A stretch of 43,492 bases of DNA, taken from NCBI RefSeq assembly GCF_003612125.1, contig NZ_RAWI01000031.1, positions 1 to 43,492 of the forward strand. The letters are read 5' to 3'. Positions within the stretch are counted from its first letter, which is position 1; each line of letters begins with the position of its first letter. Shown piece after piece: positions 1 to 43,492 of the stretch. The notes below the pieces were generated by a model that searched no databases, was not told the origin of the DNA, and was given only the letters and a program-made list of their open reading frames with translations. The translations under genes were made by a program, and so were the position numbers. Origin of the DNA: Corallococcus praedator. GTDB lineage: Bacteria > Myxococcota > Myxococcia > Myxococcales > Myxococcaceae.

Positions 1-874
1 GGCGGCGCACTTCCAGCCGTGCTCGCAGGTCCAGCGTTGGCGACACCGCGTCGACTCCCGCGCCCGCCACCACGCCCCATGCGCCACCCTCACCGGGACG
101 TCCTCCCCAGCCGGCGAATATCTGCGCTTCAAAGCCACTCGCCTTGTCCCGTCGCGCAACCAGCACCGCCGTGCCGTCCAGGTGCGCCAGCGTCACCGTT
201 CGCGAAGGACCGTCCGTCCGCCGTCCGTCATGCACCGCGGACAATGCCAGCGCGTAGCGTCCAGGCCGTGATGGCCGGCCAGAGAGGAGGTGCTGCAAGT
301 CCAGTGCGACCTCCGCGCCCATGAGGCGGAGTCCCAGGACGTCGGAGGTGAAGCCCTCCAGGTAGAAAGGCCCAGCGGTGGCGGTGAGCACCCCTCCGGC
401 GGGATGTTGGTCCGGGTTGCCCCGGTTGGAGTAGTGACGCACCAGGTGCCCGGACAGCAGGCTGTAGCTGTCCATCGCGCCTGCCCACAGCGCCACGGGT
501 GTTGCCTCGTTTCCCAGGCGGAGGAAGCGCACCCACTGCCCCCAGTCGGACAGGGTGTCCCAGTCCTCCTTGCGGAGCAGGCCCGCGCCTTTGTCCCCGT
601 TCCACAGCCTCCATCGCACCGGGGCCCCCAGATTGAGTCCGAGCGTCGCTCCTCCGTCCACCACCACCGTGGGCTCCATCTGCATGAAGCCTTCGTCCTC
701 GCCCGTCTTTGAACGCAGCGTCAGCGCCATGGCCTCCAGTCGCAACAGGTAGGCCCACTCCCGGCGAGGAGGGCGCTCCTCTTCCAACGGCGATGCGTCC
801 GGGAGGGTCTCCGCCCCGACAGAGGCAGGCAGGAGCAGCCACAGCCAGAGAGCCCACTTCCGCGCCACGTGCAT
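1..874 (-). CDS. Secreted protein of unknown function, 3' end cut by window edge
   Basis: The minus frame is open from an ATG at 874 to the window edge, giving 291 codons without a stop. The product starts with a charged n-region and a Leu/Trp-rich core (MHVARKWALWLWLLLPASVG), a convincing Sec signal peptide. The rest is rich in alternating hydrophobic and polar stretches with many Gly and Trp, including LGLNLGAPVRWRLWNGDK and LLSGHLVRHYSNRG near the middle. This suggests a beta-rich envelope protein, possibly a barrel. I do not recognise a family. It is divergent from the DUF2381 gene, with about 215 bp between the two starts. The start is supported by the signal peptide; the C-terminus lies outside the window. 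Confidence 0.72.
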   Translation of the reverse strand, partial: MHVARKWALWLWLLLPASVGAETLPDASPLEEERPPRREWAYLLRLEAMALTLRSKTGEDEGFMQMEPTVVVDGGATLGLNLGAPVRWRLWNGDKGAGLLRKEDWDTLSDWGQWVRFLRLGNEATPVALWAGAMDSYSLLSGHLVRHYSNRGNPDQHPAGGVLTATAGPFYLEGFTSDVLGLRLMGAEVALDLQHLLSGRPSRPGRYALALSAVHDGRRTDGPSRTVTLAHLDGTAVLVARRDKASGFEAQIFAGWGGRPGEGGAWGVVAGAGVDAVSPTLDLRARLEVRR

Positions 875-1024
875 GCCGCCTCCTGTGACTGAAAGCCCAG
901 CGATGCCGGAAGCAAAGGACACACGTCTGACGTTCGACCCGGCTTCGATGCCACGGTCTTGAAGGGCAGAGTCTCCGCCTCCTCTCGCGGACAGCCGCGC
1001 TCCCGTAAGCGCGGGCCCCGATGA

Positions 1025-1069
1025 AGGGACGCGAGGCGCAGTGCGTCCCTCCTGGACGGACGCACTGCG
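1025..1069. promoter_or_regulatory. Two overlapping, mutually exclusive inverted repeats upstream of the DUF2381 gene
   Basis: An 8-bp pair, AGGGACGC (1025-1032) and GCGTCCCT (1043-1050), overlaps a perfect 12-bp pair, CGCAGTGCGTCC (1037-1048) and GGACGCACTGCG (1058-1069). The two hairpins share bases 1043-1048 and cannot form together. The larger one ends 20 bp before the ATG at 1090. It could be an operator between divergent genes, an attenuator-like leader, or a terminator-like barrier. There is no U-tract. Function is inferred only from the symmetry. Confidence 0.4.
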
Positions 1070-1089
1070 GACGCTATGCTTCAGGTCCT

Positions 1090-2013
1090 ATGAAGACGTC
1101 CCTACCTGCGAAGTGGGTGTTGCTCGGCGCGCTGCTCGCGGGCTCCGCGTTGGCGGAGGGGCGTGAGCAGCCCGGTGTCCGGAGCCTGTTCCTGTCGAGT
1201 CAGCCAGACGCCGCGCCTCAACGTGTGTACGTGAAGGGGCAAAGGGTGACGGTCCTTCGCTTCGCGCAGGCAGTGGACGTGGAGCGGACCCGCCTGCTGG
1301 GAGGGGAGGGCCGGTTCGAGCCCCTGGGCATCGTCGGGCGGAAGGTCATCCTGGAACCTCGTCAGGATCTGGCCTCGGACGAAGGGTTCTCCCTGGTGGT
1401 GACCCTGGCCGACGGGCGTGAAATTCCCTTCCTCCTTCGTCCTCATGGACAGGGGGAAGGGCGAGGCGCGGACCAGCAACTCGACGTCTTCGATGATCAC
1501 CAGAGTTGCGAAGCCTCGGTGGCGGCGCTCCGCGATTCGGCGCAGGAGAACAGGGCCTTGCGCGCGGAGTTGGAGAAGCTCCGCAAGGAGGAAACCTCCG
1601 AGGACCATGCGCTGGCGGCGCTGATGGCCTCGGGCTCCGTGGCCCAGACGCCCTTCACGCTCGCGGACCACTTCTCTGGGAAGGATGAAGACGCGGCATT
1701 GGACGGCTCCGTCTTTCGAGGCAACGGGAAGGCTGCCGTCGTCTTCAAGGTGAAGAACCTCAATGCGACCCAGCCATGGAGCGTGAAGACCGTGCGTCTG
1801 GTGGGGGTTTCGGATGCGAGGGAACGAGCCGTGGCCCTGCGGCTGTCGGCGGCGGAAATCGCGCCAGGAACTTCCGGCGTGGTGGCACTGGTCGCGGATG
1901 GGAGCGCATTCTTGGACGAGGGCACGCTGACCTCCCTGTTCCTGGAGTTGTATCGCCAGGACGGGCTTCGGCAGGCCATGGTTCAACTGGATCCGCACCT
2001 GATCGGAAAGTAA
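1090..2013 (+). CDS. DUF2381 / TIGR02268 family secreted protein
   Basis: The product resembles the Myxococcus paralogous family TIGR02268 (DUF2381), whose function is unknown and whose genes often sit beside a small lipoprotein gene and sometimes a Ser/Thr kinase. I chose ATG 1090 because it gives a clean signal peptide (MKTSLPAKWVLLGALLAGSA, cleavage after ALAEG). An in-frame start at 1021 would put 23 odd residues in front. After a beta-rich N-terminal half there is a coiled-coil stretch at about residues 148-175 (CEASVAALRDSAQENRALRA and onward), then a second beta-rich domain. The length of 307 aa is normal for the family. The lipoprotein gene starts 10 bp after the stop, so the two are probably co-transcribed. 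The overlapping hairpins at 1025-1069 lie just upstream. Confidence 0.82.
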   Translation: MKTSLPAKWVLLGALLAGSALAEGREQPGVRSLFLSSQPDAAPQRVYVKGQRVTVLRFAQAVDVERTRLLGGEGRFEPLGIVGRKVILEPRQDLASDEGFSLVVTLADGREIPFLLRPHGQGEGRGADQQLDVFDDHQSCEASVAALRDSAQENRALRAELEKLRKEETSEDHALAALMASGSVAQTPFTLADHFSGKDEDAALDGSVFRGNGKAAVVFKVKNLNATQPWSVKTVRLVGVSDARERAVALRLSAAEIAPGTSGVVALVADGSAFLDEGTLTSLFLELYRQDGLRQAMVQLDPHLIGK

Positions 2014-2023
2014 GAGCGACCGG

Positions 2024-2521
2024 ATGAGTTCCCGCAAATGCATGTTCGTGGGGTGGATGGGCCTGCTGGGATTGTCGTTGGGCTGCGCCACGGTCCCTGG
2101 AGAAGTTCGCCTTCGAGCCGACGGCACGCCCCTGTCGGAGAAGTGCCCGGAGAAGTCGCAGGAGGTCATGAAGTATCTGCGGCTCTTCGTGGGGGAGGCC
2201 GCCTGGGTCCAGCTGGATGCGAACCAGAGCCGTGCGGACACCATCACCCTCTACGACGGCCCCATCGAGAGCGTGTTGGACGAGGACATTGGGACCCTGG
2301 ATGCGCCGGCCCGGCTCTACGGACGCGTCTGGACCGGAGGAGCGCAACCGGTCATCCGCTACTACTCGGCCCAGTCCATGAAGGGCGGAGACATCATCCC
2401 CATCTGCGCCGTGGCGCGGCTTGGGTTCGGACAGTTGCGCAAGCTGCCAGAGTCCAAGCCGGGAACCGCGGTCCTCGCTTCACCGCGAGCAGGTGTCTAC
2501 ATCGTCAATGAGTTCAGGTGA
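2024..2521 (+). CDS. Small lipoprotein paired with DUF2381 protein
   Basis: This 165-aa protein has a hydrophobic leader ending in a lipobox, LSLGCATV, with the lipidated Cys at residue 21. It should therefore be membrane-anchored by lipidation. Beyond the leader no catalytic motif is visible. The body contains two further Cys, one in the N-terminal third (EKCPEK) and one near the end (IPICAV), which could pair in the periplasm. It follows the DUF2381 gene by 10 bp and is probably in the same transcript. This arrangement is common in Myxococcus relatives, so I infer a shared but unknown envelope role. Confidence 0.72.
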   Translation: MSSRKCMFVGWMGLLGLSLGCATVPGEVRLRADGTPLSEKCPEKSQEVMKYLRLFVGEAAWVQLDANQSRADTITLYDGPIESVLDEDIGTLDAPARLYGRVWTGGAQPVIRYYSAQSMKGGDIIPICAVARLGFGQLRKLPESKPGTAVLASPRAGVYIVNEFR

Positions 2522-2652
2522 GTCCTGGCGTCCGCCGGGGACTGAAGACGCGACGCACGCGCTCAAGGACCTGAGGCCCAGGCCAACAGGCGCTCCGTCT
2601 CCCTCTGGCATGCCAGGTGGTCATCCCCGGTAACGCTGTCCACCCTTGGGGT

Positions 2653-5257
2653 ATGGCCGACGAACGCCCGAGCGGCCGTGCTGCCAGGCCCGCGGTGCGG
2701 TCCCCAGGCCATGGTCGCAAGCGGCGAGGACCGGCCCCGAGGCGCCCGGGCCCGCCCGCCTGGAGCGGCCCCCTGGAGGCGCTGTGTGCCCGGCTGGACA
2801 CGACGCCCCAGGGACTGTCCCAGGCAAGGGCGGAGGCGCGACTCGCCTCGGGAGGCCCCAACACGGTGGAGGCCCGGCACCGGCGCTCGTTGCCGGTGGA
2901 ACTCCTCCTGCGCCTGGGCAACCCGCTGGTGCTCGTGTTGCTGGTGGCCTGTGGCGTGTCGGCCGTCGTCCATGACCTGACCAGCTCCGCCATCATCGCG
3001 GTCATCGTGTTGATCAGCGTGGCGCTGGACTTCGTCCAGGAGCACCGCGCCAGCAACGCGGCGGAGCGCCTGCGCGGCGCGGTGGCCCTGCGCGCTCGCG
3101 TGCTGCGCGACGGTGAGGAGCGCGAACTGCCCGCGGTGTCTCTTGTCCCCGGAGACGTGGTCCTGCTCGCGGCTGGCAGCCGGGTGCCAGCGGATGCGCG
3201 CCTCCTGGCGTCGCGGGAGCTGTCCGTCAACGAATCGCTGCTCACCGGCGAGCCCTATCCCGTGGAGAAGGCCCCCGCGGACGTGCCGGCGGACGCTCCG
3301 CTCGCGGAGGTGGGCAACGCCGTCTTTTCCGGCACCTCGGTGTTGGAAGGCACCGCCCGGGTGCTCGTCTTCGCCACCGGAGGCGACACGGAGGTGGGCG
3401 GCATCACCCGGGCCCTGGACACCCCCGTCGCCTCCACCGCGTTTGAAAAGGACACGCGCCGCTTCTCCGGGATGTTGATGCGGCTGACGGTGCTGATGGT
3501 GCTGTTCGTGCTCCTGGTGAACCTGACCCTGGAGCGACCGTTGCTGGAGTCCTTCCTCTTCGCCGTGGCGCTGGCGGTGGGACTGACGCCGGAGTTGTTG
3601 CCCATGGTCGTGTCGGTGACGCTCGCGCGAGGCGCCCTGCGGCTCGCGAGCCAGGGCGTCATCGTCAAGCGGTTGAGCGCGGTGCACGACCTGGGGTGCA
3701 TGGACGTGCTGTGCACGGACAAGACGGGGACGCTCACCGAGGCGAGCATCCGGATGGAGCGCCACGAGGACGCCTCCTGTGAGCAGAGCGAGCGCGTCCT
3801 GGAATGGGCCTTCCTCAACAGCCACTTCGCGACCGGCCTGCGCAGCCCCATGGACGCGGCCATCCTCGCGCGCCCCCTGCCGTGCACGCAGGGCTGGAGC
3901 AAACAGGACGAACTGCCCTTCGACTTCGAGCGTCGCCGCGTGTCCGTGCTGCTGGAGAAGGCCGGCCGCCGCGTGCTGGTGGTGAAGGGCGCGCCGGAGG
4001 ACCTGTGAAGCACGGGAGGACGCGGACGGGACCATGCGCGCCCTGGACACGGCCGCGCGAGACGCCTTGCAGGCCCGGGTGGATGCGCTGGGGGAGGAGG
4101 GCTTCCGGGTGCTGGGTGTCGCCTGGCGCGAGGGGCTGTCTCCGGGAGCACCCGCGACCCTGGAGGACGAGGCGCGGCTCGTCTTCGCGGGCTTCGTCGC
4201 CTTCCTGGATCCGCCCAAGCAGAGCGCGCGTCCGGCGCTGGCGGCGCTCGCCCAGGCGGGCATCGCGGTCAAGGTGGTGACGGGCGACAACGCGCGCGTG
4301 GCGGTGCATGTCTGCCGCGAGCTGGGGTTGGAGGTCGAGGACGTGCTCACCGGCGCGGAGGTGGCGCTGCTGGACGACCCGGGCCTGCGCGCGCGAGCCG
4401 GATCCACCACGGTCTTCGCCCGGGTGTCCCCCGCGCAGAAGGGCCGCATCCTGCGCGCGCTGCGGCAGCGGCGCCACGTGGTGGGCTACCTGGGAGACGG
4501 CATCAACGACGCGCCGTCGCTGCACGAAGCGGACGTGGGCATCTCCGTCGCGGGGGCGGTGGACGTGGCGCGCGAGGCCGCGGCGTTGATCCTCCTGCGA
4601 CAGGAGCTGGGCGTCCTGCACGACGGCGTCATGGAGGGGCGGCGCACCTTCGGCAACGTCATGAAGTACATCCGCATGGGGACCAGCTCCAACTTCGGGA
4701 ACATGCTGAGCATGGCCGTGGCGTCGCTGGTGCTGCCGTTCCTGCCCATGCTCCCCATCCAGATCCTCCTCAACAACCTGCTGTATGACGTGTCGGAGCT
4801 GGCCATCCCCCTGGATACGGTGGACGCGGAGCAACTGGAGAAGCCCCCGCGCTGGGACATGCGCGTCGTGCGCCTGTACATGGCGGTGTTCGGCTCGCTC
4901 AGCTCGCTCTTCGACGCGGCCACCTTCGCGGTGTTGCTGCGCGGCTTCCACGCCGACGCGACGCTCTTCCAGACGGGCTGGTTCATGGAGTCGCTGACCA
5001 CGCAGGTGCTGGTCATCTTCATCATCCGGACCCGGGGAGGGCCGGGGCGCAGTCCTCCGTCGCGCTGGCTGCTGCTGTCATCGCTCAGCATGGTGATGGT
5101 GGCCAACGTGCTGCCCTTCACACCCCTGGGAGCCTTCTTCGGCTTCGTGGCGCCCCCGCCGAGGGTGCTGCTGTCGCTCGCCGCGCTGGTGGTGCTCTAC
5201 CTGCTGTGCGCGGCGCTGCTCAACCGCTGGTTCCTCCGCCGCTTCAGCACCGCGTGA
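2653..5257 (+). pseudogene. mgtA: Mg2+-transporting P-type ATPase (MgtA-like, P3B type), frameshifted near 4004
   Basis: Two adjacent frames together encode a complete P3B ATPase. The first (2653-4008) has the N-terminal cation-ATPase domain, the phosphorylation motif DKTGTLT and the P3B-type membrane motif GLTPELLPMVVSVTLARG. It stops with TGA at 4006 just after KGAPEDL. The second frame continues without a gap as CEAREDADGTMRALD, then TGDN and GDGINDAPSLHEADVGIS, and ends with the C-terminal membrane segments. The frames fit if one TG dinucleotide is restored in gacctgtgaag (gac-ctg-tgt-gaa). The combined length of about 870 aa matches the family. An internal ATG at 4034 could start the C-terminal half, but that half lacks the phosphorylated Asp. 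This is either a real inactivating deletion or a sequence error. ATG 2653 is preferred over an upstream GTG. Confidence 0.8.
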
Positions 5258-5335
5258 CACCGCGTTCTTTTTCGCGCCGCCCATGCAATCGCTCGGCCCC
5301 TGGCGCGTGTGGAGGCTCATGAGCGGAGAGACCGA

Positions 5336-6820
5336 ATGAATTGGAACCCCGTGCGCCTCTTGAGCGTCCTCGCCGTCCTGTTGCTGTTCGTGCCCGTCGC
5401 GGGCGCGGCGCCGAAGGCGCAGGAGCTGGACCGGCTGGTCACGCAGTACCACCAGCTGCGCCAGTTCAACGGCGCCGTGCTCGTCGCCAACGAGAAGGGC
5501 GTCATCCTCAAGAAGGGCTACGGCTTCGCCAACTTCGAATGGCAGGCCCCGAACACGCCGGACACGAAGTTCCGCCTGGCCTCCGTCTCCAAGCAGTTCA
5601 CCGCGATGGTCGTCCTGCAGCTCGTCGCGGAGGGCAAGCTCCAACTGGAAGACCCGCTGGTGAAGCTGCTGCCCGACTATCGCAAGGACACGGGCTCGCG
5701 CGTCACCCTCACGCACCTGCTGAACCACACCTCGGGCATTCCCAACTACACGTCCGCGCCTGGCTTCTTCGAGAAGGTGTCGCGCAATCCCTACAAGGTC
5801 GCGGACTTCGTGAAGGAGTTCGCCAGCGGCGACCTCCAGTTCGAGCCCGGCTCCAAGTTCGCCTACAGCAACTCCGGCTACTTCCTGCTCGGCGCCATCA
5901 TCGAGCGCGCCACCGGCAAGACGTACGCGCAGGCGGTCCAGGAGCGCATCTTCGACAAGCTGGGGATGAAGAGCTCCGGCTACGACGTGTACGCCACCGT
6001 GCTCCCCAAGCGCGCGAGCGGCTACGAACTGGAGCCGGAGGGCTACATCAACGCCCCCTATCTGGACATGTCCATCCCGTACGCGGCCGGCTCGCTGTAC
6101 TCCACGGTGGAGGACCTCTACCTCTGGGACCGCGCGCTCTACACGGACGCGCTGCTGCCCTCGGCGCTCAAGCAGAAGATGTTCACGCCCGGGCTGGAGA
6201 AGTACGGCTTCGGGTGGACCATTGAACCGATGAAGCTGCAGGACGACAAGACGGAGCTGGCCACGGTGACGCACAGCGGCGGCATCAACGGGTTCAGCAC
6301 CCGCATCTTCCGCATCCCCGCGAGCCGGGAGGTCGTCATCCTCCTGGACAACACGTCGCGCGGCGACAGGCTCAAGGAGCTCGCGAACGGGTTGTTCAGC
6401 GTCCTCCATGGCATCACGCCCAAGGCGCCCCGGCCCGGCATCCGGGAGACCTTGAGCCAGACGCTCGACAAGGCGCCCGTGGCGGACCTCATCGCCCGGT
6501 ATCGCGACCTGAAGGCGAAGAAGGCGGACGCGTATGACTTCTCCGAGCAGCAGCTCAACGACCTGGGCTACCAGTTCCTCCGCGCGGGGCGGGTCACGGA
6601 CGCCATTGAAGTCTTCAAGCTGAACGTGGAGATGTTCCCGAAGAACGGGAACCTCTACGACAGCTTGGGGGAGGCGTACCTGGCCCACGGCGACAAGGAA
6701 CAGGCCCGGGTGAACTACCGCAAGGCGCTGGAGCTGGAGCCGAACATGCCGAGCGCGGTGGAGGCACTCAAGACGCTGGGGCCCGCGGCGACGGCGCCCG
6801 CGACGAAGGCTGTTCCCTGA
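5336..6820 (+). CDS. Secreted serine beta-lactamase-like hydrolase with C-terminal TPRs
   Basis: The 494-aa product has a signal peptide (LLSVLAVLLLFVPVAGAAP). A class C beta-lactamase/D-Ala-D-Ala peptidase-like domain follows with all three active-site elements: SVSK at residues 83-86 (nucleophile Ser83, Lys86), YSN at 177-179 and HSGG at 313-316. The HSGG box in place of KTG is usual for the esterase/peptidase branch. The region from about 405 to the end has TPR-type helices (LYDSLGEAYLAHGDKEQARV). The substrate is unknown; peptide or ester hydrolysis in the periplasm is likely. ATG 5336 is chosen because it begins the signal peptide; nine residues from an earlier in-frame start add nothing. 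It stands alone, with about 78 bp after the ATPase gene. Confidence 0.87.
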   Translation: MNWNPVRLLSVLAVLLLFVPVAGAAPKAQELDRLVTQYHQLRQFNGAVLVANEKGVILKKGYGFANFEWQAPNTPDTKFRLASVSKQFTAMVVLQLVAEGKLQLEDPLVKLLPDYRKDTGSRVTLTHLLNHTSGIPNYTSAPGFFEKVSRNPYKVADFVKEFASGDLQFEPGSKFAYSNSGYFLLGAIIERATGKTYAQAVQERIFDKLGMKSSGYDVYATVLPKRASGYELEPEGYINAPYLDMSIPYAAGSLYSTVEDLYLWDRALYTDALLPSALKQKMFTPGLEKYGFGWTIEPMKLQDDKTELATVTHSGGINGFSTRIFRIPASREVVILLDNTSRGDRLKELANGLFSVLHGITPKAPRPGIRETLSQTLDKAPVADLIARYRDLKAKKADAYDFSEQQLNDLGYQFLRAGRVTDAIEVFKLNVEMFPKNGNLYDSLGEAYLAHGDKEQARVNYRKALELEPNMPSAVEALKTLGPAATAPATKAVP

Positions 6821-6907
6821 AGGACCGTGCGGGGAACGAATGGACCCGTTCCCCGCGACGTTCTGCTAGGTGGAGGCCCGACGTTCGTCCCTTCCGGAGG
6901 TGCCTGG

Positions 6908-7480
6908 ATGAAGCTCTATTTCAATCCGAAGAGTCGCGCGGTGATCGCCAAGTGGATGCTCGATGAGTGCGGTGCCGAGTACGAGATCGTCCCCATCAGC
7001 TTCGAGAAGGGCGAGCACAAGGCGCCGGAGTTCCTGAAGATCAACCCGGCCGGCAAGCTGCCCGCGTTGGTGGACGGAGCGACCCGCGTGTTCGAGGGCG
7101 CGGCCATCTGTCTGTACCTGGCCGACAAGTATCCCCAGGCGAAACTCGCGCCGAAGCTGGATGCGCCGGAGCGCGGCCGCTACCTGTCCCTGATGGTGTA
7201 CTCGACGTCCCAGTTGGAGCCCTCGATGGGCGACTTCCTGATGAAGGCCCCGACGGCGCCCTCGCGCGGCTGGACGGACTTCGAGGGGGCCCTGAACGCC
7301 ATCGAGAACGAGCTGGGCGACGGGCCCTACCTGTTCGGCGACTGGTTCACCGCGGCCGACGTGATGATCGGCTCGATGTTCATCTGGCAGCGCATGTTCG
7401 GCTCCACGTCGGGCCGTCCGAAGATTGACGCCTACGTGGACCGGCTCCTGGCCCGTCCCAAGGGCATGAAGCTGCGCTGA
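6908..7480 (+). CDS. Glutathione S-transferase family protein
   Basis: At 190 aa this is a typical cytosolic GST. The N-terminal thioredoxin-like half starts KLYFNPKSRAVIAKWMLDE and contains NPAGKLPALVDG, with the cis-Pro of the glutathione site, and FEGAAICLYLADKYP. The C-terminal half is helical and ends with the GDWFTAADVMIGSMFIW motif that stabilises the fold. ATG 6908 is supported by a GGAGG ribosome-binding site at 6896-6900. The natural substrate cannot be read from the sequence. It is convergent with the LysR gene, and a strong hairpin lies between them. Confidence 0.9.
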   Translation: MKLYFNPKSRAVIAKWMLDECGAEYEIVPISFEKGEHKAPEFLKINPAGKLPALVDGATRVFEGAAICLYLADKYPQAKLAPKLDAPERGRYLSLMVYSTSQLEPSMGDFLMKAPTAPSRGWTDFEGALNAIENELGDGPYLFGDWFTAADVMIGSMFIWQRMFGSTSGRPKIDAYVDRLLARPKGMKLR

Positions 7481-7486
7481 AGCCTC

Positions 7487-7516
7487 CGGGGCGCGCCCTG
7501 TCTCAAGCGCGCCCCG
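7487..7516. terminator. Hairpin between convergent GST and LysR genes
   Basis: CGGGGCGCGC (7487-7496) and GCGCGCCCCG (7507-7516) form a perfect 10-bp stem with a 10-nt loop. It lies in the 22-bp gap between the two converging genes and overlaps the last codons of the LysR gene. There is no T-tract, which is common for hairpins in GC-rich genomes. A bidirectional terminator is the likely role. Confidence 0.5.
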
Positions 7517-8417
7517 AGTCGTCCCCTGCCGGTGCCGCGAACCCGCGCGCCAGCCAGTCGATGAACACGCGCACGCGAGGCGAGAGCTGCCGGCTGCGCG
7601 GGTAGAGCAGCGACACCGGCGTCGGCGTGGGCGGATGCGCGGTCAGCACCGGCACCAGCGTGCCTTTCGCGAAGTCCTCCTCCAGGTGGTAGCGCGGGGC
7701 CTGCATCAGCCCGAAGCCCAGCCGCGCGGAGGCCACCAGACTCTCCGCACCGTTCACCGACACCGTGGCGGGAAGCACCACGTGGCGCACCTCACCGCCC
7801 ACGGTGAACTCCAGCGGCAACAGGCTCCCCGTCGCGGAGGAACGGAACCCCACCATCCGGTGTCCCTGCTGGAGCGCTTCAAGGCTCTCCGGCACGCCAT
7901 GCCGCGCCAGATACGCCGGTGACGCGCACGTCACCTCCTCCAGCATCGCGACCCTCCGGGCCACCATGTCGCTGTCGTGGAGGTCCCCCACGCGCAGCAC
8001 GCAGTCGATGCCCTCCCGGACCAGATCCACCAGCCGGTCCCCCTCGCTCATGTACAGCTCGATGCCCGGGTAGCGCTCCAGGAACTCCGGCAGCCGGGGC
8101 AGCACGAACCTGCGCGCCAGCGTCCCGTGCACGTCCACGCGCAACAGCCCCTTCGGCTGCGCCCCCGCGAACGCCGCGTCCGCTTCCTCCAGGTCCGCCA
8201 GCAGCGACACGCAGCGCTGGTAGTACGCCTCGCCGTCCAGCGTGGGGCTCACATGCCGCGTCGTGCGCTGGAGCAGGCGCACGCCCAGCCGCTCCTCCAA
8301 CTGCTTCACCGCGTCCGTCACCGACGACCGGGGAAGCCCCAGGTCCTGGGCCGCCTGCGTGAAGCTCCTGCGCTCCACGATGCGGGTGAAGACCCTCAGT
8401 GCATCGAACCGGTCCAT
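7503..8417 (-). CDS. LysR-family transcriptional regulator
   Basis: The 304-aa protein begins with the LysR winged helix-turn-helix (LRVFTRIVERRSFTQAAQDL, then LPRSSVTDAVKQLEERLGVR). A linker helix and a periplasmic-binding-protein-like effector domain follow to the C-terminus (YMSEGDRLVDLVREGIDCVL, GFRSSATG). It starts at ATG 8417, reading away from the short-chain dehydrogenase gene across a 104-bp gap. In this family that layout usually means control of both genes from shared sites. Sequence type resembles the CrgA/PtxR-like subgroup common beside oxidoreductases. The effector molecule is unknown. Confidence 0.93.
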   Translation of the reverse strand: MDRFDALRVFTRIVERRSFTQAAQDLGLPRSSVTDAVKQLEERLGVRLLQRTTRHVSPTLDGEAYYQRCVSLLADLEEADAAFAGAQPKGLLRVDVHGTLARRFVLPRLPEFLERYPGIELYMSEGDRLVDLVREGIDCVLRVGDLHDSDMVARRVAMLEEVTCASPAYLARHGVPESLEALQQGHRMVGFRSSATGSLLPLEFTVGGEVRHVVLPATVSVNGAESLVASARLGFGLMQAPRYHLEEDFAKGTLVPVLTAHPPTPTPVSLLYPRSRQLSPRVRVFIDWLARGFAAPAGDDSGRA

Positions 8418-8521
8418 TGTCCGCCCTGTCGAACAGTGATGACGAACCGTGCCTGATTATCCGTACGGGGGAAAGGCGCATCTTCCTCTCATCCACGCAG
8501 CAGCGACCCCGGAGAGAGACC
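8418..8521. promoter_or_regulatory. Divergent promoter/operator region between LysR and SDR genes
   Basis: These 104 bases separate the two divergent start codons and must hold both promoters. A small perfect palindrome, CCGTACGG, lies at 8461-8468 in the middle. It is a candidate half of a LysR-type site, but I see no convincing T-N11-A box and no clear -35/-10 pair. GAGAGAC just before 8522 is a modest ribosome-binding site for the dehydrogenase gene. Confidence 0.4.
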
Positions 8522-9280
8522 ATGACCGCCCAGACCCAGAACCCCCAGAGCACCAAGAAGACCGCCATCGTGACCGGCGCCTCGCGCGGCATCGGGGCCG
8601 CCGTGGCGGAGCGGCTCGCCCGGGACGGCTTCAACGTCATCGTCAACTACGCGGGCAGCAAGGACTCCGCCGAAGCGCTGGTGCGCAAGATTGAGGCGGC
8701 CGGGGGCCGCGCCCTCAGTGCCCAGGCGGATGTGTCCGACCCGACAGCCGTCGCCCGGATGTTCGACTCGGCGGAGACCGTGTTCGGCGGCGTGGACGTG
8801 CTGGTGAACAACGCGGGCGTGATGATGCTCAAGCGCTTCGCGGACAGCGACGACGCGCTGTTCGACCGGCAGATCGCCATCAACTTGAAGGGCACCTTCA
8901 ACGGCCTGCGCGAAGCCGCGCGCCGCCTGCGCGACGGGGGCCGCATCGTCAGCTTCTCCACCAGCGTCGTGGGGCTGAAGCTGGAAACCTACGGCGTCTA
9001 CGCCGCCACCAAGGCCGCCGTGGAGACGATGACGGCCATCCTCTCCAAGGAGCTGCGCGGCCGCTCCATCACCGTCAACGCCGTCGCCCCCGGCCCCACC
9101 GCCACCGACCTGTTCCTCGACGGCAAGTCGCGGGACGTCGTGGACCGCATGGCGAAGATGAACCCGCTGGAGCGCCTGGGCACCCCGGAGGACATCGCCG
9201 CGTCGGTGGCCTTCCTCGTCGGCCCTGACGGCGGGTGGATCAACGGCCAGGTGCTGCGCGCCAACGGCGGCATGGTCTGA
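8522..9280 (+). CDS. Short-chain dehydrogenase/reductase (SDR) family oxidoreductase
   Basis: The 252-aa product is a classical SDR with the NAD(P)-binding TGASRGIG, the structural NNAG, the catalytic Ser region SFSTSVVG and the YxxxK active site in YGVYAATKAAV. It ends with the GGWINGQVLRANGGMV family signature. The Asn-Tyr after the second beta strand (VIVNYAGS) suggests NADPH preference. ATG 8522 follows a purine-rich site and gives the normal family length. Divergence from a LysR gene suggests regulated expression. The substrate, a ketone or alcohol, is not predictable. Confidence 0.93.
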   Translation: MTAQTQNPQSTKKTAIVTGASRGIGAAVAERLARDGFNVIVNYAGSKDSAEALVRKIEAAGGRALSAQADVSDPTAVARMFDSAETVFGGVDVLVNNAGVMMLKRFADSDDALFDRQIAINLKGTFNGLREAARRLRDGGRIVSFSTSVVGLKLETYGVYAATKAAVETMTAILSKELRGRSITVNAVAPGPTATDLFLDGKSRDVVDRMAKMNPLERLGTPEDIAASVAFLVGPDGGWINGQVLRANGGMV

Positions 9281-9282
9281 GG

Positions 9283-9314
9283 CTTTTCTCCGGGAGGGAG
9301 TGAGGAGAAAAAAG
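9283..9314 (+). terminator. Possible terminator hairpin after SDR gene
   Basis: CTTTTCTCC (9283-9291) pairs with GGAGAAAAAAG (9304-9314), with two unpaired A residues, around a 12-nt loop. It sits three bases after the SDR stop. The U-rich side precedes the stem rather than following it, so this is a modest candidate. Confidence 0.35.
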
Positions 9315-9376
9315 GGGCCATTTCGTTGGGAGGGGGCAGGCGCGAAACCAGCGCCCCCGTCCCAGGAGCCGCACCC

Positions 9377-11284
9377 ATGCCCTCCCGCCTTCGTTCCGCC
9401 GCCCGGCTCACCGCCGTGGCCGTCGCCACCGTCAGCGTCGGTGCCTCCGCGCAGACCTATGCCTTTCCCGGCAGCAGCGCGGACCTCCCGGAGGGCAGCC
9501 ACTGGTGGATCTCCAGCGACCATGACGGCACGGAGAACCGGGACCTCAATGCCGTGCGCTTCGATGACACCACCAGCCGGTTCACCCGCGTGAAGATTCC
9601 CTTCGCGGACTACGCCGTGAACCCCAAGAACTCCGACTGGGTCATCTACGGGCTGCCCGTCTCCGCCATCGCGGACGGTGAGGTGGTGACCTGCTGGCGC
9701 AACGCCCCGGAGGGCCTCAAGCCCGCCGTGCACGGCGGTGACGACGTGCCCCACCCGGGCCGCACCTCGGATCCGCTCAGGATCCCGCGCTCGGGCAACC
9801 ACCTGAACATCCGCACGAACGACGGGAAGATCATCCTCTACGCGCACATGCAGCCGGGCAGCATCCCGGAGGCGCTGTGCCCCTTCAATGACACCTACGT
9901 GGCGGACGCGGAGGACCGCGTGGGCGACCTTCCCCGCGAGGTGATGGTCCCCACCGCGCAGCGGGCCTTCGTGAAGCGCGGGCAGTTCATCGGCCGCGTG
10001 GGCAGCTCCGGCGCTTCGTCGGGTCCGCACCTGCACGTGCACCTGAAGCCCATGCTCAGCGAGACGACGATGGGGGAATCCCTGCCGCTGCCTTTCTCCC
10101 AGGCGTGGCAGAAGAACGGGTCGGTGGCGTACGACTCCTCGCTCGACTTCGTTCCGCTGCGCGCTGAAGCGCTGAACCAGTTCCCCTCCGCCATCCACCC
10201 GGATCCGCTGCTGCGCCGGGGCTCCATCACCGGGGATGCGGCGATGGAGGTGGCGATGACGTCCTCGGGCGACACGGTGGTGACCGCCACGCGCGACGTC
10301 TCCGGGCGGCTCGCGCTGGGCTCCTGGCGGCTCGCGGGGGACGGCACCTTCACGAAGCTCCACGGCACCACCACCACCGACGCCTCCACCTACGTCTCCA
10401 TCGCGAACCCCGGCCTGGGCCGCGACGTGGTGACGGCCGCGCGGGATGGTGACGGCAAGCTGAAGCTCACCGCGTGGCGCGTGTCACTCGGCGGCAGCTT
10501 CACCCGGCAGGCGGAGGCGGGCGGGGATGCCATCTCCAGCCAGATGGCGCTCGCGTCCATGCCGGGCGGGAGCCTGGGCGTGGTGAGCGCCGTCCGCGAC
10601 GCGGCGGGCCGCTTGAAGGTCAGCACCTGGGAGACCTCCTCCAGCCTGGACACCATCACCCGCCGGGGCAACGGCTTCGGTGAGGATGCCACCCACGTCT
10701 CGCTCGCGGCCGTCGCCAATGGCCGCGTCGCGGGGGACACGGGCAGCAGCTTCAAGGGCGTCGTCACCGCGGTGCGCACCCCGGCCGGCAAGCTGAGCGT
10801 CACGGCCTGGGAGATCGGCTCCACGGGCCTCGTCTCCAAGCGCGGCACCTACCTGGGGGGCGACGTGGCGGACGTGGCCATCAGCAGCCTCTCCTTCACC
10901 AACGTGCGGGACCTGGTGGTGGTCAGCGCCCGGCTGCCCACGGGCGTGCTGCGCAACATCTCCTTCGACCTCACCACGGCCGGACAGCTCGTGCGCCGTG
11001 ACGACGAGGACGCCAGCGGTGTCCTGGACGTGCAGGCCGCGCGGGTGGTGGGCCAGCACCTGGTGACGTCGGTGCGCGACTCGGGCGGCAACCTGCGCGT
11101 GTTCACCTGGGACGTGGACGCGAACAGCCAGGTGCACCGCACCGGGCAGGAAATCGCGGGCGACATCCTGGACGGGACGGCGCTCACGTCCACCTATGTG
11201 GGTGGCCGCTTCGTCATCACCGCCGTGCGCCTCACGACGGGCGGCGATGTGCGGTTGATCGCCTGGGACGCGAACCTTCCGTAG
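9377..11284 (+). CDS. Secreted M23-type peptidase domain protein with seven-repeat propeller
   Basis: The 635-aa protein has a signal peptide (MPSRLRSAARLTAVAVATVS, cleaved near ASAQT). The region to about residue 280 resembles an M23/LytM domain, with WRNAPEG, SGNHLNIR, LYAHMQPGS and the zinc-type motif SGPHLHVHL. The usual first HxxxD ligand is not obvious (LNAVRFD stands in that area), so activity is uncertain. The C-terminal half holds seven units each built on a VVTAVRDxxGRLxxxxW pattern, from about residue 290 to the end. This fits a seven-bladed beta-propeller, probably for glycan or surface binding. ATG 9377 is chosen for the signal peptide. The gene stands alone. Confidence 0.82.
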   Translation: MPSRLRSAARLTAVAVATVSVGASAQTYAFPGSSADLPEGSHWWISSDHDGTENRDLNAVRFDDTTSRFTRVKIPFADYAVNPKNSDWVIYGLPVSAIADGEVVTCWRNAPEGLKPAVHGGDDVPHPGRTSDPLRIPRSGNHLNIRTNDGKIILYAHMQPGSIPEALCPFNDTYVADAEDRVGDLPREVMVPTAQRAFVKRGQFIGRVGSSGASSGPHLHVHLKPMLSETTMGESLPLPFSQAWQKNGSVAYDSSLDFVPLRAEALNQFPSAIHPDPLLRRGSITGDAAMEVAMTSSGDTVVTATRDVSGRLALGSWRLAGDGTFTKLHGTTTTDASTYVSIANPGLGRDVVTAARDGDGKLKLTAWRVSLGGSFTRQAEAGGDAISSQMALASMPGGSLGVVSAVRDAAGRLKVSTWETSSSLDTITRRGNGFGEDATHVSLAAVANGRVAGDTGSSFKGVVTAVRTPAGKLSVTAWEIGSTGLVSKRGTYLGGDVADVAISSLSFTNVRDLVVVSARLPTGVLRNISFDLTTAGQLVRRDDEDASGVLDVQAARVVGQHLVTSVRDSGGNLRVFTWDVDANSQVHRTGQEIAGDILDGTALTSTYVGGRFVITAVRLTTGGDVRLIAWDANLP

Positions 11285-11398
11285 CGGGTGTTCGTCTCCG
11301 AGCACCGACTCGGGGATTTGCCCGGTTTGCCCGACTCCGCCTTGCCGCCGATGAGGCTTTCAACGACCATCGGCACCCTTTCCCGGAGGGGATGCATC

Positions 11399-11944
11399 TT
11401 GGAGCTGCGACACGGCCACTCCGCGGGGGCCTCGCCGGACGCCGGGCTCGAAACGCTGCGGCGCGACCTGGAGAAGGCCCTCGCCCGCGTCTGCCCTCCG
11501 TCCCTCGCGGACCGGCGGGACGACCTGGTGCAGGTGGCGATGATGCGGGTGGTGGAGCTGCGCAAGCGGGACCCGGGACACGCGGACCTCTCGTCCGCGT
11601 ACCTGTACCGGGTGGCGTACACGGCGCTCATCGATGAGCTGCGCCGGGTGAACGCACGCAAGGAGGTGGCGCTGGAGGAAGTGGAGCAGTCGCCCGTGCA
11701 GCCCGTGGCGCCGGGGGACCCGGAGCGTTCCGCCGGTGCCGCGCAGATTGCCCGGGCCGTGCGCGACTGCCTCCAGGGGCTGGTGCAGGACCGCCGCCTC
11801 GCCGTGACGCTGCACCTGCAGGGGCACACCATTCCGGAAGCAGCGGAGCTGCTGGGCTGGGAGAGCAAGCGCACCGAAAACCTCATCTACCGCGGACTCA
11901 GCGCCCTGCGCGCGTGTCTCTCCACGAAGGGAATCACGCCGTGA
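11399..11944 (+). CDS. Sigma-70 family (ECF-like) RNA polymerase sigma factor
   Basis: The product has sigma region 2 (DDLVQVAMMRVVELRKRD, SSAYLYRVAYTALIDELRR) and region 4 (LHLQGHTIPEAAELLGWESK, TENLIYRGLSALRACL). It lacks region 3, like an ECF factor. The start is uncertain. TTG 11399 has a strong GGAGGGG site seven bases upstream and begins just before the conserved part. ATG 11351 or GTG 11288 would add 16 or 37 residues without good ribosome-binding sites. Its stop overlaps the next gene's GTG (GTGA at 11941-11944), so translation is probably coupled. It heads the four-gene sigma/anti-sigma/secreted/CHAT operon and likely controls it. Confidence 0.85.
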   Translation: MELRHGHSAGASPDAGLETLRRDLEKALARVCPPSLADRRDDLVQVAMMRVVELRKRDPGHADLSSAYLYRVAYTALIDELRRVNARKEVALEEVEQSPVQPVAPGDPERSAGAAQIARAVRDCLQGLVQDRRLAVTLHLQGHTIPEAAELLGWESKRTENLIYRGLSALRACLSTKGITP

Positions 11945-12648
11945 GCGAACGCCGCCCCGAGGATGACTCCATCGACGACGCGGGGGTGGAGCGGCTGCGC
12001 ACGGCGCTGCGCGAGGACGCGGCGTCAGGAGAACCGGTGGACGCGGACCTCGTCTGGCGCGCCGTGATGAAGGAGCTTCCGGCGGATGAGCGTCGCGCGG
12101 TCATCGAGCGCGTCGCGGCGGACCCCGCATGGGCCCAGGCCTGGCGGCTGGCGATGGAGATGTCCCGGGCGGCCACGGAGGCGGAAGCACCGGCGAAGGT
12201 GCTGTCGCTGACGGACCGCAAGGCGCAGGGCAAGCGCTTCTGGAGTGGCCGTCCTGTGTGGGCCGCGATGGCGGCGATGTGGGTGGTGCTGGTGGGCGCG
12301 GTCGTGGTGTTGCGGCAGCAGCAGCAGGGGGCGGATCCGGAGCGGATCCGGGGGGGCGCGGCGGAGGCCATCACCTCCGAGGTGCCGGAGGCCACCGCGC
12401 TGCCTCGTGACCGCTTCGTGTTGCGTTGGAGCGGGGTGCCCCAGGCGACGCACTGGAGCGTGCAGGTGTCGTCGGAGGACCTGAAGGTGTTCCACCGCGT
12501 GGAGCGGCTGGAGCAGCGGGAGTACACCGTACCCGCCTCGGTGCTGACGGAGCTGCCCTCGGGGGCGAGGGTGCTCTGGCAGGTGGAAGCGCGGTTGCCG
12601 GATGGCGGTGTCCGGCGTGGCAGCACGTTCGTGAATCGGTTGCAGTAA
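11941..12648 (+). CDS. Membrane protein, anti-sigma-like
   Basis: This 235-aa protein begins at a GTG that overlaps the sigma stop codon (GTGA). The N-terminal half is soluble and helical and rich in charged residues. One transmembrane segment follows at about residues 105-125 (AAMAAMWVVLVGAVVVL). The C-terminal part is a beta-rich extracytoplasmic domain (RFVLRWSGVPQATHWSVQV). This topology and the coupling to the sigma gene fit an anti-sigma factor that senses envelope state. No zinc-binding HxxxCxxC motif is visible, so it is not a ZAS-type protein. The call rests on context and topology. Confidence 0.68.
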   Translation: MSERRPEDDSIDDAGVERLRTALREDAASGEPVDADLVWRAVMKELPADERRAVIERVAADPAWAQAWRLAMEMSRAATEAEAPAKVLSLTDRKAQGKRFWSGRPVWAAMAAMWVVLVGAVVVLRQQQQGADPERIRGGAAEAITSEVPEATALPRDRFVLRWSGVPQATHWSVQVSSEDLKVFHRVERLEQREYTVPASVLTELPSGARVLWQVEARLPDGGVRRGSTFVNRLQ

Positions 12649-12699
12649 GTCCGCGCGAGGCCGGCGCGCGGTCCATTCCAAGACAATGCAGAGGGGGAT

Positions 12700-13209
12700 G
12701 TGATGATGGCAGGCAATGCTGGCGGTGGATGGGTGCGGGCGCTCGCGGTCACCGCGCTCGTCTGGGGTTTCACGGCGATGGCGCAGGCCGTGCCCACCAC
12801 GAAGGTGATGACGACGGTGCCGGTGACGGGAGCGGCCCTCGACACGGTGGTGGCCTCCGTGCTGGACGTGGGGGTGAGCCGGGGCGGCACGCTGACGGTG
12901 ACGTTGCGCATCCTGTCGGACAGTGGGGCCGTGCTCGCGGAGGTCACGGGGCCGGTGACGGAGGGTGTCCCGCTGCGCCTGTCGGCCCGGGCCCCCTCGG
13001 CCGCCGGCGTTCGGGCCCAGCTCGTCTTTCCGTCGAACACCGAGCCGCTCGCCCTGGGCGGTCTGGTGTTCGAGCGATGGACCCCGCCGGCGCCTCCCGG
13101 AAATCGACCCTTGTTCTGCAAGATTCCCAGGACCGGTGATCCGCTGGGCGGGTATCCCAATCCGACCACGGGGGAACCCCTGCGGTGCACGGTGGCCTAC
13201 GGGAACTGA
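12700..13209 (+). CDS. Small secreted protein of the sigma/CHAT operon
   Basis: The 169-aa product has a signal peptide (VRALAVTALVWGFTAMAQAV) followed by a beta-rich domain (LDVGVSRGGTLTVTLRILSD). The tail is rich in Pro and Gly with two Cys (LFCKIPRTGDPL and PLRCTVAYGN) that could form a disulfide. I recognise no family. It lies 51 bp after the anti-sigma-like gene and one base before the CHAT gene's GTG, so it is in the operon. A role as periplasmic partner or substrate of the CHAT protease is possible but only inferred. Confidence 0.65.
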   Translation: MMMAGNAGGGWVRALAVTALVWGFTAMAQAVPTTKVMTTVPVTGAALDTVVASVLDVGVSRGGTLTVTLRILSDSGAVLAEVTGPVTEGVPLRLSARAPSAAGVRAQLVFPSNTEPLALGGLVFERWTPPAPPGNRPLFCKIPRTGDPLGGYPNPTTGEPLRCTVAYGN

Positions 13210-13210
13210 C

Positions 13211-16078
13211 GTGTCCGGGGTCCGGCGACAGCGCATGCCGCGTCTGGGATTGCTCCTCCTCGCGGTGGGGCTGACCCTGCACGGCCTCGTGGCCGTCGCC
13301 GGACCTCCAGAGCCCTCCGCGCTCGCCCGGTGCGAGGAGGGCTTCGCCGCCCATCCGGAGGGTTCGGACGCGGCGATGTGTTTCTTCCGCGAGGCCCAGG
13401 ACCCCGCCCGTCGCGACGAGGCCCGGCGCAGGCTGGGCGGCCTCATCGCGAGCCATCCGGATCGCCCCTGGCTCACGCTGGTGCTCGGACACGTGGAGAT
13501 GCTCTCCGAGCCGCGCCTGGCGGAAGCGTCCTACCGCCGCGCGGCCCTCGCGTTCCGGCGGCTGGGGGACGCGGAGGGGGAGGTGATGGCCGGCATCAAC
13601 CTGCGCAACGTGCTGGGGTTGCTGGGCCAGACGGAGGAGGCGCACGTCTGGGTCCTGCGGGTGGGGGAAGTGGCCCGTGCCTCCGGGGATGCCCAGCTCC
13701 AGGTGCGAGCGCTCATCCTGGAGGCGTCCGAGCTCTCCGACCTGGGCCAGGACCTGGGCCGCGCCTATCGCCTCCTCAAGCGCGCGGAGGTGCTCGTCTT
13801 CTCCGGGGGCAGCGACGGGATGAAGAAGCAGTTGCTGAACGGCCTGGCCACCGTGAGCGCGAACCTGGGGCATTACGACGAGGCGCTGGATGCGTATGGG
13901 AAGCTCGCGGAGCTCGCGCGCAGCACCCACGACCTGGGCACGGAGGCGCGGGTGCGGCTCGCCTTCGCCACCCTCGCGTTCCAGCGCCATGAGGAGCAGC
14001 CCGAACCGGGAGGTCGGCCGGAGCTGCTGCGCCTCGCACGCGAAGCGCTCGCGGCGGCGAAGCGCGCGGGCAGCAAGGCCTTCGAGGCGATGGCCCTGCG
14101 CCTCGTGGCGGAGCTGCTGGGCGACGGCCCGGAGGAGCAGCGCGAGGCGGATGGACACCTGACGCGCTGTCTGGACCTGGCCCGCGAGGCGGGGCTGCCC
14201 GAGCGGCGCATCGCCTGTCTGTGGACGCGCGCGGAACGGCTCGCGGGCGTGGATGCCGCCGCCGCCGAGCGCGACGCGGACGAAGCCCTGGCCCTCGCCG
14301 CCGAGCATGACAATCCGCGCTACCTCGCCTCCGCGTGGCGGGCGCGCTCGATGGTGGCCTTCCGCACGCGGCCCCTGCCGGAGGCGCTGCGACAGGCGGA
14401 GCGCGCGCTGGACGCGGTGGAGGTCCTGCGCCAGTTGCAGAAGGACGCCTCCAGCCAGGCGGAGCTGTTCTCCAGTTGGGCCCATGACTATCACCGGCTC
14501 GCGGGCCGCACGCTGGAGGCCGGTGAGACCTCCGCGCTGCCGTCCCGCGAAGCGATGGAGCGCGCCTTCGCGGTGAGTGAGCGGCTGCGCGCCCGGACGT
14601 TGTTCGAGGCGCTGGCGGCTTCCCGGGCCCTCTCCGCCGGAGAGGACACGCCCGAGCGTCGGGAGGCGCGGGCCCACGCGCTGCGCGGCCTGTCCACCAC
14701 CCAGCGCCGGCTGCTCGAAAAGGACCTGTCCGAGTCCGAGCGCACGCGACTGCTGGCAGAACTCCAGGAGCTGGAGCGACGGGAGCACGAGCTGCGGCCC
14801 GCACCCCGTCACGCCGAGGTCCGGTTCGCGTCGCTGACCCAGACCGAGCAGCGCCTGGGGACCGACGAGGCACTGCTCGTCTTCCTCGTGGGCGCGGACC
14901 AGGACTTCCAGGGCGCGCCAGCGGGTGGTGCGTGGGTGCTGGCGGTGACCCGCGAGGGCACGCGCGCGCACCGCCTTCCCGAACGGGCCCGGCTGCGTCC
15001 CGCGGTGGCGCTCCTGTCGGGCCTCATCGAGCGGCGCGACGGTTCGGAGGCCGGGGCCGCCGCCGCGCTGTATGCGCAGTTGCTTGCCCCCGCGCTGCGG
15101 GAGCTTCCTTCGAGCGTGTCGCGTCTGTTGTTGGTGCCGGACGGGCCGCTGCACGACCTGGCCTTCGCGGCGTTGCGGGAGCGCGCGGACGGACCGCCGT
15201 TGATCTCCCGGTACGAGCTGGCGTTGGTGCCCTCCGCGAGCCTGCTGCACCACTGGCGGGAGCGGGCCGTGCGCCCCCCGGGAGGCGAGGCCCTGGTCCT
15301 GGCGGATCCGGACCGGGCCGCGGCCCCGACGGTGGTGGCCTCCGCGCGGGGCGGCGTGTTCGGGGAGACCGCGAACCTGGGAGCGCTCCCCGAAGCGAGG
15401 CGCGAAGGGCACACCGTGGAGGCGTCCCTGGAGGACACCGCCGTGAAGCCCCGGCTGCTGGTGGGGGCCGCCGCCTCCGAGCAGGCCCTGAAGGCGTCCC
15501 GGTTGGACGACGTGCGCATCCTCCACGTCGCCGCGCACGCCGTCGTCGACGTCGAGGCCCCGGAGCGCTCCGCGCTGGTGCTGGCCCCGGGCGCGGAGCA
15601 GGAGGACGGTCTGCTCCAGCCCCGGGAGATCACGGAGCTGGGCCTGGGGGACGCGCTGGTGGTGCTCTCCAGTTGCCAGGGCGCGTCCGGCGCGCAGCTC
15701 GCGGGGGAAGGGGTGCTGAGCCTGGCGCGGGCCTTCTTCGAAGCCGGTGCGCGCGCCGTGGTGGCCAGCCTGTGGCCCCTGCGTGACGCCGAGGCCGCGT
15801 GGCTCCTGGAGCGCTATTACAGACATCTGGCCATGGGGCAGGGCGTGTCACAGGCCCTGCGCTCCGCCCAGCGCGACGCCTGGGAGGACGGTCAGCCCGC
15901 CGCGGCCTGGGCCGGACTCGGGGTGATGGGGGACGCGGCGCTGGTCCCCGTGCCTTCCCAGGCGCAGGATGTGTCAAATGCGGCGGCTCTGGGATGGACG
16001 TGGTTTCTTCCTGCTCTAATCTGCGCCCTTCTTGGGACTGCCTACTGGCATTGGAAGAGGAACGCTAGCAATAGATAG
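13211..16078 (+). CDS. TPR-CHAT protein, secreted or membrane-anchored caspase-like protease
   Basis: The 955-aa product starts at GTG 13211, one base after the previous stop; ATG 13235 is the alternative. A signal peptide (MPRLGLLLLAVGLTLHGLVA) leads into a long TPR-type helical region to about residue 500, then a CHAT domain. The CHAT dyad is intact: His776 in HVAAHAV and Cys822 in LSSCQGAS. A C-terminal membrane segment (LGWTWFLPALICALLGTAYW) followed by KRNASNR suggests anchoring with the catalytic domain outside the cytoplasm. Base composition drops sharply at about 15968, so the last 35 or so codons look like part of the neighbouring foreign cassette. The segment from 15721 on is repeated at 20161 and 24601. 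The sigma operon context suggests stress-triggered proteolysis. Confidence 0.87.
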   Translation: MSGVRRQRMPRLGLLLLAVGLTLHGLVAVAGPPEPSALARCEEGFAAHPEGSDAAMCFFREAQDPARRDEARRRLGGLIASHPDRPWLTLVLGHVEMLSEPRLAEASYRRAALAFRRLGDAEGEVMAGINLRNVLGLLGQTEEAHVWVLRVGEVARASGDAQLQVRALILEASELSDLGQDLGRAYRLLKRAEVLVFSGGSDGMKKQLLNGLATVSANLGHYDEALDAYGKLAELARSTHDLGTEARVRLAFATLAFQRHEEQPEPGGRPELLRLAREALAAAKRAGSKAFEAMALRLVAELLGDGPEEQREADGHLTRCLDLAREAGLPERRIACLWTRAERLAGVDAAAAERDADEALALAAEHDNPRYLASAWRARSMVAFRTRPLPEALRQAERALDAVEVLRQLQKDASSQAELFSSWAHDYHRLAGRTLEAGETSALPSREAMERAFAVSERLRARTLFEALAASRALSAGEDTPERREARAHALRGLSTTQRRLLEKDLSESERTRLLAELQELERREHELRPAPRHAEVRFASLTQTEQRLGTDEALLVFLVGADQDFQGAPAGGAWVLAVTREGTRAHRLPERARLRPAVALLSGLIERRDGSEAGAAAALYAQLLAPALRELPSSVSRLLLVPDGPLHDLAFAALRERADGPPLISRYELALVPSASLLHHWRERAVRPPGGEALVLADPDRAAAPTVVASARGGVFGETANLGALPEARREGHTVEASLEDTAVKPRLLVGAAASEQALKASRLDDVRILHVAAHAVVDVEAPERSALVLAPGAEQEDGLLQPREITELGLGDALVVLSSCQGASGAQLAGEGVLSLARAFFEAGARAVVASLWPLRDAEAAWLLERYYRHLAMGQGVSQALRSAQRDAWEDGQPAAAWAGLGVMGDAALVPVPSQAQDVSNAAALGWTWFLPALICALLGTAYWHWKRNASNR

Positions 16079-16120
16079 AAGTTGCCAACAAGCAGAGTGG
16101 GAGGATCTGAATTGTTGTGA

Positions 16121-18742
16121 CTATCGTGCATGCACACGAGAGGTCGACTTAAAAAGAGAGCGTATTTCCTGACGACAAAGTTCAGGTAGTTGCAGGGTAG
16201 CTAAGTCTAGTTCTTGAATTTTCTGCATTAGATCATCTCGATCCAGCGCCCGCGGCCAACGAGTGGCGCTCATTAACAGAAGCGCGGTCATTCTTGACAA
16301 TCCTGCCGCAATTAAGGATAGCGTAGTCTTGTCGCTTGCTCCGAATTCAATATAAAAGTGTAGCGGGACTAGTGAGGCCACGAGGTCTCCTTTCCCTGAT
16401 GCTTGAAGGAATGCGGCTAGAGTTTCGTTGTAAACCCGCAAGTACTTCACGTATTTGTAGTGAAGGTCGCGTTCGAGGGCCTCCAGCAGGTCACGGATGG
16501 CTGTGTTCGTTTGAGTATCCGGAATGCTATAATACGTGATTCGATTGGAAATCAGCTCGCGAAGAGAGTCCCCCAGACACCAGCGACATGCGAGTGCCCC
16601 GAAATATTTGTAGCTCTCGTTCTCGGTGCGAAAAAACACATCATCAAGTCTTTTGAATAGGGCCTGGATTTTTCGGGCGGCTTGTACTGCGCGCGGATCG
16701 GGCGGAAACATCGACTGGATGTCTTCGACATCGGTGAAGAGTTGCCATAGATCACGTATCTTCCAAGGCGATACCGTGCCGCTTCTTCTGAGAAGATCTG
16801 AAGGCACGCCTACCTTTTCAACTACTTCTTTGACTACGTCGCGACAACGCACGTCTAGCTCTAGAAGGCGCTTGCGCGTGCCTTCCGAGGAGAACTGGGA
16901 GTCAGCAAGTGAAATGCCTGTGAGTGAGTATTCTGAAACTACCTTTGAGAAGGCTTGTTCCCCTAGCTTTGTTGCCTCGTGTTCCGAAGGGAGTGAGGGG
17001 TCATTGATTGCGTCCAGGATTTTCTGGAACTTGGCATCGATGGTTAGTGTTTCTCGAAAGGATGAGCGAATTTTGCGTAGGCGGGATGCGCTTATTGCCT
17101 CTTCTGCCCATTGCTCATTTTCGAGGCACCAAACGTTGCCCGTAAATGTGTAGCGTAGCCGGCCAGCTCTGCCGGCTAGGTTCCAGAAATCCCCAGACGA
17201 CATGGGTTTTTTGCGCCCGCGCATTGGCTGCTGGACAAATAGGTTCTTGGCTGGAAGGTTGACCCCTTGCAGCAAGGTGCTTGTGCAACATACGAATCGA
17301 ATCTTTCCTGTTCTGACGAGGTCTTCGATGCGCGCTCGTACAACATGGGGCATCGCGCCATAGTGGTAGGCGACCCCTCGTCGCAAAACCTCAATCAGTG
17401 CGTAGCTGCGGTGAATATGATTTTGCATGAAGTCTATGAGTTCTTGAAGCTCCTCTTCGACAGGCTCAATTTCGGGTAGGCCTGCGGCAATTGCTTTGGC
17501 GACCTCTTCTGCTGAGTGTGCGTCGTTTGCGTAGATGATGCTGGTCTCTGCTGCTCCCGTAAATGTAAGGGCTGCCGCTGCTATTTTGTTTCGCACCCCG
17601 CGAAACCGTCTGTTGATTGTGGTTGAGCTAACATTGAGCAATCCACGTGTTCCGAGGACGCGAACGCCAACTTGCTGCGGCATTCGTTCAATCTCGGATA
17701 GAATGATGAGCGTTTGGGAGACAGGGGACTCTTCGGTTGTGAAAAACTCGCCGTCGCGCTCCAATGAGAATTCGCTCAGCAAAAAACCTGGGTTCTCCGC
17801 TAGAGGGCTTGCAAAGTGAATGAGTGCTCGAGGAAATACCTCCCGGACGCGCGACACTGCTGTGTGCAGTAGCATGCCTCTGTCGTCGTCCTCTAGTTCC
17901 TGTGCCTCGTCAACGTAGAGCACGTCAATACGCGGCCGAGGTTCCGGTTCGGCTGGGTTGAGCAAGCTCATCAACCGCTCCTGGGTCAATACGTAAACTA
18001 TTCCTTTGAGGAGCTGACTCGAGTCCACTGGCAGCGGAGCAGATGTGACCTCGACACTGTCGAGGTTGTATCGACGAAGTTGTGAAATTAAGTCTGCCTG
18101 AACTTGTCGAATCAGGGCGCGTGTTGGGACTAGATAGACAATAGAGGTTGGGTGCCCGGTAGTTAGTCGAGTTGCGAACTCTCGAATAATGTCTAGCGAT
18201 AAGACGAATGATTTGCCTGCGGACGTAGGAGCGGAAACGCTTACTGGGCGCCGGCTGCCGAGCGCCTCGAACAGGCGGTGTTGAAAATCGGTGAGAACTT
18301 CGGTGACCTCATTGCCGATTGATATGGCAATTGGTGCTACGGTGTTCTCTTGCTCGCGGACAAGTGTCTCGATGGTTAAGGTGGAGAAAGTTCTTTCCCC
18401 TGAGACTCTCCCGTGGACCTCTTGAAGCAGGGGTCTGGCGGGGAAGTGGCCAAGCCGTGCTAGAACAACGTCGGCTGCGAGTTGTTCTCCGATGCCTCCG
18501 TTGTCAGTGACGATCTTTGTTACTGCCTCGTACGCATATCGGCGGAATCGTTCACGTTCCGATGCGTCCTCAAAGTCTACGCCAAGTGCAAGGCGAGATG
18601 AGATGAGTATGACGAAGCGCCGCTCTGACGAGGTTAATGCCGCATCTGCTGATGAGAGAGGGGCAGGAAGTCTCGCGTATACTTCTCGCCTCCGAAGTTG
18701 GTCTAAAAGACTGAGATATCGAGCAGTGTCTTCGGGGTTCAA
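16121..18742 (-). CDS. hamB: HamB, Hachiman defence helicase (copy 1)
   Basis: The 873-aa protein is a Ski2-like superfamily 2 helicase. Visible motifs are the Walker A APTSAGKS (171-178), PTRAL (206-210), TQERL (253-257), the Walker B DEAQ (278-281), HFASP (309-313), TSTLLQGVNLPAKN (487-500) and the arginine-finger motif NLAGRAGR (521-528). The long helical C-terminal region fits HamB. In studied Hachiman systems HamB binds HamA, senses aberrant or invading DNA by ATP-driven translocation, and releases the HamA nuclease. The start is a TTG at 18742, with AAAGG about ten bases upstream, 33 bp after the hamA stop. It converges on the CHAT gene with a 42-bp gap. Its codon use is AT-richer than that of the flanking genes. 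Copy 2 encodes the same protein. Confidence 0.88.
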   Translation of the reverse strand: MNPEDTARYLSLLDQLRRREVYARLPAPLSSADAALTSSERRFVILISSRLALGVDFEDASERERFRRYAYEAVTKIVTDNGGIGEQLAADVVLARLGHFPARPLLQEVHGRVSGERTFSTLTIETLVREQENTVAPIAISIGNEVTEVLTDFQHRLFEALGSRRPVSVSAPTSAGKSFVLSLDIIREFATRLTTGHPTSIVYLVPTRALIRQVQADLISQLRRYNLDSVEVTSAPLPVDSSQLLKGIVYVLTQERLMSLLNPAEPEPRPRIDVLYVDEAQELEDDDRGMLLHTAVSRVREVFPRALIHFASPLAENPGFLLSEFSLERDGEFFTTEESPVSQTLIILSEIERMPQQVGVRVLGTRGLLNVSSTTINRRFRGVRNKIAAAALTFTGAAETSIIYANDAHSAEEVAKAIAAGLPEIEPVEEELQELIDFMQNHIHRSYALIEVLRRGVAYHYGAMPHVVRARIEDLVRTGKIRFVCCTSTLLQGVNLPAKNLFVQQPMRGRKKPMSSGDFWNLAGRAGRLRYTFTGNVWCLENEQWAEEAISASRLRKIRSSFRETLTIDAKFQKILDAINDPSLPSEHEATKLGEQAFSKVVSEYSLTGISLADSQFSSEGTRKRLLELDVRCRDVVKEVVEKVGVPSDLLRRSGTVSPWKIRDLWQLFTDVEDIQSMFPPDPRAVQAARKIQALFKRLDDVFFRTENESYKYFGALACRWCLGDSLRELISNRITYYSIPDTQTNTAIRDLLEALERDLHYKYVKYLRVYNETLAAFLQASGKGDLVASLVPLHFYIEFGASDKTTLSLIAAGLSRMTALLLMSATRWPRALDRDDLMQKIQELDLATLQLPELCRQEIRSLFKSTSRVHAR

Positions 18743-18775
18743 TGAGCGAGGCCTTTGGTTGCGCGTGATCTGAGG

Positions 18776-19723
18776 TTAGCTTTCGCCTCTGAGTTCCTTG
18801 TGGAAATAATCACGAAATTCCTGAACGCTTTGGAATGGCAGAAGTAGAAATTCAAAATTTAGGTGGGCGTATTCGAATTTTGAAAATCTGTTTTTGATCA
18901 TCTGTGCGATGTTTGGGAGGTATTGCTTGTAGAGCGACTCAAAGTTCTTGGCGAAAGCTCGGCGGTCTGTAGACATCTCTCGATATTTGCCCCAGTCCCA
19001 ACCAATAAGACAGGCATGGACTATCCGACATCGTCGGTTGGCGGGATCTGCGTCGTCAATGAATTTGCTGATTTCTTCGCGAAATCTCTCGTTGATGTGC
19101 TTGAAGTGAGATGTGACGAGCATGAGTTCGTTTTTTCTACGATTCTCGTCGTGGAAGTCTTTAATGCTTGTAAATGCGCTGCTCAGTCCTCCAGCGATTT
19201 CTCCGTGGAGCTTTGATTCCCCTAGATAGACGACCAAGCAGTCGGAGGTATTGTCCCACCTGGCATGGATTCCATCGCACCCCTTGACTTCGTCGTTTTC
19301 ATTTGTCTTGAGTTCCATCTTGCAGACAAGTTGAGGAGCCTCGAAAAGGCTTTCGAGCAGTAGGTAGAGCAAAAGCTCGCCTGGGTCTCCCGCTGTCTTT
19401 TTCTGCGTGAATAAACGCCGTGCTTCGCGCCATTCCAGTGCTGACAGGTCGTCAGGGTCTGATGAAATGGATTTGAGTTGGTGTCTGACTCGGGATGAAA
19501 GTGCGTATTTGACGATATGGCGCATCAACACCGAGGCCAGCACACGAATCTTGGGCTCACCGTCTCCATCGAAGTCGATGTAGTGCGCATGGAGGGTTGC
19601 TTCGACCCCTTGAATTTCGGCTGAGAACTCGACTTGACGAATGCACGCTCGGCACTGTTTGGCCGAGGCCGACAGTAAGTTCTTGAGGCCGGGTAGGATA
19701 AGCGGAGGATCCTGGGCGTCCAT
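18776..19723 (-). CDS. hamA: HamA, Hachiman defence nuclease (DUF1837), intact active site (copy 1)
   Basis: The 315-aa protein matches the DUF1837/HamA pattern: GELLLYLLLESLFEAPQLV, then KMELKTNENDEVKGCDGIH and VVYLGESKLHGEIAGG. The PD-(D/E)xK nuclease residues are Asp150 (in CDGIH), Glu169 and Lys171 (in GESK), all present in this copy. In characterised systems HamA is held inactive by HamB and degrades DNA once the helicase is triggered, clearing phage by killing or arresting the cell. ATG 19723 is followed 948 bp later by the hamB gene, and the order hamA-hamB is the standard operon. A small ORF lies 33 bp upstream. This is the catalytically complete member of the pair. Confidence 0.88.
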   Translation of the reverse strand: MDAQDPPLILPGLKNLLSASAKQCRACIRQVEFSAEIQGVEATLHAHYIDFDGDGEPKIRVLASVLMRHIVKYALSSRVRHQLKSISSDPDDLSALEWREARRLFTQKKTAGDPGELLLYLLLESLFEAPQLVCKMELKTNENDEVKGCDGIHARWDNTSDCLVVYLGESKLHGEIAGGLSSAFTSIKDFHDENRRKNELMLVTSHFKHINERFREEISKFIDDADPANRRCRIVHACLIGWDWGKYREMSTDRRAFAKNFESLYKQYLPNIAQMIKNRFSKFEYAHLNFEFLLLPFQSVQEFRDYFHKELRGES

Positions 19724-19756
19724 GAGCTGCCATCCTACACCGGCATCGCCCGCTTA

Positions 19757-19972
19757 CTATCTCCATGGGCGTGCCGCCCCGTAGAGCAAGCCCAAGATGA
19801 GGGACGGTGGTGGAGTGTCGCTCAATCTCGCGATGTCGCGCCACGACGAGAGCTTCTCTGCACCTGGACTGCATGCGAGAGGGAGCACAAGTTCGTTGAT
19901 GACTTGGCGGTCGGTTGTTCTGAAGAGGGCACGGAGGTCAGTAGGGTCAAGTGTTGAATACAAGGTCATCAA
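19757..19972 (-). CDS. Small ORF upstream of hamA, unknown (copy 1)
   Basis: A 70-71-aa reading frame begins at TTG 19972 or ATG 19969 (MTLYSTLDPTDLRALFRTTD) and ends 33 bp before hamA, in the same direction. The frame is open upstream to a stop at 20108-20110, so it could also be the tail of a longer truncated gene. The text (NELVLPLACSPGAEKLSSW, PPPSLILGLLYGAARPW) looks protein-like and predicts helices, with no catalytic motif. I do not recognise it. It may be a leader, a third Hachiman-associated gene or a remnant. Confidence 0.4.
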   Translation of the reverse strand: MMTLYSTLDPTDLRALFRTTDRQVINELVLPLACSPGAEKLSSWRDIARLSDTPPPSLILGLLYGAARPWR

Positions 19973-20024
19973 TGCGATTCCTCGTGCTATCCGCCGGCGG
20001 TTACTATTGGTGACGGACCAGTAC

Positions 20025-20160
20025 CTATCGATGAGGGGACTCGCGGGACCGCGTAAAGGCGCTCCCCCCCCATCCGTTGATGTACACAGGGAACCGCATT
20101 TCGTTGTTCACGCCGCTCGTGTAGAAGATGTCCAGGTGCTCGTAGCCCCGGCTCATGCCC
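20025..20160 (-). pseudogene. 3' remnant of a lectin-repeat (PLL-like) gene at cassette edge (copy 1)
   Basis: The minus frame reads LDIFYTSGVNNEMRFPVYINGW and then continues to a stop at 20025. This matches the end of the intact metalloprotease-lectin encoded at 26931-28433 (MDVFYRGTDNTMRHSWYINGW). The fragment is cut off at 20160, where CHAT-gene DNA begins. An eight-C run next to the original stop position probably explains the extra tail residues. It marks what once lay next to hamA on this side. Confidence 0.7.
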
Positions 20161-20518
20161 CCTGGCGCGGGCCTTCTTCGAAGCCGGTGCGCGCGCCGTG
20201 GTGGCCAGCCTGTGGCCCCTGCGTGACGCCGAGGCCGCGTGGCTCCTGGAGCGCTATTACAGACATCTGGCCATGGGGCAGGGCGTGTCACAGGCCCTGC
20301 GCTCCGCCCAGCGCGACGCCTGGGAGGACGGTCAGCCCGCCGCGGCCTGGGCGGGGCTCGGGGTGATGGGGGACGCGGCGCTGGTCCCCGTGCCTTCCCA
20401 GGCGCAGGATGTGTCAAATGCGGCGGCTCTGGGATGGACGTGGTTTCTTCCTGCTCTAATCTGCGCCCTTCTTGGGACTGCCTACTGGCATTGGAAGAGG
20501 AACGCTAGCAATAGATAG
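20161..20518 (+). pseudogene. 5'-truncated copy of the TPR-CHAT gene 3' end
   Basis: This segment repeats the last 358 bases of the CHAT gene, including the C-terminal membrane segment and stop. It lacks the TPRs, the catalytic His and Cys, and the signal peptide. A GTG at 20198 could start a 106-residue open frame, but no ribosome-binding site is evident. Two third-position differences from copy 1 (20353 and 20356) leave Ala-Gly unchanged. Confidence 0.85.
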
Positions 20519-20560
20519 AAGTTGCCAACAAGCAGAGTGGGAGGATCTGAATTGTTGTGA

Positions 20561-23182
20561 CTATCGTGCATGCACACGAGAGGTCGACTTAAAAAGAGAG
20601 CGTATTTCCTGACGACAAAGTTCAGGTAGTTGCAGGGTAGCTAAGTCTAGTTCTTGAATTTTCTGCATTAGATCATCTCGATCCAGCGCCCGCGGCCAAC
20701 GAGTGGCGCTCATTAACAGAAGCGCGGTCATTCTTGACAATCCTGCCGCAATTAAGGATAGCGTAGTCTTGTCGCTTGCTCCGAATTCAATATAAAAGTG
20801 TAGCGGGACTAGTGAGGCCACGAGGTCTCCTTTCCCTGATGCTTGAAGGAATGCGGCTAGAGTTTCGTTGTAAACCCGCAAGTACTTCACGTATTTGTAG
20901 TGAAGGTCGCGTTCGAGGGCCTCCAGCAGGTCACGGATGGCTGTGTTCGTTTGAGTATCCGGAATGCTATAATACGTGATTCGATTGGAAATCAGCTCGC
21001 GAAGAGAGTCCCCCAGACACCAGCGACATGCGAGTGCCCCGAAATATTTGTAGCTCTCGTTCTCGGTGCGAAAAAACACATCATCAAGTCTTTTGAATAG
21101 GGCCTGGATTTTTCGGGCGGCTTGTACTGCGCGCGGATCGGGCGGAAACATCGACTGGATGTCTTCGACATCGGTGAAGAGTTGCCATAGATCACGTATC
21201 TTCCAAGGCGATACCGTGCCGCTTCTTCTGAGAAGATCTGAAGGCACGCCTACCTTTTCAACTACTTCTTTGACTACGTCGCGACAACGCACGTCTAGCT
21301 CTAGAAGGCGCTTGCGCGTGCCTTCCGAGGAGAACTGGGAGTCAGCAAGTGAAATGCCTGTGAGTGAGTATTCTGAAACTACCTTTGAGAAGGCTTGTTC
21401 CCCTAGCTTTGTTGCCTCGTGTTCCGAAGGGAGTGAGGGGTCATTGATTGCGTCCAGGATTTTCTGGAACTTGGCATCGATGGTTAGTGTTTCTCGAAAG
21501 GATGAGCGAATTTTGCGTAGGCGGGATGCGCTTATTGCCTCTTCTGCCCATTGCTCATTTTCGAGGCACCAAACGTTGCCCGTAAATGTGTAGCGTAGCC
21601 GGCCAGCTCTGCCGGCTAGGTTCCAGAAATCCCCAGACGACATGGGTTTTTTGCGCCCGCGCATTGGCTGCTGGACAAATAGGTTCTTGGCTGGAAGGTT
21701 GACCCCTTGCAGCAAGGTGCTTGTGCAACATACGAATCGAATCTTTCCTGTTCTGACGAGGTCTTCGATGCGCGCTCGTACAACATGGGGCATCGCGCCA
21801 TAGTGGTAGGCGACCCCTCGTCGCAAAACCTCAATCAGTGCGTAGCTGCGGTGAATATGATTTTGCATGAAGTCTATGAGTTCTTGAAGCTCCTCTTCGA
21901 CAGGCTCAATTTCGGGTAGGCCTGCGGCAATTGCTTTGGCGACCTCTTCTGCTGAGTGTGCGTCGTTTGCGTAGATGATGCTGGTCTCTGCTGCTCCCGT
22001 AAATGTAAGGGCTGCCGCTGCTATTTTGTTTCGCACCCCGCGAAACCGTCTGTTGATTGTGGTTGAGCTAACATTGAGCAATCCACGTGTTCCGAGGACG
22101 CGAACGCCAACTTGCTGCGGCATTCGTTCAATCTCGGATAGAATGATGAGCGTTTGGGAGACAGGGGACTCTTCGGTTGTGAAAAACTCGCCGTCGCGCT
22201 CCAATGAGAATTCGCTCAGCAAAAAACCTGGGTTCTCCGCTAGAGGGCTTGCAAAGTGAATGAGTGCTCGAGGAAATACCTCCCGGACGCGCGACACTGC
22301 TGTGTGCAGTAGCATGCCTCTGTCGTCGTCCTCTAGTTCCTGTGCCTCGTCAACGTAGAGCACGTCAATACGCGGCCGAGGTTCCGGTTCGGCTGGGTTG
22401 AGCAAGCTCATCAACCGCTCCTGGGTCAATACGTAAACTATTCCTTTGAGGAGCTGACTCGAGTCCACTGGCAGCGGAGCAGATGTGACCTCGACACTGT
22501 CGAGGTTGTATCGACGAAGTTGTGAAATTAAGTCTGCCTGAACTTGTCGAATCAGGGCGCGTGTTGGGACTAGATAGACAATAGAGGTTGGGTGCCCGGT
22601 AGTTAGTCGAGTTGCGAACTCTCGAATAATGTCTAGCGATAAGACGAATGATTTGCCTGCGGACGTAGGAGCGGAAACGCTTACTGGGCGCCGGCTGCCG
22701 AGCGCCTCGAACAGGCGGTGTTGAAAATCGGTGAGAACTTCGGTGACCTCATTGCCGATTGATATGGCAATTGGTGCTACGGTGTTCTCTTGCTCGCGGA
22801 CAAGTGTCTCGATGGTTAAGGTGGAGAAAGTTCTTTCCCCTGAGACTCTCCCGTGGACCTCTTGAAGCAGGGGTCTGGCGGGGAAGTGGCCAAGCCGTGC
22901 TAGAACAACGTCGGCTGCGAGTTGTTCTCCGATGCCTCCGTTGTCAGTGACGATCTTTGTTACTGCCTCGTACGCATATCGGCGGAATCGTTCACGTTCC
23001 GATGCGTCCTCAAAGTCTACGCCAAGTGCAAGGCGAGATGAGATGAGTATGACGAAGCGCCGCTCTGACGAGGTTAATGCCGCATCTGCTGATGAGAGAG
23101 GGGCAGGAAGTCTCGCGTATACTTCTCGCCTCCGAAGTTGGTCTAAAAGACTGAGATATCGAGCAGTGTCTTCGGGGTTCAA
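20561..23182 (-). CDS. hamB: HamB, Hachiman defence helicase (copy 2)
   Basis: This encodes the same 873-aa Ski2-like helicase as the gene at 16121-18742, with no residue difference that I can find. All helicase motifs (APTSAGKS, DEAQ, NLAGRAGR) are kept, so it should be active. It follows the altered hamA of unit 2 by 33 bp and starts with TTG at 23182. Because the neighbouring HamA has lost its predicted catalytic Asp, this HamB may serve with either HamA protein or form an inactive complex with the mutant one. It overlaps nothing and ends 42 bp from the CHAT remnant. Confidence 0.88.
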   Translation of the reverse strand: MNPEDTARYLSLLDQLRRREVYARLPAPLSSADAALTSSERRFVILISSRLALGVDFEDASERERFRRYAYEAVTKIVTDNGGIGEQLAADVVLARLGHFPARPLLQEVHGRVSGERTFSTLTIETLVREQENTVAPIAISIGNEVTEVLTDFQHRLFEALGSRRPVSVSAPTSAGKSFVLSLDIIREFATRLTTGHPTSIVYLVPTRALIRQVQADLISQLRRYNLDSVEVTSAPLPVDSSQLLKGIVYVLTQERLMSLLNPAEPEPRPRIDVLYVDEAQELEDDDRGMLLHTAVSRVREVFPRALIHFASPLAENPGFLLSEFSLERDGEFFTTEESPVSQTLIILSEIERMPQQVGVRVLGTRGLLNVSSTTINRRFRGVRNKIAAAALTFTGAAETSIIYANDAHSAEEVAKAIAAGLPEIEPVEEELQELIDFMQNHIHRSYALIEVLRRGVAYHYGAMPHVVRARIEDLVRTGKIRFVCCTSTLLQGVNLPAKNLFVQQPMRGRKKPMSSGDFWNLAGRAGRLRYTFTGNVWCLENEQWAEEAISASRLRKIRSSFRETLTIDAKFQKILDAINDPSLPSEHEATKLGEQAFSKVVSEYSLTGISLADSQFSSEGTRKRLLELDVRCRDVVKEVVEKVGVPSDLLRRSGTVSPWKIRDLWQLFTDVEDIQSMFPPDPRAVQAARKIQALFKRLDDVFFRTENESYKYFGALACRWCLGDSLRELISNRITYYSIPDTQTNTAIRDLLEALERDLHYKYVKYLRVYNETLAAFLQASGKGDLVASLVPLHFYIEFGASDKTTLSLIAAGLSRMTALLLMSATRWPRALDRDDLMQKIQELDLATLQLPELCRQEIRSLFKSTSRVHAR

Positions 23183-23215
23183 TGAGCGAGGCCTTTGGTT
23201 GCGCGTGATCTGAGG

Positions 23216-24163
23216 TTAGCTTTCGCCTCTGAGTTCCTTGTGGAAATAATCACGAAATTCCTGAACGCTTTGGAATGGCAGAAGTAGAAATTCAAAATTT
23301 AGGTGGGCGTATTCGAATTTTGAAAATCTGTTTTTGATCATCTGTGCGATGTTTGGGAGGTATTGCTTGTAGAGCGACTCAAAGTTCTTGGCGAAAGCTC
23401 GGCGGTCTGTAGACATCTCTCGATATTTGCCCCAGTCCCAACCAATAAGACAGGCATGGACTATCCGACATCGTCGGTTGGCGGGATCTGCGTCGTCAAT
23501 GAATTTGCTGATTTCTTCGCGAAATCTCTCGTTGATGTGCTTGAAGTGAGATGTGACGAGCATGAGTTCGTTTTTTCTACGATTCTCGTCGTGGAAGTCT
23601 TTAATGCTTGTAAATGCGCTGCTCAGTCCTCCAGCGATTTCTCCGTGGAGCTTTGATTCCCCTAGATAGACGACCAAGCAGTCGGAGGCATTGCCCCACC
23701 TGGCATGGCTCCCATAGCACCCCTTGACTTCGTCGTTTTCATTTGTCTTGAGTTCCATCTTGCAGACAAGTTGAGGAGCCTCGAAAAGGCTTTCGAGCAG
23801 TAGGTAGAGCAAAAGCTCGCCTGGGTCTCCCGCTGTCTTTTTCTGCGTGAATAAACGCCGTGCTTCGCGCCATTCCAGTGCTGACAGGTCGTCAGGGTCT
23901 GATGAAATGGATTTGAGTTGGTGTCTGACTCGGGATGAAAGTGCGTATTTGACGATATGGCGCATCAACACCGAGGCCAGCACACGAATCTTGGGCTCAC
24001 CGTCTCCATCGAAGTCGATGTAGTGCGCATGGAGGGTTGCTTCGACCCCTTGAATTTCGGCTGAGAACTCGACTTGACGAATGCACGCTCGGCACTGTTT
24101 GGCCGAGGCCGACAGTAAGTTCTTGAGGCCGGGTAGGATAAGCGGAGGATCCTGGGCGTCCAT
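23216..24163 (-). CDS. hamA: HamA-like DUF1837 protein with altered active site (copy 2)
   Basis: This 315-aa protein is identical to copy 1 except for four residues: Asp150Tyr, Ile152Ser, Asp157Gly and Thr159Ala. CDGIH becomes CYGSH. Asp150 is the first acidic residue of the predicted PD-(D/E)xK centre, so the nuclease is probably dead, although GESK (169-171) is kept. The five base changes (23689, 23694, 23709, 23711, 23716) lie within 28 bp, and four of them change residues. The frame is intact over its full length. It could act as a silent decoy or buffer for HamB, be a decaying duplicate, or be a sequence artefact. Copy 1 carries the family-type residues, so copy 2 is the derived one. 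Confidence 0.85.
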   Translation of the reverse strand: MDAQDPPLILPGLKNLLSASAKQCRACIRQVEFSAEIQGVEATLHAHYIDFDGDGEPKIRVLASVLMRHIVKYALSSRVRHQLKSISSDPDDLSALEWREARRLFTQKKTAGDPGELLLYLLLESLFEAPQLVCKMELKTNENDEVKGCYGSHARWGNASDCLVVYLGESKLHGEIAGGLSSAFTSIKDFHDENRRKNELMLVTSHFKHINERFREEISKFIDDADPANRRCRIVHACLIGWDWGKYREMSTDRRAFAKNFESLYKQYLPNIAQMIKNRFSKFEYAHLNFEFLLLPFQSVQEFRDYFHKELRGES

Positions 24164-24196
24164 GAGCTGCCATCCTACACCGGCATCGCCCGCTTA

Positions 24197-24412
24197 CTAT
24201 CTCCATGGGCGTGCCGCCCCGTAGAGCAAGCCCAAGATGAGGGACGGTGGTGGAGTGTCGCTCAATCTCGCGATGTCGCGCCACGACGAGAGCTTCTCTG
24301 CACCTGGACTGCATGCGAGAGGGAGCACAAGTTCGTTGATGACTTGGCGGTCGGTTGTTCTGAAGAGGGCACGGAGGTCAGTAGGGTCAAGTGTTGAATA
24401 CAAGGTCATCAA
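24197..24412 (-). CDS. Small ORF upstream of hamA, unknown (copy 2)
   Basis: The sequence matches the small frame at 19757-19972. Its identity to copy 1 reflects the recent duplication and is not evidence for coding. The frame ends 33 bp before hamA copy 2, as in unit 1. Confidence 0.38.
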   Translation of the reverse strand: MMTLYSTLDPTDLRALFRTTDRQVINELVLPLACSPGAEKLSSWRDIARLSDTPPPSLILGLLYGAARPWR

Positions 24413-24464
24413 TGCGATTCCTCGTGCTATCCGCCGGCGGTTACTATTGGTGACGGACCAGTAC

Positions 24465-24600
24465 CTATCGATGAGGGGACTCGCGGGACCGCGTAAAGGC
24501 GCTCCCCCCCCATCCGTTGATGTACACAGGGAACCGCATTTCGTTGTTCACGCCGCTCGTGTAGAAGATGTCCAGGTGCTCGTAGCCCCGGCTCATGCCC
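24465..24600 (-). pseudogene. 3' remnant of lectin-repeat gene (copy 2)
   Basis: This repeats the truncated lectin end seen at 20025-20160, again interrupted at its 5' side by CHAT DNA beginning at 24601. Confidence 0.7.
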
Positions 24601-24724
24601 CCTGGCGCGGGCCTTCTTCGAAGCCGGTGCGCGCGCCGTGGTGGCCAGCCTGTGGCCCCTGCGTGACGCCGAGGCCGCGTGGCTCCTGGAGCGCTATTAC
24701 AGACATCTGGCCATGGGGCAGGGC
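24601..24724 (+). pseudogene. Third, 124-bp copy of the CHAT segment closing the array
   Basis: Bases 24601-24724 are identical to 15721-15844 and 20161-20284, then diverge after ATGGGGCAGGGC. The segment encodes part of the CHAT domain after the catalytic Cys (VASLWPLRDAEAAWLLERYY) and has neither end of the gene. It is the right-hand direct repeat bounding the array. The frame runs on by chance into the histidine kinase gene, so an automated start call at 24638 would be wrong. Confidence 0.9.
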
Positions 24725-24814
24725 CCGTGCGAAGGCCGCCTGGTCGCCCAGAGTCCAGGGGGCGGGACGGCTGCACGGGTAGCTTCAGCGGGAAGGGATC
24801 CCCACCATCATCCT

Positions 24815-26059
24815 GTGAGTGAACCCCTGAAAGGCCCCGAGACGACGGATGCACGGCTGCAAGCGCTGGAGCGCCTGCTGGCCCTCCCCGCGGCGGAACT
24901 CCAGCCCACGCTGAACACGGTAGGGCAGATCATCTCGGAGCTGACCCACGCCGAAAAGGTGGACGTCTTCCTCCTGGAGCCGAGCACCCAGAGCCTGGTC
25001 GCGTTCGGCACCAGCGACACGCCCATGTCGCGTCTGCAGAAGGCGCTGGGCCTGGACCGGTTGCAGCTGGCCAACGGGGGCCGCGCCGTGCAGGTGTACG
25101 AAACGGGCGAGCCCTTCATGACGGGCCGTCAGGAGGAGGACCCGGAGGAGCTTCCCGGCATCAAGCACCGGCTGGGGGTCCGCTCCTCCCTGCTGGTGCC
25201 CCTGCCCATCGGCATGGAGATCCGGGGCGTGGTGGGCGTGGCGTCCGCCCGGAACGACTTCTTCACCGACCGCGACCTGCGCTTCCTCCAGGCGGTGGCG
25301 CGCTGGGCGGGCATGGTGGCCCACCGGGTGGAGCTGACGCGGGAGCTGACGAACCTGGCCGTGAAGCAGGCCCGCCGGGCGGCGGCGGAGGAGCTCGTCA
25401 CCGTGCTGGCCCACGACATGGCCAACTACCTGCTGCCGCTCCAGGCCCGCATCCAGCTCATCCAACGGCGGGCCCGGCGCAACCAGGACCTGGAGGACCT
25501 GCGGGACGCGGATGGCGCGGCGTCGTCGCTGCGCTCCCTCACCCGGCTCATCCGGGACCTGCTGGACGTGGGGCGCCTGGACCAGGGCCTCTTCACCCTG
25601 CGTCCCCAGCCGGTGGACGTGGCCGGGCTGGCGCGCGAACTGGCGGCCACCGCGAACACGCCCGAGCATCCGGTGCACTACCGGGGCCCGGAAGAGAAGG
25701 TGCTGATCGCGGACCCCGAACGCCTGCGCCAGGCGCTGGAGAACCTGGTGGCCAACGCGCTGAAGCACTCGCCGCAGGGGCTTCCCGTGGTCCTCGACGT
25801 GAGTACGCAGCAGCGGCAGGAGGGGACGTGGGCGCGCATCTCGGTCATCGACGAAGGACCGGGAATCCCGCCCGAAAAACTGCCCACCCTCTTCGAGCGC
25901 TTCGCGCGGGGGCCCGGCTCCACGGGGCTGGGCATCGGCCTGTTCCTCGCCCGGCGCATCGCCGAGGCCCACGGGGGCACGCTGGAGGTGAGCTCGAAGC
26001 CGGGGGAGGGCACGCGCTTCGAACTGGCGCTGCCGGAGGGGCTGGCGAGCTCCGGGTAG
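24815..26059 (+). CDS. GAF-domain sensor histidine kinase
   Basis: The 414-aa cytoplasmic kinase has a GAF-type sensor domain at about residues 20-175 (FLLEPSTQSLVAFGTSD, LLVPLPIGMEIRGVVGVAS). A dimerisation/phosphoacceptor helix follows with His200 in LAHDMANYLLPLQ, then an HATPase domain with the N box (NLVANALKHSP), G1 box (DEGPGIPPEKL) and G2 box (GLGIGLFLARRIAEAHGG). No membrane segment or receiver domain is present, and no response regulator lies nearby. I chose GTG 24815 because a GGGAAGGG site lies about 15 bases upstream; the frame upstream of it comes from the CHAT fragment. The signal is unknown. Confidence 0.88.
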   Translation: MSEPLKGPETTDARLQALERLLALPAAELQPTLNTVGQIISELTHAEKVDVFLLEPSTQSLVAFGTSDTPMSRLQKALGLDRLQLANGGRAVQVYETGEPFMTGRQEEDPEELPGIKHRLGVRSSLLVPLPIGMEIRGVVGVASARNDFFTDRDLRFLQAVARWAGMVAHRVELTRELTNLAVKQARRAAAEELVTVLAHDMANYLLPLQARIQLIQRRARRNQDLEDLRDADGAASSLRSLTRLIRDLLDVGRLDQGLFTLRPQPVDVAGLARELAATANTPEHPVHYRGPEEKVLIADPERLRQALENLVANALKHSPQGLPVVLDVSTQQRQEGTWARISVIDEGPGIPPEKLPTLFERFARGPGSTGLGIGLFLARRIAEAHGGTLEVSSKPGEGTRFELALPEGLASSG

Positions 26060-26111
26060 CCGGCAGGCAGCGCTCGCGTGTCACGGGGCCGCGCACTAGG
26101 GTTCCGGGGCG

Positions 26112-26906
26112 ATGAGTGACGCGAGCCGTGAGTCGACGCCGAAGCTGACCCTCGAGGTGAAGGACCTCCACAAGTCCTTCGGCGGCCAGCCGGCGCTCCG
26201 GGGCGTGAACCTGGTGGTGCCGGAGGGCACGACCTGCGTGCTGATGGGGGTGTCCGGTTCAGGCAAGACGGTGCTGATGAAGCACATCATGGGCCTGATG
26301 CGGCCCGACAAGGGCGTGGTGCTGGTGGAGGGGGAGGAGGTGGCGCGGATGAACGAGCTGTCGCTCAACCACATGCGCCGCAAGCTGGGCATCCTCTTCC
26401 AGGCCAACGCGCTCTTCGACTCGCTCAACGTCTTCGACAACGTGGCGTTCCCGCTGCGCGAGCGCACCGGCATGGTCGAGTCGGAAATCACGAAGACGGT
26501 GAACCAGACGCTGGAGAAGGTGGGCCTGTCGCACGCGGCCACGCGCTTTCCGGGAGAGCTGTCCGGCGGCATGCAGAAGCGCGTGGGCTTCGCGCGCGCG
26601 ACCATCCTCCAGCCGAAGATCCTGCTCTACGACGACCCCACGGCCGGTCTGGATCCGCTGACCACGGCGGCCGTCAACGAGATCATCACCACGGGCAAGC
26701 AGCAACTGGGCGCCACGTCGCTGGTGATTACCCCGGACGTGGCGTCCGCCTTCGGCACCGCCGACAACCTGGCCCTGATGCACGAGGGACAGGTGGTCGA
26801 GTACGGCCCGCCGGAGCACTTCAAGCAATCGCAGCACCCGGAGGTGAAGGCCTTCCTGCGCAACTGGCTCCGGCGCCGCTCCGAACAGCGCCCGCCCAAG
26901 GCCTGA
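26112..26906 (+). CDS. MlaF-like ABC transporter ATP-binding protein with unusual catalytic residues
   Basis: The 264-aa protein resembles the ATPase of Mla/Mce-type lipid transporters. It has Walker A GVSGSGKT (46-53), Q-loop Gln97 (FQANALFDSLNVFDNVAFPL is typical of MlaF), signature LSGGMQKR (150-157) and D-loop GLDP. Two catalytic positions are non-standard. The Walker B end is YDDPT (Asp175 where Glu is usual), and the H-loop reads VITPDVASAF, with Pro208 where the switch His is expected. ATP binding should be kept but hydrolysis may be weak. No MlaE permease or MlaD partner lies in the window. The ATG follows the kinase gene by 52 bp. Confidence 0.85.
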   Translation: MSDASRESTPKLTLEVKDLHKSFGGQPALRGVNLVVPEGTTCVLMGVSGSGKTVLMKHIMGLMRPDKGVVLVEGEEVARMNELSLNHMRRKLGILFQANALFDSLNVFDNVAFPLRERTGMVESEITKTVNQTLEKVGLSHAATRFPGELSGGMQKRVGFARATILQPKILLYDDPTAGLDPLTTAAVNEIITTGKQQLGATSLVITPDVASAFGTADNLALMHEGQVVEYGPPEHFKQSQHPEVKAFLRNWLRRRSEQRPPKA

Positions 26907-26930
26907 GCCCGGGGCGGGGCCGCGTGGGGA

Positions 26931-28433
26931 CTACCAGCCGTTGATGTACCAGGAGTGCCGCATCGTGTTGTCGGTGCCGCGATAGAAGACATCCATCCGG
27001 CCGGCGCCCCAGCTCGCGACGTCGGGCGCGGAGGTCATCTCACCGCCCAGCCACTGCCAGCCGCTCCAACTGGAGCCCGTCCACGCGTTCACCCAGAGGG
27101 CGTTGTCCGTGCCCCGGCCGAACACCTCCAACTGGTTGACGCCGCGCGAGACCGCCGCCGGAGCGGAGGTGAAGCTGCCGCCCAGCGAGTACCAGGGGCT
27201 CCAGCCGGCGCCATCCCAGGCCTTGTGAAGGAGGGTGTTGTCGGAGCCCCTGGCGAACAGGTCGATGCGGTTCGGGCCCCAGCTCACCGCGGCTGGATCC
27301 GACGTCACGACGCCCGGAATCACGTTCCACGCCGTCCAGCCCGAGCCCGTCCAGGCCTGGTGATAGAGCTGGTTGTCCTGGCCCTGGCCGAACACGTCCA
27401 ACCGGTTCGCGCCCCACGACGCCACGGCCGGGCCGGATTTGAAGACGCCGCCCTGCGAATACCAGAGGCTCCAGCCGGTGCCATCCCACGCCTTGTGGAG
27501 CATGGAGTTGTCCGTGCCGCGCGCGAACACGTCGATGCGGTTCGGACCCCAGCTCACCGCCGCCGGGTCGGAGGTGATGGTGCCCCCGTGGAGGGCCCAG
27601 CCGCTCCAGCCCGCGCCCGCCCAGGACTGCTGGTAGAGCTGGTTGTCCAGGCCCCGGCCGAACAGGTCCAGCCGGTTCGCGCCCCAGGACGCCACCGCCG
27701 GGCCGGAGTTGAAGCTGCCGCCCAGCGACTCCCAGGGGATGCCGTAGGTGAGCTTCGCGCCCTGGACGTCCGTGGCGCTGAGGTTGCCGTCCCCATTCCA
27801 GGCCGGGTTGCAGTAGTTCATCACGGAGCCCAGGTCCCACGGCCCGATGAGCCAGTCCCCCGACGAGCCCTGCGCGGGCTCGGTGCAGGTGGAGGGCCGG
27901 TCCGGACGGTTCTGCTCGTGGGCGTAGCCCAGCGCGTGGCCAAACTCATGCACCGCGATGGCGTCGATGCAGTACTTGAGGCTGCTGGCGCACGACGGGC
28001 TCCAGTTGGCGAACGTGAAGTTCAGCACCATGCCCTGGGCCATGCCGTTGAGACCCTTGCCCAGCGCCTTCACGTGCGGGCCCACGTCGCTGATGTTGAT
28101 GCGCACGCCGCTGGAGGAGGTGGAACACGTCCCCCAGCCGTAGAAGCGCGCGCTCGAGTTCGCCTCCCACGTGCGTGTCACCGCGTCGCGCACCCACTGC
28201 CGCTGGGTGGCGTTGCCGGCGGCCGGGTTCTCCCAACACACGGGGATGCTCAGCGGCCGCCAGAGGGTGGAGGACGCCACGTAGAGGTCGGCCTCGCTGT
28301 TGCGCAGCTCTCCCGGAGGCGTCTGCTCGGAAGGCATGGACGCCTCCGGCGCGCCGCCACAGCCCATCAGCGACCCCAACCCGAACGTCGTGAGCAGCGC
28401 CATCCCCAGGCGGTGCGTGTTTTCAGTGAACAT
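26931..28433 (-). CDS. Lipoprotein metzincin-type protease with six lectin-like propeller repeats
   Basis: The 500-aa product starts at ATG 28433, with AGGGG upstream, and has a lipoprotein leader ending LGSLMGCGG. The protease domain has the zinc motif HEFGHALGYAHEQNRPD (HExxHxxGxxH) and the Met-turn GSVMNYCNP, as in astacin/matrixin-type metzincins. Six repeats of about 45 residues follow (SWGANRLDLFGRGLDNQLY and variants), of the PLL/DUF346 lectin type, probably a beta-propeller that binds glycans. Repeats 1 and 3, and 2 and 4, resemble each other most, so a two-repeat block was duplicated. The likely role is surface-anchored protein digestion. It is convergent with the ABC gene and divergent from the TetR gene. 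Confidence 0.88.
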   Translation of the reverse strand: MFTENTHRLGMALLTTFGLGSLMGCGGAPEASMPSEQTPPGELRNSEADLYVASSTLWRPLSIPVCWENPAAGNATQRQWVRDAVTRTWEANSSARFYGWGTCSTSSSGVRINISDVGPHVKALGKGLNGMAQGMVLNFTFANWSPSCASSLKYCIDAIAVHEFGHALGYAHEQNRPDRPSTCTEPAQGSSGDWLIGPWDLGSVMNYCNPAWNGDGNLSATDVQGAKLTYGIPWESLGGSFNSGPAVASWGANRLDLFGRGLDNQLYQQSWAGAGWSGWALHGGTITSDPAAVSWGPNRIDVFARGTDNSMLHKAWDGTGWSLWYSQGGVFKSGPAVASWGANRLDVFGQGQDNQLYHQAWTGSGWTAWNVIPGVVTSDPAAVSWGPNRIDLFARGSDNTLLHKAWDGAGWSPWYSLGGSFTSAPAAVSRGVNQLEVFGRGTDNALWVNAWTGSSWSGWQWLGGEMTSAPDVASWGAGRMDVFYRGTDNTMRHSWYINGW

Positions 28434-28667
28434 GTATCCCCTCTTGAGTCCGCCCCCCGGGATGGGGCCTGCATGGCCCACCGCTCCACGGAGCGAGACG
28501 GGCCGCCCTTTGACACAAAGCCTGACGCACTGGAAGTGAAATCAAGCAAGTCCAGTGAGTGCAGGAAGTTCTTGGGTGCGCAGGCTTTGAAATCACAGTC
28601 GCTGTCGCACGCTTGAGCGGGCTCATGACACATCCGGACCTGGCGCGGCTGCCCTATGCTCCGGCCC

Positions 28668-29387
28668 ATGACCTCCGGCGCGAACAGTCTCCGAGCAGTG
28701 CGTGGGCCTCGGCCGCGGCTGTCGCGGGAGGCCGTGGTGGAGATGGCCGTCGCGCTCGTCCGCGAGCAGGGGCTGCGACAGCTCTCCATGCGGACGCTGG
28801 CCGAACGGCTCCGGGTCACGCCCATGGCCGTGTACAAGCACGTCGCGAACCGGGACGCGCTCGTGCTCCTGTGCGCCGAGGCCATCCTCCAGACCCTGGT
28901 GTTGCCGGAGGAGCGGCTGGAGCCAGTGGCGTGGCTCCGGCGGCTCGCGGGCCGCCTGCGCGCCGTGGGGCTGGCGCACCGGGGGCTGATGGAGCTCTTG
29001 CTGGAGCAGGGCCCCGTCGTCCACACCGCGCTCGTCATCCTTGACCGGACGGTGCTCAAGCTGCACGCCGCCGGCATTCCCTGGAAGGAGGCGGCGGCAC
29101 TGCACAACACGTTCTTCTCCTGGCTGGCCGGAGCCATCCGCCGGCAGGAGCCATGGGACGTGGGTCCCCCTGGGACGCCCCCGCCGTTCGAGCGGTTCTT
29201 CGCGGCGGCCCAGGCGCTCCCCGCCAGGGACTACCCGGGGCTCGCCCACGGCGTGCCGCACATGCGGGCCACCGACGTGGGGCGTGAGTTCGAGGCCAGC
29301 CTCGGCTTCATGCTGGAGGGCATCCAGCGGCGCATCGACGCACGGCAGGTCCCCGCGCGGAAGCGTCCCCCACGTCGCCAGCGCTGA
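28668..29387 (+). CDS. TetR-family transcriptional regulator
   Basis: At about 240 aa, it has an N-terminal TetR helix-turn-helix (MRTLAERLRVTPMAVYKHV, then ANRDALVLLCAEAIL) and a helical C-terminal ligand-binding domain. ATG 28668 or 28656 could start it; neither has a clear ribosome-binding site. A 234-bp gap separates it from the divergent metalloprotease gene, and it converges on the amidohydrolase gene with only 13 bp between the stops. Its target is unknown. The long palindrome before the amidohydrolase gene is a possible binding site, but nothing proves that. Confidence 0.88.
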   Translation: MTSGANSLRAVRGPRPRLSREAVVEMAVALVREQGLRQLSMRTLAERLRVTPMAVYKHVANRDALVLLCAEAILQTLVLPEERLEPVAWLRRLAGRLRAVGLAHRGLMELLLEQGPVVHTALVILDRTVLKLHAAGIPWKEAAALHNTFFSWLAGAIRRQEPWDVGPPGTPPPFERFFAAAQALPARDYPGLAHGVPHMRATDVGREFEASLGFMLEGIQRRIDARQVPARKRPPRRQR

Positions 29388-29400
29388 AGCTCGCTTCGCG

Positions 29401-30804
29401 TCACGCGTCCTTTGTGACGCCCGCGCTTCCCATGTCCCAGTGCGCGGAGAGGTCCGCCCGTTCGCCCAGGAGTGTGTCCGGTCCTCCCACGCGGGCGAGC
29501 ACCGCGTCGCGGGCCTCGATGACGCGGCGCCGGACCGTCGCGAGGTCCACGTCCACCAGGTCGCCCTGGAGCTTGGCCCACCGTCCGCGCACCATCACCG
29601 ATTCGACGTTGCCCGCATGCGCCTGGAGCACCACCGCGTCGCGCGGGCGGTTGAGCGGCGTCAGGTTCAGCGCGTCGGCGGCGAGGACGATGAGGTCCGC
29701 GTCCTTGCCCGGACGCAGCGAGCCCGTGACGCGTCCCAGCCCCAGGGCCTCCGCGGCGTCGAGCGTCACCATCGGCAGCATGCGCGCGGCCTTGAGCGCG
29801 AGGACCCGGGACAGCCCGTCCTTCTCATGGGCCCTGCCCCGTTCCACCTGGAGGGCCAGCCGCATCGCGGTGAACAGGTCCCCGCCGTTGCTGGAGACGA
29901 CGTCGCACCCGAGCGTCGTCCGCACCCCCGCGCGCAATGCGCGTCCGGTGACGGGAAAGCCCATGCCCATCTGCAGCTCCGTCTCCGGCGTCACCGCGAC
30001 GCCGCCGCCGCTGTCGGCGATGCGCCGCAGGTCCTCGTCGGAGCTCCATGTGCAATGGACGAAGAGCACGTCCGGACCGAGCAGGCCTTCGGCCGCCATC
30101 CGCTGCACTTCGCTCGGGCCTGACACGGGCCACGCGGAACAGTGGGCGGTGATGGGGACGCCCAGCTCGCGCGCGGAGAGGACCTCCGCCCGGCTCTGCT
30201 CCCAGGGAACCTGCATCTCCGTCAGCGCGATGCCCATGCGGACAAGCCCGCTGTCGGAGGCCAGCCGGGTGGAGCGCAGGCGCCGGGCGTCCTGGAGCCG
30301 GCTCGCGGAGGTCGGCAGCGCGGTGCCCTGCTGGGGACCCGCCGCGTAGCCGTAGGCGAAGAGGGCCCGGATGCCGGAGTCCTCGAGCGCCGTGAGCGCG
30401 GCGTCCGCGTGCGCGGGTGACTCCACGCAGTGCGAATAGTCCACGAGCGTGGTGATGCCCGCGTCCAGGGCCTCCAGGGCCCCGGCCAGGTTGGCGGCAT
30501 GCAGGTCTTCCGGCTGGAACGCGGGCGACAGCTTCACGCGCACCGCCGCCAGATAGTCCATCACCGTCCAGTCCGCTCCCAGGGCGCGCAGCGGCGTCTG
30601 CCACGTGTGCCGGTGCGCATCGATGAGGCCCGGCAGGAGCAGCTTCCCGCGCAGGTCCACGACGCGACAGTCCCCGGCGTGCAGTTGGGGACCCATCGCG
30701 ACGATGCGCCCGTCCTCCACCAGGACGTCACCTCGCGGCAGGTCCTCCTGTTCGGGGTCGCAGGTGATGATCTCCGCCCCACGCAGCAGCCATCGGTCGC
30801 CCAT
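29401..30804 (-). CDS. Amidohydrolase family protein (Atz/Trz-type deaminase or hydrolase)
   Basis: The 467-aa protein has a complete metal-dependent amidohydrolase layout. The N-terminal beta segment leads to GLIDAHRHTWQTPLRALGAD with the HxH ligands. ITAHCSAWP and FVHCTW supply further His, and TLGCDVVSSNGGD the Asp. The C-terminal composite domain ends in LGLGRVTGSLRPGKDADLIV. This order is typical of chlorohydrolase/cytosine-deaminase-like enzymes acting on cyclic amidines or similar. No signal peptide is present, so it is cytoplasmic. The ATG at 30804 lies 18 bp from a 35-bp palindrome, a likely control point. The substrate is not predictable. Confidence 0.88.
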   Translation of the reverse strand: MGDRWLLRGAEIITCDPEQEDLPRGDVLVEDGRIVAMGPQLHAGDCRVVDLRGKLLLPGLIDAHRHTWQTPLRALGADWTVMDYLAAVRVKLSPAFQPEDLHAANLAGALEALDAGITTLVDYSHCVESPAHADAALTALEDSGIRALFAYGYAAGPQQGTALPTSASRLQDARRLRSTRLASDSGLVRMGIALTEMQVPWEQSRAEVLSARELGVPITAHCSAWPVSGPSEVQRMAAEGLLGPDVLFVHCTWSSDEDLRRIADSGGGVAVTPETELQMGMGFPVTGRALRAGVRTTLGCDVVSSNGGDLFTAMRLALQVERGRAHEKDGLSRVLALKAARMLPMVTLDAAEALGLGRVTGSLRPGKDADLIVLAADALNLTPLNRPRDAVVLQAHAGNVESVMVRGRWAKLQGDLVDVDLATVRRRVIEARDAVLARVGGPDTLLGERADLSAHWDMGSAGVTKDA

Positions 30805-30822
30805 GCGGTGCTCCTCCTGTCA

Positions 30823-30857
30823 GGCCCAGCGGGTATACACTGTATACCCGCTGGGCC
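30823..30857. promoter_or_regulatory. 35-bp near-perfect palindrome upstream of amidohydrolase gene
   Basis: GGCCCAGCGGGTATACA, one central C, and TGTATACCCGCTGGGCC form perfect 17-bp arms. The core GTATACACTGTATAC resembles operators of TetR- or GntR-type repressors, with GC-rich wings. It lies 18 bp before the amidohydrolase ATG and 34 bp after the M23 gene's stop, both on the minus strand. It could be an operator, or could fold as a strong hairpin that stops transcription from the M23 gene. Confidence 0.6.
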
Positions 30858-30891
30858 CGGAAGGGCCTACCGAGGGGATGGTGGTGGGGGA

Positions 30892-31530
30892 TTACTGGCA
30901 GGTGATGCCGGGGAGGCCCCGGTAGGCGCCCTGCGCGGTCCAGCGCGTGTAGGGCGTGCCGCAGGAGCCCGCGTACGGATCATCCGTGCCGTAGCCGGGG
31001 ACCCAGTACTCGAAGTGCAGGTGCGGGCCGGTGGAGGCGCCGGACGAACCCACCCGGGCGATCCAGTTTCCGCAGGCCAGGGTCGTGCCGCGCGCGAACT
31101 GCTGGGTGTATGCCTTCAGGTGCCAGTACTTGGTCTGCGTGTTGTCCGGGTGCCGCATGATGATGTAGTTGGCCGTGTAGAGGCCGCAGGCGGCGTAGGG
31201 GTTGGCCTGGTCCCAGTAGTTGCACCGGTCGAAATAGCCATCCACGGACGCCTCGACGTAGCCCCGGGCGGCGTTCATGGCCCAGACGCCGTAGTCCATC
31301 TTGCTGAAGCCGCCGACCAGGGCGTAGTCGATGCCCGTGTGGCCGCTGTAGCGCACGCCGCCGCAGGCGTAGTCGCGGCCGCCGTAGTCCTTGTACGCGC
31401 TCACCACGCAGCCGCCGTTGCCACACTGGTCCGCGAGCTGGGAGGCGGGAAAGCGGAACATCGTCTGGGCGGAGGACACCGCCGGGAAGGCCAGCAGCAC
31501 GAAGGCCAGCGCCAGGGTCAGGGTCTTCAC
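30892..31530 (-). CDS. Secreted M23 family metallopeptidase
   Basis: The 212-aa protein has a signal peptide (VKTLTLALAFVLLAFPAVSS) and a complete M23/LytM zinc site: SGHTGIDYAL (His and Asp) and PHLHFEY (HxH). Many Cys pairs suggest disulfides. Such enzymes cut peptide bridges in peptidoglycan or Gly-rich peptides, so a lytic or predatory role is plausible. The GTG at 31530 overlaps the stop of the upstream gene (GTGA), which indicates coupled translation, and GAGGTG serves as the ribosome-binding site. A longer upstream in-frame extension would run into the upstream gene and is rejected. Confidence 0.88.
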   Translation of the reverse strand: MKTLTLALAFVLLAFPAVSSAQTMFRFPASQLADQCGNGGCVVSAYKDYGGRDYACGGVRYSGHTGIDYALVGGFSKMDYGVWAMNAARGYVEASVDGYFDRCNYWDQANPYAACGLYTANYIIMRHPDNTQTKYWHLKAYTQQFARGTTLACGNWIARVGSSGASTGPHLHFEYWVPGYGTDDPYAGSCGTPYTRWTAQGAYRGLPGITCQ

Positions 31531-32393
31531 GGGGCACCTCCCACGTCCGCGGCCGCGTGGCCCGTGCGCACGTTGAGCTTCCAGAACGCGCCGCCGCCAG
31601 CGTTGTAGCGAAGCACGTCCTCGTTCACCCACTCCATGTGGTGGGTGGAGACGGGCGGGGGCACGAACTCCTTGGGCGGGCCGCCGAACAGCATCCAGTT
31701 CTCCAGCCCGACGTTGGTGAGCTGCCGGGCCTGCGCGCCCTCCACGTTCGTCACGTAGAACGACGCCACGCTGGTCCGGCCGGACACGAACACCACGGTC
31801 TTGCCATCCGGAGAGATGCTGGGCGTCGCGTCCACGCCGGGGCCGTCCGCCAGGACCTTCACGCGGCCCTGGAGGTCGATGATGCCCACGGCGGTCTCAT
31901 GCGGCCCCTCGCTGCTCATCAGGAGCGTGGCCACCAGCGCGTCCGCCTTCGCGGTGGGGAACAGGTCCCCGCCCACGCCTCGCGCGAGCACCCGGTCCCG
32001 GCCGTTGGCGTCGCGCATGCGCAGGGTGCCGTCACCCTCCAGCAGCGCCACCTCCGGGCCCACCGTGCGGGCTTCGCGGTACTTGAACTCGCGGTCCACC
32101 ACGCGCACCGCGCCGGTGGACTCGTCGTACCGGACGATGGCCAGCAGCGGCAGCTCGTCCGTGCCCAGCGGCTGCGACGGAATCTCCGCGACGACGCCCG
32201 CCAGCATTCCCGGGCCCTGCCCGAAGAGGTGGACGAACCGGGCCTTGGGCCCGAACTCCTTCGCGACGGCGGGGACCAGGGACTCACGCGCCTTGGTGAC
32301 ACGGCGCAGGTCCGCCGGGTTCATACGGTCCTCCGCCAGGGCGCTGGTGCCCACCAGCGTCAACAACGTGAGGGTCAGGAATCGCTTTCGCAT
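31527..32393 (-). CDS. Secreted protein with WD40/TolB-like propeller segment
   Basis: The 288-aa product starts MRKRFLTLTLLTLVGTSALA, a clear signal peptide. The central and C-terminal parts contain propeller-type text, notably PSISPDGKTVVFVSGR followed by SFYVTNVEGAQARQLTN, as in WD40-like PD40 repeats of TolB. No enzyme motif is seen. Its stop overlaps the start of the M23 peptidase gene, so the two are made together and may work together at the envelope. The gene is divergent from the first ferritin-like gene across 224 bp. Confidence 0.75.
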   Translation of the reverse strand: MRKRFLTLTLLTLVGTSALAEDRMNPADLRRVTKARESLVPAVAKEFGPKARFVHLFGQGPGMLAGVVAEIPSQPLGTDELPLLAIVRYDESTGAVRVVDREFKYREARTVGPEVALLEGDGTLRMRDANGRDRVLARGVGGDLFPTAKADALVATLLMSSEGPHETAVGIIDLQGRVKVLADGPGVDATPSISPDGKTVVFVSGRTSVASFYVTNVEGAQARQLTNVGLENWMLFGGPPKEFVPPPVSTHHMEWVNEDVLRYNAGGGAFWKLNVRTGHAAADVGGAP

Positions 32394-32484
32394 CTCGCTC
32401 CAGGGGATGGGGGAAACAACGGGGACGATGTGACGACAGGGTTTTCTCGCTTCCCGTGAATGAGTTGCTGATAAAGCGGTTATT

Positions 32485-32508
32485 CATGTAAAACTTGAAA
32501 ATTACATG
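32485..32508. promoter_or_regulatory. AT-rich inverted repeat in divergent promoter region
   Basis: CATGTAA (32485-32491) and TTACATG (32502-32508) are perfect 7-bp arms around a 10-bp AT-rich spacer. They lie in the 224-bp gap between the divergent propeller and ferritin-like genes. The patch is unusually AT-rich for this genome. It may be a repressor or activator site serving either gene; no regulator is encoded next to it. Confidence 0.42.
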
Positions 32509-32617
32509 TTTGTCATCTGCTCGCCTGTTGGAGGGTGGGCTGTCCGGGATGCGGCGCGTCGTGGCAGGCTGTGTGGGCCCGTGGGCCGGCGGGTCTGTGA
32601 TTGAAGAGGGTGTCTCC

Positions 32618-33568
32618 ATGTCCCGCCGGAAGCTGCGCCGTGCCTTCTCCCGCCTGTGGCTGCTCGCGCCCGTCACCACGCTGGGGGTGGGGTGTTCCTC
32701 GACGTGGGGATGCGACTCGGAGTCCCACCCGGAGACGTTCTCGCTTGCCTCCCTCACGTTGGCGGATGGGGGCGTGGCCACGGCGGACACCTCCTGCGAG
32801 GAGCTGTGCGCCCGGGTGATGGGCGGCGCGCCCTGTGAGTTCACGCGTTCCGCCGAATCACTTCCCGAGCCCGACGAGGTGCGCTGTCAGGTGACGTTCC
32901 TGTGCGAGGGCCGGCGGCCGGAAGGCCTGTGCGGCGAGGGCGCGGTGGAGGGGCGGGTGCCGGCGCTGGGAGCGCTCTTCGCGAGGATGGCGCACCTGGA
33001 GGCCGCGTCCGTTCCCGCGTTCGAGCGGCTCGCGGACGAGCTGGCCGCGCACGGTGCGCCGGAGCGGCTGGTGCGGGCCGCGCGTCGTTCCGCGGGAGAG
33101 GAGGTGCGGCATGCGCGCGCGATGGAGGCCCTGGCGGTGCGTCACGGGGCCGCGATGCCGGAGGTGAAGGTGGCGCCGTTCGGGGACCGGTCGCTGGAGG
33201 CGCTGGCCATCGAGAACGCGGTGGAGGGCTGCGTGCGGGAGACCTTCGGCGCGTTGCTGGCGGGGTGGCAGGCGCGGTGCGCGGAGGATGCGACGGTGCG
33301 CGAAACGCTGGCGGCCATCGCGCCGGACGAGCTGCGTCACTCGGAGCTGTCCTGGGACATCGATGCCTGGGCGCAGGCGCGGCTGCCCGAGGATGCACGC
33401 GCGCGGGTTGAAGCGGCCCGGCATGAGGCCTGGCTCGCGTTGGAACGCGACGCCGCGGACAGCCTCATGCCAGAGCACGTGGCCCGCCGTTCCGGGCTGC
33501 CGTCGCCGGAAGTGGCCCAGCGGCTGGTGCGGGAGCTGGCGCGGACGTGTTCGACCGCGCGGGCGTGA
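32618..33568 (+). CDS. Ferritin-like domain lipoprotein, first of two paralogues
   Basis: The 316-aa protein has a leader with a lipobox-like TTLGVGCSS, a Cys-rich N-terminal part (CEELCARVMGGAPCEF) and a four-helix ferritin-like domain. Predicted di-iron ligands lie in HLEAASVPAFERL, EEVRHARAM, ENAVEGCVRETFGALL and DELRHSELSWDIDAW, two E...ExxH pairs. Its role may be metal binding or oxidative protection in the envelope; family function is not known to me. ATG 32618 is chosen for the leader. It shares long motifs with the gene at 36550. Confidence 0.78.
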   Translation: MSRRKLRRAFSRLWLLAPVTTLGVGCSSTWGCDSESHPETFSLASLTLADGGVATADTSCEELCARVMGGAPCEFTRSAESLPEPDEVRCQVTFLCEGRRPEGLCGEGAVEGRVPALGALFARMAHLEAASVPAFERLADELAAHGAPERLVRAARRSAGEEVRHARAMEALAVRHGAAMPEVKVAPFGDRSLEALAIENAVEGCVRETFGALLAGWQARCAEDATVRETLAAIAPDELRHSELSWDIDAWAQARLPEDARARVEAARHEAWLALERDAADSLMPEHVARRSGLPSPEVAQRLVRELARTCSTARA

Positions 33569-33622
33569 GCGCTGGAATCGGGGCCGGCTATGGTCCTGGG
33601 TTCCCCTTTCCCCCAGGTCTCC

Positions 33623-35416
33623 ATGCTCCTCCGGCAATTCCTCCCCCTGGTCGTGTTCGCCACGACTTCACTCCTGGCGAACACGGCCCGGGCCAACACC
33701 GTCTACGGCGCGTGGCTGGGCTCGGGCGGACAGAGTCCCTCCAGTCCGGGCAACCGGGTGTTCCTGCTGGACTCGCAGACGTCCGGCGGCCCGGTGACCT
33801 TCACGCTGACGTCGTCGGCGGATGCGTGGCTGTACCTGCTGGATGCGAACGGCACCCTCCTCGCGCAGGACAACAACGGCGGGGGCGGCACGAACTCGCG
33901 GCTGGCCGTCACGCTGTCTCCGGGCAGCTACAAGCTGGTCGCGGCGACCGCGCTGGCGGGTCAGAGCGCGGAGTTCACGTTGAGCGCGGACACGGTGGCG
34001 CTGCGTCAACCGAAGGCACTGGAGGTCAAGGCCACGAGCCGGTTCACCTGGGTCTATGACGATCACGGTACCGGCGCGACGAACGACATCTCCGTCTGGC
34101 GCCCCGACCTCTCCCAGTCCCCCGGCTTCTTCTCGCTGGGCGACGTCGCCATGTCCAACCGGGGACAGGCCCCCGCGACGACGTTCCTGGTGCGCGGCGA
34201 GGGCGACCTGCTGGCGCGTCCGTCCAACTACACCTGGACCTGGAGCGACTCCGGCTCCGGGGGAACGCACGACGTCTCCTTCTGGGAGCCCGTCGCCCCC
34301 GCCGGCTACACCTGCCTGGGCCACGTCGCGGTGCTGGGCTACTCCAAGCCCTCCACGGACCTCATCCGCTGCGTGCGGAGCGAATACGTGCTGCCCGCCA
34401 ACCCCGCCTGGGTCTGGGACGACAGCGGCTCCGGCGCGAACGACGACATCGGCGTGTGGCAGGCGGTGGCGCGCGACCACCGCGGCCTGCCCGCGTCCAC
34501 CTTCGTCTCCCGTCCCAGCCACGGCGACACGGGCGGCAGCCGCTACTGGGTCCTCAACAAGAGCGCCACGTCCAACCCGGAGCTGCGCGGCCTGCCCGTG
34601 GACGCGCAGACGGTGGCCGCGTTCGCGCCCCGCGTGTGGCTGCACCCGGACGAGGCCTGGTTTCCATCCTCCACCCAGTTCCATCTGGCCAACGTCCATG
34701 AGGAGAACGGCCACCTGGTGACGAACCAGGCGCTGGGCTGTGACTCCTGCACGGATCCGCAGTTCCTGGACGGTCAGCGTCCCAATCAGACGTCGGTGCC
34801 CGTCTACGCGCAGATCATCCCGCGCACCCAGGGCGGCCAGCCGACGAACGTGACGGACGTGCTGTATTGGAATTTCTACCCGTACAACAATGGCAAGCGG
34901 GTGTGCATCGGCTGGTATTCGCCCTGGGGCTGCGTGGGTGGCTACTCCACCTTCGGCAACCACGTGGGCGACTGGGAACACCTCACCGTGCGCTTCATCG
35001 ATGGGCGCCCCGCGCAGGTCTACCTGAGCCAGCACGCGAACGGACAGCTCTTCACCTTCGGTGACAAGGCCGTGTTCCTCGCCGGCTGGCATCCGGAGGT
35101 CTTCTCCGCCAATGGCTCGCACGGCCTGTATCCGGACGCGGCCCGGCACATCTACGAAACCATCTTCAACGGCGACTTCCTGGCTGATGACACCGGGGCG
35201 GGGCTCGCGTGGGACACCTGGAACCACGTGGTGTCCATCCCCTGGCAGCCGGCCGGCACGTACACGGGTTCCCTCTCCTGGATGAACCTCACGGCGTACT
35301 GGGGCAACCCGGAGGGCGGCTGTGACAACCCGACGGGCTACTGCGTGAACAGCGGCGGGCCTTCGCCGTTGAGGAACCGGTCGGTGTATCAGCCGGAGTA
35401 CATGACGCTGGAGTAG
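33623..35416 (+). CDS. Secreted Vps62/DUF946-like protein with N-terminal PPC-type domain
   Basis: The 597-aa product has a signal peptide (FLPLVVFATTSLLANTARAN). A beta-sandwich resembling pre-peptidase C-terminal domains follows (YKLVAATALAGQSAEFTLSA). Next come three related units with TWVYDDHGTGATNDISVW, TWTWSDSGSGGTHDVSFW and AWVWDDSGSGANDDIGVW. The C-terminal half carries the Vps62-type block (GNHVGDWEHLTVRFIDGRPA, VYLSQHANG). Vps62-like domains occur in secreted bacterial and fungal proteins, with unclear biochemistry. ATG 33623 is picked because it precedes the signal peptide. Base use matches its neighbours. Confidence 0.8.
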   Translation: MLLRQFLPLVVFATTSLLANTARANTVYGAWLGSGGQSPSSPGNRVFLLDSQTSGGPVTFTLTSSADAWLYLLDANGTLLAQDNNGGGGTNSRLAVTLSPGSYKLVAATALAGQSAEFTLSADTVALRQPKALEVKATSRFTWVYDDHGTGATNDISVWRPDLSQSPGFFSLGDVAMSNRGQAPATTFLVRGEGDLLARPSNYTWTWSDSGSGGTHDVSFWEPVAPAGYTCLGHVAVLGYSKPSTDLIRCVRSEYVLPANPAWVWDDSGSGANDDIGVWQAVARDHRGLPASTFVSRPSHGDTGGSRYWVLNKSATSNPELRGLPVDAQTVAAFAPRVWLHPDEAWFPSSTQFHLANVHEENGHLVTNQALGCDSCTDPQFLDGQRPNQTSVPVYAQIIPRTQGGQPTNVTDVLYWNFYPYNNGKRVCIGWYSPWGCVGGYSTFGNHVGDWEHLTVRFIDGRPAQVYLSQHANGQLFTFGDKAVFLAGWHPEVFSANGSHGLYPDAARHIYETIFNGDFLADDTGAGLAWDTWNHVVSIPWQPAGTYTGSLSWMNLTAYWGNPEGGCDNPTGYCVNSGGPSPLRNRSVYQPEYMTLE

Positions 35417-35430
35417 CCACCGGGGCTTGG

Positions 35431-35453
35431 GCTGCCGTCAAAGTGGCGGCAGC
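35431..35453. terminator. Hairpin between convergent Vps62-like and CPBP genes
   Basis: GCTGCCG (35431-35437) and CGGCAGC (35447-35453) form a 7-bp stem with a 9-nt loop at the meeting point of two converging genes. It overlaps the last codons of the CPBP gene, so codon constraints could also explain it. Confidence 0.4.
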
Positions 35454-36346
35454 TTGTCCAGGAAGCCTGACCTGGACAGCCACATCACCAGCGCGAAGCT
35501 GATGGTGTTGAAGGCCGCGTGCGCGACAATCAACGGCAGCAGGCGTCCCCGGAACCAGAAGACGAACCCGAACCAGGCCCCGATCACGAAGGTCTGGAAG
35601 ACGGCGAGGATGCCTTCGTAGAAGTGGCCCACGCAGAAGAGCAGGGCCGCGACCAGCACCGCGGGCACCCAGCGGCCCAGCACCACGCGCAGGCGGGGCA
35701 CGAGGAAGGCTCGGAAGACGAACTCCTCGAAGCCCGTCACCAGCACCATGATGGCCGCGAAGGCGGGCACGCCCAGGCCGGTGTCCATGAGCGCGGTGGC
35801 CATGCCCTTGCGCGCCAGCATCTCCTTGCCGGCCAGCTTCAACGCCACGGCGACGGCCGCCATGGGCACCGACGCGGCGATGTGTACCGCGTAGGTGCCG
35901 ACGAGCACCGGCACGCCGAGCAGCAGCTCCTTCGCCCAGCCCTCGCGCGCCAGCCCCACCTGCGCGGGGCCCTGTCCGTCGCGCCACACCAGCACCGCCA
36001 CCAGCAGGCACATCCCGAGCGCCCGGATGCACAGGGGCGCCATGGACAGCGAGAAGCCCTTCTCCACCTCCGCGGCGGAGGCCACCCAGGCGCTCGCGCC
36101 CGTGCCGCCCAGCGCCACGAGCAGCCCCAGGATGCCCAGCCAGGCGCCCCCGCGCGGGGCCTCCCACGGACGCAGCAGGGCCAGCCCCCACGCCAGCAGT
36201 GCGATCGCGAGCACGGCCAGGACGACCCGGCCCGCGGGCCCCGCCGACGTCGGCCCCAGGACGGCGAGGAACACGAACGCCGCTTCGGACAGCGCCCGGC
36301 GCCGCGACGGGGCCTTCTCCAGCAGCACGGCGACATCACGACGCAC
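35438..36346 (-). CDS. CPBP family intramembrane metalloprotease
   Basis: The 302-aa protein has about seven or eight hydrophobic segments and the three CPBP (Abi/CAAX protease-like) motifs: FEEFVFRAFLVPRL (EExxxR), LLFCVGHFYEG (FxxxH) and VAHAAFNTIS (HxxxN). These residues place the metal within the membrane. Bacterial members cleave or process membrane proteins or peptides, sometimes for bacteriocin immunity; the substrate here is unknown. It starts at ATG 36346 and is divergent from the second ferritin-like gene. Confidence 0.9.
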   Translation of the reverse strand: MRRDVAVLLEKAPSRRRALSEAAFVFLAVLGPTSAGPAGRVVLAVLAIALLAWGLALLRPWEAPRGGAWLGILGLLVALGGTGASAWVASAAEVEKGFSLSMAPLCIRALGMCLLVAVLVWRDGQGPAQVGLAREGWAKELLLGVPVLVGTYAVHIAASVPMAAVAVALKLAGKEMLARKGMATALMDTGLGVPAFAAIMVLVTGFEEFVFRAFLVPRLRVVLGRWVPAVLVAALLFCVGHFYEGILAVFQTFVIGAWFGFVFWFRGRLLPLIVAHAAFNTISFALVMWLSRSGFLDKLPPL

Positions 36347-36549
36347 GGGGTGTTCCTCCGGTCCAGGTCCACGGGGCAGGGGCCTCGCGGGATTCCGGAC
36401 ACGCTAACGGCTTCGCCCTCAGGTTTCTGATCCCTCCTCGGTTTTCCAGGCACGCGGCGGGCGCTTTTCAACGGGAGCGCCCTGTGAGGGCAGGGTGGCA
36501 TCCGCATTGCTCCTGTGTCCGGGCCACCCCGGCCTCCAGGAGTCACCCC

Positions 36550-37869
36550 ATGCAAGTACACCGACTGCGCCATCTCTTCTCGCGGGCCCTGCGGGCTTCG
36601 CTCGCCACCCCGCTGGTGCTGGCGGGCTGCGGCTCCAACACCACGGGCCTGGAGGACTATGGGCCCATCGCCTGCGACGACGACGTGCCCGCGGTCAGCG
36701 ACCTGAAGATCTCCCCCAAGCAGGACTACCTCCAACTGCGCCTCCTCCACAGCGACTACGAGCCGCCTTCCTTCGAGGGCAAGGCCGCCTTCGGCGAGGC
36801 GTGCTCGACGGCCTCGGACGTCCCGGCGTGTCAGGAGGCCTTGGGCGCCACGGTGCCGGGCGAGGGCTTCCATCACAGCTGCTTCCAGCTCTGCGCGGAC
36901 TACTTCCTGGCGACGACCCGGGGCGACGAGGTGAAGACGTATTCGACGCTGGAGTCGCTCAAGGGGTTGCTGGGCACCATCGACACCGCGCAGGAGGCCA
37001 CGCTGGTGGCGTTCGCCGCCGGCTACAAGGTGAGCTGCGAGCACCTGGACCGGGGCGCGGTGAGGCAGAACCCGGATGGCACCTTCAACGTCGTGGGGAC
37101 GAAGGGGTATCTCTGTGGCGAGGGCACCGAGGTGACGCAGCACGTGGTGGAGGTGTCCGCCTCCGGTGAGGTCCGCGAACGGGAGCAGCACGTCCTGGAG
37201 AAGGGCACGGGAACCTGCGCGGTGGGGCGGCGGCCGGTGGGACTCCAGGTCGCGGGGGACTGTGACAGCGCGGATGCGATGGGGCGCTACTTCGCGGAGG
37301 TCGCGCACCTGGAGGCGGCGTCCATCCATGCCTTCCTGCGGCTGCGCAAGGAGCTGGCCCTGCACGGCGCGGGGCCGGACCTCCAGGCCGCGGCGCTCGC
37401 GAGCGCCGTGGACGAGGTGCTGCATTCCGACGTGACGGGAAGGCTCGCGCGTCGCTTCGGCGCGTCACCGCCGCCGCCCGCCGTGGCGGAGCTGCCGATG
37501 CGTCCGCTGGCGGAGGTGGCGCGGGACAACGCCGTGGAGGGCTGCGTGCGGGAGACGTACGGCGCGCTGGTGGCTCACCACCAGGCCCTGCACGCGCGCG
37601 ACGCGGGGGTGCGCGAAGCCATGGTGCGCATCGCCGAGGATGAGACGCGGCACGCGGGCCTGTCCTGGGACATCGACCGGTGGGCCCGTTCGCGCCTCTC
37701 TCCCCAGGAGCGGGACGCGCTGCGCGAGTCACAAAGGCTCGCGGTGGCCCTGCTGCGCGAAGAGGTCGCGACGCCGCTCGACGCGGGGCTCATCACGGAT
37801 GCGGGACTGCCCACGCCCGAGGTCGCCCTGGCCCTGCTGGACACGCTGGAGCAGGAACTCTGGGCCTGA
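36550..37869 (+). CDS. Ferritin-like domain lipoprotein, second paralogue
   Basis: The 439-aa product has a lipobox (PLVLAGCGS). The unique N-terminal half holds paired Cys (CSTASDVPACQE, CFQLCADYF). The C-terminal ferritin-like domain is closely related to that of 32618-33568: HLEAASIHAFLRL, NAVEGCVRETYGALV, DETRHAGLSWDIDRW. Ligand pattern E...ExxH is preserved, with DEVLH in the first pair. The extra N-terminal domain distinguishes the two paralogues, which suggests different partners with a shared metal core. ATG 36550 fits the leader. Confidence 0.78.
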   Translation: MQVHRLRHLFSRALRASLATPLVLAGCGSNTTGLEDYGPIACDDDVPAVSDLKISPKQDYLQLRLLHSDYEPPSFEGKAAFGEACSTASDVPACQEALGATVPGEGFHHSCFQLCADYFLATTRGDEVKTYSTLESLKGLLGTIDTAQEATLVAFAAGYKVSCEHLDRGAVRQNPDGTFNVVGTKGYLCGEGTEVTQHVVEVSASGEVREREQHVLEKGTGTCAVGRRPVGLQVAGDCDSADAMGRYFAEVAHLEAASIHAFLRLRKELALHGAGPDLQAAALASAVDEVLHSDVTGRLARRFGASPPPPAVAELPMRPLAEVARDNAVEGCVRETYGALVAHHQALHARDAGVREAMVRIAEDETRHAGLSWDIDRWARSRLSPQERDALRESQRLAVALLREEVATPLDAGLITDAGLPTPEVALALLDTLEQELWA

Positions 37870-37891
37870 GCTGATCCGCTCACGGGCTCGC

Positions 37892-37928
37892 TGCTTCACG
37901 CCGTCGAAGTCGCTGGCGCCGTGAAGCA
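37892..37928. terminator. Inverted repeat between convergent ferritin-like and RNA helicase genes
   Basis: TGCTTCACG (37892-37900) and CGTGAAGCA (37920-37928) form a perfect 9-bp stem around 19 nt. It lies in the 65-bp gap between the two converging stops. The long loop makes it a moderate terminator candidate. Confidence 0.42.
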
Positions 37929-37934
37929 AGTCCG

Positions 37935-39206
37935 CTACGGCTTGCGCTTCGGGGGACGCGCGGCGGCGGCAGCGGCGGCTTCGCGCAGCTTGTCCTTCTT
38001 GCTCTTGCGCCGGCCCTTCACGCCGCCGTTCGGATCCAGGGGCGGCACGGCCAGCGAGGCCTCTTCCGTCGGCTCGAACCCCGGGACCTGCTCGCGCGCG
38101 ATGTCGAGCTGGTGGCGCTTCTCGATGAGTCGGAAGTGGGCTTCGGTGTCCGCGCTGACGAAGCTGATCGCCATGCCCTTGTCGCCCGCGCGCCCCGTGC
38201 GACCGATGCGGTGCACGTAGTCCACGGTCGAGCGGGGCAGGTCGTAGTTCACGACCGCCGGCAGTTGCGCGATGTCCAGACCGCGAGCGGCGACGTCCGT
38301 GGCGACGAGCACGCGCACGCGCTTCGCCTTGAAGTCCGCGAGCGCTTGCGTCCGCGCGCCCTGGCTGAGTTCCCCATGCAGCGACGTCGCGGCGATGCCG
38401 GCGCGGTTCAGCTTCAGCGCGACATGGTCCGCCGCGTAGCGACTGGCCACGAACGTGAGCACGTGCGACCACGCGTGCGTCTCCAGCAACTGCCGCAGCA
38501 GCATCGTGCGCCGGGGCGCATCCACCTGGATGGCCCGCTGGACGATGAACTCCGTCGTGGGCAGCTCCCCGTCATCGACATCGATGCGCGTGGGCTCGTG
38601 CAGCAACTGCTCCGCGAACGTGCGCACGGCGGGCGGGAACGTGGCGGAGAACAGCAGGTTCTGGCGGCGCGCGGGCAGCAGCGCGAGCAGGCCGTTGAGT
38701 TCGTCGGCGAAGCCCAGGGAGAACAGCCGGTCGGCCTCGTCGAGCACCAGCGTCTCCACCTCGCCCAGCCGGAGCGCGTTCTGCGACGCCAGGTCCAGCG
38801 CGCGGCCGGGCGTGGCCACGACGACGTCCGCGCCGCCCCGGAGCGCCATCATCTGCGGGTTCGCGGAGACGCCGCCGACCGCGAGGCAGGTCTTCAGCGG
38901 CTTCTTCAGATATCGGCCGTACTGCTGGACGGACTCGACAATCTGGGCGGCCAGCTCCCGCGTGGGCACCAGGATGAACGCCCGCACCGGCCGGACCGAA
39001 CCGCCGGGCCGCGCGCGCAGGGCCTCCAGGAGGGGCAGCAGGAACGCGGCGGTCTTCCCAGAGCCGGTCTTCGCCGAAGCCCAGACGTCGCCGCCGCGCA
39101 GGACCACGGGGATGGTCGCGCGCTGCACCGGCGTGGGTTCGTCGTATCCGAGTTCGGCCACGGCGCGGGTGAGCGCGTCCGACAGGCCGAGCGAAGCGAA
39201 TGTCAT
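37935..39206 (-). CDS. DEAD-box RNA helicase, RhlE-like
   Basis: The 423-aa protein has the full DEAD-box set: Q motif (PTPVQRATIPVVL), ASAKTGSGKTAAF, PTRELAAQ, VATPGRAL, VLDEADRLF, FSATFP, VATDVAARGLDIAQ and HRIGRTGRAG. A basic tail (GRRKSKKDKLREAAAAAAAR) follows, typical of RNA-binding extensions in RhlE-type helicases. It likely remodels rRNA or mRNA structure, for example in ribosome assembly or cold adaptation. ATG 39206 has the normal N-terminus (MTFASLGLSDALTRAVAELG). It diverges from hflX. Confidence 0.92.
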   Translation of the reverse strand: MTFASLGLSDALTRAVAELGYDEPTPVQRATIPVVLRGGDVWASAKTGSGKTAAFLLPLLEALRARPGGSVRPVRAFILVPTRELAAQIVESVQQYGRYLKKPLKTCLAVGGVSANPQMMALRGGADVVVATPGRALDLASQNALRLGEVETLVLDEADRLFSLGFADELNGLLALLPARRQNLLFSATFPPAVRTFAEQLLHEPTRIDVDDGELPTTEFIVQRAIQVDAPRRTMLLRQLLETHAWSHVLTFVASRYAADHVALKLNRAGIAATSLHGELSQGARTQALADFKAKRVRVLVATDVAARGLDIAQLPAVVNYDLPRSTVDYVHRIGRTGRAGDKGMAISFVSADTEAHFRLIEKRHQLDIAREQVPGFEPTEEASLAVPPLDPNGGVKGRRKSKKDKLREAAAAAAARPPKRKP

Positions 39207-39383
39207 GGGAGGGGAGCCTTGGGGTGGCGCGAGGACCCGGGGAGCCTACCCTGCCCGGAGGGCCTGCCCCCGGGCATTCCTGCCCCCTCCCCATCCAGGC
39301 GAGGCATCGCCCGGGCCCGGAGAGTGTCGGATGGCGCGGACTCGCCCCGTCACGGGAAGGCCCGACGTGTTACGAGCATCCGC

Positions 39384-40814
39384 ATGGCGATCTCCACCCT
39401 CCCTGAACGTCCGCGCGCCGTCCTCGTCGGTGTCCAGCTTCCGGGCGTCTCTGACGAAGAGCACGCCGCGGACTTCGCGGAGCTGCGCCGGCTGGTGCAC
39501 ACGCTGGGGTACGACACGGTGGCGACCGTGTCCCAGAAGCGCGAGCGGCTGGCCACGGGCACGGTGCTGGGGACGGGCAAGCTCAAGGAGTTGGCCGCCC
39601 TGACCGGAGGCTCGGGCGTGATTGCGTCCGGAGCGCAGGACCGGACGTCGAAGGCCCGCGAGAAGTGGGAGGCCGCCGCCAGCACCGGGTCCGAGTCCGA
39701 GCCCGAGGACGAGGACGTCGACGAAGAGGCCGACGACGCGGAGCCGGAGGAGGACGCCCTGCCGCCGCCCTCGGAGGAGGACGACAAGGCGGAGCCTCGG
39801 CCCACCGTGGTGGTCGTGGACCACGAGCTGTCCCCGGGCCAGCTGCGCAACCTGGAGAAGGCCACCGGGGCGACGGTGATGGACCGCGCGGGCGTGATTG
39901 TCGACATCTTCCACCGACACGCGAAGAGCCACGAAGCGCGGATGCAGGTGGAGATCGCCCGGCTCAACTACCTGGCCCCGCGGCTGCGCGAGTCCTCGGG
40001 AGGCCGCGAGCGGCAGCAGGGGCGCGGCGCGGGTGACTCGGCGGTGGAGCTGGACCGCCGCAAGATTCGCGACCGGCTGGCGGAGCTGCGTGAGGGCCTT
40101 GCGGCCATCCAGAAGGACCAGGACCACCGCCGCTACGCGCGCAGGGACCAGCTCCGGGTGGCGCTGGTGGGCTACACGAACGCGGGCAAGTCCTCGCTGA
40201 TGCGCGCGTTGACGGGCAGCACGGTGCTGGTGGCCGACCAGCTCTTCGCCACGCTCGACACCACGGTGCGCGCGATGCAGCCGGAGACCCGTCCGCGCAT
40301 CCTCGTCTCCGATACGGTGGGCTTCATCCAGAAGCTGCCGCACGACCTGGTCGCGTCCTTCCGCTCCACGCTGGACGAGGCGCTGGAGGCCTCCCTGCTG
40401 CTCTACGTGGTGGACGCGTCGGATCCGACGTGGGCGGCGCAGCTGGAGGTCACCCGCGCGGTGCTCCGGGAGATTGGCGCGGACTCCGTGCCGAGCAAGC
40501 TGGTCTTCAACAAGGCGGACCGGCTGGAGGCGCCAGCGAAGGAAGCGCTGCTGGCGAAGCACCCGGACGCCCTGATGCTCTCCGCGCACCAGCCGGACGA
40601 CGTGGTGATGCTGCGCAAGAACATCATCGCCTTCTTCGAGTCCTCCATGGTGGAGGCGGACCTGGTGATTCCCTACGCGCGGCAGGGGCGCATCAGCGAG
40701 GTGTACGAACACACCACGGTGGTGTCCCAGGCCTACGATGAGAGCGGCAGCCGCCTGCGCGTGCGGGGACTGCCGGGCGCCATCGCGAAGCTCACCCAGT
40801 CCTTCCAGGAGTAG
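39384..40814 (+). CDS. hflX: GTPase HflX, ribosome-associated
   Basis: The 476-aa product has the HflX N-terminal domain (SQKRERLATGTVLGTGKLKE, HELSPGQLRNLEKATGATVM, DRAGVIVDIFHRHAKSHEAR). Its G domain contains GYTNAGKSSLM, DTVGFIQKLPHDLVASFRST and NKAD. HflX splits or rescues stalled ribosomes under stress. An acidic, Pro-rich insert at about residues 85-140 (DVDEEADDAEPEEDALPPPS) interrupts the N-terminal domain, which is not usual in short homologues. ATG 39384 is used. The frame is open far upstream only because it runs antisense to the RNA helicase gene. Confidence 0.92.
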   Translation: MAISTLPERPRAVLVGVQLPGVSDEEHAADFAELRRLVHTLGYDTVATVSQKRERLATGTVLGTGKLKELAALTGGSGVIASGAQDRTSKAREKWEAAASTGSESEPEDEDVDEEADDAEPEEDALPPPSEEDDKAEPRPTVVVVDHELSPGQLRNLEKATGATVMDRAGVIVDIFHRHAKSHEARMQVEIARLNYLAPRLRESSGGRERQQGRGAGDSAVELDRRKIRDRLAELREGLAAIQKDQDHRRYARRDQLRVALVGYTNAGKSSLMRALTGSTVLVADQLFATLDTTVRAMQPETRPRILVSDTVGFIQKLPHDLVASFRSTLDEALEASLLLYVVDASDPTWAAQLEVTRAVLREIGADSVPSKLVFNKADRLEAPAKEALLAKHPDALMLSAHQPDDVVMLRKNIIAFFESSMVEADLVIPYARQGRISEVYEHTTVVSQAYDESGSRLRVRGLPGAIAKLTQSFQE

Positions 40815-40818
40815 GGGG

Positions 40819-40841
40819 CCGCGCCAGGGCCCCTGGCGCGG
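40819..40841. terminator. Perfect palindromic hairpin after hflX
   Basis: CCGCGCCAGGG, a central C, and CCCTGGCGCGG form 11-bp perfect arms in the 46-bp gap between the converging hflX and lipoprotein genes. It is the clearest bidirectional terminator candidate in the window, despite lacking a T-tract. Confidence 0.6.
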
Positions 40842-40860
40842 AAGAACGCAGGGCGGCGGA

Positions 40861-41667
40861 TCAACGGAGGACGGGCACCGTCACGGGGTCCTTGTCGTCC
40901 ACGGTGATCTCCGCCTTGCCCACGCGCCAGAGCACCGGCTGGAAGGCGATCTTCAGGGTGCGCCCTTCCGCGGTCTCCAGCAGGGCCGTGCCCTCCTTGG
41001 GCAGGTAGTTGCCGACTTCGTACTCCAGCCCCGTGAGGGTGAAGCGGTCGGTGCCCGCCGGGCCGGTCAGCTCTCCCGGACCGTCGAAGATGAGCGACGT
41101 GCCCCCGATGATGGGCAGGCCCTCGCGCTTGCCCACCTTGCTGTTCACGCGGAAGGTGTGGCCCGCGCGGCCCGGCACGTCGCCCTCCACGTCCGCGAAC
41201 AGGCGCGCCTCGTCGCCGCAGGTGCCGTAGCCCACCTTCGCCTGGAGGGGCTGGCCGTCCACGGTCATGCCGCGCAGGTCCGCGTGCATCTCCATCAGGT
41301 CCTCGCCGCCCTGGTACTCCAGTCGCGCTTGTCCTGTGAAGCGCAGGCCATGCACGGAACAGCCGCCCTCCGCGAACTTCACCAACACCGAGTCGGTGAC
41401 GTCATCCACCGGGGTCACGGTGGCCGTCGCGCACGACACGGAGGCGGAGAGCCCTTCCACGGCGTGATTCAGGAACGAGCGCCGGGGCTCGCCGCACGTG
41501 TACACGGGCATCAGGCCCAGCACTTCCAGCGCACCGCGCACCAGATGGGTGGAGGCCGCGATGCGCTCCACGCGCGCCGTCGCATCGTTGATCTCTCCCT
41601 GGGTGGGCGTGCTGTCGCCACAGGCGGTGGCGAGGACGGTGAGGGCAAGGCAGGTGGCGCGGCGCAT
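40861..41667 (-). CDS. Lipoprotein of unknown function
   Basis: The 268-aa product has a leader with a lipobox (LTVLATACGDS). The mature part is beta-rich with four Cys that may pair (TCGEP, VSCATA, GGCSVHG, GTCGDE). I recognise no family. It starts at ATG 41667 and converges on hflX. The 231 bp upstream, to the R3H ATPase gene, contains no ORF that I would accept and should hold its promoter. Confidence 0.7.
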   Translation of the reverse strand: MRRATCLALTVLATACGDSTPTQGEINDATARVERIAASTHLVRGALEVLGLMPVYTCGEPRRSFLNHAVEGLSASVSCATATVTPVDDVTDSVLVKFAEGGCSVHGLRFTGQARLEYQGGEDLMEMHADLRGMTVDGQPLQAKVGYGTCGDEARLFADVEGDVPGRAGHTFRVNSKVGKREGLPIIGGTSLIFDGPGELTGPAGTDRFTLTGLEYEVGNYLPKEGTALLETAEGRTLKIAFQPVLWRVGKAEITVDDKDPVTVPVLR

Positions 41668-41898
41668 GGAAGTCTCCGGGAAATGGGTGGGGTGCCGACG
41701 CTTCCTCGCGGCGGACCGTGCCCCAGTCTCTCAGCAACGGTCGTGCCCCTCACAACCCCCCGAATCCAAAGGGAAAGGGTGACCATGACCCCACCGTGTG
41801 TGTGCAGCGCGCTGCGCACTCACGGGCGGGCTCGTCAGGGCATGACCCCGGTCCCCCACGGTTCGGCCACATCCGCCTTCCGCCCCTCGGCCCGGGCC

Positions 41899-43492
41899 TC
41901 AGGGCTCGGAGCCTTCCTCCTCGTCGTGGGGCGCCTCGGTCCCGGCTTCCTCGTCGTCCGGAAGCTCCTCGTCCGTGGGCTCTGGCTCGGAGGTCTCCGC
42001 CACGCCAGTGCCCGCCGGGTAGATGACCAGGTGGCGCTTCGGCTCACTGCCCAGGCTCACCGCCTCCAGGTGGTTGCGGATGACGAGCGTGTGTTGCACC
42101 CGCCGCAGGCGGGAAGGGCGGGGCGCGAGTGGCACGGGCTGCCCTTCGGCGAGCACGCGCCGGATGGCGTCCTGCGCATCCGCGACGGCGGCGCGGACCT
42201 CTTCCGGATCCACGCCGTCCAGGAGGTTGAGCTCGGAGCGGAGCGCCCGGCGCATCTCGGTGGCGCTGTTGCGCTTGATGACCAGCACGCGCGCGCCCCC
42301 GCGCTCGGCGGCCCGGCGCAGGCGCGGAGAGTTGGCGCGGCTGCGCGGGGTGAGCACCAGCTCGGCGCTCTCCGGCCGTCCCACCACGACGGCCTCCACG
42401 GGCAGGTCGCGCAGCACGCGCTCCAGCAGCTCGCGGCTCACCGCGTGCACCGCGATGCGAAGGGGCCCGGCCCGGGGTGCGCCCAGGGCCGGTGTGCCCG
42501 GGGGCACGTGCCCACCCGGTGGCGTGGCCTCCACGACCTCGGGCGTCGCCTCCACGAGCACCGTGTCCCCCTGCTGGCGGCGGCGCTCGCCCCCGACCTC
42601 CGTGCCCGCGAGCAGCCGGTCCACGGCGGCGCCCGTGTCGCGGTGCACGCGCACCTCCTCGCGGTTCACCATCTCCACCACGATGTCGAAGGTGGGCGTC
42701 CCCCTGCGCTCGGTCACCGTCTTCTGCGTGCGCCGCCGCCGCGCCTCCTCGTCGCTCAGGGTGACGGTGTGCACGCCGCCCACGAGGTCGGAGAGCGTGG
42801 GGTTCAGCACCAGGTTCTCCAGCGTGTTGCCGTGCGCGGTCGCCACCAGCTGCACGCCGCGCTCGGCGATGGTGCGCGCGGCGGTGGCCTCCGCGGAGGT
42901 GCCAATCTCATCCACCACGATGGCCTCCGGCATGTGGTTCTCCACCGCCTCGATCATCACGTCGTGCTGGCGGTCCGGCCGGCTCACCTGCATGCGCCGC
43001 GCACCCCCGATGCCCGGATGCGGGATATCCCCGTCGCCGCCAATCTCGTTGGACGTGTCCACCACCATCACCCGCTTGCCCAGCGCGTCCGCGAGCACGC
43101 GCGCCACCTCGCGCAGCTTGGTCGTCTTGCCCACGCCGGGACGCCCCAAGAGCAGCAGGTTCTTCCCCGAGTCCACCAGGTCGCGAAGCATGTCGATGGT
43201 GCCCACGATGGCGCGGCCCACGCGCAGCGTGAGCCCCACCACGCGGCCCTGCCGGTTGCGGATCGCCGACACGCGGTGCAGGGTCCGCTCGATGCCGGCG
43301 CGGTTGTCCCCCCCCGGCTCCCCCACCCGCGACAGCACCGCCTGCAGCGCGTCCGCGTCCACCAGCACGTCGGACAGGCGCGCCACGCGGCCCACGAGCC
43401 GGGCCTCCGGTGGCCGCCCCAGGTCCATCACCACCTCCAGCAGCTCCGCCTGGGGCAGGCGCCGCACGGCGTCCTGGAGGGGCGGGGGGAGG
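41899..43492 (-). CDS. R3H-domain AAA ATPase (SpoIIIAA/Ycf45-like), 5' end cut by window edge
   Basis: The frame is open to the window edge (residues before VRRLPQAELLEVVMDLGRPP read LPPPLQDA), so the true start lies outside and a GTG at 43467 is internal. The protein has a P-loop GRPGVGKTTKLREVARVLA, a Walker B AIVVDEIGTSAEA, and the ATHGNTLENLVLNPTLSDLV block of secretion-ATPase-like R3H proteins. Near the C-terminus an R3H domain reads LVIRNHLEAVSLGSEPKRHL, followed by a strongly acidic tail. R3H domains bind single-stranded nucleic acid, so a nucleic-acid-handling ring ATPase is likely. The precise role is unknown. Confidence 0.87.
   Translation of the reverse strand, partial: LPPPLQDAVRRLPQAELLEVVMDLGRPPEARLVGRVARLSDVLVDADALQAVLSRVGEPGGDNRAGIERTLHRVSAIRNRQGRVVGLTLRVGRAIVGTIDMLRDLVDSGKNLLLLGRPGVGKTTKLREVARVLADALGKRVMVVDTSNEIGGDGDIPHPGIGGARRMQVSRPDRQHDVMIEAVENHMPEAIVVDEIGTSAEATAARTIAERGVQLVATAHGNTLENLVLNPTLSDLVGGVHTVTLSDEEARRRRTQKTVTERRGTPTFDIVVEMVNREEVRVHRDTGAAVDRLLAGTEVGGERRRQQGDTVLVEATPEVVEATPPGGHVPPGTPALGAPRAGPLRIAVHAVSRELLERVLRDLPVEAVVVGRPESAELVLTPRSRANSPRLRRAAERGGARVLVIKRNSATEMRRALRSELNLLDGVDPEEVRAAVADAQDAIRRVLAEGQPVPLAPRPSRLRRVQHTLVIRNHLEAVSLGSEPKRHLVIYPAGTGVAETSEPEPTDEELPDDEEAGTEAPHDEEEGSEP

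Follow-up and report, generated by a model that had tools for sequence, protein, structure and literature searches.

Organisation of the locus

The window analysed here is an entire contig (C737; 43,492 nucleotides) of the Corallococcus praedator draft genome, which comprises 10.5 Mb in 1,491 contigs. Within it, a CHAT-domain gene is followed by two head-to-tail copies of a unit carrying the Hachiman defence genes hamB and hamA, by a remnant of the native CHAT 3' end and by a GAF/histidine kinase gene (Table 1). Three 124-bp segments (segment A; A1, A2 and A3 below) do not differ at any of their 124 bases, and the identity of all three stops precisely at their edges. They are themselves the edges of a larger feature, namely a 4,440-bp unit present twice and followed by a third that is truncated after its initial 124 bp. 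When the copies are compared at the period of 4,440, they show 7 mismatches in 4,564 comparable bases (copy 1 coordinates 15913, 15916 and five sites in 19249-19276), and segment A therefore marks the boundary between periods in a tandem duplication whose third copy is incomplete. As assembled, the locus consists of near-identical head-to-tail copies with the founding repeat at their bounds.

The repeat is beyond what chance would give, since the only other repeat family of the window (exact seeds of 20, minimum length 40) is one 70-nt pair of 81% identity, in direct orientation at 33192-33261 and 37505-37574. More diverged internal repeats are found at 26960-27738. The original prediction described three identical segments, taken as pieces of the CHAT gene that bound a duplicated defence module; direct comparison confirms the identity, and Pfam and PADLOC identify the module as Hachiman. 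In the following, X stands for the CHAT gene upstream of segment A, C for the CHAT segment after it, I for the inserted DNA and Y for the CHAT remnant beyond A3.

Table 1. Features of the locus in window coordinates.
Feature	Position	Strand	Basis or remark
CHAT-domain gene, 1037-aa ORF, true start possibly further in	12965..16078	+	Pfam CHAT 3.6e-58
Segment A, copy 1 (A1)	15721..15844	+	CHAT codons; identical to copies 2 and 3
Unit copy 1, 4,440 bp	15721..20160		period comparison
CHAT segment C, taken as native	15845..15963	+	79-92% to ten relatives; GC3 0.90
Two synonymous CHAT differences, 3 bp apart	15913..15916	+	relatives aligned, n=5
CHAT tail, taken as start of inserted DNA	15965..16078	+	GC3 0.55
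hamB copy 1, DEAD-box helicase	16121..18742	-	PADLOC HamB 1.7e-207
hamA copy 1, D-E(X)K motif intact	18776..19723	-	Pfam HamA 2.4e-49; PADLOC 7.5e-82
DUF346/lectin-like C-terminus fragment, cut at junction with segment A	20025..20153	-	best outside match E 0.012, weak
Segment A, copy 2 (A2)	20161..20284	+	identity to copies 1 and 3
Unit copy 2, 4,440 bp	20161..24600		period comparison
hamB copy 2	20561..23182	-	protein identical to copy 1
hamA copy 2, D150Y I152S D157G T159A	23216..24163	-	PADLOC 7.8e-78
Second copy of the cut DUF346-like fragment	24465..24593	-	ends unit copy 2
Segment A, copy 3 (A3, partial third unit)	24601..24724	+	identity to copies 1 and 2
Y, native CHAT 3' end remnant (RAKAAW...RLHG*)	24725..24784	+	out of frame with A3
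GAF/histidine kinase gene	24785..26059	+	Pfam; directly after CHAT in five relatives

The Hachiman genes

Each unit contains a CHAT 3' end and then, on the opposite strand, complete hamB and hamA genes; by both Pfam and PADLOC, HamA (DUF1837) and the HamB helicase are encoded together. The AlphaFold model of HamA copy 1 (mean pLDDT 91) has the HamA fold, its only PDB matches with E < 0.001 being three chains from entries titled Hachiman (8zue_A, 1.1e-06; 8vxy_A, 4.4e-06; 8vx9_A, 7.6e-06), with modest TM-scores by query of 0.58, 0.47 and 0.47, respectively. The partner chain in 8zue, 8zue_B, is named anti-bacteriophage protein B. At the sequence level, a plain search of the PDB with HamA gave no match, and a profile search retrieved a single chain, the AbpA/HamA-domain protein 9wh1_A (5.1e-09). 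The defence cargo of the unit is Hachiman and not the CHAT gene, since the latter has weak PADLOC matches only and was recovered from 14 of 15 other members of the genus in a DNA search, G013 giving short weak matches only.

The CHAT gene and the limits of the proposed insert

The CHAT gene is complete through unit copy 1. Its parts X, A and C show a similar level of identity to ten relatives (79-92% each) and, on this ground, all three are taken as native; a foreign origin of A and C was rejected, as their identity to the relatives resembles that of the upstream CHAT sequence. At about position 15965, in contrast, GC3 is observed to drop from 0.90 to 0.55, close to the values of hamA (0.57) and hamB (0.53), so that tail, hamA and hamB form one group (0.53-0.57) against the native parts (0.86-0.91). 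The position of this change suggests that the inserted DNA begins within the CHAT tail and that it came from a lower-GC source. Of ten relatives compared, seven encode a tail similar to this one (z 3.9-8.2, with the first three conserved residues removed), and no such likeness was found in G050, G003 and G010. The tail looks like that of most of these relatives and yet has a GC3 as low as that of hamA and hamB, which would fit a joint arrival.

On the other side, the unit ends with the cut C-terminus of a DUF346/lectin-like gene. This fragment (20025-20153) weakly resembles (E 0.036) the C-terminus of the protein encoded at 26931-28481 on the minus strand, which combines DUF346 repeats with a weak match to astacin and whose DNA contains internal repeats.

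After A3 the chromosomal order resumes at Y. Judged against a single relative, G007, about 220 bp of the native CHAT end are missing at the A3/Y join, and the join shares the bases AGGGC with that relative. The CHAT frame of A3 is open into the histidine kinase gene (24601-26059).

The locus in other genomes

The empty site is observed in five relatives (G014, G012, G007, G005 and G015), in which the CHAT gene is directly followed by the histidine kinase gene, with gaps between the two alignments of 92, 137 and 132 bp in G014, G012 and G007, respectively. In G003 and G010, the gene after CHAT is that of the ABC transporter, and the kinase gene is located elsewhere. The Hachiman part was searched by DNA (query 15850-20200, E <= 1e-20) in 96 genomes of the family, own genome included, with three candidates scored per genome, and was found in none of the 95 others; 13 of these match only the first 114 bases of the query, which are CHAT sequence.

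At the protein level, HamA relatives occur in 6 of the 145 genomes of the order, own included, the best outside match being 39% identical, and Pfam finds HamA in 9 of the 195 genomes of the phylum. In the phylum scan an adjacent HamA pair is present in this genome only, the two genes of G127 being separated by about 97 kb and those of G051 lying on separate contigs. A scan of genome contigs with a single HamA protein gave no relative; a profile scan confirmed 124 HamA loci, of which 80 were kept. A second hamA was not found in the fetched flanks of these 80 loci, some of the flanks being short, nor did the flanks fetched for 86 HamA loci show CHAT or the lectin fragment beside Hachiman at E 1e-3. 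Among viral contigs, there was a single HamA relative (26%). The main text of the Hachiman paper (PMC12278908) makes no mention of duplication or tandem copies of the system, which does not establish their absence from the literature.

Differences between the two copies

A 28-bp patch of hamA copy 2 (23689-23716, minus strand, corresponding to 19249-19276) holds five of the seven differences, and these five substitutions give D150Y, I152S, D157G and T159A; the HamB proteins are unchanged. The clustering has a chance probability of about 1.5e-7 by formula and did not arise in any of 400,000 simulations, so that the differences look like one or two multi-base events. The other two are the synonymous changes in the CHAT segment C, where the base of copy 2 is that of 4 of 5 relatives at 15913 and of all 5 at 15916.

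One substitution of the patch, D150Y, touches the D-E(X)K motif of HamA, which is conserved in this protein and whose E138A,K140A mutation ablates Hachiman defence (PMC12278908). HamA copy 1 has the intact motif (D150, E169, K171), and D, E and K are found at these positions in 80 of 80 homologous loci; HamA copy 2 retains E169 and K171 and has Tyr in place of D150. All 80 loci have I, V, L or A at residue 152. Residues 157 and 159 are variable among them, with Gly once at 157 and Ala 14 times at 159. The four residues 150, 152, 157 and 159 lie outside the peptide patterns by which these loci were found. The motif and mutant sections of the same paper include no Asp mutant. From its sequence, HamA copy 2 is predicted to be nuclease-dead, and the array would presumably pair a live nuclease with a dead one.

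Several sources for the 28-bp patch were considered and rejected. A hairpin template finds no sign in the sequence, as neither copy folds better than its shuffles (z 1.06 and 1.12). For a donor, the exact 30-base variant of copy 2 was sought in 204 loci and occurs only in the four that cover this stretch. Finally, retroelement hypermutation was dropped, since no observation made here points to it and the changes are not confined to the base A.

Probable origin of the tandem array

The arrangement probably arose when a Hachiman module, located at the 3' end of the chromosomal CHAT gene, was recently duplicated in tandem. In a first step, a lower-GC segment with a CHAT tail, hamB, hamA and the cut end of a lectin-like gene would have entered the CHAT gene, by an exchange inside CHAT on the left and an illegitimate join on the right, which would have left an extra 124-bp CHAT piece behind, with the old chromosome resuming after it at a short microhomology, giving X-A-C-I-A-Y. 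Such an intermediate was seen in no genome compared, the relatives showing the empty site. In a second step, of a classical kind, the two copies of the 124-bp segment A would have recombined unequally between sister chromosomes, which would have led to X-ACI-ACI-A-Y, the final order observed in the contig. In a third step, two multi-base mutation patches would have produced the differences now observed between the copies, one of them removing the Asp of the D-E(X)K motif from HamA copy 2. Since A and C of copy 2 are also of the native type, the duplication seems to be later than the insertion; we infer this order of events, as well as the intermediate and the enzymes, from the arrangement of the locus. 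The mechanism would be an ordinary duplication, and its twist, an altered second HamA, would be unusual and is unproven.

Unequal crossing-over after one A-B-A insertion (B being the rest of the unit) had been put forward in the original prediction, and it is the model that fits best. The same prediction held that the copy number could vary with no dedicated recombinase, and none is found among the unit ORFs scanned. Its proposal that the 124-bp repeats would provide the homology for gain and loss is incomplete, the main homology being that of the 4.4-kb near-identical units, over which collapse or expansion could occur by ordinary homologous recombination.

A possible, if doubtful, alternative is that there is only one Hachiman unit, or that cells of the population differ, and that two variants were strung into a tandem by the assembler. 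Published Corallococcus drafts were obtained from 2x250 Illumina reads with SPAdes 3.7 (PMC6306037), and reads of this length, if used here for the 1,491-contig draft, cannot phase the 3,332-bp core that is identical between the copies; order, linkage and copy number would then be the claim of the assembler. Furthermore, two such tight patches of differences, with five of seven in 28 bp, are unusual for slow divergence, and the repeat starts at 262x60+1 with a period of 74x60, an unexplained coincidence with 60-column file lines of about 1 in 3,600. A copied block of file lines is itself a poor explanation, as the copies differ at 7 places.

Several observations, however, argue against this alternative. 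Two contig ends of the draft carry exact 127-base repeats, which suggests an assembly K of 127 and does not establish it, given two other shared contig ends of 129 and 105 bp and one contig with a 400-base inverted terminal match. With a K of 127, the 124-bp repeat would be too short to branch the graph, and both the I-A-C junction, which should need reads carrying I-A-C, and the two alleles should derive from reads; moreover, a clonal single-copy culture is not expected to give two alleles. The repeat was also considered as a K-1 overlap of the assembly and rejected, the exact repeats of the contig ends being of 127 bases and not of 124. Elsewhere in the draft, the longest exact direct repeat listed is of 170 bp, in a survey of 50 other contigs (611,617 bases) that covered nine of them in their first 20 kb only and excluded ten N stretches. 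A search with the last 300 bases of the window, which covered the contigs of the genome above the tiny ones, found no contig sharing that end. If the draft is indeed a short-read one, the presence of both copies in one contig would be unexplained.

The single-crossover integration of a 4.4-kb circle with segment A and the Hachiman genes, the other route of the original prediction, is formally compatible with the A-B-A-B-A order and is nevertheless very improbable: it requires an earlier X-A-Y chromosome with a truncated CHAT gene and A already touching Y, whereas five relatives keep C and the tail between A and Y, and Pfam finds in the 14 ORFs in or overlapping the units nothing except CHAT, HamA and HamB, and no replication, integrase or relaxase gene.

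Integrative elements that enter the ends of genes restore the tail of the gene with its stop codon. In agreement with a site-specific element of this type, with the CHAT 3' end as its attachment site and a replacement tail on board, the insert restores a CHAT tail and stop codon, and this tail is similar to those of several relatives in spite of its low GC3. Such an origin is nonetheless most unlikely, as the unit ORFs scanned include no recombinase, the window no tRNA, region 15850-20180 no inverted repeats of at least 14 bp and the 95 other family genomes no DNA match, and as an attR would retain the native C and tail, both of which are missing from the right repeat. Repeats of at least 14 bp inside the unit were likewise not found.

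Possible consequences of the array

The outcomes of recombination can be deduced from the coordinates, provided that the contig is right. An exchange within the 3,528 bp of homology on the left side of the patch (15721-19248) would leave the dead allele, one within the 1,008 bp on its right side (19277-20284) would leave the live one, and an exchange between A1 and A3 would delete both units and create an in-frame CHAT-histidine kinase ORF of 1,404 codons. Ectopic Hachiman has been described as mildly toxic (PMC12278908). It is conceivable, and in our opinion unlikely, that the locus adjusts its own defence: a dead HamA would occupy the shared, identical HamB and damp a self-toxic system, the side of the exchange would set armed or disarmed single-copy descendants, and a rare A1xA3 event would remove both units and fuse CHAT to the kinase.

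If the array is real, a suicidal defence system would have been caught soon after its duplication, with one nuclease presumably inactivated and the sensor helicase intact, offering a natural test of the balance between protection and self-damage in cells. It would also bear on a point described as "enigmatic" by the Hachiman authors (PMC12278908), the retention by AbpAB of a HamA form that is inactive. If it is a product of the assembly, it would be a warning against reading near-identical defence repeats in short-read drafts at face value.

Comparison with known systems

Duplication of the kind proposed here is ordinary in bacteria. Unequal recombination between direct repeats, mediated by RecA, gives tandem duplications, with the highest rates from repeats longer than 200 bp (PMC7661048), and expansion was not seen in recA E. 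coli (PMC2656507). The present array shares with these duplications the repeat-bounded head-to-tail copies, and differs from them in its short 4.4-kb unit, its 124-bp founding repeat and its cargo, a defence module.

With respect to Hachiman (HamAB), the adjacent HamA and HamB, the PADLOC and Pfam assignments and the fold matches to Hachiman-titled chains all agree; the two tandem copies, and a second HamA without the Asp of the D-E(X)K motif, set this locus apart. A parallel to such a HamA is found in AbpAB, in which a HamA fold without catalytic residues stands beside a HamB-like helicase, the HamA-like domain of AbpA having catalytically inactive residues (PMC12278908). In the AbpA/HamA-domain chain 9wh1_A, the position of Asp 150 of HamA copy 1 is occupied by His. 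AbpA, however, has an extra N-terminal nuclease domain, whereas in the Corallococcus locus the HamA presumed to be dead accompanies a live one, of which it is a near-identical second copy.
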